From NCBI GenBank assembly GCA_030068145.1, contig JAPJBO010000402.1, positions 1 through 64,000 on the forward strand: a stretch of DNA of 64,000 nucleotides, in the 5' to 3' direction. The stretch comes from Diplonema papillatum. Its lineage: Eukaryota > Euglenozoa > Diplonemea > Diplonemida > Diplonemidae. The first letter of the stretch is position 1. The number at the start of each line of letters is the position of its first letter. This document shows, piece by piece, positions 1-64,000 of the stretch. A program made the position numbers and the translations under genes. The notes under the pieces are model-generated. The model was not told the origin of the DNA. It worked only from the letters and a program-made list of their open reading frames with translations, and ran no database searches.

Positions 1-16
1 TGGATCACCCGAAAAG

Positions 17-178
17 TGGGTCTTTTATAAAGTTAAGGTTCTGTTAGACGCTCACGCCCGCCACTAAACGCAGATTTACTTGTGCTTCGTGTGGGATACA
101 GCACATTTACCTCCTTCGATATTGATTCGCAACTGGCAGCCTCCTCAAGTATTTCCTACAAAGCAGGTGCTTGTACAC
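17..178 (+). repeat. Dispersed repeat family C, copy 1
   Basis: The same sequence recurs at 35879-36092 and, inverted, at 40996-41208, with fragments near 2216-2263, 21640-21835, 28146-28235, 50385-50590 and 52190-52230. Typical landmarks are ACGCCCGCCACTAAACCCAG, a CGTGTGGG..ACAGCACATTTACC block and a terminal TTTCCTACAAAGCAGGTGC. The 3' side is often followed by an A-rich run, as in SINE-like retroposons. No coding capacity was seen. Confidence 0.75.
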
Positions 179-1792
179 TGTGGGAATCCGGAAAAACGGC
201 TTCTGCAGAACCTTTTGAAGCTATCTACCGAAGAATGCTTGCAAAGCAGGCACCTTCTCAAATTAATGGTGCTAGGACCACTCTTTGCGAGTCTAGAGAG
301 AGAGACGAGTTAGAGTGCAGGGACCATCTCTCCGAGGAGTATCCGGTCGCCCCTCTTGATAGGAACCGGTTGCTCAGGATGGCGTGCGCCCAATAGGTTT
401 GCTCAGTTGGGCCCGTGTGCAGCCACGCACGTTGAACCTTGAGATTCGTTTGTGCGAGCACACCATAAGGCACAGGGACTTTTTTGTTTCCCGCCGAGTT
501 TTTGTAGCTGCTCAGACAATTCGCCAAGTGAGCGAACATTCACGGTTCGAGCCGCTACCCCGTTTTTCCGGTACTTTCTGCACAAAATCGTGTTATTGAT
601 ATCACAATTCGAATCTCAACGAGACCCCGCACCTTTTTTGAAACTCATTCCAGCTGGAATTTCTTTGAGCAACCCCAGCAAACATGCGACACCACCTCCC
701 TCCAACACCTGACGAGATCCCGGTGAAAACCTGATACGTACGAGCATTTTCGTACTCCTGTTTCGAAGAACGTCATTTTTCGACGAACTACCACCTGGCA
801 GGATCTGAATGCAGACCCCTGGGTTGGGAACTCCACGCCCTCCTGACGGCCCACAGCCAACCAATGTGTATAGGACAAAAGGAAGCAAGAGCGCAAGCGA
901 TTGTGTGAGGGGAGAGAAATCTTGTACCTACCCAAGCACGTTATTAGCCGGTAAAACAAAACATGAAGTTTGGTTCCCGTGGTGCAGGGCTTACCCTGCC
1001 AGAACCGTCCGTCCTGTAATGGCCGCGAATCCGGCTGCCGCCCCAAAGGCTCGCCAAATGCAACATGTAGCTTGACACTAATTTCTGATATCGGAGGGTT
1101 TCCTGTTCGGCAGATGGTCCTCGATCCAGTCTGGTGTGTTTGAGTCCTGGTTGATCCTGCTTAGTCATCTGCTTGTTTCAAGGACTAGCCACGTGCAAGT
1201 GCCAAAGTAAAGGAATTGGCAATGGGTCTGTATAGAGGAGTCAAGATTGTTCAAAGGTTGCTTCCAAGCTTCGGGTTGACACGAAGCAAAAGAAATACTC
1301 GACGTAGCTGCTTCGACTCCGAATGGAAGGGAGGAAACATAGAAGTAAGGCGCAAATACAATACAAACACAATCTGATTTGTTCTTCGCTTACACCACCG
1401 TGTGTTGTTTTCTCACTCAGGACTTTGACCTGTTGTGTTTGTGTGATTTGTCGTGTAGGGGTAAACCCGCATGACCTCACGTCCGTTCAACACGTGTTTC
1501 GGTAGTTACAGCACTTGGGATCCCTTCGGTTCTTTGTCGGGCAGCATCGTCGTGCATTTCCTTTCAAGCTGGCGTTTATGTAAAAAAAAACGAGAACGCG
1601 CGAGACAGAGAGCGAGTTGAGGTCCATTTTGCAAAATGCCTGCGTTTGAATCACGCGTGACCCATCGAACAAGAACGCTTGCACCATAAGTAGTAGAGTA
1701 GGCATCTCTCTTTTGATTTTGACGTGCATCGTGCAGTTCAGGACGCAAATGAAACACGGCTTGTGGTGGTTGGGAGCTTTTGAACGTTGCAT

Positions 1793-2265
1793 TTTTAGAG
1801 TTAAAGTTCGCTTGAAATTCCGGGGTTGTAGGGTCTCCGTGTGACCGTTGATAAATGGGTTCTCTTAGAGCAAGAAAGGGCTATATGGTTACGTGTTGTA
1901 TATTTGGTACACGCTTATGGGTTATGTCCGGGACTGTTTGTGACCGACACCAAGTACATTCCTTCGTGGAGTGTAGTCTTGGACCCCCACGTTCTACGTT
2001 GGGCAGGGGTTGTGTATAGTAAAGAATACGAAGTCCTCAGAGGTGCCCCGGTGCTTTTCTTTCGACAGAGGCTAGGGGGGCGGTCACTTTCGGCGCGCTT
2101 TCAGCGTAGTGCATACTGGTGACAGTTGCAATCGCTGCTTGGTAGTGTGGGAAAAGCTCGCAAGTCAGAGCCAGAATTGGACGTTTTCTCGTTTTCTGCC
2201 GTGCCGCCTTTGCAGTTCGCAACCGGCAGCGTCTTCATATATCTCCTACAAAGCGGGTGCAGTAG
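1793..2265 (+). repeat. Composite repeat, family A followed by C-like segments
   Basis: It starts with the family A core (AGAGTTAAAGTTCGCTTGAA, then a GGTCTCCGTGTGACCGTT block and GGGTTCTCTTAGAGC) and continues into sequence with family C landmarks (2021-2068 and 2216-2263). The same A-then-C order is found at 35453-36092, so this looks like one composite, probably non-autonomous mobile element rather than chance neighbours. Confidence 0.6.
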
Positions 2266-2455
2266 TAGTAGTAGTAGTATGTGTCATCCTAATCCGGAAA
2301 CAAGTCAGGGAGAAGAACGGAGCAATCTTTACAAACTAACGAGTGACTTAAGGTGGCCGCTTGAGCGGCGCCAATCCGAGCGCACACAGCAGCAGTGACG
2401 CGTCGGCAGTATTTGCACTTCAGGATGGAGCGTCGACGGCGCCGAGAACCGTCTT

Positions 2456-2535
2456 CCCGTGTTAGTGTCGCCTCGCGTTTTCAGGCAAAAAAGGCGACAC
2501 TGACAAGGGCTAAACGGAGGCGACACTAACACGGG
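2456..2535. repeat. Perfect 19-bp inverted repeat with a 42-nt loop
   Basis: Left arm 2456-2474 (CCCGTGTTAGTGTCGCCTC) is the exact reverse complement of 2517-2535. The loop contains a third partial copy, GGCGACACTGACA, near 2493-2505. A DNA cruciform or RNA hairpin is possible. I see no clear target-site duplication outside the arms, so a MITE identity is open. Confidence 0.85.
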
Positions 2536-3049
2536 GCGGGGGTAAATAGCGAGCTTTGATTGCCGGCAGATGGCCTTCGCCTGCGCGCGGTATCTTGGCG
2601 GGCTCTTCGGACGTCGAAAAGAACCCGCCACCCGGAGAGAGCGACAGTTACTCCTGCCGTTTACTAGCTGGGACAGTAGAACGTGTTGAAAAGAAAATGT
2701 TATGTTTGCTTGTTCGTTGTCGGAGGAGCTGCCTACCCTGAATAGACGTATATTTTTCACATGAACTGAACTGAGGGAAATGTCGTTTCCGTCCCTCAAC
2801 AACTTTCCCTGGACGTGCAGGTCTGCCGGGCAGCGGCAGGTTTGAGACGAGCAACTACGCACAGTGCTGCGACGACAAGATCCACCGTTCATCCACGCTA
2901 CGCCGAGGTCTTCGTAATTCCTGAGGTCTGCACGTCACGTGAACGATACCCGAGCAGGCTGACCGCAGACTGGTATGGTACTGCAGACGCAGACGCCTAT
3001 GCAGACGTTTGCACGTCCGCAGACAAGACCCACCTCCTCCCCCTGTCCG

Positions 3050-6000
3050 CTACTCAAGGCTTGTGGTGCTCGGTACGTCGTCCAGGCTTTTGGACTGCTT
3101 GAGGACTCCGCCTTCGGCGCCCACCGGGTAGTAGTATTCCTCTTCGGCGTCCGGTTTGAGCTTTTTGAGGGCTCGGCCTTTTCTGAAAGCTGGGGGTGCG
3201 GAAGGCGGCGGGGAGGGCGGTATGGGCGGCTTCTGGTAAAGGGGGACAGATGCTTGCGACGGGGTGAACGGGTTAAAAATCGGCGGTCGGGGCGGGATGA
3301 CGATGGAGTCGGAGAAGTCCGATTGAAAGGAGTCCGAGTCTTCATCGGGAGACGAAGACGGCAGCATGTCGCCCGTGGAGGTCCGGTTGGACAGGGCCAC
3401 GTTCGGTACATCGTACGACCTCACTTCAGAATCCACCGGCGCGCTGAGGGTCCCGTATAATTTCGTGGATAAGTTTTTGAACGGGCCAGCCGGCGGCAGG
3501 CTGCCCCTGCTGGAGGTCCGGAGCAACTGGAAGCTTCCCCTTTGCGACAGGATCGAATCCGAGGGGACGTAACCAATCGTGTCCTGGATCTGCTTCGCAG
3601 TCGGGCGTGCCCGGTAGTCAAACTGCAACAGGGAGCACGTCAAGGTGACCAGAGCAGGCGGATACCCTTTGCCGAGTAGATCCTCTTCAATGCTTTCCTC
3701 GAACTTCTTCTGTCCAAGCCGCAAGACATCCGTAAACATCATCCTCGTGTTCTTGTGCTCAACCCGTCGGGTCGCTGTTGCGTAACAGATACAACCCAAA
3801 GCCCACAAGTCAACCTCTGTCCCGTATCTCCTCTCCCAGCATTCAGGCGCAATATACGGCAGGGTCCCCGCCTGCGTCCTGCAGTATTCATTCGCATCGA
3901 CAGACGTCGTCAAACCGAAGTCGGTGACCACGAGCTTCGTCCCATTGTCCGCCATCAACACGTTTTCCGGCTTCAAGTCACGATGGACCAGCGGTGGCGA
4001 CATCGTGTGCATGTAGTCCAAGCAGTTTGCCAACTGCCCCACGAAATTCAGCACGGTTTCGAACGGTAAGCAGTGGTGCGACAGCACGAAGCCTCGCAAG
4101 TCGCCCTCCGGGAAGTAGGGCATGATGAGGCACACGTACCGCGGGGACGGGCGGAAGGAGTCTTTGGTGCGTTTGTCGGCCGACAGAAGTCGATCGTCTT
4201 GCCCGTCCGCGTCTTCGACCCAGTTTAGGGTGGTTTCGAGGACTTTAATCATGTTTGGGTGCCTCTGCAGCTGCCGCATGACGGAGAACTCGCGCATGGC
4301 CTCGTCCTGCTCTTCGCTCGAAGAGCAGGGGATGTACTTCATCGCAAGCAGCACCTTGTCCGCCCGTCTCCTGACCAGGTACACCACGCCGTATGCGCCG
4401 GACCCGAGCTTCGAAACGAGGTCGTACTTGCTGTCGGGACCTTCAGCCCCGGCTGGCTTCCGCCTCCTCGTCACCAAGATGGCCATGGTGCAGAAACTGA
4501 CAGCTACCACACCGCTCGGGATCCAGAAGTACAGCGCGCTGCTGCGGGAGAGGCCGAACAGCCCGTCCCCGGGGGGCTTGACCGGTTGGGACGAGATCGC
4601 GAGCGGCAGGAAGTTGAGCGAGAAAAAGGGGCTGCCCAGCACCTTGGCGCGGCACTCGGGGAGCGCGCCGCAGCAGCCGGTCGCGCACTGCCCGCCGATG
4701 GGCGGCAGCGTGCACGGCGTCGCGTTCGTGGGAGCCGGGCACGCGCCCAGCGAGAAGCAGACGTACGCCCGCGGCGCGGCCACCTCCGGCCGCACCGTGA
4801 CGACGTACGGGCTGTCCGACGGGTACGCGCTGTCCTCCGTGGTCGGCAGCCTCGAGGAGCAATCCGGGTACTGCGACACGCGGATGCTGTAGAACGCCTC
4901 GGGGCTGATTCCGGAGAGTGAAATGTCGATGGAATCGCCGACGACCGGGCTTTCCGGGGAGCATGTGAACGACGGGACTACGACGCTCGTCGAGATGTGG
5001 CCGCTAGTGGACACTGCGAACGTGTGGGTCTCGTTCTTGCGGATCCCGCCGAACATGTACATGGAAGGCGACGACCCGCTCCCTCCGTTTGGGGGCAGCC
5101 CGGCGAAGATGGGGCTGCGGATGTCCCGGGCAGACGCCGGCACCGCCAGATCGACCTGCGACCAGTGGTTGGTCGCTGCGTTCCACATGTACAGCGGCAT
5201 GGAATCGCTGAAAGACCAGATGTCCCCGGTGGCGAACAGCGTGTTGCCGAACATGGTGCTGCGGATGTACGGGATTCTCACGGGAGGCTCCGGCGTCATT
5301 CTATCCCAACGGTTGGACGAATACGTGTAACGGAAGAACTGACTCTCCCACTGAACCGGATTTGCGTTCGGCCTGCGACCTCCCAGGATGTAAATGTGGT
5401 CGGAATTGCTGACCAACGCGAAGTCAACGACACCAACCGGCAAACCTGCCTGCCGTGTCACCACCTGCGGGGAATCAAGACTCCACTCGAACATAGAATT
5501 GGACACCGTTTGTTCCCCGTTTTCATCAACCGTGACGCCGCCGGCGAACAGAACGATTCCTTGGTGGTAGATAGCCTGCATCCGAGCCCTCGGCTCGGGC
5601 AGCACGCCGGGGAAAATCTTCCACTGGCTGCCGGAGGCCGCGTTCATGTCCCAAATTAGAATGTCCCTTAGACTCGCGGACGGGGCGACGCCGACTTTTT
5701 GGTAAGCCCCCGCCATGAGCACGACGATTCTCCCTTGCAACGGCGCCGCGAACTGCCTCCCTGAGATGTTGTAGCCATCGGGTATGGGATCAAACCCGCC
5801 TATCCAGCGGGTGCCTTGCGCTGTGTCCAAGCAATCGACAGAGCTGATCATGCACTCTTCCGTTGCGCAGTCCCAATCGTTTGCACCGCCGAACAGGCAC
5901 AAATACTCGCCAGAAACGCTCGCGGAAGCGTTGATTCGGATGTCTGGAAGGTCATTGTCCGGTACATACAGGCAAGCTGGACTCGTACACTGTCCGTATA

Positions 6001-6070
6001 CCTCGCACGCGAACAGAACGTGGGACAATACGTAGACGGCGGACCAGCCTGCCACTGGTGGCTTCAGCAT
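3050..6070 (-). CDS. Receptor-like NEK-type Ser/Thr protein kinase with Kelch-like ectodomain
   Basis: The product is a 1006-residue single-pass membrane kinase. The ATG at 6070 begins a signal peptide (residues 1-26, hydrophobic SAVYVLSHVLFACEVYG). Residues about 30-370 carry Kelch-like beta-propeller motifs (VLFAGGV, YILGGRR, MYMFGGI) and a Cys-rich stretch follows at 430-475. A transmembrane helix lies at about 512-534 and is followed by the basic stop-transfer TRRRK. The kinase domain (about 549-833) has all key motifs: GSGAYG 556-561, Lys578, HRD 696-698, DFG 717-719 and APE 741-743. The catalytic core most resembles the NEK group. The tail (about 840-1006) is Ser/Pro-rich, probably disordered. 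It should phosphorylate Ser/Thr targets in the cytosol in response to an outside ligand; ligand and pathway are unknown. The frame is continuous with no intron. Confidence 0.9.
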   Translation of the reverse strand: MLKPPVAGWSAVYVLSHVLFACEVYGQCTSPACLYVPDNDLPDIRINASASVSGEYLCLFGGANDWDCATEECMISSVDCLDTAQGTRWIGGFDPIPDGYNISGRQFAAPLQGRIVVLMAGAYQKVGVAPSASLRDILIWDMNAASGSQWKIFPGVLPEPRARMQAIYHQGIVLFAGGVTVDENGEQTVSNSMFEWSLDSPQVVTRQAGLPVGVVDFALVSNSDHIYILGGRRPNANPVQWESQFFRYTYSSNRWDRMTPEPPVRIPYIRSTMFGNTLFATGDIWSFSDSMPLYMWNAATNHWSQVDLAVPASARDIRSPIFAGLPPNGGSGSSPSMYMFGGIRKNETHTFAVSTSGHISTSVVVPSFTCSPESPVVGDSIDISLSGISPEAFYSIRVSQYPDCSSRLPTTEDSAYPSDSPYVVTVRPEVAAPRAYVCFSLGACPAPTNATPCTLPPIGGQCATGCCGALPECRAKVLGSPFFSLNFLPLAISSQPVKPPGDGLFGLSRSSALYFWIPSGVVAVSFCTMAILVTRRRKPAGAEGPDSKYDLVSKLGSGAYGVVYLVRRRADKVLLAMKYIPCSSSEEQDEAMREFSVMRQLQRHPNMIKVLETTLNWVEDADGQDDRLLSADKRTKDSFRPSPRYVCLIMPYFPEGDLRGFVLSHHCLPFETVLNFVGQLANCLDYMHTMSPPLVHRDLKPENVLMADNGTKLVVTDFGLTTSVDANEYCRTQAGTLPYIAPECWERRYGTEVDLWALGCICYATATRRVEHKNTRMMFTDVLRLGQKKFEESIEEDLLGKGYPPALVTLTCSLLQFDYRARPTAKQIQDTIGYVPSDSILSQRGSFQLLRTSSRGSLPPAGPFKNLSTKLYGTLSAPVDSEVRSYDVPNVALSNRTSTGDMLPSSSPDEDSDSFQSDFSDSIVIPPRPPIFNPFTPSQASVPLYQKPPIPPSPPPSAPPAFRKGRALKKLKPDAEEEYYYPVGAEGGVLKQSKSLDDVPSTTSLE

Positions 6071-7707
6071 GCGGGGACTGCCCTGTCAGAATCGCTTCCA
6101 CGAACGCGGGCGGCAAACTCTTCTTTATAAACGTTCGAGCCGTAGAGACGTACGCGGCTGATGGAGCACTTCCCCTTTCGAAGCAATTGGGCGAAAGCGA
6201 CGCGTTTGCGGAGGAAGAAGAAACGGTAAAAAGGCGGTGGTCCACCGCAAGCGATTTGCTAGCTGCCCTCGCTGCAGCTTTTTGTGTTTCCGACGACCCC
6301 GTATGGGCGTACAGATTGGTGTCTTTCGACGTTTTGTGCTTGCGGGGTTCAGCTTTGTGTGTGACAGTGTTTTTTGTGCTACCGTCGATCCCGATTTGTG
6401 TTTCCGGCGATCTTTATTTGATTGCGACGTATTCTTAAGTCTTTTTTTCCGTGGCCAGCAGGGCACCAGGAGATTTCACGATAGACGGATAGAGCGCTCG
6501 ACGAAGCAGACGCTGGACTGAATTTGGGCGGGCGTCGAGTCTAGCTCCGCCGCACCCAACGGACGGGCACGGTCTTGACGCGGGTGTTTCTATGTTCTGT
6601 TGCTCGTTGTGCTTTGTTCCCTGGAACTCCCCTTCTCCCCTTCCTCCAGGTGTTGCAAGATCCTGTGGGTGAAACAGTGTAAACTTTGTTCTGTCGGCGA
6701 GCTGCGGTGGGTACACACCGCCGCCGTCGTCAATGAAATGGCGGCAAGAGAGGGGGGAAAATCTTCGTTTAATGGGGGGGGGGGGGAATCTGTTTAATGT
6801 TTAGGCAGAGCACTGCCTCTCATGCATGGTTGACGCATGAGAGGAGCATCAAGTTGTAGGGGGTCGTGGATATTGGTGCTAGTTTTGAGGGATAAGGTTG
6901 TAGGGGAGGGAGAACCTACGCACCCAGAATAGGCTTTGAAGTTCCGATCGGCCTAGCACCTGACAATTCATTGTGGGGAACCGCGCAACAACGGCACTAC
7001 AGACATTCGGGTCTTCGCGCGACGGTCGATCGCACCGTCTCATTCTAGCGTTTGGTGCGGTTTAAAGGTTCGATGGTTTAGGGTCTTCGGTTGGCCGTTG
7101 AGGCTGGGAGTCGGGTACTGAAAGTGACCCAGTTTGTGACTAATGACTAATTTCTGTTCGAAGACTGGTTAGGGGACACACTAAAGTTCGGGGTGGGGGG
7201 TGACAACTGAGCCGCCAGCCCAGGCGGAGAGGTTCCAACCGGGAAATCGCGCTGCTCGCTGCAAGCTGTCGCAGCGCGGGTAGCAATTCTGCGGTTACCG
7301 AGGGCTGCGCATAGCTTTCGAACAATCGCATGCAAAGTTCTACTCCTTGCGTTCTTTCACTGCTACCGGATGCGCTGCGCGGCGTGAAGTGTTAAGAGGA
7401 GCAGCTGACATGGCAGCCGGCTCGGGAGACAAGTACCGCGGGGCAGAAGTAAGAGGGGAAGCGCGCCTTTATACCAGCATGCAAAACGTTGTCGACAGGT
7501 GTGCTGCCAGAAAAGCCTGACAAAAGGGAGGTAGAACATGCTGTGTCACGGAGCGAAGCCGAAAGCTTCTTCCTCCTTGCAGGGAGAACGGAGCCCGGGG
7601 GGTTCCAGCCCTCTTGTTAAGAATCAGCCACTTTGGCCGGATAGCCAGATAAACGCAGCCGGCTGATGGATGGATGGATGGTTCTTAACAAGCACCCCAG
7701 GAGGCCT
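6071..7707. other. Spacer between kinase and nitrilase genes
   Basis: No supported gene. It contains a G-run (about 6774-6785) and a dispersed repeat at about 6795-6855 (GGCAGAGCACTGCCTCTCATGC) that recurs inverted at 20370-20425, plus a short GATG microsatellite near 7666-7681. The rest has no feature I recognise. Confidence 0.55.
6083..6084 (-). promoter_or_regulatory. Possible spliced-leader acceptor for the kinase gene
   Basis: On the gene strand a CAG dinucleotide site (GATTCTGACAG) lies about 12 nt before the ATG at 6070. If the organism trans-splices a spliced leader, as Euglenozoa do, this is the nearest candidate acceptor. It rests on position only. Confidence 0.25.
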
Positions 7708-8769
7708 TCAGCGCAGAAAGACAGCAGAACCCGTATCTCGCGGTGTTAAAGTGCTGGGCAAAGAATGAGTGGCCACGTCACGCCGGGGGCTGGCGTCGGC
7801 TTTGCCGAACTTGACAGTCTGCCGCGGGGTTTCGTCTACAGCCAACGAGAAGACGTCGGGCCGGGCGTAGTGCCCCACCGCGTCGAAATCGTACCGGGAC
7901 TTGACGATGTCCGCCAGGTCGATTTCGGCGTGCAGCAGCCCTTCCTCCTTGCGCAGGGGCCCCGCCAAGACTTCGCCCAGCGGGCTCACAATCACGCTAC
8001 CCCCGTTGATGAGTGGCCGGCTCGGATCCCAGCCCGGGGGGGCTTCCTCGTTCGACTCGTTTGGCGATGGTTGGACTTGGACAGCGCTGACGACAAAGCA
8101 ACGGCCTTCGTGTGCAATGTGGCGCATGGAGCACTGCCAGACGTCTCGTTCATCCACTGTGGGAGCGCACCAGACGTTCAGTCCTTTGGCGTACATGGCC
8201 ATGCGGAGCAAGGGCATGTGGTTTTCCCAGCAGACGGCGCCTGCAAAGCGCAACGGCCCGCACTGGATGACCGGAAGCGTCGACCCGTCCCCTTGCCCCC
8301 AGATAAGCCGCTCCGCGCCCGTCGGAACCAGCTTCCGGTGCTTCCCGGCGAGGCCCACGGCGGGGGTGAAGTACACGGCCGTGCAGTACAGCGTGTGGCC
8401 GTCCCGCTCCACCACGCCGACAACCAGGGCGGCGCCGGTTCTTGCCGACAGCTGCGCGAGCGCGTCGGTTTCGGGGCCGGGGACGTCGACGGCGTTCTCG
8501 TAGTACCTAGCGAACTCGTCCCGCCCCTCTTGCAGCCGGTAGCCGACGGGAGTGCCGAAGGACTTGCCCTTAGGATACCCGCCGAGCAGCGCCTCCGGCA
8601 TGACGACCAACCTGCACTTCGCCGCGGCAATAGCAGCCTCGTAGCCGAGGACCGCCTGCAGCGTGCGCTGCTTGCCCTGCGGGTGCGACCCGAGCTGCAG
8701 AGCAGCGACCACGCACCTCCCCGCCTCCGCGGCCGGCGGCGGGCAGCCCGCGGCGGGGGCCGGCCACAT
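7708..8769 (-). CDS. Nitrilase (carbon-nitrogen hydrolase, branch 1)
   Basis: The product is 353 residues, near the usual nitrilase length. The ATG at 8769 is the first in frame and places the conserved strand (VVAALQLG) at residues 20-27. The catalytic triad is complete: Glu59 in MPEALLGGYP, Lys146 in HRKLVPTGAERL and Cys180 in GAVCWENHMPL. The CWEN sequence and the KLVPT...WGQGDGS block are typical of true nitrilases, which hydrolyse organic nitriles to acid and ammonia, rather than amidases or Nit/Fhit proteins. The substrate cannot be read from the sequence; cyanoalanine-type and arylaliphatic nitrilases share these motifs. There is no obvious targeting signal, so a cytosolic enzyme is likely. 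It could be an acquisition from bacteria, but GC use matches its neighbours. Confidence 0.93.
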   Translation of the reverse strand: MWPAPAAGCPPPAAEAGRCVVAALQLGSHPQGKQRTLQAVLGYEAAIAAAKCRLVVMPEALLGGYPKGKSFGTPVGYRLQEGRDEFARYYENAVDVPGPETDALAQLSARTGAALVVGVVERDGHTLYCTAVYFTPAVGLAGKHRKLVPTGAERLIWGQGDGSTLPVIQCGPLRFAGAVCWENHMPLLRMAMYAKGLNVWCAPTVDERDVWQCSMRHIAHEGRCFVVSAVQVQPSPNESNEEAPPGWDPSRPLINGGSVIVSPLGEVLAGPLRKEEGLLHAEIDLADIVKSRYDFDAVGHYARPDVFSLAVDETPRQTVKFGKADASPRRDVATHSLPSTLTPRDTGSAVFLR

Positions 8770-9941
8770 GGGGCGGAGGGGGGGGAGTGTGCTTAAAAAA
8801 GGGGGGCGGTGCGGCTTTTGTGGGTCGGTCCTACAGCTATCGGTAGTGCCCCCAGGCCTTCGGGTCCCGGCATACTGACGCTCCTAGCTGGTACGAGGGC
8901 TTCTCGAACTCCCCGAACTAAAGTCTATTCTATGGGCCGTGGGAATCCTTCGGGAACTCTCTACAGTGCGCTGAGCCCCATGGGTGTCCTTTGGAGCCCT
9001 GGCGGAGTTCCACGTATGTGCTCGATGGTTGCCTGTTCACTGTGGATCCTGTATATTCGATCCCACAGAGATGTGGTTTAAAGATGCTGAGCTGTATCAC
9101 AACAGAAAAAGGGCAAGAGCCACGAGCAGTGTATTCGTTCGCTTTCGAGACCGGAAGGCCCGACCAAATGTCTACAGGAGGAAGCGAGTGCGGGGGAAAG
9201 ATCCGTGTTGTGTCAGTCAAAACGCTGGAAAGCGTGTGGCTCGAACGGCTTTTGGGATCTGATGACGTGCCGCAATAGAGGTTTAAATACGCGTGACGCG
9301 AGTCGCATTGACGCGTTTGGATAATAGTTATAGAAAACGAGAGAACCCCAGGACGACAGTGTTGAACACGATGGCCACATTTGCGCTAACGCGATTGTCT
9401 GGTTACTGTCGCCCCGCGGAAATGCAGATCGTAGGCGGCTACGAGGCAGCGTCTCGTCGTTCGCACCTGTCTCCTCTTCCTGGTATTTGCGCTCTGTGAT
9501 CTGTCGGCGACTTTTGGGGAGTGCCCCATGATTCTTCTGAGGATGCGACAAGTGTTCGACACAACACGACTGAAATCCGCAACGCACGCTAACGCAGATA
9601 TCGGGTAGTCACCACACGGCGAAGTGCCCACCGGATGGGGGAGCGTTTGCGGTCGGTTGTGCAGTTGGGGGGTTCCCTTATTTTTTTGGCATGTACACCC
9701 GCAAGGCGAGAGTGGCACACCATTCATTCACATCCGCCATGCGGGAGCACTACACCGCAACGCGGAAGCAGCCCTTTGGCGTTTTGGATGCTAAATACAG
9801 GCGAATGCGTGTTCATTTTGCGAAAAATCACTCCCGCCCCTTTTTCACTCCCGCATTCACCCTCCCCCAACGGTTGGGGGAGTCCGCCGTGCAGGCAATG
9901 CCTTAGCTATCCTCACTGAATTTCTCTTCTCGCCGGTGCTG
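8770..9941. other. Spacer between nitrilase and EF-hand genes
   Basis: Short open frames on both strands lack domains and codon bias. I see no gene, tRNA or clear dispersed repeat here. Part of the left side of this spacer must be 3' untranslated region of the EF-hand gene. Confidence 0.5.
8792..8793 (-). promoter_or_regulatory. Possible spliced-leader acceptor for the nitrilase gene
   Basis: On the gene strand a strong polypyrimidine tract followed by AG (CCCCCCTTTTTTAAG) ends about 22 nt before the ATG at 8769. The layout fits a trans-splice acceptor; there is no direct proof. Confidence 0.3.
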
Positions 9942-11293
9942 CTAGCGTTTCGCTAAAAACAATGCCAGTCCAAAGAACTCCGGGTACGAGACGAAGTCGG
10001 TCGCAGCAAAGCGAAAGAGCTTCGCATCGACCTGCTTCTCGGACTCCTCGAGGCCGAAGTCGAATGTGTGGTAAAACGCCTTGAGGCGGTCTTTGGTGAT
10101 GTATCCTTTGTTGTCCGGGTCGAACTCGGAGAACTTCCGCTGAATCTGCCCCTCAGTCAACAACGCGCCGGACACGTCGTACTTCACTCCCGCAGCGCTG
10201 GTGAAGCTGGGCAGGCTGGGGAGCGGATGATCGAGTGAGGGACTGTCCTTGTCTAAGTCGGCTACCGGGTCTTTTGTTGTCTCCATTGCCGTCGCCTTCT
10301 TCGGGGCCGCTTCGTTGGCGACGACGTGCGACACTAATTCGTTTCCCCGCGCGAAGCTGGCGCGGCGGCGGGGCGGGGAGCGCGGGCTCGATGCGGTCTC
10401 TACTGCTGTCCATGCCTCGGTACCGTTGTTCTCCGGCCGCGCGGCGGGCAACTTCTCCACGACTTCTTCGAGGTTCGAAACCTGGGTTGATTCGCGGTGG
10501 GCGTGAGCCTTCGTCCAAAAACTGTAAAACAAATTCCACACACCCACCCGGCGTTAGAACCCCTGCGTTTCGGAGTGCATTTCTCGTGTACCCCAAACAC
10601 AAACACAACACCGAACACAATACAATACAATACAACACGAGACGATGCGCAACATGCGTTTCGGAGTGCATTCCTCGTATACCGCAATACAAACAACATG
10701 CGTTCCAGAGTGCATTCCTTGTACGCAAGACAACGCATGAACGCAACACACAACACACCAAGAAACGACACGCAGCATAAGAGCACTGAGACAACAGAAA
10801 AACAACACGACACAACGAGACACCACAAGAACACAACATAACACCACATATATCAAAGCAAAGGTCACTTCACCGCGAAGAGGGAATGAGCACACACCCT
10901 GCCGCGCAACCCAGCGATCTGCTTCGAGAAGTTAGAACTCATGTTCTGAACGCTTTCGCTTAACTCCTTCAAAGCCAGCAGTATCGAAACCTGGTCCGCC
11001 GAGCGAGGCTGGTGGAAAGCGTCGCCCACGTTCACAACAGCGTCACCATACGCGGGGTACTCGTCCACCTCAGGCGGTCCGCTGGCAGGACGCAAAGCAT
11101 AGGACGGCAAAGAAGGAATCCGGGCGCGGGAATACTGCCCTTCAGCGGTCGTATCCAAAGATGCCGCGGATGCATTGTGGGCGCGCTTCGGGTGGGCAGA
11201 CTTCGGGCGACCCCGGTCACCGTCGCAGACAGGCTTCTGCAGAGCGACGCTGTAGCTGAAGGTGATGGCGTGGCTGTGGGGTGTGCGGTTCAC
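9942..11293 (-). CDS. EF-hand and coiled-coil protein, two exons seen, 5' end missing
   Basis: The last exon is 10481-9942 and the preceding exon runs from 10898 up to about 11293. They join in phase 0 at a GT-AG intron (AGG|GTGTGT ... AACCCAG|GTT). The join is supported because it makes one continuous coiled coil: QIAGLRGR from the upstream exon runs into VSNLEEVVEKL. The C-terminal exon has a Ser/Pro/Arg-rich linker and then an EF-hand (FSEFDPDNKGYITKDRLKAF). Its loop has Asp at positions 1, 3 and 11 but Arg instead of Glu at position 12, so calcium binding may be weak or lost. A second half-hand may follow near the C-terminus (DFVSYPEFF). There is no in-frame ATG in the upstream exon's open frame apart from one deep in the coiled coil, so at least one more 5' exon is needed. 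The function is not recognised. Confidence 0.6.
10482..10897 (-). other. Intron of the EF-hand gene with internal repeats
   Basis: This GT-AG intron of 416 bp has donor GTGTGT and acceptor AACCCAG. It contains three copies of a roughly 30-bp unit (GCGTTTCGGAGTGCAT..CTCGT) near 10562, 10653 and 10699, and A/C-rich low-complexity sequence. An alternative acceptor, TTTTACAG near 10521, would change the frame with this donor. Confidence 0.6.
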
Positions 11294-11544
11294 TAGCTTG
11301 CAGCAGTGCTCTGCGTGAAGAATGCGACGGAAAGCATGCGCAAAAGGAAGCTTCCTCGCCGCCGTGGCGACGAAACGGGAACTGCATGTTAAACGAGCTG
11401 ATTTATGAAAGTAACCGAGATGGTGGGTGGTGTGACAGTAATGAGTCCTGAGTGGGCGACCAGTGAGAGCGACGAGGAGGAGTAGTAGTTTGAACTTGAA
11501 ATGCAGCGACAGTCTGTGACGATAGACTGTACAAGCGCTACAGA

Positions 11545-13108
11545 CTACCTCTTTGCACGCCTCATGTCATGCTTCGGTCGCTTCTTGCCCCGCGTACTGT
11601 TCGTCTCCGGTGCGCGCTTCACGTCCGCCGCCGGCGCACCTTTTCTCTCTCGCGGGTTGTCTCCGCGGGCGAGACCTCCTCTATGTTCCTTGCCTTCGCC
11701 TGTCGTCTTCGCGGCTCCGTAGTAGTTTGGACTTGAGAGAGAGAGAGAGAGAGGGGGGGGAGACGAGCTAGAGTGTAGGGACCATCTCTCCGGGGAGTAT
11801 CCGGTCGCCCCACTACACTTGATACGCAGCAACAGTCTGTGACGACAGGCTGCACAGTGGCAGTGCGGTGTCGACTGCACAGAGATAGATATAGTGGGGT
11901 AGTGGTAATCGTGCATACCCGCCGGACAGCTGAACAAACTGGGGGGCCGGCGAGGCGGTGTGCGCGTCTCTGAAAACGAAGGAGCCGGATCCGATGCAAT
12001 CTTCCTCCGGGGTTCCGTTGGGCGGCCCCCGCGGGGAAGGCAGCAGCGACGACCCGGTGCGGCCGAAGGCGATGGTACGCCGGTTTTCGACGAACGACGC
12101 GAGGGCCCCGCTGGACCCCAATTCATCGGCCTCGAACACGTGCGCCGGGTGGTGCCCGAACAGCGAGAAGACCACCGCGTCGCTTCCTTCGGCGCCGTAC
12201 ACCAAATCGAACTCGAACGACTGCCCCACCCTAACGGCCGCGCGCCGGTTGGCCGGCGGGGTCCCGAGGGTGTCTTTCTTGAACAGCGAGCCGACCTTCT
12301 CGCACCGCGCGTACCCGCAAGCGACGGAGAACCGACGGTACCCGGCGGCCTCAGCGGCTAAGTCGACGGAAAGCACGCTGATGGTCAGCGTGCCGGGCGC
12401 GCCGCCCTGCATGCTCAGAATGGAGAAAAGCGCGTCGCTCTGCCGCCGCTGCGGGTTCCCGGCCGCGAAGCCGAGGAACCCCGAGTACCGCCGCGACTCG
12501 TCTGCGCCCGCGTCGTGCGACCAGAACGAGACGGACGACGAGCGCTCCTCCTTGAGCCGCGGCTTCGCATCCGGACACGACAGCCTCGCGCCCGGCGCGC
12601 TGATGGGACGCGTCCGCGCGCCCGGGTTCAGGGGCGGGCCGGCGGGGGTGGCGGTTTCGAAGGGTTCCGCGTCGTAGCTGTGTTCGGCCAAAAAAAGGGA
12701 CACCGGGGCCGTCGTCCAGCTGACGTGGATGTCGCCGCCGTACGGCTGGAGGGGGATCCACCGGTTCTTCACGGGCTCCGCCGGGCCCGGTGGCTGGGCG
12801 GTCAGCGTCGCGGTGCCGTGGACGAAGCCGTCGGGCTCCACGAGGGACAGACTCAGGCGGAACACCTTGTCGCCGCCGGGGCCGCCGACCAGCCGCAGGG
12901 AGAGGGTGTGGTCGAACGTGCAACTGCTCGCATCGCTCCCGTGCGTCGCCGGCGCCCGCGGCGTTACGCCCTTCACGCTCCCGCACGAGGCCTCCACCAG
13001 CCACTCAGGCGAGACCTGCCGGCCGGGCACCACGGGGACATTGCGCACGCCGACGACCGTCAAAAAGAGCGTCGAGCCTTCGGCCGATCCTTCGCCCGAC
13101 TTTGGCAT
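11545..13108 (-). CDS. Tandem C2-like domain protein, two exons
   Basis: Exon 1 is 13108-11919 and exon 2 is 11731-11545. The 187-bp intron starts GTATGC and ends in a (CT)n tract plus CAAG, and phase 2 matches exactly, giving 458 residues. Reading through instead would end in 34 residues taken from a dispersed repeat, which I reject. Residues about 12-133 look like a C2 beta-sandwich (TLFLTVVGVRNV...WLVEASCG...FDHTLSLRL...FRLSLSLVE). A second C2-like unit spans about 238-380 (GTLTISVLSVDL...FEFDLVYG...DAVVFSLFGHH). The acidic calcium loops of classical C2 domains are not evident. The exon 2 tail is strongly basic (RGKKRPKHDMRRAKR). C2 units usually bind membranes or proteins, so a membrane or scaffold role is inferred. 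The ATG at 13108 follows a dispersed repeat directly. Confidence 0.75.
11732..11918 (-). other. Intron of the C2 gene made of family D repeat
   Basis: This 187-bp intron consists almost wholly of dispersed repeat family D plus its (GA/CT)n microsatellite. Landmarks are GAGTGTAGGGACCATCTCTCC and GATACGCAGCAACAGTCTGT on the plus strand. Related copies are at about 265-350, 11487-11548, 29690-29775 and 50265-50310. The family's TATCAAG/TTTCAAG edge resembles a splice acceptor. Confidence 0.65.
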
Positions 13109-13136
13109 GTGCGGGGGGTCGTTGTTATTGGTGCTG

Positions 13137-13222
13137 GTTTTTAGAGTTATAGTTCGCTTGAGAATCCGGGATTTTAGAGTCTCCGGGTGACCTTCGTCGA
13201 ATGGGTTCTTTTAAAGCTAATA
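13137..13222 (+). repeat. Family A repeat just upstream of the C2 gene
   Basis: The core (TTTAGAGTTATAGTTCGCTT ... GGTCTCC-like block ... AATGGGTTCTTTTAAAGC) matches copies at 1793, 23722, 26039, 35453 and the longer family F copies at 22424 and 62781. Its near edge lies about 30 bp from the ATG at 13108, so it probably falls in the promoter or 5' untranslated region. Confidence 0.75.
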
Positions 13223-13639
13223 CGTACTGGGTGGGTTTGGGGGGGCATGCATGGCTTCTTTCGTGTACACTTTACTTGCTACCGCTTAGGCGAGTCAGGT
13301 TCGAAACAATTTGTGACCGACACCAAGTTCTCGCCTTTTTTTTTTGAGGGATAAGGAAAAGGTAAGAAACCTTTTTGCGGTGTAGTCTGTGCTACCTCCG
13401 TTCTTCTACACTCGTACTCTTCTCTACTCACCACTGTACGTACTCTTTTCACTCTTTTACTCTCTTTGGCTAGCCAAAAAAGACTCCTGCGGCCGCTGTG
13501 TTTTCCAGTGTTGCTCACAGGTGTGTGCGCGAAACCAGGGCCGCTAGAGTTGACAGCTGGTCGCAACTATTTTGAACGGCTCAATAAGAAGTAGAGAACT
13601 AGACGTGTCTCGGCTGATGATGACATGCGTGTTCTATTC

Positions 13640-13800
13640 GCTCAGTTTTTTTTTTTAGTACATAGCAACTTTGCGGGTTGCCCTCCAATGGATTGTGCAG
13701 GCTAAAAAGACGTAGGCACGCGTGTCAGAATTCCATACCTGGAAATGGCACAGGGTCACAAATACAAGTGGGAAAACGATCAACCGGCACGCACAAACAA
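13640..13800 (-). repeat. Family B repeat, inverted copy
   Basis: This is the reverse complement of the direct copies at 26255-26410 and 26715-26885. Landmarks are AGCCTGCACAATAC, GGGCAACCCGCAAGATTGT and GCCGG..GATCGTTTTCCCACTTGT. A fragment is at 52985-53085. Confidence 0.75.
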
Positions 13801-14994
13801 AACGAAGCCATGTCCTTTTTTCGACGATGCTACGTTTTCTAGCTCAGGCACAACGCTAACGCAGCAGCAAGTCTTCCTCGGTGAAATGACACAGAGAGAG
13901 AAAGGGGGCGCAAGACTTTCGAAGTAGGGAACGACGCCATGAGGGACTAGCACCCGCTGGTTTCTTCTTTGTTGGATGAATTCATTGTTTCTCATCTCAC
14001 CCGTCATCCGTGTAGAAAGAAGAGGGGGGGTTGCTCGTAACAAACCGCCGCGAGGACTCTCCTCTCGCTGGGATGAAAGTGCTTGCGCTGAGGGAGCAAA
14101 ACATCTGAGGTACAGCCGGTCACCTATTTATTTCCTCAGTATTCCTCTTTTTGGATCGAGGATCGAGCTCGTAATGCGCGGTGCCACTACCGAAGAATGG
14201 GGAGTCGTAGCTACTGCCAGCTGCTAATGGTGTCGCTTCTTTTTCTCGGTTGTCGGGCAGAAGCATGTCTCCCATCAGGTCTTCGAGAAAAAGTGCGTAG
14301 GGTTGCTCATTATTTTACCACAGGTGTCCGCCGAAACAGGCAGGGTAGATGGTTGGTAAAAAGAAAATGGGCTCGATACAAGACGACTCCCTGATGAGTG
14401 GAAAGGATCCAGCTGCTGTTTCTAACCCGAAAGGAAGTATAAGGCGCATCGACGCGTGCCCTAAGTGCTAGAGCAGGGACGCGTCGTACCCGCAAGATGG
14501 AAGCAAAAAAAAAGAAGGCAGGGAATGTACTGAATGGGCTTGCGTCCTTCCTCTTCCGTGGTATGCGGGAAGGGACGGTTGAGAGTTGAGTGATTCAACG
14601 AGACGTGTTACTGTGTAATCTGTGTATCAACACGTGGTGTGGGGTTGCCCTGTCCATCCAGGGTACGTGCACTTTTCAGGAAGACTACCGAATGCTAACA
14701 ATCGCAGAGCATTCAATTCGAGCCTGGGGCCGCTTGCCAACATCCCATGTAGATGCTTAGTTGGGCAGGAGCTGCGTGTATCGACGCGTGATGCGGTTTC
14801 CCTGTCCCATCGGAATAAATGGGTACACCTGCAGGTGCATTGTCGAAGCGATCGAGCCCCCGGTTCCACTCGACCGTCATGCCGCGGCCGAAGGTATCAC
14901 GCCGAAGTCCCAAGTCAGAACCGAAGGAGCCACCGGTGCTTCTCGAGGGAAAGCGAGAACCCTCAGCGAGCGCTTGCGCTTCTTTCCCGCGCCG

Positions 14995-15165
14995 CGTCGT
15001 TTCGATGGCTCGACAGGTCTCGCCCTGTCCCCCGGACGAGCCACCTCACAGCGTCGTTTCGATGGCTCGACAGGTCTCGCCCTCTCCCCCGGACGAGCCA
15101 CCTCACAGCGTCGTTTCGATGGCTCGACAGGTCTTGCCCTGTCCCCCGGACGAGCCACCTCACAG
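14995..15165. repeat. Three-copy 57-bp tandem repeat at the gene 3' end
   Basis: Three nearly identical 57-bp units begin CGTCGTTTCGATGGCTCGAC and end GAGCCACCTCACAG, with one or two substitutions each. On the minus strand the first unit met by the ribosome supplies the stop codon of the large end-processing protein. Each unit also carries CTGTGAGG, which contains a donor-like GTGAGG. Confidence 0.9.
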
Positions 15166-18100
15166 GTACATTTTCGAAGCGACGAGCATTCGGCTCCACT
15201 CTGCGGCCGCCAGGTCCTCGCGCGGTATTTCGCCCCTGTGGCTGCGCAAGAGGTGCACGACGTAGGCGCCGAGGGTGAATCCTTCCGGAATGGGGAAAGC
15301 GTAGTCGGATTCAACGCCGTTGACGCTCGCGGCCAGGTCGAAGAGAGACACGAACGCCGCCCCGCTGAGCTCCGGCGGCTGGTCGAAGCCGACCACGACG
15401 GTTTTGAGCAGGCCGAGCGCCGAAGCGGAGGCCCGCGACGCGACGGCGCAAGGCGTCGTGCCGCAGACTTTGCGGAGGGTGATCAGGTCGATGCAGAGCG
15501 ACTGCGCTGGGTCCTCGTTGTCGGGCACGTAGGCGGTGTGATAAGGCGAGAGTACCGAAGGAACTACCGCATCCGACAGGTTCGAGAACGCGGGCGGCTG
15601 CTCCCACGTGCGCAGCGTCGTCGAGAACAGCAGCTGCGGGAGGTTTCGAGGGGAAGCCAAGTACTCGGTGAGCCCCGTCGACACCTTCGCCCCTGCAGCC
15701 TTAGAGCAGGACTGCGCTTCTCTAAACTTATACACCCTCGCCGTGTTCCGGCCACGTTGTTTTCGGGTGCCGAAAAGGCGGCCACGCTCCCAGGAGATCG
15801 CCTGCGGGTCTACTATGTGAGACATGATGTCGGTGGGGTCGCGTGCCGACGGCATGTCAGGGTACGTTTTGAACCGCGCTTGGAATGCCTCGGAGAGGGA
15901 GAGGACGAATGCTTTGTACTTGGCGTACGACACGAAGAGGTCGAGGAAGAACACGCGGAACCCCGACTTCAGCTTGATTTCGGGCAGAGCCTCGCTTTCG
16001 TACGGCCCGTGGCACTCGGTGACGACGCAAGCGAGCGTGGCGGAGTCCGTCTCCGGGAAGAAGAAATCGCGTGTGAAAGTCAGGATGAAGGGCAGCCAGC
16101 CGGAGGCTTCCAGGTCGAACGCTTTCGGCTCGCCCGCCTCCCCTGAGGCCAGCAGCACGTCTAGATCGAGGTAGCACCGGAAGACGCTTCCCCGCATCTC
16201 CTCCAAGTAAAAGAACGAAAACCGGGAGCTGACGGTCTTGCACCAGAACGCCAGATACGCGTCCGTGAGGTTCCCTGGGCAGTGGTACCGCGCGCCTCTT
16301 TGGCTGATGTGCGTCGGTGCTTCGGTGCACAAGCGGACGGCTTCGACGACCCCCTTTTCTTGCGACAGCCCGGCGAAGGCGCAGAGCATGAAGCATTCCA
16401 GGGCATCTCCTGGGGTGTACAAGTCCAGTTCTTTCCGCCCCCCCAAAGGATGCGGTTCCATGATGGCTCTCGGTGTCTGGTGCGACGGGAGCTGGAGACG
16501 GTCGAAGGCGGCAGGGCCGTCTGATTCTTTCAGGGCGGGCCAGTGCTGCGAAACCGAGGCGAATTCAACGAGATTCGCCGGCGCCCACGGGAATGAAGGC
16601 GGCGCAGGCCGTTCGCTGCTGCTGCCACCAAGGGGAATGCGCAGGGCAATGGACATGCGATTGGTTGCTGGGTCGAAGTGGAGGATGCAGAGTTCGCGCA
16701 TGACGACGTCGAACCCGCACGGGGAGAATTCGGGGTCCAAACCGTGGGTTTCGTCGAAGTCGGGCGTCGACGATTTGTCTAGCGGCGCCTTGCCTAAGGT
16801 CACGTGCGGAGGGTGGACCTTCCCCGGTGCGCCGTCTACGGCGCAGACGATCCGATCCAGGACAGCCTGGGCAGCGGCGAGAAGGGGGTCCGTGGACAGC
16901 TCGCCGGTGGTCGGGTCGAGGGCTTCGGGGACCAGCGAGATGCTTGCGCTGCCCCTGCTTTCGTCGGGGGTTTTCAGCGCTTTCCGGGCGGTCAGCCGGA
17001 ACGGCGTGTCCAGCCCAGCTTCGGCGAGGGATTCACGCACGAGGCGGATGCCGGGCTCGCTGCAGGCGGCGTCCACCGGGAGGTACGGCCAGACGACGTT
17101 GGCGTGGGGAGGCCACGACTTGAACGCCTTCGCGCCCAGTGCCGCGCGCGCGAACTCGCACCGCCGTGCGGTGCTTCCGTACCCGGGGGGAACCCATGCC
17201 AGCGCAGTCGCCCGGTCGAGTCGGTTCACGGACAGCGTCGATTTCGGCCGCGTTTGCTGCGCGGCAAGCCCCGCCTCGCACACCGCGCCGCGGCCGGCCG
17301 CCGCGTACTCGACGAGCACGCCGTAGTGGTCCGACGGCGGGAGCAGCGGAAACGGGCACGGGTCGGCTCCGGCGCCGGCCGCCGGCGGCGCGCTGGCGAA
17401 CCTGGCGAACACCGCCTCAGCGACAGCGGCGGCGGCGGCGGGGCGGTCGCCGGACGGGCGGAGCACGCCCTCGGCCGCGAGCAGCCGCAGGCACGCGGCG
17501 AAGGTGTCCGGTGCGGGCCCGCCGGCGTCGACGGCAGCGGGCGCCGGCGGCGAGAACGCACCTGGCGGCGCGAGGTGCACGCGGGCGGCACGCGCCACGG
17601 CTGCCGCCTTCGGGCCCAGGGCGGCGGTGGCGGACGGTTCGGCCCACCCGTGCGCCGGCTCTACCAGCCCTTCCGCCAGCCGCGCTTCGCACGTCTCGGC
17701 GTCGCACGCCAGTGTGCACACAACCTCGTCCACGCACACCGGATCCGTGCGTCCGGACCCAGCCAGCAAGCCACGAACCAGCTCCCTCGATTCGAGTACG
17801 TGCGCTGGCGTTGCGTGGAGCCTGTCCACCACGACCAACGCGAACGGCCGCGCCCCCGGGGGGGGAGCGCCGCCGCGGTCGAGTGCGAACGCGTGGATGC
17901 TGCTGTTCGACACGACCGCCACGCGCGCCCCGTCCGGCGCCCGGATGCAGCCGGCGGCGAGGGCCTCGAGCAGCATGCCCGCCACCGTCGACTTCCCGCT
18001 TCCGTTCGCCCCGCGGAGGTACACGACCTTCGCGCCGGGCCCAGCGGCGACGGCCCACGACTCACACCCGCCCACCACCGGGAGAACGGGGGGAACGGCA

Positions 18101-20058
18101 ATGACCGCTTCTTCGACGGTTCGGGGGACCTGCGTGGCCCAGCGGGCAGCCTGCGTGCCGAGGAGCCGGTGGGCGGTGGGGACGAGGTGCTCAGGGAGGG
18201 CAGGCGGGGTGGAGAGGATGCGGTCCATCGTTTTGTCCAGCCCGGTAACGGAGCACCAGGCCGCGAGCGGGTTGGTCGCGGGGGAAAACGTCGGCGCGGC
18301 GGCGGCGGCGGCCGGCGGCGGGTCGCGCAGGCCCTTCCAGTCGACGGCGAAGCTCTCGGGGCTCGCCGCGTCGAAGTTGAAGTCGCCCGCGAGCAGCAGC
18401 TGCTGCGCCGCGCGGCCGGGGCCGGTCAGCACGGCCGTCAGGTCCCGCAGCTGCAGGCTCCGCTTGCCGGCGGCGTCCGCCGCCTTGTCCGACGTCAGGT
18501 GCGTGTTCGCCACCGTCACCTGCACCACGCCCGCGAACTCCAACCCCGCGCTCCCGCAGCTGAACTCGACGATGCTCGTTTGTATGTGCGGGCTGTACAA
18601 ATGCATTTTAGCCGCAACGGGCGCGACCTTCGGCCAAAGGATCGCCGCGGGTGAAGACGATTCTCGCCCTTCGAGCCCCTGTTGCGGGCTGACAGCATAT
18701 CGGACGAGAATCATGGTCTCGGGCGCTTCTCCCGTGGACAACGCGGGGGGTGTAATGGCGTAGCTTCGCTGAATGACCGGGTGGTTGAGAAGGAACTTGA
18801 TGAACACAGTGTCGCTGGTCTCTTGAAGGCACACCACGTCGGCGGAGGCCCCGCTTATCTCCGCTACGAGCGCCTCCCAGCGCGCCTCGTGGAGCGTTTG
18901 TGTCGATGGCGTGGCGTACTTTTGAAACAGCACGTTCCACGACACGACGCGGAGGTGCTGGCTCGGAGCGGAACCGTCCGCGGCGGCGTCGCCGCCCGGC
19001 GGGACGGCGGCAGTTCGCTCGGGTCGCCCGCGGGCCTCGTCAAAAGGGAGCGGGGCTTCGGTATTTCCGTCCTGTCCGGCTTCTGTTTGCACGGCGGCAG
19101 GCTCAACATCTTTTTGCACAGCGCCAGGTTCAACATCTCTTTGCGCAGCGCCAGGTTCAACATCTCTTTGCACAGCGCCAGGTCCAACATCTCTTTGCAC
19201 AGCACCAGGTTCAACATCTCTTTGCACAGCACCAGGTTCATCTCTTTGCACAGCGCCAGGTCCAACATCTCTTTGCACAGCGCCAGGTTCAACATCTCTT
19301 TGTACGGCGCCAAGCTCAACATCACTTTGCGCAGCGCTAAGAGCAACATCTCTTTGTACGGTACCAAGTTCAACATCCCTTTGCGCATCGCCCGGTTCAA
19401 CATCTCTTTGCAGAGCGCTAAGATCAACATCTCCTTGCGGCGTGCTAGGTGCAGCATCTCTTTGCGCGGTGCAGACTTCCCTTTCGCTGCCTCCGCCTGC
19501 CCTCTGCAGCTGAGGCTGGCACGCATCGGGGGGGTGCTTTCTGCGGCAGTTTCTGGTCGACGGGTTTCGTTGGTGCGGTGCGTCGCCTGTGGGGTCGTCG
19601 GCGTGCGCAGTACCGGAGACGGCGGATGGATACGCGTGTGTGTTCGGAGGGAGGGCGGATGAGGACGGGAGCTCGACCCATCGGCCGCTGCTGTGGTAGA
19701 CGAGCAAGCGGACGGACTCAGTCCGCGGGTAGCCTCGTCTGCTCTGGCGCGGGTTGGCGCCGCAGATGCCGTGATGGGGGGTTTGAAGCGTGCCCGCGAA
19801 CAGCTCGTCCAGTCTGTCCACTCGGTTGTCCCGGTCCCAGAACACGACGCCGTCGCTGCGGTAGGCGGTGACCCGGTGCCACGGGATTGAATCGAAGTCG
19901 CTGCTGCCGCCGTGCCGCCACTTCTTCAACGGGGTCCACATCAAGCCTTGGAACCGATCCAGGTAGCCCACCTCCACAAGATCGGCGTCCACGTTCGGGT
20001 GCCATTGCACCTTCTTGTACACAACGTCGGACCGGACGAATGACGAGCTCTTGCCCAT
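15160..20058 (-). CDS. Multidomain nucleic-acid end-processing protein: MJ1316, EEP with inserted P-loop kinase, 2H phosphoesterase, PrimPol-like primase
   Basis: The first ATG is at 20058, in a GCGCACCATGG context; the frame is open to 20265 but only with a GTG. The product has 1632 residues. Numbered from that ATG: an MJ1316 (RNA cyclic-group end recognition) domain at about 12-87; a 9-residue repeat region (VQRDVEPGA) at about 195-325; and an EEP nuclease/phosphodiesterase with Asn375 (SWNVL), Glu413 (CLQET), His520 (NTHL), Asp559/Asn561 (GDFN) and Asp910-His911 (SDHYGV). A P-loop kinase (GANGSGKST 683-691, then VVVDRLHATP) sits between the last two EEP blocks. A 2H phosphoesterase follows, with motifs HAN 985-987 and HVT 1085-1087. 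The C-terminal third (about 1200-1632) resembles archaeo-eukaryotic primase/PrimPol: CYLDLD (Asp1298, Asp1300), KSGFRVFF, IVD (Asp1417) and RLFGTRK. Inferred role: healing, trimming and perhaps filling of RNA or DNA ends. No ligase domain and no clear targeting signal are seen. Confidence 0.92.
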   Translation of the reverse strand: MGKSSSFVRSDVVYKKVQWHPNVDADLVEVGYLDRFQGLMWTPLKKWRHGGSSDFDSIPWHRVTAYRSDGVVFWDRDNRVDRLDELFAGTLQTPHHGICGANPRQSRRGYPRTESVRLLVYHSSGRWVELPSSSALPPNTHAYPSAVSGTAHADDPTGDAPHQRNPSTRNCRRKHPPDACQPQLQRAGGGSEREVCTAQRDAAPSTPQGDVDLSALQRDVEPGDAQRDVELGTVQRDVALSAAQSDVELGAVQRDVEPGAVQRDVGPGAVQRDEPGAVQRDVEPGAVQRDVGPGAVQRDVEPGAAQRDVEPGAVQKDVEPAAVQTEAGQDGNTEAPLPFDEARGRPERTAAVPPGGDAAADGSAPSQHLRVVSWNVLFQKYATPSTQTLHEARWEALVAEISGASADVVCLQETSDTVFIKFLLNHPVIQRSYAITPPALSTGEAPETMILVRYAVSPQQGLEGRESSSPAAILWPKVAPVAAKMHLYSPHIQTSIVEFSCGSAGLEFAGVVQVTVANTHLTSDKAADAAGKRSLQLRDLTAVLTGPGRAAQQLLLAGDFNFDAASPESFAVDWKGLRDPPPAAAAAAPTFSPATNPLAAWCSVTGLDKTMDRILSTPPALPEHLVPTAHRLLGTQAARWATQVPRTVEEAVIAVPPVLPVVGGCESWAVAAGPGAKVVYLRGANGSGKSTVAGMLLEALAAGCIRAPDGARVAVVSNSSIHAFALDRGGAPPPGARPFALVVVDRLHATPAHVLESRELVRGLLAGSGRTDPVCVDEVVCTLACDAETCEARLAEGLVEPAHGWAEPSATAALGPKAAAVARAARVHLAPPGAFSPPAPAAVDAGGPAPDTFAACLRLLAAEGVLRPSGDRPAAAAAVAEAVFARFASAPPAAGAGADPCPFPLLPPSDHYGVLVEYAAAGRGAVCEAGLAAQQTRPKSTLSVNRLDRATALAWVPPGYGSTARRCEFARAALGAKAFKSWPPHANVVWPYLPVDAACSEPGIRLVRESLAEAGLDTPFRLTARKALKTPDESRGSASISLVPEALDPTTGELSTDPLLAAAQAVLDRIVCAVDGAPGKVHPPHVTLGKAPLDKSSTPDFDETHGLDPEFSPCGFDVVMRELCILHFDPATNRMSIALRIPLGGSSSERPAPPSFPWAPANLVEFASVSQHWPALKESDGPAAFDRLQLPSHQTPRAIMEPHPLGGRKELDLYTPGDALECFMLCAFAGLSQEKGVVEAVRLCTEAPTHISQRGARYHCPGNLTDAYLAFWCKTVSSRFSFFYLEEMRGSVFRCYLDLDVLLASGEAGEPKAFDLEASGWLPFILTFTRDFFFPETDSATLACVVTECHGPYESEALPEIKLKSGFRVFFLDLFVSYAKYKAFVLSLSEAFQARFKTYPDMPSARDPTDIMSHIVDPQAISWERGRLFGTRKQRGRNTARVYKFREAQSCSKAAGAKVSTGLTEYLASPRNLPQLLFSTTLRTWEQPPAFSNLSDAVVPSVLSPYHTAYVPDNEDPAQSLCIDLITLRKVCGTTPCAVASRASASALGLLKTVVVGFDQPPELSGAAFVSLFDLAASVNGVESDYAFPIPEGFTLGAYVVHLLRSHRGEIPREDLAAAEWSRMLVASKMYL
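19095..19460 (-). repeat. In-frame 27-bp minisatellite coding a VQRDVEPGA repeat
   Basis: About thirteen tandem units of 27 bp (plus-strand form CAGCGCCAGGTTCAACATCT plus seven bases) encode 9-residue acidic repeats between the MJ1316 and EEP domains. One unit near 19240 lacks 3 bp (QRDEPGA), so the frame is kept. It is probably a flexible linker whose length may vary between alleles. Confidence 0.88.
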
Positions 20059-22423
20059 GGTGCGCGCTTTTATTTTAGTAGTGCAAAAGGTAGCTGGTGG
20101 GGTGGTAGTTGTGCATGCACATGTGTCTGTCCCCCCCCCCCAACAGGACTCAAAATTCCCATCCAAAGGACCCACTGATGAGCTCTGACTTTGGATTGGT
20201 CTGTTCAAGAGCGAGAACCTGACACGAAGAACGAGGTGCACACAACACCGCGGTGAAAAGAACACAGGGGGCTAGTCCCTCAAGGTTTCATACCCCACTT
20301 TGGGAGCTGTATACTCCCCTTCTTACCTCTTTCTATTTTGCATCCCTTTCCTAGACAACATCTTCCTCGAAGAAGACTTGATGCTAGCATCAACCATCCA
20401 TGAGAGGCAGTGCTCTGCCTAAACAGTAAACTAATACTTTCCCCCCGACGGCGGCTATGTTCACTGAGGACGGACAACCCATCCTTTCAGACCCCCTGCT
20501 TGAACCACTGTGAGCGGCCCCTCCGCGTGGGCCCGCAACACAACTACATAGCCCGGTTTGGCTGATTCGGTACGAGCGACCAACGCCCCCAGGCCGGTCA
20601 CATTTGACGATCTACAAAGAAAAAGGGAAGAAGGCACGCATCCGCGGCAGTAATATATCCACACTCCCAAGCTGCTCCCGTGAGAGAGAAGCAAAACGCG
20701 GAGACGGGCACAAAAACGCAAAAAGAAAAAGAGACAAAGAGAAGAAGACGAAGGCAAAAAAACTGAGAGGAACGAAGGACAAGGGGCACTAGTTTGACGA
20801 ATGCTGCCAAGGGCACACGCCGACGCCTAGCAAAGCTAGCTTGAGCGCCGAGCCCATTCAAATTGGAATTCCTGTGTTTCCCGAGCGAACACCTTCGTGT
20901 CCACTCGGCGAGACACACGGGCGCATCAAGTTGGAATCTCTCTGCTAGTAAGTGGACTACTCATAGCCAGTCGCACCTCTGCGCGAAGCGAGGTTGCAGA
21001 GACTGTGCATGTATGTAGTTAACAATGGCGCCCGCGTTCGCTGCCAGAAGAAAATGGCAAATAGTAACCTTGTTTGTACTTCCCCATCGAAACCGCGTCT
21101 CTCAACACGCCCAAGTTTTACAGAAAACGTCCGGAACGCCACAACTCTTCTCCGCTGCATCTTTCGTTCTTGCGCGGGTTTGGCACGACTTTCTCTTGTC
21201 AATCCTTTACCGAGATACAGGTAGGTTCACGTCTGAGCGGGCCTCCTTCCACATGTGTTATCAGCTGGGTCCGCATTCCTGCAACACGGACGCGGTGAAA
21301 ACTCCTAATGGCGATGGGCGGCGTGGCAATCGTCCACACACCTTGACCGCTGCAGGCGATACCTCCTTCGCAATGACGAGAGAAATGCAACCACGAGGGG
21401 GGCACACCGGATGGCAGAAACGGCCAAAGGAAACAAGTGGGGGAAGGAGAGGATGCAAGCATGAAGGGGTCATATGGAGAAAAAGAGAGAGGAACAACAG
21501 GAAACGGGGTTCGGGATGGGAAGTATCACGGGCTTTGTTTTTTTCTGCCCTCTGATGGCGATGCGACGCGTTTGGGGCGGGCGTTGATCTGGTCTGTCCC
21601 GCGTGCGCACACGTTAAGGGCTCCCGGACTTGAAAATACTCGAGGGGCTGCCTTGTGCTTATTTCGACGGAGGCTGAACCCTGTTTTGAGTGACTTAACA
21701 CAGCACGCTGCCATCCGACACATTTTGATATAGACAAGCAAGCTTGTTACCATAAAACAATGCAACTACGAAGTGGGTCTTTTTTTTGTTGAACACTTCC
21801 GCCCGCCACTGCGAACCCAGATTTACCTGTGCTTCCATTTCTTCCCGAGCAGAGTCCCGGCGAGATGACGAACATCAAACTAGAACAGTCGTACTCTTTC
21901 TGCCCCATGCGCGTCTGGCGGTTTATGGCGCGTTTTGTATGAAACAGGTGCTGCAATTCAGTACCAAAACGTTGACTGCAGCAACCGCCAGGGGTGTGAT
22001 TCGGACGCACACGCAAACCGAAAAACGAAACGCCTGTCTTCGCGCCTATGGTGTTCATTCTTATTCGAAAATGCTTTTTTGCGCTGCGGAATGTCGCTTC
22101 GGATTATTTGCATTCTGTTCCGAACGTAATGCTTCTTTTTTTCGCTGTTATCCATGCCCGCTTCACCCGCCATCCCGGGGGGTAGATTCCTCGGCAGAGA
22201 GCGCGCTCTGCGAAGGACAGAAGCGGAAGACGCCGAAGTTGCTGCGCACAAGCCGGCACACGGTCCGCTGAAAGCGATCTTTCCAGCGGTCTCGCGATAT
22301 TGATGCAGACGTAGCGCTTTTTTTAGCGGCGGATTCCAACGTGCGACGCGACGCGGCGGCATGCAATTCGCGGCCGACCTGGGTTTGCCGCTCCCGCAAC
22401 GGTCACCCGGGTGGCAGAACCCC

Positions 22424-22640
22424 TTTTTAGAGTGAAAGTTCGCTTGAAACTCCGGGGCTTTAAAGTCTCCGGGTAACCTTCGTCAGTATGGGAAGATATC
22501 CTTTGCGCCCTGAGTGTCGTAAGAGTGGTTGGTTACACGGGGTAAGAATCGGTGGGTACCATGGTTGTTGGTCATTGGTGGTTTCGGCCATATCCACACA
22601 CCTTACTTAAGGTAGGCCCTCCTCAGTATGGTGCCGTAGT
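22424..22640 (+). repeat. Family F repeat (long form of family A), copy 1
   Basis: This copy is nearly identical over about 215 bp to 62781-62990. Shared landmarks are GAGTGAAAGTTCGCTTGAAA, GGGAAGATATCCTTTG, GAGTGTCGTAAGAGTGG and GTTGGTCATTGGTGGTTTCG. No coding potential was seen. Confidence 0.85.
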
Positions 22641-24489
22641 AGGTGACTGTCTGTCTTCTTGGTACCGTATGACCGTCTCTTTTCGTGATTTTTTGTGTTT
22701 CCGACGATGTGCGTCAGTCTGTTTTTGATACACAGGAACAAAATTCTCGACGAAGCTGCAAGACAAAGAACCGAAGGGATCTCTAGTGCTGTAGCTACCG
22801 AACACGTGTTGAACGGACGTGAGGTCACGGATCACACAGGTGCGGGTCTATGCCCACACGACAACGCACGCTACGCCCCCCACGCTACGTTTGAAAACAG
22901 CACGTAGAGTTCTCAGGGGAGAAAATCGCCGCCAGCGGATGCGTATTGAGAGATGCCAAAAGGAGAAGAAGAATAATAATAAAAAACAAAGAATGAAGTG
23001 CAGGTGTTCAACGAATAAATAGGGGCTTTTTCCCCTTTTACAAAGAGGAGCCTGACTTCTCAGTGGTGGAAAGACGAAGCTTGATAACAATAAAGGCGGT
23101 TGGGTGGGGATGCAAGAACGTGCTTGGGGTGGTATGTACTAATTTATTGATTGCATGCCCAAGCAGCGTTCTTGTCATCGGACCATGGGTTTTCACCCAA
23201 CTCAACTGGTGTACAAACTCAACGCGTACATGCCGTAATGGATTAATGTTGAACCGGGTAAACCTGGGACACCTCCCAAAATGGTCCTGGGTGTTCCGTA
23301 TTTTACCCGGTGAGCGTCATACTCAGCTCGACCCTTGGATGCCGCTGTCATAGGATAGGCTGCAGGACCACCACTGGTGCAGTCACTCAGGTGACTCCCA
23401 GGTTTTACCCGGTCTGTCATTTACCCGTTCCAGCTTTAGTCCAGTTCAATATTATTCCGATTACGGTAGTTTGAGTCCCTTCCCCCTCCTCTCCCGTTCC
23501 CTGGCTTTGCTTTCATTTTCGTACCCTTACTCTGAAAAGCGTGAGGGAATGTTTAGGTTTGCCCCTTTTTAGAACATACAACCCACGGGTTGCTGCTCTG
23601 CGTGAATGGAGTCAGAGGAGGGGGTCTTCCTAGAAAAGCCCCTGGTCAGCAAGAGGTACACGTGCACTAATGCCGCCACGCCCAAACGATGGTACCCACT
23701 CTTTCTGAGGGTATCTTCGTATTTAGAGTTAAAGTTCGCTTAAAATTCCGGGGTTTTAGGGTCTCCGTGTGACCGTTCATGAATGGGTTCTTTTAGAGCT
23801 ACACAGGAGCACCTACTGGAATACTACTGCACAACGGGCGGCACTGCGACTGCACTACAGCTATTGAAAAAGTTTCTTTTTCGGATTTGAAGTTCTTCGT
23901 AGCACGGTTGTATTGAAGGGAGCACTTGAACAACGGCTGCACATGAAAAGTTGAAGGAACTCCAACCAGAAAGCGCTATTACACGGGAAGTCTTCTCCCT
24001 CGTCTCCAAAGAGGTCGCTTCTCTGTCACACGCAAAGAACGAACCCGTGGGTCCTGAAGGACGAACAGTTTGGCGTCTTACGACGGTTGCTTGTTGGAAC
24101 GAGATTGCACCTCAAGAGAGTGCCCTGCTGCGAAAGGAAAACCCCGGTAGAGGAGAGAAGTCCTTTCCCGGTGCCAGGAGCGGGGGAGGAGACCCGGGCC
24201 TCTATCATAGAAGGGTTTGACTCGCAGATGACTGCGTGCGCGCGCGCACCATGTCCCGGGCTGCAGAAGCTGGAGAATGCCAGCCACGGGCTTGGCCGGC
24301 ACTTCTGAGCAACCTGCCGAAAGGGAGGAGGACGCTTTAGGGGCCAGACCGCTGTCTCTCATGCAGGGTGACGCTTGAGCGGACTCCCTGAGCCTTCGGC
24401 ATGTGGGAAACCAGTGTCAGATGCACAAAAAAAAAACGTGATCTTGAAACTGGCCCTAGCCTCAGGGGACCCAATGTTGGCACCCTACC

Positions 24490-24895
24490 TGTTTTTTTGT
24501 TTTTTTGTTTTTTTGTTTTTTTGCTGTTTTTTTGCTCTGGAGGTTTGTGTTTTTTTGCCCTGGTGGTCTGCTGGTGCACTCTTGCTGGCTCGGGTGAGCC
24601 AGGGTCTTCCACATGCAGGCCAGCGGTCTGGTGAGGTGGCATTTCGAGTACTTATCAGAAGCTTTTGAAGCAGTCTGCAGAACTATCAGGATTGTTGAGC
24701 AGTAGCTGAATGGGCTTGGCAGGCAGAATGTGAAAAGCTGGGCGTTTTTTGGTGGCCTAGGTGCAGTGTAGCAAGGTTCGGCCGGGCGTGTGCACGAGTA
24801 TTTGGGTTCACCAGGAGGGCCTTGTTTTTTTGTTTTTTTGTTTTTTTGCTGTTTTTTTGCTCCAGGATTCGTTTTTTTGCCTACATTGAGGGGAC
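24490..24895. repeat. Two copies of a (T7G)n element
   Basis: Runs of TTTTTTTG followed by GCTGTTTTTTTGCTC occur at about 24490-24560 and again at about 24825-24895, separated by unique sequence. The shared GCTGTTTTTTTGCTC end shows duplication of one element rather than independent slippage. Confidence 0.7.
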
Positions 24896-26254
24896 CCCAC
24901 GGCGCTACCGAAGTTTGTCGCTCATACCCCCAAAGCAGTGTCCACTGCTGGTCAATCGGAGGAGAGCACGTCCCATTCCGAACACGTTTTCAGCCTCAAA
25001 CTAGAGCGTTTGCGGACAAAAAAGCGACGCAGGACAAGAGGCTATGTCCACCTCGCCACAACCTTTGATCTTTGGTGGAAAGTCTGAAAGATAAAAAAGC
25101 TATTTTTACTCTTTTCGAAAAGACCGAAGTGTGTGTGTGTGCAAGTGTCGATTCCGAGGGGCGAGTATTCTTCTATTTTATTTTTTTTGTCAAGGGCTTT
25201 TCAAGGCTCCAGAAGGAAGACCGGTTTTTTGGTGCTGGCACCAGGATGCCAAAAAAAGCGGGGGGGTGGACGATTTCGGTAAAAAGCTTCTGGATAGGGA
25301 TGCTCTGCGCGCGGGGTATGCGACCTCTATACCAAACAGAAACGAGGGTCTCAGACTAAAGCATGCCGGGTGAATTTGTGGGAGCTTCAGAATAATATTA
25401 TGGGCTCTGTTCGGAGACAATTGGTCGCCCACCCACATGCGCAGCGCCATACTCTGCCAAAATCGTTTTCACCCAACACCCCGTCTTTGGCATCCTGTAT
25501 CCCTTTGCAATGCTTACAAATTATGATCCTTCGATATGCAAAGCGGGAGCCACAGTGGTATTTCGCTGTTGCGACCTCCTTTTTTGCACCCACTGCATAG
25601 AGTCAGGCTACTGTCAAACTCACAGGGTCTTGGATTGAAAGTCGTCGGGAAAGACGTCATTTTCAGTCCCTTTTGAATCTGGGGAAGGGGTGAACTTCCC
25701 TCCCCCGGCCGCCCCAAAAGAACCCGTGGTCATTTTCTCGAAGAAAAGAAGAGAGAAAAAGGCAAGGAAAGGAAATGAACGTGGTTTTGTTGACAAAGCG
25801 GTGTCGCGATTGTACCGTCGGACGCTCCCGGGCAGGCGAGTGCCCGGAGGGGTACCTAGAACATGCTGCAACACAACGCTTGCTGCTGCGGAGGACACTC
25901 TAAAGAAGCAAGAGCGCCTGCGCGTGGCCGCACGGCAAGACAGAGCATCCACGACGTCAAACAGCAGTTCTTTTCGGCTGCACACTTACGAACGTTTACT
26001 TGAACCCCGGTGAAACCACCGGGGCACTTTCGGCAAATTTTTTAGAGTTATAGTTCGCTTGAGAATCCGGAATTCTGGAGCCCAGGGTCGTCGAATGGGT
26101 TCTTTTAAAGTTCTAGCTAAACTAATACGTACTGCGTGGGGTTTCTTGTTGGTTCTAGTTGTTACAATGTTGCAAGGTTCTCGTGCACTACGCATACCAA
26201 GCTGTTTATCTTTTGATAACCCCCGCTGCCGACGTTCACTCAGAAAAAGACAGG

Positions 26255-26885
26255 CGCTTCGTTGTGTTTGTGCGTGCCGGGCGATCGTTTTCCCACTTGT
26301 ATTTACCCTGTGTATTTCCAGGTAAGGAATTCTGATCAACCACCAAAACACGCTGCCTACGTCTTTTTAGCCTGCACAATACAATGAAGGGCAACCCGCA
26401 AGATTGTAAGTTCTAAAAAAACTCGTCCTCGACGATGAAACTCTGTTCTGCCGGTGCGGCCATGAGAGCGACTGGAAAGAGAAGAGGTTCGTTTTTTTTG
26501 GAGTGAAATATATTTCATTTCGTTTTTTTAAAGTTTTTTTTTTTTTGTTGAAAATCGCTTTTCTTTTCTTGTTTTTTCTTTCACACAACGCCCCTCCCCC
26601 CCCATGTGTCTAATGGCAATGTTACCTCGATGGAAAGAGGCTAGTGATAACGGTACGGATTTTGCAGGTTCGCTTCTCGTCAAAGTGAGGGGTAGCTCGA
26701 GCGAAAGAAGAAAAAGACAGGCGCTTCGTTTTGTTTGTGCGTGCCGGTTGATCGTTTTCCCACTTGTATTTACCCTGTGTGTATTCAGGTAAGGAATTCT
26801 GATCAACCACCAAGACACGCTGCCTACGTCTTTTTAGCCTGCACAATACATTGAAGGGCAACCCACAAGATTGTTAGTACTAAAA
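26255..26885 (+). repeat. Direct pair of family B repeats
   Basis: Copies at about 26255-26410 and 26715-26885 share long blocks, including TTTACCCTGTGTATT, GGAATTCTGATCAACCACCA and AGCCTGCACAATACA. They flank about 300 bp of other sequence. Another copy is inverted at 13640-13800. Confidence 0.8.
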
Positions 26886-27344
26886 AAAGTGAAACAGAAG
26901 GAGATCTTTCGATCAAGTAAGGTGGCAATCGGAGGATTCGCCAAGCGGCCAACGCGAATGCGTCGGGAGTGATGCAGGAACGATGGTAGTCGCCCTAGAC
27001 CCCTCGACATGAAGCGATGGCCGCGGCTTTCTGCGGCAGACTTGAGGCGGCCGCAGAGTCACCGACGCCCGACCAGCTGGCGGTGGATGCGGAACATGAT
27101 GCAACAAAAGAAGTGAAGAAAAAGAAAGGGGAAAGAACACTTTGAAAAGGTTCCCGTTAGTACAAATGTACCAATGAAAAAAAAAACTACGAGGAAGGGA
27201 GAGCGTACATCTGCCTAAATCGCGGACAAAGGCACCGCGGATGGTTATGATCGGTTGTGACTAATTCGTGACACGCAGCAGCAACACTGTGGTGATACAC
27301 GGATGTGGTGACCACTTGTCAATAAGTGGTACGAACCGAACCGT

Positions 27345-27475
27345 TTGTACGTGCCGGGGGAGGATTAGCCTGTTAGTGAGTGATAGTGAGTGAATATGAT
27401 CGGTAGGCTAAACTTCTCCCAAACACGCTGCCAGCGTTCTCTTTCGTGTTTACAATTAATTGTTATTACGAAAAA
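27345..27475 (+). repeat. Family J repeat, partner of 36165-36295
   Basis: This is the near-perfect reverse complement of 36165-36295 over more than 110 bp. It includes AAACACGCTGCCAGCGTTCT and a GAGTGATAGTGAGTGAATAT block. The inverted copy lies 8.8 kb away. Confidence 0.8.
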
Positions 27476-28716
27476 AGGCAGACGCACGCACAGAGACACC
27501 GGAAAAGCGTGGCAGAGCTCTTGCGCTTTCTGTGTTGCAGGCTTTCCCTTTTCCGGTCTGCTTCTCTTCCTTCTTCCTCAGTGTTTTTCCCCCTCTTTCT
27601 TGATCCATTCTTTTCTTGACGAAGAAACCGCGGTATCCGCATGGCCGTGAGATGTGGAAACGTGCGCATACAATCGGCGCACAAACCCCGAGAAGAAAGA
27701 AAAAAAAAGAAGTGCGTTGCCTTTTGTTTTTTTAAGAGTGAAAAGTTCGCTGTTTCTTCCTTTTTTGCTGGAGGTTTGGAAGGCAAATGCGTTCGGGACG
27801 ACCAAAACCGGGGGGGCGCAAAATCGTTGGGCAATCAGTAAATGGGTGTTCACGCTTTGAAGTGTAGTGGCCATAAAGGGCTTCAATCCTACCGACCCGA
27901 TGCAAAGAACATGCCAAGGTGTTGCCTTCCTGTCAAGGGGCGATCTTGATAGAAGCCTTGCACGGTATGCCTCGCACGGAGGGTCACCTGCAACAAAATT
28001 GATCAGGTTTCCCCCAAGTCAACGGGTGAGCAAATCCAAGACCCCTCTCCCCTCCGCGGTGGGTAAATGGCCGAAATACTCGTGGAGGAGAGGCTCGGTG
28101 CTTACTGCGACGGTGGGCAAGAGGGGGCGGGGAGATGTTAAACGGGAGATGGTGCAACTACGAAGTTGTGTTGAACGCTTGCACCCGGCACTAAAGCCCG
28201 GATTACCTCCCTGTGTTTCGTGCGATAAAGCATCAGGCGATCACGCCCGAGGTCCTGCTGTTATTGCCTTCACAGGAGCCGAGCAAAGGCAGCTTACGGT
28301 TCCTTGAAAAGAGTTTTTGACGATTACTTCGCACAGAAAAGCCATCCGACTTCATCGAGCCGCCCTGGCAATAAAAAGAGAACCCAAAAGAAATTCCCGG
28401 CTGGGACGTTCCCTTTTGTTCTTTTGCTGTGGCTGTGCTGTGGGAGGTTTGGTGCTTTGCAGTCTCCGGCTAGTCTACAAGGAGTGTGGGAGGGAGAAGA
28501 GGATACGGATGCCATAATGCTTGATGTCGTCCTCATGCGCAACTACATTTACACCCTCAAAGAGAATGCGAAGGCAAGACTGCTTCTTCCGTCCGCATCT
28601 GCGCGGAGAGGGGAAAGAAGCGACAATTTCTGCGATTGGCATCATTGCGGCGGGTTTCTTTTTTTTCTCTTCTCACACGCATTGGGTTCTCCCTTTTTTT
28701 TTCTGTCACCCCGTCT

Positions 28717-30809
28717 TCACTCCCATTCGAACCACGAGAGGACACGCTTTACCGTGTCGATGTCGACCTGCGGAGGAGACGACAAGGTGGGCTCGCCGAA
28801 CTCGGAGGGGGGAACCTGAAGCCAGAGGTTCGCCATCACTTTGGTCTGGCCTTCGTGGATGTCGCAGCTGCCGTGGTACGACAAAGGATCCCGGTCGCCC
28901 AGCAGGCCGGAGTCCTGCACTTCGTGGTTGTAGAAGACGACAGCGTCCCCCCGCTTGGGCTTGACGTTGATGCCCGGCCGATCTTCGACCGGCAGGGCGC
29001 AGTACCGCTTCCACCGGGCGGCGAAGTGCTTCGTCGCCGCGACGGTCGACATTTCGATGGCTTGCGCCTCGGACATCCCGTCCAGCGGGAAGAACGTGTG
29101 GCCCGAGTCGACGTCGTTCATGTACATGACGACCGTGGCGAACCGCGCGCTCCACGGGAAATCCGGGAAATCGGCTGTTTTCTGCTTCCCGAGTTTGCTC
29201 AACGGGTGCGTGTCGTAATGCGGGTAGTAGTACTCACTCGGTTGGTACCTTTGAACCTGGAAAGTTGAGTTCTTCAGGACGCCCACAGGTAGCTTGAGGA
29301 GGTTCGAAACGCGTTCGCCGATCGAAGGGAGGAGGCCGTCTCCGAACACGACGGAGGTCGACTTGCGCCACTGCTCGTCGTTCATGAGGTGGCTTTTCTT
29401 GCCGGCGGCCCGCTCGTCGAGCACCTGGGAGCGCTTCAAGTGCGGCGTCGCCCTTCGGACCACGCGGCTGATTTCGCCTTCGGTCAGGAGCTTTTCGATG
29501 TAGATGAGCCCCGGCTTTGCACTGAGCCCGCGGACCTTGATGTCCGGCTGGTTCTCTCCAATGCACACGAGCGCTTCCTCGCCCTGCTCAAGGCGCAGGC
29601 GGTTCAATGCGAACGGCTCTGTTGTTGTTGTGCGTATTTAGGAAAGGAGATCAACCTAACAATCATGTTCACTCGTAGCTTTCCCCGGCACGCCCCGGTA
29701 CTATCACTGTTGTGCAGTCTATCATCACCGATTGTTGCTGCGTATCAAGTTCAAACTACTCCTATTGTTACCTGGTTCGTGACAATTGCGTAAGAAACCG
29801 AAGTACATGGACCTCATCAGTCCAGCGCCGACCACAAGATTGAATAAATAGAACCCCCCCGACGACGGTAACTCTGAGACTTCGAACCCCGGATCTGCAA
29901 GCTAACTTTGGCTTTAAAACAAGTCCTCAGTACTCATACTCATTCACAACAACAACAACAACAACAAGAACAGCAACAAGACCAACAACAACCTACGCTG
30001 CCAGCGATATCTTCCAAGTTTACAACTCGACTCTACGAAAAAGGAAGAACTGTGAAAACGGGTTTTTGCCTAGAGGCTTTTCGTGTTATTCTGCAGATGC
30101 TTTGGGCTATCTTTGTGTCTATGCTTTCAGTTGTCTTCTTAACCATGGTTAAGTGCGCAAATGGTGTCAGCCGAAGCTGGTAAAGCTTCGGCGCCGCCCA
30201 CGTTATGTTTGTTTAGCATTGAGTTCTTTTAAGTACACGTGTTTGGCAGCGGCTGCCAAACATCCCGTGACACCGCGCGAGGTGGTAGAACGCTCGTTTA
30301 TTTTCTTTTCGATTGCTTTTGATGGGGCATGCAGGCCTGAAAATGCAAGAATGGAAAGGAGACGGGGGAAAAAAAGGGGAAAAGGTTTGTGCCCTCGCAG
30401 CTCGCCGGGCCAGCGCTCCAGATAGGACTGGGCTAGGTACTTTGGTGGCATGCGGGGTTTTTTTTAACCACCAGCTTTGCCTCTAAAAGTCCCAGGTGAC
30501 TCTGCAGAAGTTGGACATACCGTCTGTGCACTGGATACGCCTGATGCCGCTGGAAACGTTCGAGGAGCTCACGTTTGCAGTGAACACGCTAGCGGTGGAG
30601 GGTTCGGCGGAGACGAAGAAGCTCCGCTGCACGGCTACCGAAGCGCCAAGCAGAGCAACGAGCACAAAGGTAATGTGTAACAGCATCGGGCTGGTCGGAG
30701 ACGGTTCCTCATTGTCCTTGCTGGCCGTCTTCGTCCCCTGCTTGCCCGCCTGCTTCGCCGAAGCCTGTGCCTTGGCGGTGGTGTTGTCCGCGCGCTGTCT
30801 CTTCGGCAT
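28717..30809 (-). CDS. Membrane-anchored prolyl 4-hydroxylase (2-oxoglutarate/Fe(II) oxygenase), two exons
   Basis: Exon 1 is 30809-30521 and exon 2 is 29618-28717. The 902-bp intron has donor GTATGT and acceptor ACAACAG, and phase 1 matches, giving 396 residues. Without the splice the catalytic exon has no ATG before the domain core. The N-terminus is a basic, Ala/Lys/Gln-rich tail followed by one transmembrane helix at about 42-60 (LLHITFVLVALLGASVAV), a type II anchor like plant and animal transmembrane prolyl hydroxylases. The catalytic domain has the iron ligands His230 and Asp232 (PHYD) and His345 (SYHGSCDI), and the 2-oxoglutarate-binding Lys356. Spacing His345 to Lys356 is one residue longer than I expect from collagen prolyl hydroxylase. 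It probably hydroxylates proline in secretory-pathway proteins in the ER or Golgi; the substrate is unknown. Confidence 0.92.
29619..30520 (-). other. Intron of the prolyl 4-hydroxylase gene carrying two repeat families
   Basis: This intron of 902 bp contains a family D copy on the opposite strand (about 29690-29775), a CAA-type microsatellite (about 29945-29995) and a family L copy (about 30050-30178). The family L copy recurs in the SET-gene intron in the same orientation relative to its gene. Confidence 0.85.
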
Positions 30810-32772
30810 CTTGCCTCTCCGTTTATTGCCCAATGCCCCCCTCTTCCCGTCCCCTTGATATAGCTCGTTGCGTGCCCGGTAGCGGTGAAACGGTTTACCA
30901 TGTTCACGCGCTGTTGCTGTGTTTGATTCTGCGGGCGAAACAGTCCGTTTTGTGGGCCTTGCCATTCAGTAGATCACAGGTACATGGAAAGTTCTCAACC
31001 AGCTTGCCATAGCGTGCATTCTCCGCTTATTTATCTCGACGTTTGGGTCATGGATACCAAAAATGAACATTCGCTACTTACTCATGTTTTCCATTCGGGC
31101 GACGGACCATTCATGCCGGTTTCGACCCGCCATCATCAAACTGGACAACAGAGACTTGCGGTTCTAAACTGCGTGAGCACAGGAAACTTTCAATTGCAAC
31201 GTGCCCGGATCGTTTTCGGCCACAGAATCATATCGCAGAGGTTGTCAGAAGCTCGGGCACGACTCATCGCCTTTCCTGAACAGGACCCTTATTGGGCAAG
31301 GCAAGAGAACCCCGGAGTTGTCCCATCTCGCCAGTTGGACAGAGGAGCCCCTTCGTCTCCGAACGGAACTCCCACCCTATCAAGCGCGCAATTGCCGGCA
31401 TGCAGCGAGAACACGTCGATGAAGGGAACGAGCAGGTCGGAAGAAAGAATACACGAAGAATGAAGATGCGAGCTTGATGGTGCTAAAGAAGAACGCACGC
31501 GGGTCCCTCCCGCATTGCGAAATGCAGAGTGAACGCCCGCACTGAATTTTCGTTTGCGCCGAAGCACGGTACCGGAATGACCAGTCTTCCTCGAAAAGAA
31601 ATGGGGGGGGGGGGGGGGGCAAAGGGAGCTCCGAGGCAGGGTTCCTCAGCGTCAAGGTGGGAGAGTGGCGACGGGGAACCGAACATTAGAGGAAACCAAG
31701 AAAATGGAGGACCGGACAAGAAAATCGTGGCTTGGGGGGAGGACGGCAGCAAGTTTCCGGGATGGCGCTGGCAGCTGGCCAGGGGCCGTGGCGAGTTTGG
31801 ACCACGCGCCTCACACCCTCAAGCAGAGGGGCAAAATGGCCGCACTCTGCCACCGGGAAACCGAGAGAACCTGATGCGATCGGCTGGGCTCTGTACCGCG
31901 TTCTGTACAGGTTGCACCGACCTTGCAGGTTACGAGGTGGATATCAAGAGAATGGGTGACGTTGATTCGTAAGCCTCCTGGACACGAAAAGGCACGTCGC
32001 AGGCTTCGCGAGGTTGCTACTGACAGGTTGGAGTTTGGTCGGTCACGTAGCACGTTTAACCTTTGGCAGCGGCGTCGTAACGGCTGGGCTACGCACCTCG
32101 ATCATTCCGTATCTGCACCCTCACGACCTCACGGTCGGGGCTTGCATCGAGGTTCAGCAGCAACTAGGACCGACGTTAGTTTACTTGGTTTTGGATTCGG
32201 GCACGGGGAAACTCGGCTCAATGTAGCTTCTACACGGGAGCATATCCCAAACATCACCAAGACGAAGCTTGGGGCTTTGCGCATCAGAGCAGGGCAACAG
32301 CGCGGATGAGAACGACAACACGGTTAACTGCCAGGAGCAAAGCACCACGTTCTCCTCAACCGCACAAAGCGAAGCTTGAGGCTTGGGGCATTCAAGCTGG
32401 AGCCGGCCAGGTGAGAGCGGGCGAAAAAACGTGCTTTGCCCGTATTGGACGCCGGCGTTGCGTGCCAGGCTTCGTAAGAAAAAGATAGAAGGTGCAAACG
32501 GTGGACGAGGACAGAGGGAAGCCGTTTGCAGCTGGAACGCGGCGGAGCCCGCAAAAGAGAAGAACGAGGCGCTGGTGGAAGAAGAGCGGCTGCCAGCGCC
32601 CAACACACGGCTACAAGAAAGCAGACCCCACCGCTCGACAAAGCTGCGGTTGCGCGTGTTGCGGAACGTGCTCCCCACCGGTCAGTCGAAACACAACCGC
32701 ATTCGGGGTGGAGGCCGTTCAGGGTACTACCTTTGACTGTTCTTCCGTAACGAGGAGACGGGATGCTGCGTT
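30810..32772. other. Spacer between prolyl hydroxylase and HisD genes
   Basis: No supported gene. It contains a long G-run at about 31603-31618. Short plus-strand frames near 31.5-32.7 kb show no domains, and no clear dispersed family was recognised. Confidence 0.5.
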
Positions 32773-34038
32773 CTACGCTACCAGCCGAGCCTCGGCAGCC
32801 CGTGCGTGGCCTTCGAGGCCCTCCAGCCGCGCGAGCTGCACCGCATCTTTGACGAGAACCTGCGACTGCGCCGGCTCGTCGATGCGCATCCACGTCCTTG
32901 TGCGGAGGAAGTTTAGAACCGAGAGCCCCCCCGTGTACCTCGCGGTGCCGCCGGTCGGGAGGACGTGGTTCGGGCCGGCGCCGTAGTCGCCCAGCACTTC
33001 GGCCGCGCACTTCCCGATGAAGAGGCCCCCGTAGCAGTCGCACTTCCGGGCCACAGCCTCCGAGTCCTCGGTTTGGATCTCCAAGTGCTCTGGGCCGATC
33101 GAGTCGGAGACCGCGATGGCCTCGTCGATGCTGTCAACGACGACGCAGAACCCCTTTTTGACCGCCTCCCGGGCGGTGCCGGCTGTGGGCAGGACGGCCA
33201 GCTGCTTTTGGAGCTGCTCGTTGACCTTGTCGGCGAAAGCCCGCGAGATGGTCACGAGGATCGGCCGTGATTCGACGTCGTGCTCCGCCTGCGCCAGGAG
33301 GTCGGCGGCCACCGTGCCCGCGTCGGCGGTGTCGTCTGCGATCACGAGCACCTCCGACGGGCCGGCGAGCATGTCGATGGTACACTTTCCCTGCCCCTGG
33401 ACGATGCTTTTCGCGGCGGTGACCCACTTGTTCCCGGGGCCGACGATCACGTCAGATCCGACGACCTCGGCGAACATCCCGATGGCCTGCGCGCCCCCGA
33501 TGCGGATGAACCCGTCTGCGCCGGCGACGTGGGCGGCGGCGAGGGTGACGGGGCTCGGGCGGGGGGACGCGACCCACACGTTCTTCACGCCGGCGGCCCG
33601 CGCGGTGACGGCGGTCATCAGGACCGACGACGGCAGCGGGTAGCGCCCGCCGGGGGCGTAGCAGCCCGCCGACGCGACCGCGGTCACCGTGTGGCCGGCC
33701 TTGCCCCCCGGGATGTCCACCGTCATGTCGGTGATGCTTTTCCGCTGGCTCTCCGCGAAGAACCGGATGCGCTGCGCCGTCCTCTCGAGCACCCCACGCT
33801 CCGCCTCCGACAGCGACGCGAACGCGTCGCCCAGCTCCTGCTTGGTCACGTACACGTCCTGGTCGCTCGTCAGGTCGTTCAACTTGACGGCGGTCTCCTT
33901 CGCCGCCGCGGCGCCCCCCTTCTTGATCCCATCAAGAATCGCGGCCGCCTGCGTCAGCGCGACGGGGTCGACGGGCTCCGCGCAGTCCTTCGGGATGTCT
34001 TCCTTCTTGATGAACTTCAGCACCGGCTCCGACGACAT
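32773..34038 (-). CDS. hisD: Histidinol dehydrogenase, stand-alone
   Basis: The product is 421 residues from the ATG at 34038. The frame extends to 34149 only through other start codons, and those 37 residues are not HisD-like. The enzyme (EC 1.1.1.23) makes the last two NAD-dependent oxidations of histidine synthesis, histidinol to histidine, using zinc. Visible motifs: GPGNKWVTAAK, DMLAGPSEVLVIAD, zinc-ligand region AQAEHD (Gln250, His253), catalytic GPEH (Glu317, His318), Asp351 in LGDYGAGPNHVLPTGGTA and a C-terminal His411 (LEGHARAA). Length matches bacterial HisD (about 430). The GPGNxWVTAAK wording resembles the HisD part of fungal His4, but the cyclohydrolase and pyrophosphohydrolase parts of His4 are absent. 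No other histidine gene is in the window. Isolated HisD genes are known in some trypanosomatids, where they allow growth on histidinol. Confidence 0.95.
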   Translation of the reverse strand: MSSEPVLKFIKKEDIPKDCAEPVDPVALTQAAAILDGIKKGGAAAAKETAVKLNDLTSDQDVYVTKQELGDAFASLSEAERGVLERTAQRIRFFAESQRKSITDMTVDIPGGKAGHTVTAVASAGCYAPGGRYPLPSSVLMTAVTARAAGVKNVWVASPRPSPVTLAAAHVAGADGFIRIGGAQAIGMFAEVVGSDVIVGPGNKWVTAAKSIVQGQGKCTIDMLAGPSEVLVIADDTADAGTVAADLLAQAEHDVESRPILVTISRAFADKVNEQLQKQLAVLPTAGTAREAVKKGFCVVVDSIDEAIAVSDSIGPEHLEIQTEDSEAVARKCDCYGGLFIGKCAAEVLGDYGAGPNHVLPTGGTARYTGGLSVLNFLRTRTWMRIDEPAQSQVLVKDAVQLARLEGLEGHARAAEARLVA

Positions 34039-34655
34039 GATGATACGAGGCCCGCTTCTTTCTTCTTTTGGTGTTCCTTTCCCGAAAGCAAATAAAGTGC
34101 GGACTTCGACGCAACGCCGGTGTAAGAGGGTGAAAGTTGGCTCACACATCCGGAACTGCCTGCCTGCGCTCGTTCCCAGTGGACTGGCTCACTATGGTCG
34201 GTTTTTTTGTCTCAGGTAATCTGACTTATCTCGTGCGCCGGCGCTCTTCAGGTGTCAGTCTCCCGGGTGCCAAAAAATCACACTTCCACAGCTCGACGCT
34301 GCAGGCAGCGACTCACTAGCATTGACTACGAGCACAAATGCTACCAGACAGCGCGCACACGCCCCTTCCAAAGCAACTTGTCCAAGAAAGGATGTTGATC
34401 CTCGGCTTCCCGCAAGTCCATCGTTGGTCGCACACACTTTCGCATTCCGACTGCAGGCACTGACATCATTGACACAAGCAGAACCCGACCGTACACACTG
34501 GACTTATTTCACTGCAAAGGCAACATTTCAAGACGCGTGCTTTTACTCGTTTTCGTACAGAACCAGCTGGACTCAGAGAAGGGGGTAACCAAGCGCTTGC
34601 CTTCGCTGCCGAGACGTGGATCAACTACCTGGTGTGGCGTAGTTCGTCCGTATGT

Positions 34656-34997
34656 AGTTAGCCTTCTTCAACGAACAACTCCTAAATAAGCCTTTTTCAA
34701 CGAACAACTCCTAAATTAGCCTCTTCAACAACAACTCCTAAATTAGCCTCTTCAACGAACAACTCCTAAATTAGCCTTCTTCAACGAACAACTCCTAAAT
34801 TAGCCTTCTTCAACGAACAACTCCTAAATTAGCCTTCTTCAACGAACAACTCCTAAATTAGCCTTCTTCAATGAACAACTCCTAAATTAGCCTCTTCAAC
34901 AACAACTCCTAAATTAGCCTTCTTCAACGAGCAACTCCTAAATTAGCCTTCTTCAACGAACAACTCCTAAATTAGCCTTCTTCAACGAACAACTCCC
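34656..34997. repeat. 29-bp minisatellite, about 12 copies
   Basis: Tandem units of TTAGCCTTCTTCAACGAACA plus ACTCCTAAA. Some units are shorter (CCTCTTCAACAACAACTCC) and there are few substitutions. No coding frame runs through it. Confidence 0.92.
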
Positions 34998-35452
34998 AAA
35001 GGCCTGCCATGGGGCTCGGATGTCGGCCATTGCGCACCAACTCTTGTGCGATTCCGTGTTTCGATGAGTATTTCGCCCCGGAGCCTAGATGGGGTGCGGT
35101 AGCCGCTGGGGACAAGGGAAACGGCGCAATGCATGAGGAAACTGTGGAGAAGGGTGCACCGCACTCCTTGTTCATAGAAGGAAAAGCAGGAAGAGGATGA
35201 AGTCGGAGGAGTACCGTCATATTTATCCGGACTGAATATCGTCGGAACGGGCTTTACCGCAGCTGACTGAACGGAAGTGATGTTGTCAGGCAATTTCCGA
35301 AAAGTCCGGTTTAGAATGCAACTTTTTTTTGAAATTCTCAAAACAAGCGTATCCAGCGAGCCAGAACCATGTTTCTGGCAGAGTTTTTAGCGTGGGCCGG
35401 CAGATTGGATAAAAAAAGTGTCGAGGGCAACGAGGCGCACACGAAACTTGCC

Positions 35453-36092
35453 TTTTTAGAGTTAAAGTCTTGAAATTCCGTGGGTTTAGGGTCTCCGTGT
35501 GACCGTTCATGAATGGGTTCTCTTAGAGCAAGAAAGGGCTATATGGTTACAGGTTGTGGATTTTTCTTGGAAATCGGATCCGCTTGAGACCCGGGGACTT
35601 CCCCGGTTGCCATTCGGCCAGAACAAAATGAATTGCTTTGTGACCGCCTTGCACGACCTTAAGCCTTTCGCTGTAGAATACTCGGAAGAGCCGCCTTGTG
35701 CTTGTTTCGACGGAGGCTAGAGAGAGAGAGAGAGAAGCAATTGTTGGCAGTACAATTGGGTCTTTTTTGTCGAACTCTAACACCCAGCACTTAACCCAGA
35801 TTCATCTGAGCTTTGTGTGTTGTAGCCCTTGCGACTGGCGGCATCGAGTAACTTCTACAACGCAGGCGTTAATTCTAAAAATACTCGAGGGGCTGCCTTG
35901 TGCTTACTTCGAAGGAGGCTAGAGGGGGAGAAACAATACAACTACAAAATGGGTCTTTTTTGTTGAACGCTTACGCCCGCCACTAAACCCAGATTCACCT
36001 GTGTTTCGTGTGGGCTACAGCACATTTACCTCCTTTGATCTTTTGCAGCTGGCAGCCTCCTCAAGTATTTCCTACAAAGCAGGTGCTTATAC
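35453..36092 (+). repeat. Composite element: family A followed by two tandem C units
   Basis: Family A core at 35453-35560, then a diverged C unit at about 35670-35880 and a good C unit at 35879-36092, which ends in GCAGGTGCTTATAC and an A-run. The same order is seen at 1793-2265. No open frame of a transposase or reverse transcriptase is present, so it would need help to move. Confidence 0.65.
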
Positions 36093-36164
36093 AAAAAAAA
36101 AAATATGCCTTCGCTCTTTCGCTATCCTTTCAAAAACTGTTGCGTTGACGCATCCACACTTTTT

Positions 36165-36295
36165 TTCGTAGTAACAATTAATTGTAAACACGAAAGAGAA
36201 CGCTGGCAGCGTGTTTGGGAGAAGATTAGCCTACCGATCATATTCACTCACTATCACTCACTAACAGGCTAATCCTCCCCCGGCACGAACAAACA
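36165..36295 (-). repeat. Family J repeat, inverted partner of 27345-27475
   Basis: Landmarks AACAATTAATTGTAAACACG, AGAACGCTGGCAGCGTGTTT and TCACTCACTATCACTCACTA are the reverse complement of the copy at 27345-27475. Edges are sharp to within a few bases. Confidence 0.8.
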
Positions 36296-37689
36296 AACAC
36301 ACGCCTATTCTTTTTTGAGCAGGCCGAGTTTGGGCCCTCTCTTCAGGTTGTTCTTCTTCTTTTTCACCTAGTTAGGGATCTCCATGTGAAGCACTGACAT
36401 GTAAACTGTGACCGTGACATGATCTTCAGTTTGGTGTTGGTTCGCTCATTGCTCAGACTTACATTTTTGGAACACATTGCAATGTCTCGAAAACAAATGG
36501 CTGTCGTCTCTGGATTCTATCTTTACTCCACGCACTCACTCCAGATACTCTTAAGTGTCCAGGTATAAAAAGGAACGGTAATCTCTCGGTAGGACATTTC
36601 CGGAGTCAAGGTCGTGCGTCGATACATATCACAAAGACATTCGGATTGACGATAGTGGAATGAACTTCTCGGGCTTCCTGCATTTTGATGCAGCTAATGT
36701 TCCGGAAATGTTCCCTTCAGCTGCAACGCACTACTAAATTAAAGTAGTACTTCGAGGAGGGAGGGGGAGAGTGGAGAGGAAGCCAGCCAGAACTACTTTT
36801 GTTGATTTGCTTTTTTTTCTTTTTTCGAAACGAGTTTGCCAACGACAGCAAAGCATTACACTAGCCTACGTGATGTGATGATGGTTGATATATTTTTGAT
36901 CAAGCCAGGCGCCAGTGTATCGTGGAAGGACCCGAACCGATTGCTTCGCTCTTGTGCATGGCACCCGCCCGTTCAGTAAAGACCGGCCGTTTTCGTACTC
37001 TTTTCAATACAGCTTCTGGACGCGAGGATGGTGCGTGTGATTGCTCGAAAGTGTGTACGGATACGCTTATGCGCTGCTGCGATGGGCTCTTGTCGCTAAG
37101 CAGACACGCACCACTGCCAAGGGTCTTGTGTGTTTCACGTGATTCGCCACGGAATGCAAGGGCGGGGAAGCAAGATCGTGAGCGATTGCCCTGTACCAGC
37201 ACGGTTACGCAGAGAGGGTTCTTGAAGGCTGAAGGGATCGAGCGGTGGGGCTACACTTCGTACTTGCGCAGCCACAATATGCACGAACAAGCGTTGCGTG
37301 TCCGCGGCTGGAACGCATACAATTCGCACGGGCACATCAGGGTTCCAACAGTTTGCGACTGGCGTTCATAGCAGTACCGGCGGGCTCACATCGTCGAGTA
37401 GCCACTTCTTGACGCTTGTTTTGACGTGTTACTGGGACGCACACGACGAAGTGCGGTGAACTGCCATATCGTGTCACCCGGCAGTCTGCTTCACTTCGTC
37501 ACGAGGCCAGGGCTGGGGGGGGGCAATCGCAAAGAAGAGTGGGGAATTTTTTGACTGCGTTTGGCTCCAGACTCTGTTTTGATATCAAGACAGACGAACG
37601 TGGGTGCCTGGTTGTCCGTAATCTGATTGAGCAAAAACGAAACAACGCTCTTTGTTGCTTACTATATTGCGCCACATCGTAATAACTCG

Positions 37690-38264
37690 CGCGGGGCACC
37701 CCACCTATTTTCGAGTGAGAGCTAGGCTGCCGCAGACGTTGTTCGTCCGGATGCCGTTTTGTTTCCTTTTTTTCCAGCGGCATTCCGCCCTTCATGCCGG
37801 TTCTGCAGCGTTCATAGCGACGCTGCTTTTCTTTTTTCCTTCCTTTTCTTTGGAGCTCTTTCGCTGTCTGCTCCTAGACAACCAGGATTGTCTTGTGAGT
37901 TGGATTGTTGACCCACCAACAGAGGGAGGGGGGACGTGGGCTGGGTTTGGATCGATGAGTGTCGGCTAGGGTACGCAGTGCATGGCGGAAACGCCTGCGC
38001 CCGAAACGCTGATGAAGTCGATGATGGGGAGGCCGGCGGGAGAGGCTGCGGAAAGGCGAGCATGTTCGAGCGGGACTGTGACGGTGACCTCTTTCCACAC
38101 TCCATTCAACCCCGTGGACGGCATCCATGTCGAGCGAGTTTCGAGGGAGGGGCTAGGCCGCCGCAGACGTTGTTCGTCCGGATGCCGTTTTGTCCCCTTC
38201 TTTTCCAGCGGCATTCCGCCCTTCATGCCGGAACGTGGGCTGGCTTTGGATCAATGAGAGCCGG
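37690..38264 (-). pseudogene. Degenerate tandem duplicate of the CBM gene 3' end
   Basis: On the gene strand, about 37966-38130 repeats the last 55 or so residues of the neighbouring CBM protein (MPSTG-NGVWKEVTVTVPL ... IDFISVSGAGVSAMHCVP and stop). It has a small internal deletion and substitutions and no start or upstream domain. Flanking blocks (GCCGCAGACGTTGTTCGTCC and GGCATTCCGCCCTTCATGCC) occur twice, at about 37725-37800 and 38155-38230, so the duplication covered the 3' untranslated region as well. I treat it as a non-functional gene fragment. Confidence 0.75.
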
Positions 38265-40622
38265 CTAGGGTACGCAGTGCATGGCGGAAACACCTGCGCC
38301 CAAAAAGCTGATGAAGTCGATGTTGGGGAGGCCGGCGGCGGACGCTGCGGACAGGACGAGCATGTTCGACCCTGCGGCGAGAGGGACTGTGACGGTGACC
38401 TCTTTCCACACTGCATTGGACCCCGTGGACGGCATCCAAATCGAGCGGAGACCACTGTACACCGAAAGCGTCGCGGGATGATCGCTGGTGCCCCCATTTG
38501 CGTACCGAACGGTCACCCGAGCACTCGCCGGCGCCGAAGCGGTGACGCCGTACAGAATGCTCCCCCCGACCCGATTCTCAGTGCGTGTATACCCGGGGCC
38601 GGTGTACCCGGCGTGCGCGCTCTCGACGACGCCCGTCGAGATGCAGTAGCCGTCCGAGCCCTCTTGCAGAACGACCGAACCCGGCGCCGGTAGCGGAGGG
38701 GGAAGAGCGGGCCCCGCCACGCAGTCCCCCACCGAAATGCCCGGCGCCGCGAAGGACACGCTGTCGATGTTGGGGAGCCCCTGAGCGGAGCTGGCGGCGA
38801 CGACCAGCATGTTGTCGCCCGGGACGAGGAGAGCGGTAACCGTCGCGGTCTTCCAACTGTCCCAGGAGCCGGTCGGTTCCATCCGCATCGCGTGCGATAC
38901 GCTGTGGATCGATGCAGTCGTAGGATGGTCCTGCGGACCCGCATTGGCATACCTCAGCGTGATCGTCGTACTGGTAGCTACCGCCGCCGTGATCTCAAAC
39001 GAAAGACTGGCCCCGTGCACGTTCGGCACGCTGAAGTACCCTATTCCCGTGTACCCTGCGTGCTCATGCTGGACCACCCCGTCTCCAAAGCAGTAACCAG
39101 CGGCGTTCGGCTGAATCGTAATTTCAGTCACCCCGGGAATTGTAGGCGTAGGCGCGGGAGGAGAGGTGGGCGTCGGCACCGGCATTGGCACCGGCACAGG
39201 TGTTGCCAGCGTGCAGTCTCCGGCGCTGAGGCCGGCGCCGCTGATCTGCACGAAGTCGATGTTCGCCAGCCCGGCGCTGCCCGTCGAGACGAGGATCAAC
39301 TCGTTGGCCCCCTGCACGAGCTGCACCGAGAGCCATGCGGTGCTCCACGAGGTCCAGGACCCCGACGGGGCCAGATTGACGGGGTACCACTCACTCGCAA
39401 TGGTCAAACTCCCGGTGAGCGCGGTGGTCGCACCGTTGGCGTAGCGAATCGAAACCGTGGCCGCCCCGGCGGCAGCGGCCGACACGTTGTACAAGACGCC
39501 GGCGCCGGTCCTGTCGTCGAAGTTCACGTACCCCGCGCCGGAGAACCCGGCGCCGGCCGCCTCGACCACGCCGTCCACCACGCAGAACCCGCCCCCGTTT
39601 TCCTGCAGAACAACGCTCCCGGCACCTGTCTGGACCGGCGGCACAGGGGCCGGCCCAGGTGCAGGCACAGGAGCAGGTCCAGGCGCAGGCACAGGAGCAG
39701 GTCCAGGCGCAGGCACAGGAGCAGGTCCAGGCGCAGGCACAGGAGCAGGTCCAGGCACAGGCGGCGGGGGTCCTACCAGCACGCATGGGCCCGGGGTGAG
39801 ACCCACGCCGGCGATTTCGACGTTGTCGACGTTGGCGAGGCCGTCGTCGGTGGCCGCTGCGAGGATCAGGATGTTCATCCCGGCGTCCAGGTCTACCGAA
39901 ACGTGCTCCGACGCCCACCTGTCCCACGCCCCGGTCGACGCGAACGCCATCAGCTTGCTCGTGCTGTGCACAGTCAGGGTCGCCGCGCGCGCCGCCGAAC
40001 CGCCGTTCGCAAATCGGACCGTCGCAACGGCCGTCGTGGCCGCAGACGCTGTGACGGCGTACAGCACGCTCGATCCGACTGCGTTGACGACGTTCGTGTA
40101 CCCGCCACCGGTGGATCCCGCGTGCTCGGCTTCGGTCCTCCCGTCGGACGCGCAGAAGCCGGTGGAGCCTTCTTCGATGGTGACGGCCACGTACGGACCG
40201 GCCTGCGCCTTCTGCAACAACGCAGGCGCCGAGGGGTCGCTAAGCGGCGGGGCCGGCGGCGGCGTGTCGCACAGCCACCCGGAACGTGCGGGGCAGTTTT
40301 TGAGGCAGACGGCATAGAACTGCGTCATCTCCGCGCAGACCAGCCCGGCGGAGCAGCAGGCCGGTGTGTTGGTGCACGCGGCCATCTCGGCGCACGAGCC
40401 CGCGGCCGCCGGCGCCGCGGCCCCCAGCACCTTGCACGTCCAGCCGGCCGCTGAGCACGACTCCCTGCACTCGGCGTAGTGCGCGTCTTTCTGGTAGCAC
40501 GAACCCGATTTGCAGCACCCCGGCGTCCACTTGCACTCGGCTCCCCCTGGGAGGACTCGCGAGCACTGGGCGCTCGCCCCTTGGAGGGCGGCTAGCAGCA
40601 ACAAAGCCAGGACGGCCCTCAT
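38265..40622 (-). CDS. Secreted protein with two Cys-rich CBM1-like modules and four CBM6/35-like modules
   Basis: The ATG at 40622 opens directly into a signal peptide (MRAVLALLLLAALQGASAQ); the frame upstream of it has no signal and is not used. The product is 785 residues. After cleavage come two Cys-rich modules (about 20-67 and 72-119) with the pattern CC..G..C....Y..C, reminiscent of cellulose-binding CBM1. Four repeats of about 130 residues follow (about 145-275, 336-471, 499-635, 648-784), each with GYTG-GY, RYANG and a closing LPNIDxVSF-like strand, typical of the CBM6/35 carbohydrate-binding sandwich. Linkers are Pro-rich (PVPAPGPAPVPAPGPA). No catalytic domain is present. It probably binds polysaccharides outside the cell, for feeding or attachment. 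The family assignment rests on motif pattern only. A broken copy of its 3' end lies directly downstream. Confidence 0.85.
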   Translation of the reverse strand: MRAVLALLLLAALQGASAQCSRVLPGGAECKWTPGCCKSGSCYQKDAHYAECRESCSAAGWTCKVLGAAAPAAAGSCAEMAACTNTPACCSAGLVCAEMTQFYAVCLKNCPARSGWLCDTPPPAPPLSDPSAPALLQKAQAGPYVAVTIEEGSTGFCASDGRTEAEHAGSTGGGYTNVVNAVGSSVLYAVTASAATTAVATVRFANGGSAARAATLTVHSTSKLMAFASTGAWDRWASEHVSVDLDAGMNILILAAATDDGLANVDNVEIAGVGLTPGPCVLVGPPPPVPGPAPVPAPGPAPVPAPGPAPVPAPGPAPVPAPGPAPVPPVQTGAGSVVLQENGGGFCVVDGVVEAAGAGFSGAGYVNFDDRTGAGVLYNVSAAAAGAATVSIRYANGATTALTGSLTIASEWYPVNLAPSGSWTSWSTAWLSVQLVQGANELILVSTGSAGLANIDFVQISGAGLSAGDCTLATPVPVPMPVPTPTSPPAPTPTIPGVTEITIQPNAAGYCFGDGVVQHEHAGYTGIGYFSVPNVHGASLSFEITAAVATSTTITLRYANAGPQDHPTTASIHSVSHAMRMEPTGSWDSWKTATVTALLVPGDNMLVVAASSAQGLPNIDSVSFAAPGISVGDCVAGPALPPPLPAPGSVVLQEGSDGYCISTGVVESAHAGYTGPGYTRTENRVGGSILYGVTASAPASARVTVRYANGGTSDHPATLSVYSGLRSIWMPSTGSNAVWKEVTVTVPLAAGSNMLVLSAASAAGLPNIDFISFLGAGVSAMHCVP

Positions 40623-41813
40623 TCTTTGTGGCTGGTTTTCTTCTGTTTTCTGGGGTTTCCGATGATCCCGTGGGGGGCGGTACCTTTGGTTTGTTGTGCT
40701 TGGTTGTGGGGGTCTAGGAATTAGTGCCATCTCCGAAGCTCAACACATGTCGCGCAATATACGCCCTGCAGGTGTAAGATCCGCAATGGAGTCCCGCAGA
40801 GCTAGCTACACGCTACCTCCGTGAGGGAAGGCTTCGATTTCACCCCCCACCCCGGGTGCTTGCAAGAAGAGACAGTTCAGCCACGCTCTGTGCCCGACTC
40901 CTAACGGGCTTCCGGAACCTTTCGAGTGGACGGGACGCCTCTCGATTCGGCTCGTTCGAAAAAATGGAGTAGACTTTCGGAGGTCCTTTTTATTTCTTGG
41001 ATAAGCACCTGCTTTGTAGGAAATACTTGAGGACGCTGCCCAGCTGCAAAATATCAAAGGAGGTAAATGTGCTGTAGCCCACACGAAACACAGGTGAATC
41101 TGGGTTCAGCGGCGGGCGTAAGCGTTCAATCAAAAAGACCCACTGTAGTTGTATTGGTTCTCCCCCTCTAGCCTCCTTCGAAGTAAGCACAAGGCAGCCC
41201 CTCGAGTATTTCAGATCCCGTGGGCCATCGCAGGTCCTAAGCAAATGCACACGGTAGACCGGTTATGACGTTTCTTTATCGATTCTCCTCGTTCGACCGT
41301 GTGGTGCTGCGGAGAGGCCTTATAAAGATTGTGTCGGATGCATTTTCCAAGTTCACTTCCGGATCACTGCGAGTCCGCCGTGCAACGGCTACTGTAACGA
41401 AGGATTCGCAAAAGGAAAAACGGGGTGGCGTGAATCTAAAAGAAGCGAACAAAAAGGAGGTCAGAGAGAGTATCCCCAAGGACAGACGGGAAGGACGCTC
41501 GAACTTGTCTCTACGTGACTGGGCGTCGAAGCCCAACCCCAGTTCCACGCATTCCCTTGGGCGTAATCGAGCACGCGGCAGTTGGAACCGCACGCAGACG
41601 CTCGAAGCTAGAAGAAAGTCCGGTCCGGGTTTGCTCGTGCACATGACGCTGCCGCACGCTCCCGGTCGTTTGCAGTGAAGAGGTTCTTATCGGCAGAAGC
41701 TCGTTTCTCGACGCATCGTTCAGCGCTTTGCTGTGAACGCGGCAACGAGTGTTCTGAGAGCACTCAGGAGAGACGTGCCCAGGGACCAGAGTCATGCTTT
41801 TTCAGGAACACCG
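40623..41813. other. Spacer between CBM and SET genes
   Basis: It contains an inverted family C copy at about 40996-41208. The rest has short frames without domains, and no gene is supported. The first part next to 40622 should hold the CBM gene 5' untranslated region. Confidence 0.55.
40996..41208 (-). repeat. Family C repeat, inverted copy
   Basis: This is the reverse complement of 35879-36092 over about 210 bp, including both the CTCGAGGGGCTGCCTTGTGC head and the TTTCCTACAAAGCAGGTGC tail followed by an A-rich end. Confidence 0.85.
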
Positions 41814-43365
41814 TCACTCCTTGGCTCGCACAGCGGGTGTCCAAAGGAGCGGGAAGAATAGCGCCACGTCGGGAGACCCCCGGTACTTGACGCACAATTC
41901 GCGCGCTTTGTTCCACAGAGCGTCTCGCTCGGCCACGTTTCTCGACAGCACCGCGCACCGCACGACGGTGTGCAGCAGCTCTTCTGGATTGACCCCGGCG
42001 CCCTGCAGGCAAGCGACCATTTTCTTCCCGCAGGCGAGGCCGTCCGGCGCGCGCTCGGCCACCTGCTTCTTGTCCTTGAACGCGGCCGCCACCACGCGGG
42101 CGTAGAACGCAAACGCATCTTCGCTCCTCGGATGCAGGGCGTCCAGTACGTTCGGGTTCAGCGGGTCGTTGCTCACCTTCCGCTCGATGTCCTTCCGCAC
42201 GGAAGCTACCCAGCTGGCACTCTTCGTCGCCCCGCAGCCCGTGCAGCGCGTGACGCCAGCTTTGTCGGTGGTGAGGTAGTAGTCGCAGAGCTTGTTCTCA
42301 CAGCGCAACGCGTCGAGCGTCACGTCGAACAGCCCCAGCTCTGCGCACCGAGGGCAACCGCAGGTGAAATGGTAGATGCGCCTGAGATGCTCCCGGCGGT
42401 CCTGCCTACTGCGGTACTCGGAGCAGTACGATATCGTCAGTTCTTCTCCCTTCGCAATATCGCTCAACGCCCTGGGGGGGAAGGAATGTGAAAACGGGGT
42501 TTGCCTAGAGGCTTTTCGTGTTGTTCTGCAGGTGCTGTGAGCTATGTTTGTGTCTATGTTTTCGTTCGTCTTCTTAACCCTGGTTAAGTGCGCAAATGAT
42601 GCCAGCCAGGAAGTCTTGTTTGTGCGCGCGTGTGCAGCTCTTTGATAACCCTTACACCGCAACAAAACACGCCCCCAACCGGATCTTTTCAATAATGACA
42701 AACGCGTTTGTTAGCGTTATTTGTTACCATAAGAACATGCGTAATTTCTTCCGTGCGTTGCGTTCCGCACCGCCATGCGAACTGTGAACCCGTTCAATTG
42801 GACAGAAGCCAATGTCCTGATCGGTAGGCGACGCGATGCAAAAGCAGAAAAGAACAGCAGCACACCGAATGTACAAGTCACCTCGATGGAAATAGTAGTG
42901 GCAGTTCGGCGTGCAGGAGTGGTTGAACCGGGAGGCCTTGAGAAAGAGCGCGAAACACGTGCCTCCTGGGGAGTCGTGGTCGTCGACCAGAAACGTGTTG
43001 CACGTGATGATGTTGTAGAGGTGGTTGAGGTCTTCAACGAGCGCGTCGGGAAACGGGTCGTCTTCTTCTTTTTCGGGTGACGGGGCCTTCTTGTCGAACT
43101 CTCGGTCGCTGATTTCCTTCGACGGGTACAGGGAATACACTTCATCACGCGTCGCCGGGTCCCTCATCACCGTGCCGTGAACGCTCTGCAGCAGATGGTT
43201 CATGACGAGCGCCTTGTCGGCGGTGTCCTTCAGAGCCCGCTCGAACGGGGTTTCTTTGACCAGCAGCTCGCCCGCCGGAATCTTCTCTTTCGCCACGCAC
43301 CCTTTTCCCTTCTTCAAAACGTCTTCGATGGCGTACTTTGGCGAGAAGTACTCCGCCAGCGTCAT
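41814..43365 (-). CDS. SET-domain protein methyltransferase, SMYD-like without MYND finger, two exons
   Basis: Exon 1 is 43365-42866 and exon 2 is 42471-41814. The 394-bp intron (donor GTGTGC, acceptor with a C-run and CAG) joins in phase 2 and rebuilds the SET core exactly as LYIR-ALSDIAKGEELTISYC, giving 385 residues. SET motifs: KGKGCVAKEKIPAGE near the start, RFNHSCTPNC 146-155 and GEELTISYC 175-183. The post-SET cysteines (CGCPRC, 204-209) and a further Cys pair set (Cys224, 229, 243, 246) probably bind zinc. There is no MYND finger in the usual place, although the overall layout is SMYD/SET5-like. The enzyme should methylate lysine on histones or other proteins using S-adenosylmethionine. 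The start is chosen because the frame upstream of 43365 is low-complexity Cys/Ser with no homology to SET proteins. Confidence 0.92.
42472..42865 (-). other. Intron of the SET gene carrying family L repeat
   Basis: This 394-bp intron has its acceptor preceded by CCTTCCCCCCCAG. Immediately beside it is a 120-bp family L unit (about 42485-42607), nearly the same as 30050-30178 in the prolyl hydroxylase intron. Landmarks are TGCCTAGAGGCTTTTCGTGT and GGTTAAGTGCGCAAATG. Confidence 0.9.
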
Positions 43366-44760
43366 CGTCGCGGGGCTGTCAGCGCCAGGGGGAGACGGGA
43401 ACCTACAATTGTGGTGCCGAGTCTTGATACCAACTAACTCGAATTTTGCAGTGTCAGAGATTTTTGATCTTAGCGTGGGCGCAGGTTTGCAGCAGCAGCA
43501 AGAAGAGCAGCAGAGAGCAGCAGCAGAAATACACGAGGACCTCTTCTCCGAGCGTTGTAGGGATGATCGAACGATGGAGTTGCTGCGTACGAGGTCATCT
43601 TCTGGCTGTCCATTCAAAGAAGCTGCCTGGCAATCAAAAAACTATGGCCGTTCGCGGACGGAGGCGCAGTAAAGGTTCCATCTCACGTCTCCACCAAAAA
43701 CACCCGGAGGCGCCGCCCGGTGCTTCTTTCCGACGGAGGCAAGAGCCCAAGCCCGTTCAAAACAGTTCGAGCACACAGGGCAGAATCCAAAATCCGTCTG
43801 GGGCCGACCCGAATGAGAACGACGCGAAAAAGTAACAATAGGTCGGACACGCGGGGTCAGGATAGGCCTTAGTTAGGCAGTTCGGGCAGGCTTAGACATG
43901 GATAGCCATGCTGCGGGAAGCAGTTTCAAGATTTGACTTGCCGCGACCTGGTGTCCATGGTTGAACCAAGCCCGCCTGTGTTCGACCTGATGAGTGCATG
44001 CTTCTGCAACTCCGCTGACTGCCAACTCCCCAGGAACGGGATGGTGAAAACGTTTGAAGATCTCTCGACGGAGTACCTTTTTTTTCCCGTACTGTCCGGA
44101 CTGTTTCTCGGTCGGGGGGTGAGACCGACTGCGTCTCGGAATTGGTTTTCTTTCATGTGTCCGGGCGTTTGCATTCACCGGACGCCAGGCTAGACTAAAA
44201 GATGCTTTCACATCGAGCAACCTGCAACCTGCACGTTACTGCAGGGGTTCTGTACCCTCTCTCGGTCTCGGTACGCCTGTGCCCGCAGGACAGCATGTTA
44301 ACATGGTGTTCTGCACTGTGCTGCTACACGCATGCACTACGTACGTAGTATCGAGCACCTCAGTATTGGGTCCAATACTGGCATATGAGGATGGATATCC
44401 AGACGGGCGCTACGGTGCCCTCGGTATCCTCTCAGGGTGCCATCTGGGACCTATACGTAGTGGGTGCAATGCACCACGCAGCGTACGTAGCTGTGCTGTT
44501 TGAGCCACACACTTCATGCGGCGAAATGCTATGGTACTATGTGTGAACACCCCTTCTGGCGGTGGCAACTATATTTTTGCGGTTAGAGCGGCCTCGGCCC
44601 ATTCTCGAGCCTGTCGCAACCCAAGAAGGTACATTCGCGGATTCGACAGATTGTGTCGGCAGCTGCAGTGCCACGATCAATTTGTTTGTACCGGAGGCAT
44701 CTGTGCCCCCGTCCGACGGTGCATTCGAAGAATCAACAGAAATGACATGGACAAAGCAAC
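43366..44760. other. Spacer between SET and J-domain genes
   Basis: No supported gene. A cluster of short palindromes occupies 44330-44500 (for example ACTACGTACGTAGT at about 44338). The remainder shows nothing I can name. Confidence 0.55.
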
Positions 44761-45594
44761 TCAATCGATCGGGTGCGTCGGCAGCCGAAGAGCCGCTTCG
44801 TACAGCTCTTCCGGGGGCGTGTTGTGCAGCCACACGGAATCTGACTCGACGAGCTTCCACCTTCCCTTGGCGATGAGCACGTCCAGCTTGCCAGGGGCCC
44901 AGCCGCAGTACCCGCAGAGCATCCGGTGTTTCGCAGCTTTGAAGTACTGCCTTTTCGCGAACGAGACGTCCGTATCGAAGTGAAAGCCGGCAGCATGCCT
45001 CGAAGACATCGGGCTCGCGAAATGGGCCGCCAGGCGGTCGCTCTCGTGGACAATGACCTCGTGGTTGCGCTGCCCGTTCGGGCCTCCGTACCAGCGGTCG
45101 CCGGACTGCAAGCGCTTGTTGAGCACATACGCGATCACGCCGCCCGTTTCGCTCACCTCGGCGACGATTATGACGGCCTTGCTGAAGACGGGCCCGGCCC
45201 TGGACGTGGCGTAAAGCGCCATTCCCACTTCCAGCACGCTCTTTCGGCCGCCCCTTCGCGTGTAGATCGTCATGTTCCGATAGATGAACATGGCTTCGGG
45301 CAAGCTCGTCATGTCCACTTGCTTGAAGTGCTCGTAAGTGTACGCGGATGCCGGGTACGCGTGCGGCTGGGGCGGAGGGTCCGGGTCTGGGTTCAGAGTG
45401 CTGCGGCCGGCGAGGATGGCCTCGTAGGCGGCGTGGACGAGCGTGAACTGCTCGACGCTGCCTCCCATGTCCGGGTGTGTTTTCAGCGCTTTCCTCCGGT
45501 AGGCGCGCTTCGCATCCGCGAGGGAAGTGGTCGCCGACACGCCTAAGATGGCGTACGGGTCTTGACTCAAGACGCGGCACGTGCGTCGCAGCAT
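44761..45594 (-). CDS. J-domain (DnaJ) fused to AlgH/UPF0301 domain, probably mitochondrial
   Basis: The product is 277 residues. The ATG at 45594 starts a short basic, acid-free leader (MLRRTCRVLSQ) that could be a mitochondrial presequence. Residues 12-62 form a J-domain (DPYAILGVSATTSLADAKRA ... ALKTHPDMGG) with the HPD tripeptide at 40-42 needed to stimulate Hsp70. Residues about 134-260 form an AlgH (YqgE/UPF0301) domain: GPVFSKAVIIVAE, GGVIAYVLNK, GGPNGQ and GYCGWAPGKLDVLIAKGRW. A Pro-rich linker (PDPDPPPQPHAYP) joins them. AlgH proteins are widespread in bacteria and plastids with unclear function. The fusion suggests the AlgH part works with or is folded by Hsp70, which is inference. 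Both domains are intact and in one uninterrupted frame. Confidence 0.92.
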   Translation of the reverse strand: MLRRTCRVLSQDPYAILGVSATTSLADAKRAYRRKALKTHPDMGGSVEQFTLVHAAYEAILAGRSTLNPDPDPPPQPHAYPASAYTYEHFKQVDMTSLPEAMFIYRNMTIYTRRGGRKSVLEVGMALYATSRAGPVFSKAVIIVAEVSETGGVIAYVLNKRLQSGDRWYGGPNGQRNHEVIVHESDRLAAHFASPMSSRHAAGFHFDTDVSFAKRQYFKAAKHRMLCGYCGWAPGKLDVLIAKGRWKLVESDSVWLHNTPPEELYEAALRLPTHPID

Positions 45595-48523
45595 TTTGTG
45601 CAGTCAGAAACCTCCAGATCGAATGCGCTCCACTTGTTGTGGGTACAGTGGCGGACGGCCGTGTATTTTTGAGGCCTGCGGGTGTCGAACCAAGTGCGGC
45701 ACGCGACACGAAGAAGTGATGTGACAACGGGAAAGGCAGTACGCCACCCGACGACACAACACCTCCCCCTGCGTGCAAACACGTGATCCGGAACAAACAG
45801 CTTCCAGACGACTCTGCGACGGGCAGCGCCTGCTGCGACGGCGCTCCAAAAGCCCTGCGGCGCGACTCCTGCTCTCTGGCGGATGATACTCGTCCGGAGA
45901 GCAAACGCCTTTCCTTTCGACCCCTTCCTCGCCCCACGGGTAGGCCGGATCTGAGGGGTGCGGCCGGGCGGCCGGAAAGGAAGCGGGTGCCTGCTCCTTC
46001 GAAGCGCGCCGTCCCCCGCGCCCCCCGCTTCTTTTTTTCTTCGTTCGCTCAAAGGGACGGGAACATCACGTGGGGAGACGGGCGTGGGGCGCTCCCTGCA
46101 AATGGTGTCTTGGTTTTTGGGCTGCTTCGAGCGGCTATGCAAAACACTGGGGAACCTGTAGCGCGCTTGTTTGTTATCCCCTGGAACTGCATCGAAATGC
46201 CTGCCGCTGCCTATCACGGTCGAGAAGGTCTCGGTCTTTCTTGTTAGTCTCACGTCGCTCATCCTCGTAAGCACATCTTCGGCTAGAGATTGGATTGCTT
46301 CTAGCAATCATAGTTTCACTGAGGGAGTTAATGCACACGAAAGTCGATAAGAGAACTTCACACAGCCTTCACCGTGTGGTTGGTTCTAAGAAAAAGTCAA
46401 GTTTTTGATGGAAGATGACCTCGCCCAAGCTCGTTTTCCCGGGTTAAGGAGCTAAACATTCCCTTGCGCTAGGTGACATCCGTTAGAAAGACGTGTTCTT
46501 ACTTCCCCGTTTCTGCAAGGCAGTTCTCGTCGCACAGCACGAAAAGCAGAAGCTCCCGTCGTCGTCCTGGGCTGTTTCCGGTCGTCTCGCTGCGGGCGGC
46601 AGTCGTTTCGTCGAAGGCGCTGATGGCGCAGCCGTCGTTGGCACAAGAGACTTGCGGCCGCGTGCAACGGCTGGGCAACGAACGGAAACCGAAAAAAGAG
46701 GGCGTGCGTGGGGAAAACACCCATGGCAAGAACGGTCGTCTGAGAACAAGAAAGCCGCAATGCGGCTGTAGCGCGCGCGGCCCGGGGCACGAGGACGGGC
46801 GAAACCTGGCAACGTTGTTCCTTTCTTGTGCTCGCAAGCATGCATGGCTTTTGCGAGGGATATACGAAATTACTACAAGTCGCGGGAAGGCGTTCAGCCA
46901 TCATCTCCACCTGATAGCACCACGGCTGTGTCCGATCGCACACGGTAGCCTACCGGGTAGGTACCAAAAACAAGAAACGAGAGTGCCTCTTGCATTGTAC
47001 CACCTCGTATTGCTGTCGGGCTCCATTTGTAAAGTGAATGATTGCGGCTTCTTGAGAAAGCCTGTCCGGGTTTGCGGACAAGGAAATGACACTTCTTACG
47101 CTGCAGAACGCCGCACTAAAAGTATGCCTTTGCCTTTTCGCTATCCTTGCCCAAAACGTATGCGTTGACGCATCCACTCCCGGTGAAATGATCTTCGGTA
47201 TGGTGTGGGCTCGCTCATTGTTTAAACTTGCATTTTTAGAACGCACTGCGATGCAGTGTCTAAGTAAGCATGCTGTGGGGAGCACAACGTGGACCCTGTG
47301 CTACCAAAAGGCACTGCACTGCACACGCTCGACTGGCGACCCACCCACCAAACCCTTCTTCACTGAAAGTTCGCTCGAGGAAACCGGGAACAAGTCTTCT
47401 GGCGGCGTGCGTCATATCTTCACGCGCAGAAGCCCAATTCCACGTTTTCGTTTTTGTTCCACGCAGCAACGTCGTCTTCCACAAACGACGAGGCTCCGCA
47501 CACACACACAGGGGGGCTAGTTCCCGACAAAAGGGAACCTGGTAATCGATCGCTTGCTATTCGGCTTTTATGGGAGAACGGCCAGAATTGGTGCGCTACC
47601 AGCATAGAGGGGAGGAACACGCGATCCCGAGGCTTTTGTCGTTTTGTCTTCTTTTGTCAGCTCAAAGACGTGGCACGGACGAATCTGCTCGTGCGTCCGA
47701 GTCGCCTGCAACGGCGGGTTTCGAAGAACCTACCGATGCAATGAATGCAATCAGCTGATGTGTTGTTTGGATGCCCAGGACAGATCTCGTCGTTTTCTTA
47801 GTACGGTCTCAGTTTTTCACCGATACGCCCCCGTCACCGGAGGATGATTCATCAACGTTTCAACGCTTGGACAATACTCGGATACCCGACTGTTTCCGAG
47901 TGTATTCTATTGGCCTGACACAAGACATTATACTCGCTTGCACGCAGTGTAGGCAGCGGCTGCCCTGATTCCTACCTATTGGAAGTAGTCGTCTTGAAGT
48001 CGGGACTTTAAAAATCCCCACCGAAGGGGGGCAATGCCCGAAGCCGGAGCAAATGGCGAGCAACGCATCTCGGCCGGAGGAGACGGTGCCTCGCACGGTC
48101 AAGTCTGCAAGGATGTGCTGCCGAAGTGGATACTTCCACTTCGCATTGCTTCCTCTCGGGGCACAAATGGCCGGCCGAAACTCAGGCGAATAAATGCGAA
48201 GTTTTTGTTGCGAAAAGAGACGCGCTAGCACCGATTGGGGCAGACTTCTACCCCGAGGTAATTACTGAGATAAGTCGCAGTTTCGAAGGAAAGGCGCAAG
48301 GCGACGGCGTCCGGCCGGCAGTTTGTGTGGTAGCGTCAAGGAAGACAACAGGGCCTCGAAATCCGAAGCGAGTTCCGCGCCTGTCGTGGGGAGGGCGGTC
48401 TCACGTACATACTGAGATCAGCCGCGCCGACCGAGATTGGTGCCGGGGAAAGAGAGGTGTGCACCGTGTGTGTGTGTGTGTGTGTGAGTCTCAGGCTGAG
48501 GCTCTCAAAAGCGTGGGCTATGA
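45595..48523. other. 2.9-kb spacer with repeats
   Basis: No supported gene. It holds family E (46306-46570), family K (47118-47260) and a TG microsatellite (about 48467-48485). Short frames at 46.5-47.5 kb overlap these repeats and lack domains. Confidence 0.55.
46306..46570 (+). repeat. Family E repeat, copy 1
   Basis: It matches 52222-52515 along about 260 bp. Blocks are ATAGTTTCACTGAGGGAGTT, CCTCGCCCAAGCTCGTTTTC, AACATTCCCTTGCGCTAG and GGCAGTTCTCGTC..ACA.. with short gaps. A partial copy is at 50312-50392. Confidence 0.8.
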
Positions 48524-50062
48524 TCAGAAGCCTGGCAGCGAGAAGGTGCAGGTGAAGGCGTCCGCAGTGGCACTGTTGACGTTCACGAGATTGTAAGCGA
48601 CGTGGCGTGTTGTGTGCAGGCCGAGGCGCTGCGTCGAGAAGGCGACAGGGTACGGCAGGTGGCACGTGGAGAAAAGGAGGGTCGGCGACGGCGCTACGTG
48701 CGGTTGGAGGGAAGAAGCTTGCTCCGGATCCGCGTTGGTGGCGGCGACGGAAGGAGACCCGCTGTGGAGGCGCACGCTGATGAGGCGAGAGGAAGGGCTC
48801 CCGCCCGGCAACGCTTCGTTGCGCGTCTCTTGGCACTCCGGGAACTTGGCGAGGGAAACCAGCACAGCCAGACCGACCGAGTGCTGCGGCGTCGCCGATA
48901 AGAAACGCGCGTAGTTCAATCGCGTTGCCACAGCAATAGCGTCCGGCAAGTGTACGTTGAACAAGACCAAGACATCCGGGGTGGAGCCAGGCTCGAGGTG
49001 GTCGGCCAAATCAGGAAACGAAGGACAGAACAAAGCAGCCACCGAAAGCTCGAACGACAACAGCCGCTGGAGCACGGTGGCCAACGACTTGAGCACCAGC
49101 GCCGCCGGCCGGCTGAAGCACAAGAACTCGCGCCCCCCGTCCTCCTCGCGGCGCGTGGTGACGCCCGCCGCCTGCAGCACCAACGAGCCGCCCGCGGCGC
49201 AGAGCGTGCTCGCGTGCCGGTTGTCGGCGGGCACGAGGCGGTGCTTCGGGTTGACCACCGCGTTTTTCGCGTACTTAGCGAGCAGCTCGGCCCACGCCGC
49301 CCGCGGCCGGAACGCCGGCGGCAGGGCCCCCGGCGACGCGAGGGCGACGAGCACACTCTGCCGGACCCCGGCGTACAGCTCGTTGATGTCGTCGGGGGCC
49401 AGCGCATACGGCACCGCGACATCCGCGCACCCATACGCCACCCCTCGGCACGCCGCTTCGCGAGACGCGGGCTCGCCGGGGCCCGGGAATCCGCCGGTTT
49501 CGTCTTCAGCCACGAGTTCCGTCCCGGCTGCGGAGCAGACGAGGCCGCATGCTTCGAACACGCAGAGGTGCGCTCTGAGTCGCTCGGGTAGCTGGCCGGT
49601 GGCAAGGGTCGGCTGCGGTGCAGCTCGGGGCTTTTTCGCGCGGCTTTCGGCGCCGCCGCGGGGCCGGTCTTCGAGGAAGGGCTGCGGGCGGCTTGCTGGC
49701 TCGAGGAGGGCGACGGTGAAGCGGCGCTTGCGGGCGGCCGGCTCGTACGGCTTCCGCATCGCGGCTTCGAGCAGCTTGAACAGGAACGCGCCGGCGCGCA
49801 CCGAGGTGGTGACGTCCAGAGACGAGAAGACGGCGGCGACGCCCGGGCTCGGCTCCGGCGCCGAAGGCGGCGCCGGCGGCGCGTCCCCGCAGCCGGCCCC
49901 GGCCGCCGCCGTTCTCCTCACCTTCTCGGGCAGCGCCGGCCCCGCCTCTTCGTCGCCCCGGGCACGCTTCCTGCCCCGCAGCTGCTGCTGCTGCCGCTGC
50001 TCGTTCGGGCCCCCGTTCGGCGCTTGCGCCGTGCGCCGCTTCTTCGCCTGGGATTCGGCCAT
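48524..50062 (-). CDS. Unrecognised basic, probably nuclear protein
   Basis: I do not recognise this family. From the ATG at 50062 the product has 512 residues. The N-terminus is strongly basic and low in complexity, with likely nuclear localisation signals (QAKKRRTAQ and LRGRKRARGDEE), a short Gln run (RQQQQLRGR) and a Pro/Ala-rich stretch to about residue 75. From about 80 on it looks folded: helical and beta segments (SVRAGAFLFKLLEAAMRKPY, AAHLEPG-like strands, RPAALVLKSLATVLQRLLSF, TPDVLVLFNVHLPDAIAVAT). Codon use is as GC-rich as its neighbours, which supports a real gene. The frame continues to 50200 upstream of the ATG, but that part is probably untranslated. The C-terminus ends shortly after a Ser/Thr-rich stretch. 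A chromatin or RNA role is a guess from the signals only. Confidence 0.75.
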   Translation of the reverse strand: MAESQAKKRRTAQAPNGGPNEQRQQQQLRGRKRARGDEEAGPALPEKVRRTAAAGAGCGDAPPAPPSAPEPSPGVAAVFSSLDVTTSVRAGAFLFKLLEAAMRKPYEPAARKRRFTVALLEPASRPQPFLEDRPRGGAESRAKKPRAAPQPTLATGQLPERLRAHLCVFEACGLVCSAAGTELVAEDETGGFPGPGEPASREAACRGVAYGCADVAVPYALAPDDINELYAGVRQSVLVALASPGALPPAFRPRAAWAELLAKYAKNAVVNPKHRLVPADNRHASTLCAAGGSLVLQAAGVTTRREEDGGREFLCFSRPAALVLKSLATVLQRLLSFELSVAALFCPSFPDLADHLEPGSTPDVLVLFNVHLPDAIAVATRLNYARFLSATPQHSVGLAVLVSLAKFPECQETRNEALPGGSPSSRLISVRLHSGSPSVAATNADPEQASSLQPHVAPSPTLLFSTCHLPYPVAFSTQRLGLHTTRHVAYNLVNVNSATADAFTCTFSLPGF

Positions 50063-51553
50063 GCTGCCGGTGTTCCCCGCATTTGCGTGTCGTTGCTTTC
50101 GCGCCAGCGTGAAACTACGGGCGCCTGGGCATACGAAGGGGAGAGGAGAAGGATCTAGGGGGGGGGTCGGGGAGGAGGAGAGGTGTAATGAGGCTGTCAT
50201 TCGTTGATTCGTTGTGTACGGACGTGGTAGTAAGGGCTTCGCAACATCCCCATCCCATTGAGAGAGAGAGAGACGAGTTAGAGTGCAGGGACCATCTCAG
50301 AGAGTTGCCGGTTCATAGTTTCACTGAGGGAGTCGATGCACCACGAAAGTGAAGGACTTCGCACAGCCTTTAGAGTGTGGTTGGACGCTTACGCCCGCTG
50401 AACCCAGATTTACCTGTGTTTCGTGTGGGCTGCAGCACATTCACTGCCTTTGCGATTAAAGTATTGTTGCGATAGTGGGGAGTCATCGGCATGCTGATGA
50501 GTACCACTAGGTATGCATTTACCTCCTTTGAGATTTGGCAGTCTCCTCAAGTATTTCCTACGAAGCAGGTGCTTGCACAAAAAGGTAAGTACTTCTACGG
50601 CGGGCGCACGTCGTCCCGTCGTAGGCGGGTAGCAGCCGCCCTCTTCATTCTGGACCGACGTATGTGTGAAAAAACGGCTCGAAGAAGCACGAATTCCAAA
50701 GCGGACGGAGAGGATAGATTTGGGCCCCGGTGCGTGTGTGTGGAAACACCACAGCCCGGCGCTCAAATCGCGGGCTTACGTAGTCTATGGACAAGAGAAA
50801 CATGGGGGGGGGGCATGTGATTTGATTGAAAGCGCAGCCGATTTCGGGCTGCGCCGCCTCGTGGCCCGATCTGTCTCTTGTACAATTCGCAAGCAGCATA
50901 GCAAACGTCCGCACCCAGACTGAACCTCTGTTTCGTGCGGGCTGCAATACATGAAGACCATGTCCTCCTTGTGGTTTCGCAACTGGCAGTAAGCCGGTCC
51001 GTCCATTCCGGATCAACGGTGATAGAGTACAGCTCTAGGCAATTCCATGCAGGATAGGAATGGACCTGATAGACCGCAGTGGACTGTAATAAACAACGGC
51101 AGGTCATTGCAGTTCCAGGAGATCGGGATGCGGCTTACTGGCGTTCACGCGTTCCGTTTCGGTTACGGCTGCGCGTCATGCAGCGAGATGCAGGTACTAT
51201 GATTTGGCAGCAGCGAGCCTCGAAACGGTGTTGTCCCAGTCGGACTTACCCATAGTCTGTGAGGTGCGGTGCGTTGTTTAGGTTTACGAAGGTCATAGAC
51301 GGCGCAACAAAAGATCAGGACTCCTTCTGCTCGAGCCAAGAAGAATGCTGCACTTCTCGGAGGAAGCATTTTGGCTGAATGTTTGGGCAGTGCTGTGCTG
51401 CTTCAAATCTTCCGGCAGGAATGGGGGTGAACCCGTCGTCAGGAAACGCTTTGCCGTGTATGTTGCTAACAAGTCAACACTGGATTCCATCTGCATCGCG
51501 TTTCGGTCGTTTTGAGCCACGCCGCAATAGGCGGACCGTCATCAGCACGGAAG
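50063..51553. other. Spacer with family D, E and C repeat fragments
   Basis: Family D fragment at 50265-50310, E fragment at 50312-50392 and C at 50385-50590 follow each other without gaps, a patchwork of three families. After 50600 I see no feature apart from a G-run near 50800. Confidence 0.6.
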
Positions 51554-52159
51554 CTAAATGTCTGCAGACAGAACAGCAACGGGGGTCTGGGTTTGAAGGC
51601 ACACCTTGAATTTTCGCTCTGTGGATGCAATGTACTTCTCAGCGAGTCTATCTTCGGTCTCCTTCCTTCTCTGCATCGGGCCGGTGTACGCCCGCTGGTT
51701 GCACGCAGTTTGGTCTTCTGTTGTGAGCTTCTTGTTGTGCATGTTGAGGTCAACCATGTGCTTCTGCTTGAGCTTCTCGCCGAGCTCCCTCTTGTGCTGC
51801 ACCGCTTGGGTGAAGATTCGGTTCACAGACTCGGTCATGTTGTCGTTGGATAGCACGGCGCGTTCCTGGGTGGGGCACGCCCGGCCCACAAGGTATTCGA
51901 TGGTCGCCTTTTTCTGCGCGATGGCCCTCGTATAAAGACGGTCGACGCTCTTGTCAAGTGAGTCCTTCGACAAAAGAACGGGCCTCACAAGGTTCTCCTG
52001 GCCGCCGCGCTTCTCCCGGACGTGGGTCAGGCGGGCCACCGACTTAGCCACTTCGTCGTTGTTCATCTTTTTGCAATTCACCTTCCGGTCTTCCGCAACC
52101 TGCGTCGCTTCCTTGTCGCTGAGGTGGCGGGGCGACGAGAAGAGCCCGGTTTGAGGCAT
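51554..52159 (-). CDS. Small protein with four SVxRLY-type repeats
   Basis: The product is 201 residues from the ATG at 52159. It is rich in Lys, Glu and Gln and probably helical. A motif recurs about every 32-40 residues: MNNDEVAKSVARL (about 32), LSKDSLDKSVDRLYTRAIAQ (63), LSNDNMTESVNRIFTQAVQH (103) and a weaker LTTEDQTACNQRAYTGPMQ (135). Each is followed by a basic/acidic helix (KKATIEYL, KRELGEKL, RKETEDRL). Repeats of this type remind me of kinetoplastid flagellar and cytoskeletal proteins, so a structural role is inferred. The last 18 residues after KFK may be intron read-through, because AAG|GTGTGC looks like a donor, but no convincing downstream exon was found. A dispersed repeat ends about 30 bp upstream of the ATG. 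Confidence 0.75.
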   Translation of the reverse strand: MPQTGLFSSPRHLSDKEATQVAEDRKVNCKKMNNDEVAKSVARLTHVREKRGGQENLVRPVLLSKDSLDKSVDRLYTRAIAQKKATIEYLVGRACPTQERAVLSNDNMTESVNRIFTQAVQHKRELGEKLKQKHMVDLNMHNKKLTTEDQTACNQRAYTGPMQRRKETEDRLAEKYIASTERKFKVCLQTQTPVAVLSADI

Positions 52160-52189
52160 AGTGCGCAACGGGAGGATTTCTTTCCGTAT

Positions 52190-52230
52190 AAGCACCTGCT
52201 TTGTAGGAAATACTTGAGGAGGCTGTCACA
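52190..52230 (-). promoter_or_regulatory. Family C repeat end with splice-acceptor-like sequence upstream of the SVxRLY gene
   Basis: On the gene strand the repeat end reads CCTCAAGTATTTCCTACAAAGCAG, and the AG at 52196-52197 lies about 37 nt before the ATG at 52159. It could serve as a spliced-leader acceptor borrowed from a mobile repeat. Confidence 0.3.
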
Positions 52231-52515
52231 GTTTCACTGAGGGAGTTGATGCACCACGAAAGTCGATTAGAGAACTCGACGCAGCCTTCAGGGTGTGGTT
52301 GGTTCAAAGAAACAGTCAAGTTTTCCCACCCTCCCTAACCCCCCGGTGAACTCGCCCAAGCTCGTTTCCCCGGGTTGAGGCAGTCACTCAACATTCCCTT
52401 GCGCTAGTGCTATCAGTTACAATGACGTCTTCTTACTTCTCCCTTTCTTCTAGGCAGTTCTCGTCAGACAATACGAAGAGCAGAAACTCCCTCTAGCTTC
52501 CTGGGGTCGAGATAG
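52222..52515 (+). repeat. Family E repeat, copy 2
   Basis: Aligned to 46306-46570 with small gaps. It directly follows the family C fragment at 52190-52230, mirroring the D-E-C patchwork at 50265-50590. Confidence 0.8.
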
Positions 52516-53376
52516 CGAAGGACGCATCATGGAGAGGCGGCTTCAGAGAAGTGCCCAGATTGGCAACGCCCTCCCCCCGTGGGCTCGCGATACGCGAGTC
52601 AAACGTCGTTCCTTGATGGAAGAGAAGCCGCACGGGATTTGCGAGAGACAAAGATTTGGCGCAAGAGGAGCATGATCGACGTTCAAGTCATGAAGATCGA
52701 TTGTCCACCAATGTTGATCCAACGACGAGAGTTGGTGAAGCGTTTTTGATGGGCCCGTCTTCGTTCGTTGCTCAGCTTCAGACGGCAGTTGGAAACACGC
52801 CATTGCCACTTGACTGTCTGGGATCTAAACCGATCTAAATCGGAGTTTGCCAACCTCCTCGCGGTGGTCCCCGTCCACGTGTGTAAGCACGGCTAATGGC
52901 AACACGTGCACAGTGCGCTGCTCAGGGTAGGAAGGCCGGTCAGCAGTCCCGAGGGACGATAGTACTAACGGTCAAAAATACGCCTGACGCATCTACACCG
53001 TTTATGAATTTTGATCAACCACCAAACATCTTTTTGCCCGCGTAGTACGTACACGGCGAACCCGCAAGATTGTTAGCACGAAAGGGAAAGCGGAACGGGT
53101 ATTGATTTGGGCTAGCTGGACAGCTGCACCAGTTCGGGCCACGTCATGGGCGTGCGCCGCACGGACTCCGAGGGGTGGCTATCTAACAGGATGTTCGGAT
53201 GGAAAAGAGGGGAAAATAGTAGCAGAACATTGCCCTCTCATGCATGTTTGACGCGCATCAAACCCTCTTCGAAGCAGAGGTGTCGTTGACCGCACTACCC
53301 TGAACCCAAATCTTGGACGTGGTTTCAGGTAGCAAATTGGCAGATGATCTTGTTCAGAAGGTCCTACTCGGGCGGC

Positions 53377-53862
53377 TCAGTTCCCAGCCATAGCCACATT
53401 GCATGTGGCTAAAAGAAAAAGAGAAGGGAATGCAAGACTCCGCAAGTGGACGGGGGCATTGCATGGCGAACAAGCAGTGGTCGCTCTGCACGTCCTCCTG
53501 ACTAAAAGGTCGTGAAAGCCAGCCACTTCTGTAACGCTCATGAATGGACCCAAGAAAGTCAAAAGTATGGTTAAAATAGGGACCGCGCGCAGACTCGCAA
53601 TCAACTTGTGAACTCTGTCCTGTGCTCGGATGCACACTTGACATTCGCAACCACCACCGGTACCCAAGGCAGAGAGCTGGGCTGCAGCAGTGGATATGAG
53701 CACGGGTTGCAGCTCCGGAGGAGAAGCTGCAGACGTACCGGCCCGCTTTAACCGACTTCCGATTGTTCGGGGAGAATGGACTCCATCTGGGTAGTGTGCC
53801 AGAAGATACATACCAACCCCTAGTCCAACCGGAGTAAACAGCGCAACCCGTACGGAGCTCAT
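53377..53862 (-). CDS. Possible small two-helix membrane protein, doubtful
   Basis: From the ATG at 53862 the frame gives 161 residues with two hydrophobic segments, VRVALFTPVGLGVGMYLLAH near the start and VPILTILLTFLGPFM near residue 105, and eight Cys. No family is recognised. Third-position codon use is not GC-rich, unlike the real genes here, and an overlapping frame of similar length exists, so it may be chance. Strand and spacing would fit the array. Confidence 0.2.
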   Translation of the reverse strand: MSSVRVALFTPVGLGVGMYLLAHYPDGVHSPRTIGSRLKRAGTSAASPPELQPVLISTAAAQLSALGTGGGCECQVCIRAQDRVHKLIASLRAVPILTILLTFLGPFMSVTEVAGFHDLLVRRTCRATTACSPCNAPVHLRSLAFPSLFLLATCNVAMAGN

Positions 53863-54788
53863 CAAGGCTTGAGCACGTTCCAACAAAAGTAGTGTCTGCC
53901 AAGAAAAGGACCCTCACGAGACCACAGGGTTTTGAGCTTTCCGACCCGCCAAACACAGCCAAATTCGGTCGGGCGGCATGGTGTGGTCGGTGGCCAGGTC
54001 AAGGATATTGGGTCGACCAGGGTCCCCCTGACGGAGAGAGAGAGAGAGTTACAACGAAGCATCTTTGGTAGACCGGAAACCAGGTCCGAGATCAGGCAAA
54101 GCTTTGTGCGCTAGCTGAGCGTTTAGCTGTGAATCTAATCATCAGGGCTTACCCCAAATTCTCGCTCCGTTTCCGAGAGAAAGAGAGAGGGAAGGAGAGT
54201 GAGCTTGCGCAGCAGTACGGGGTAATACGAGAACGTCGCTCAGCTTTTTTCTAGCTTCTGATGCATCACGGTAGCTCGATCGGACAGCACCGATATGGCT
54301 GAGCACCGCTAGATTAGAACCCAGTCACAGGGCACCGCGCTTCGTCTCTGCAAAGGCCACCTACTGCGATGTGCATCAACGGACCGACAGGACATGACCG
54401 TTGCGCAGCAACAAGAGGATCCTGCTCTGCTGCAGCAGGAGGGGCCCTCGTTTTCACGAGGAGGCGTCTCTTGCACGGCGCCAGGCCAGCTGCGACCGAG
54501 GTGTCGAGGAGGCAAAGGACGCGGCGAAGGACGTCGCGGCAGCCGCTGATCGGAGTCATTTTCGGGTTTGCCCCCCTTTGTTTCCGGCACTTGTCCGCGC
54601 TTCCGCTCCGGCATTCCGATTCCGCTGCTGATCAGAGGCGATGAAGAGTGATGCCAAGTTACTGTTCAATTGCGGAAGAAACTTGCAAAGTGAACAAGAT
54701 GGCTAGTGTTGGTTACCGTGTTGACGGCAATGAGGATTCGGTACAGCTGAACGAGTCCTGTGCGGCAAGCGAGGAGTGATGCAGAGCA

Positions 54789-55412
54789 TCAGGTCGCTTC
54801 GCCAGGTGCCGTGGCGTCGCCTGCGACGTTTTGAGCCGCGAGGAACGCGGACTCCTCTTCTTGCAAGGCGGCGAGAGCGGCCGTGACCGTCTCGAGGGGG
54901 CAGAGGAAGAACATCGTGGCCGGGTAGCACGACAGGTCCCATTTCGGGTGGGAGACCATGCGGCAGCCGCCGCCGAGCGTCCCGACGTGGACGACGCTGT
55001 ACGGCAGAATTGCTTCGGCGGCGCCGACTTCAGAGTACGGCGACGGGCCTCTCACACGGCCGTACCCGGTGCACGGGTCGAGGTAGTCTGCCCAGTGTCC
55101 GGCGGCCTGCACTTTTTCGACCATTTTGCCGGCGAAAGCGACGAAAGCGTCAAGCAGGCGATCCTTCTCGGCGGCAGACTCCGCCGTGAACTCGATGACC
55201 GGGCAGCTGGTCTTCTGGAACGTGGGCATGATGAGGAGGTCGACGACCCTGTTCTTCGGCACCTCCGGCAGGCACGGCTGCAGATCTGGCACCAGGGAAG
55301 CCGTCACCTTGTGTAGGGAGTACTCCAGCTCGCTGTCCCGCGTCTTGATGGTCGTCGGGGGGATCAGCGTGTTCCGCTGCTTCTTGCTCACCCTCGGCTT
55401 TTCTCCGTCCAT
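54789..55412 (-). CDS. CblD-like protein (MMADHC family), vitamin B12 trafficking
   Basis: The product is 207 residues from the ATG at 55412. It matches the C-terminal domain of MMADHC (CblD): a long helix (AFVAFAGKMVEKVQAAGHWA), then the diagnostic WADYLDPCTGYGRVRGPSPY block, the HVGTLGGGCRMVSHPKWD block and a final strand (ATMFFLCPLE). In animals CblD pairs with CblC (MMACHC) to pass cobalamin to methionine synthase and methylmalonyl-CoA mutase. Human CblD has two adjacent Cys in the GCC motif of the second block; here the first is Gly and only Cys150 remains, which may alter cobalt-thiolate chemistry. The N-terminus is short and basic with no clear mitochondrial leader, and the human N-terminal extension is absent. 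No other B12 gene is in the window. Confidence 0.85.
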   Translation of the reverse strand: MDGEKPRVSKKQRNTLIPPTTIKTRDSELEYSLHKVTASLVPDLQPCLPEVPKNRVVDLLIMPTFQKTSCPVIEFTAESAAEKDRLLDAFVAFAGKMVEKVQAAGHWADYLDPCTGYGRVRGPSPYSEVGAAEAILPYSVVHVGTLGGGCRMVSHPKWDLSCYPATMFFLCPLETVTAALAALQEEESAFLAAQNVAGDATAPGEAT

Positions 55413-56661
55413 CTTTTTTTTTACTTTCTTCTCTTTGCAAACTCGCAGTGCATTGACCTTTGCGTTTCGTGGTGCCGTGGTGTGAGTGGGTGCATTACAG
55501 AAAGAAACCTCCCCATTCTTCGTGGGGTAGTGTCGGGTGGCTGCGTGCTACCAGATCATCGCAATCGGGGGTTTTGATACATGTTGACGGTGCGCATCTC
55601 GTGTGATGCGGCCAGGCTTTCAGCGTGAGCACTAAACGACAGCAAGCGTCAGACTAGCCCACCTGGGGGTGGTTGGTTTTGGGCAGGTTATGCTCTGCCG
55701 GCAGCTGTTGATTGAGCCGGTAAGCGTCAGACAGGTTATGCTCTGCCGGCAGCTGTTGATTGAGCCGGTAAGCGTCAGACTAGCCCACCTGGGGGTGGTT
55801 GGTTTTGGGCAGGTTATGCTCTGCCGGCAGCTGTTGATTGAGCCGGTCCACTCCTATCCCCTGAACCTGCATCAAATTGCCTGCCGCTGTCTACGGTGGA
55901 CCACAGTACATGTTCAATCAAGATGCCATCCTCTGGAGCTGCATACAGGATTGGAAACGAAGCACAAAAATGAGACCATGATGTTTTTACGCCTTCTTTT
56001 TCATCACGTTCACACGAGATCCTAAACAGTGCACCGCTCTTCAACCGTTCTCCCCAATCTTGAAGGGACCCCCATTCAGGATGCCTTGTCCTGTGCAACG
56101 CCTCTCTGCGTCGCAAAGACTCTGCCCGAACACTTGCATTCCCCAAGCCCGGGCCTCGTTATGTAATCTGCGAATGGGAAGAAAAGGAGAGGTAACCCCT
56201 TACACGAAGTAGACAGAACACCTGTGGTCTCAGGCTAGAAACGCCTGCCAAAGTGCAGACAAAAGGAAGGAGAAAGCCAGGAGGGGGTAAATTACTTTGA
56301 CCGAAGGCAAAAAAAGGTGCAACAAGACAACAAAAGCAACGTCGGTTTCGTTCATTTTCTTTTCGGGCGGGCGAATTAACAAGTGGCACATAAGCTTAAA
56401 GAAAACAGAATGGTCATGGTTTTACAGTACTACGAAGAGAGGAGAGAGTTGACAATATTTTTGAATGAATAGAGCGATAAGCTGCACGCGGGGTCGAAAG
56501 TATGTTCTCCTCTTTCGCTTGAAAGGCTCGCTTCGGAGTGACTAACGGAGACGGGAAAAGTTTTCGACTGGTTCTTTTAGACGGTTTTCTGTGTAAACAA
56601 CCCCGCTCTCTATGTAGGAGTCACGCCTGACTCTGGTGCGTCTCAATCGCTGCTTATCAGT
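55413..56661. other. Spacer with a tandem repeat
   Basis: It holds the tandem repeat at about 55650-55850. After 55900 there are short frames without domains. Sequence adjoining 56662 should contain the 3' untranslated region of the polyglutamine gene. Confidence 0.55.
55650..55850. repeat. Nested tandem repeat of a GCCGGCAGCTGTTGATTGAG unit
   Basis: The block CAGGTTATGCTCTGCCGGCA plus GCTGTTGATTGAGCCGGT occurs three times (about 55684, 55731 and 55810). A longer block, ACTAGCCCACCTGGGGGTGG, occurs twice, so a longer and a shorter unit alternate. Confidence 0.85.
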
Positions 56662-62745
<6,084 letters not shown>

Positions 62746-64000
62746 CGTTCCTCGTCGCTCCACCCTTCCCTCCCCCTCCTTTTTCGAGTGAAAGTTCGCT
62801 TGAAACTCCGGGATTTTAAAAGTCTCCGGGTGACCTTCGTCAATATGGGAAGATATCCTTTGTGCTCTGAGTGTCGTAAGAGTGGTGGTTACACAAGGTA
62901 AGAGAATCGGTGGGTACCTTCGTTGTTGGTCATTGGTGGTTTCGGCCATTATCCACATACCTTACGGTAGGCCCTTCTCAGTATGGTGCGTAGGTGACTG
63001 TCTCTCCCCTTTTTAGAGTGGAATACGTTGTTGGTGGGGGTCTTGTGGACCAAAGGATTACCGTGTCAGTCATGCTATTTCCTCTTCTTCCTCATCTTCT
63101 GGCGGCGGGGGCATGTCTGCCGACATCACACCTTTCCCGCAACCGTCCTGTGCGAGTAATGTGGCACATGGCTTCCGCCAAGGGTGCCGTTAAACCCCTC
63201 TCAAATCACCAGCTGCAGTAACCCAAGTGTCCATAAAGACGGGGTGAGCCGCAACGTGTTCTGTGACAAGTGCCAATGAGGCACGCATTTCTGCTGGACT
63301 TCCACACAACAAGGAGCACATATGACTTTCACACAGCAAGCGGCACACATATCGTCAACCCTTCCACGCGAACAAACGAGACACACATGGCGCATAACTC
63401 GCTCAGGCTGACGGGGCAGTCGAACAGCGCCTGTTCAAGCTAGGTAATAGTAGGTATCACAAAAAAAAGGGCAATTGAGGAATCGTGCGGGCAAGAAAGA
63501 GAAGCCTGGTCGGCCTGTGGTGCTCTTCATTTTTTTTTTTTTTTTTTTCCTTTTTTCTATGTCACTTCGCTGTTTTCCCCGTTCCAGGTTTGCTAGCCAT
63601 TCCCACTGTTTGATCTTCCATGTGTGACGGCAAGCCGGCACTCTCGGGGCAGTGCTATCTGCTGTATCGCTTTTCTCCCGTTTTCTTGACCTGGGTTTTC
63701 ATTCTTAGCGAGTCCGCACCCAATTTGATAGACGGCTGATAGACACTGCTTAATATGCAGACGAATCTCTGGCAATGGTTTTCGGTCCAATCTACCGAAG
63801 GGCTGCCCTGGTTCGGCTTCTTGGAAACCTTGGACCCGCCAATGCGTGAAAAACGCAGACTCACACAGGATGGCACATCCTCGCTGCGGATGCCGTTGAT
63901 GGACATCGTCTCAGACCCCAGTTAGGTACAGGTGGGTCCTTGAATATCACCATCTCGACGGTGATACACGCCGCCATTTGTGGAAGGGATCACCGTTGTA
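62746..64000. other. Upstream region of the polyglutamine gene
   Basis: Family F copy 2 occupies 62781-62990. A T-run of about 22 lies near 63530-63552. No further gene is supported up to the window end. Confidence 0.55.
62781..62990 (+). repeat. Family F repeat, copy 2, just upstream of the polyglutamine gene
   Basis: Nearly identical to 22424-22640. Its near edge is about 36 bp from the ATG at 62745, so it probably lies in the promoter or 5' untranslated region. On the gene strand its end reads GGAGTTTCAAGCGAAC, with a possible acceptor AG. Confidence 0.85.

What the first reader, a model, noticed from the sequence alone, without database searches (positions are those of the whole stretch)
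15160..20058. One protein combining MJ1316, EEP, P-loop kinase, 2H phosphoesterase and PrimPol-like domains
The sequence shows intact motifs for four end-processing modules and most motifs of a fifth in a single uninterrupted 1632-residue frame. MJ1316 with 2H domains (as in LENG9-type proteins), kinase plus cyclic phosphodiesterase (as in fungal tRNA ligase) and polymerase plus phosphoesterase (as in bacterial LigD) are known separately; I know of no protein with all of these together. It would recognise a cyclic or phosphorylated end, open it, phosphorylate the 5' end, trim and fill. A ligase is absent. Diplonemids join fragmented mitochondrial RNAs by an unknown machinery, so a role there or in break repair is conceivable but speculative.
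Basis: partly seen in the sequence, partly recalled or inferred. Interest (0 to 1): 0.92.

Follow-up and report, generated by a model that had tools for sequence, protein, structure and literature searches.

The report
Five-part RNA-end repair protein, diplonemid
A single large protist protein joins a domain that recognises damaged RNA ends to several enzyme-like domains that could trim or extend such ends, and it looks like a relative of known multi-part RNA-repair proteins rather than a wholly new kind.

Summary
Minus-strand frame 15160..20058 is one uninterrupted 1632-residue protein. MJ1316 (residues 11-76), EEP (372-620) and an archaeo-eukaryotic primase domain (1242-1438, Pfam "Prim-pol 4", PPL4) score above Pfam cut-offs. 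The 2H domain is below cut-off but aligns to a 2H protein of the same genome that passes (0 of 1000 shuffles reach the score). The "kinase" is supported only at its P-loop. Two modules have a changed catalytic motif: the EEP has no SDH, the primase has Arg for the motif II His. The genome fits Diplonema papillatum. MJ1316 and PPL4 were each found once in it, both here. Multidomain RNA-repair proteins with divergent primase domains, mainly kinetoplastid, are in print (PMC5862659, passage, citing Burroughs & Aravind 2016, which I could not read). Most likely role: RNA-end healing outside mitochondria, with the ligase in trans. Mitochondrial transcript joining is disfavoured. Two AlphaFold models were too poor to use.

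The parts
15160..20058 (-). Whole gene: 1632-residue uninterrupted frame, ATG at 20058, stop at 15160-15162
19831..20028 (-). MJ1316 domain (PF04457), residues 11-76; the only PF04457 match found in the genome
   Evidence: Pfam 41.9 bits, cut-off 26.3; own-genome search
19082..19465 (-). 27-bp tandem repeat, 14.3 copies, encoding the AVQRDVEPG-type linker between MJ1316 and EEP
   Evidence: translation
18199..18945 (-). EEP domain (Exo_endo_phos PF03372), residues 372-620: WN 374-375, QE 412-413, TH 519-520, GDFN 558-561 present; no SDH follows (PEH 622-624, TAH 628-630 just after the matched stretch)
   Evidence: Pfam 36.6 bits, cut-off 24.5; PDB 7cne sphingomyelinase C E 6.5e-5, over the second half; positions
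17569..18057 (-). P-loop NTPase-like region, residues about 668-830 (limits are my estimate): GANGSGKST (683-691), possible Walker B VVVD (742-745); kinase identity not shown
   Evidence: AAA_33 E 0.018 and 0.002, below cut-off; alignment with the L036 kinase covers the P-loop only; no other own-genome match below E 0.15
16705..17217 (-). 2H phosphoesterase domain, residues about 948-1118: motif 1 H985-A-N987, motif 2 H1085-V-T1087
   Evidence: PF13563 E 0.0042 on a fragment, below cut-off; alignment to own-genome 2H protein L040, 0 of 1000 shuffles reach the score
15745..16335 (-). Archaeo-eukaryotic primase domain: PPL4 (PF18188) residues 1242-1390 and AEP_C962R (PF23162) 1249-1438; motif I D1298/D1300, motif II R1368 in place of His, motif III D1417
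   Evidence: Pfam 79.1 bits (cut-off 25) and 38.4 bits (cut-off 23); the only PF18188 match found in the genome; positions
15163..15723 (-). C-terminal region, residues 1446-1632, no family match
   Evidence: protein 3, residues 1387-1632, 0 families to E 10

Best explanation
It is a multidomain RNA-end-healing protein bearing a PPL4 primase domain, acting in the cytoplasm or nucleus of a diplonemid. Inferred order of work: the MJ1316 domain docks on an RNA end carrying a 2',3'-cyclic phosphate; the 2H domain opens the cyclic phosphate; the P-loop domain, if it is a kinase, puts a phosphate on the 5' hydroxyl; the EEP domain removes a phosphate or trims the end; the primase-like domain extends or fills, or only holds the RNA. 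Sealing is done in trans by a separate ligase; the genome has three ATP-dependent RNA_ligase loci and RtcB matches on three contigs. Shown: the frame, the MJ1316, EEP and primase families, the 2H similarity, and no ligase match in the protein. Inferred: every enzymatic step, the order of work and the location. Activity of the EEP and primase modules is doubtful because one catalytic motif in each is changed.
For: MJ1316, EEP and PPL4 above Pfam cut-offs in one frame. 2H aligned to own-genome protein L040, which itself scores 55.4 bits against a 27-bit cut-off; 0 of 1000 shuffles reach the alignment score. MJ1316 is described as recognising 2'-3' cyclic RNA ends, with diverse eukaryotic fusions to RNA-repair domains (PMC6514570, passage). 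Divergent primase domains are described in multidomain proteins predicted to work in RNA repair, primarily in kinetoplastids, the sister group of diplonemids (PMC5862659, passage). Separate ligases exist in the genome: PF09414 at 3 loci, one of them in a 1284-residue frame with a P-loop kinase-like domain and a histidine phosphatase domain.
Against: The kinase rests on a P-loop only; a P-loop occurs in 431 of 5000 shuffles. Against the L036 kinase, 20 of 1000 shuffles reach the score with the P-loop included and 723 of 1000 without it. The EEP has no SDH and primase motif II has Arg for His. Searching the own genome directly with the window's 2H region found none of the other 2H genes (best other match E 0.103), and the PF13563 genome search did not list the window's domain. 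No orthologue could be compared: viral contigs (2 scans) and genome contigs (1 scan) gave no confirmed relative, though a single protein as query reaches close relatives only; phages gave linker matches only in the rows shown; no eukaryote other than the window's own genome was within reach. Structure models are too poor to use (pLDDT 42.3 and 34.8).
Confidence: 0.5

Rival explanations
1. Mostly non-catalytic RNA-end binder: MJ1316 and 2H act, while the EEP and primase modules have decayed into binding or scaffold parts.
For: No SDH after the EEP stretch; primase motif II Arg for His.
Against: The other EEP motifs (WN, QE, TH, GDFN) and the primase acidic residues D1298, D1300, D1417 are kept; the PPL4 match is strong, and Arg may be normal for PPL4, which could not be checked.
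Confidence: 0.2
2. Small-RNA pathway enzyme: it processes or extends siRNA or Dicer products in RNA interference.
For: The genome holds 8 Piwi-family matches, and D. [quoted passage not shown] I recall, from no call, that Burroughs & Aravind linked kinetoplastid primase-like domains to Dicer-like proteins.
Against: No Dicer, PAZ or dsRNA-binding domain among the Pfam matches; an RdRP is reported already; MJ1316 points to cyclic ends, which Dicer does not leave (recalled).
Confidence: 0.13
3. Mitochondrial transcript-module processing.
For: Diplonemids join many mitochondrial module transcripts, and how is unresolved (PMC12699882 section 36).
Against: Module ends are 3' phosphate / 5' hydroxyl, which RtcB takes as they are; RTCB1 is the published candidate. 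The MJ1316 match starts at residue 11, leaving little presequence space from the first ATG. The main text of that mitochondrial proteome paper holds 0 occurrences of primase, phosphoesterase or polynucleotide kinase; its supplements were not read. The 69-residue in-frame extension upstream has only a GTG start.
Confidence: 0.06
4. DNA break repair protein with primase-type fill-in, working like bacterial LigD.
For: EEP and primase domains often act on DNA (established knowledge).
Against: MJ1316 and 2H are RNA-end modules; no ligase family and no LigD-type primase family is among the Pfam matches to E 1.
Confidence: 0.08
5. Two genes or an exon chain misread as one frame.
For: Other genes of this genome appear split by introns (RtcB matches in pieces on two contigs); the linker 205-306 has deviant GC3.
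Against: No stop in 1632 codons; the linker repeat has a period of 27 bases, a multiple of three, and stays open; GC3 is high on both sides.
Confidence: 0.03

Closest known systems
PPL4 (Prim-pol 4, PF18188) and the multidomain primase/RNA-repair proteins of kinetoplastids (Burroughs & Aravind 2016, seen only as cited in PMC5862659)
   Same: Primase domain matches the family model over positions 20-157 of 159 at 79.1 bits; fused to RNA-repair domains; euglenozoan source (inferred).
   Different: Their exact domain orders could not be read here, so whether MJ1316-EEP-P-loop-2H-PPL4 is listed is open; motif II has Arg for His.
LENG9-type MJ1316 + 2H proteins (recalled)
   Same: MJ1316 and 2H in one chain.
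   Different: No CCCH zinc finger among the Pfam matches; EEP, P-loop and primase added; the 2H first motif is HxN.
Fungal and plant tRNA ligase Trl1 (recalled)
   Same: P-loop region plus a 2H-type phosphodiesterase.
   Different: No ligase match; kinase unproven; the other modules are not part of Trl1.
Bacterial LigD (recalled)
   Same: Primase-superfamily domain with phosphoesterase modules.
   Different: No ligase match; LigD's phosphoesterase is not a 2H protein (recalled); RNA-end domains present.

Membership tests
PPL4 (Pfam family) | Match to the family profile above its cut-off | tested here: met
   79.1 bits, cut-off 25
PPL4 (Pfam family) | Residues typical of PPL4 members at motif II | not testable with these tools
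   No other PPL4 sequence was within reach
Catalytically competent archaeo-eukaryotic primase | Motif I hhhDhD and motif III hD (as given in PMC5862659) | tested here: met
   CYLDLD 1295-1300; IVD 1415-1417
Catalytically competent archaeo-eukaryotic primase | Motif II sxH (as given in PMC5862659) | tested here: not met
   GFR 1366-1368; I therefore do not file it as an active primase
EEP superfamily | Profile match above cut-off with WN, QE, TH and GDxN motifs | tested here: met
   36.6 bits, cut-off 24.5; motif positions
Catalytically competent EEP enzyme | C-terminal SDH motif (recalled) | tested here: not met
   Nearby His triplets read PEH 622-624 and TAH 628-630
2H phosphoesterase | Two Hx[ST] motifs in a LigT-like fold | tested here: inconclusive
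   HAN 985-987 and HVT 1085-1087; two own-genome frames on C549 also read HVN and HIN in motif 1; sequence relation supported, fold not shown
Polynucleotide kinase | P-loop kinase domain with lid and catalytic residues beyond the P-loop | tested here: inconclusive
   Sub-cutoff AAA_33 over the P-loop only; negative beyond the P-loop
LENG9-type protein | CCCH zinc finger + 2H + MJ1316 (recalled) | tested here: not met
   No zinc finger among Pfam matches to E 1
Trl1 tRNA ligase / LigD | ATP-dependent ligase domain in the same chain | tested here: not met
   No ligase family among Pfam matches to E 1

The most novel reading that the evidence does not exclude
Probability: 0.12. Interest if true: 0.75.

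Novelty: new member of a known kind. Interest (0 to 1): 0.45.

Why it matters
It puts an MJ1316 cyclic-end recognition domain, a 2H domain and a divergent primase domain in one chain of a marine protist, MJ1316 and PPL4 each being found once in the genome. One knockout would therefore test what this class of RNA-repair protein does. It also directs attention away from mitochondrial transcript joining, where the reported end chemistry fits RtcB instead.

Tried and rejected
Relatives elsewhere: viral-contig scans with the primase part (no pattern match) and the middle part (3 stretches matched a pattern, none confirmed) and genome contigs with the primase part (26 stretches, none confirmed) gave no relative. 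tblastn in phages gave 6 places in 5 records; the 5 rows shown all lie in the linker, residues 205-345. PHROGs (4 fragments) and NCBIfam gave weak matches only, none near a cut-off where there is one, mostly centred on the P-loop. PDB sequence searches gave no match for the primase part to E 10 and two chance-level matches for the P-loop/2H part.

Structure: two single-sequence AlphaFold jobs gave pLDDT 42.3 and 34.8. Foldseek on the first had 0 of 587 matches at E 0.001 or better; PII-like and other ferredoxin-like proteins are frequent in the 50 rows shown; I draw nothing from it. I did not search with the second model.

Motif counting as proof was rejected. Kinase by similarity to the kinase of L036 was rejected: 20 of 1000 shuffles reach the score with the P-loop, 723 of 1000 without it. 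A profile of four own-genome 2H domains gives the window region 6.7 bits, with 2 of 2000 shuffles as high or higher and five other parts of the protein at -1.8 to 0.2 bits; I count this as weak. The pairwise counts, out of 1000 shuffles, are L040 0, L039 1, L043 16, L042 719: four of the six loci were used, L041 and L044 being partial were not. PF13563 searched over the own genome did not list the window's domain, and the window's 2H region as query did not list the other 2H genes. PF23162 searched over the own genome did not list the window either, although hmmscan of the protein passes its cut-off, so absence in that tool is not strong evidence; the single-copy statements for MJ1316 and PPL4 carry the same caution.

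Literature: 10 searches. 'mj1316' is in 2 held papers, 'duf504' in 0. No paper describing this five-domain chain was met in those listings; that is no proof of absence, since Burroughs & Aravind 2016 is not held. Read: passages of PMC12699882 and its section 36 in full; passages of PMC5862659, PMC6514570, PMC10161547, PMC3359990 and PMC4599027 (the last also abstract and outline); all others only as search listings.
Full report
What is there. The frame 15160..20058 on the minus strand is a single 1632-residue open frame. Chance does not give it: 500 simulated sequences of the same length from a first-order Markov model of it had at most 590 stop-free codons in six frames. GC3 is high over the frame (0.69-0.97 in 15 of 16 blocks) apart from residues 205-306, within a linker built of a 27-bp tandem repeat that stays open in this frame. 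The first ATG stands in CACCATGG. The ORF list extends the frame by 69 residues to a GTG, with no further ATG.

Modules. Pfam names MJ1316 at residues 11-76 (41.9 bits, cut-off 26.3), Exo_endo_phos at 372-620 (36.6, cut-off 24.5), PPL4 at 1242-1390 (79.1, cut-off 25) and AEP_C962R at 1249-1438 (38.4, cut-off 23); the other six families listed are below cut-off. The EEP part also matches sphingomyelinase C 7cne at 6.5e-5 in PDB sequences, over its second half. The 2H part reaches 17.6 bits (cut-off 27) when scanned alone. The same genome has other 2H matches: 6 at E up to 1, five of them above cut-off. I compared the window region with four of the six. The number of shuffles out of 1000 that reach the observed score is 0 for L040, 1 for L039, 16 for L043 and 719 for L042, so two of four support it strongly, one weakly and one not at all. 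L040 and another C549 frame share the first motif PHxN with the window (PHVN, PHIN, PHAN), so HxN looks like a subtype mark. Against this, a direct own-genome search with the window's 2H region found none of those genes (best other match E 0.103). The P-loop at 683-691 is there as a motif, but no Pfam, NCBIfam or PHROGs match rises above chance or cut-off beyond it, the own-genome search gives nothing else below E 0.15, and alignment with the kinase of L036 covers the P-loop alone (20 of 1000 shuffles reach the score with it, 723 without).

Catalytic residues. The EEP keeps WN, QE, TH and GDFN, but the expected SDH (recalled) is missing; nearby His triplets read PEH and TAH. The primase keeps D1298, D1300 and D1417, but motif II, given as sxH in PMC5862659, reads GFR.

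Genome. The window lies on contig C402 of a 271-Mb, 2910-contig genome. A Piwi search gives five equally scored matches 5779-5780 bases apart on one contig plus three elsewhere, and RtcB gives 9 matches on three contigs. The D. papillatum papers report a 280-Mb assembly in 6181 contigs, five Piwi and three Argonaute proteins (PMC10161547, passages) and three RtcB proteins (PMC12699882 section 36). I infer D. papillatum or a very near relative. The full protein, MJ1316 and PPL4 each match once, here (the other 23 rows lie at query residues 153-369, the low-complexity linker). Exons split by introns could be missed by these searches.

How it may work. MJ1316 is described as recognising 2'-3' cyclic RNA ends, with diverse fusions to RNA-repair domains in eukaryotes (PMC6514570, passage). 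With 2H this makes a cyclic-end healing protein the most economical reading. The ligase would be separate. Candidates are the three PF09414 loci, one of which, L036, carries a P-loop kinase-like domain, a histidine phosphatase domain and a ligase domain in one 1284-residue frame counted from a TTG; the published DpRNL of D. papillatum has no recognisable import signal (PMC4599027, passage). That any of these works with the window protein is a guess.

Mitochondria. Module transcripts carry 3' phosphate and 5' hydroxyl ends, and RTCB1 is the proposed ligase. A kinase or a cyclic-phosphate opener is not called for there, the protein has little space for a presequence before MJ1316 from its first ATG, and the mitochondrial proteome paper's main text does not hold the words primase, phosphoesterase or polynucleotide kinase; its supplements were not readable here. 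I rate this role at 0.06.

Known or new. [quoted passage not shown] The Pfam family PPL4 matches this protein strongly. The kind is therefore known. What I cannot say is whether the exact chain has been shown before, as that paper is not held. I file it as a new member of a known kind, by profile, and not as an active primase.

Noticed in passing
L036:1012-4866 (+), own genome C5:667511-671365: A 1284-residue frame (from a TTG) with AAA_33 kinase-like domain (6.2e-13), histidine phosphatase domain (5.4e-12) and RNA ligase domain (1.8e-26): a second multi-part RNA-end protein in the same genome.
   Followed up: partly
own genome C924:13568-37564 (L017-L021): Five Piwi matches of equal score spaced 5779-5780 bases apart, a tandem array.
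   Followed up: no
L045:2492-3091, 6620-7060 and 7819-8553 (-): 2H domain frames on C549 with PHVN and PHIN first motifs, close in type to the window's 2H domain.
   Followed up: partly
14994-15165: 57-bp tandem repeat, 3 copies, beginning at the stop codon of the gene.
   Followed up: no
3053-6070 (-): 1006-residue frame with kelch-type repeats followed by a protein kinase domain.
   Followed up: no
38268-40730 (-): 821-residue frame with four CBM_6 stretches (carbohydrate binding).
   Followed up: no
56662-62958 (-): 2098-residue frame without any Pfam match at E 0.01; AT skew -0.413 at 60001-62000.
   Followed up: no
window: No tRNA (ARAGORN) and no Rfam match at gathering score; other named genes: histidinol dehydrogenase 32776-34149, CN_hydrolase 7711-8769, SET domain 42727-43617, 2OG-Fe(II) oxygenase 28720-29607.
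   Followed up: no
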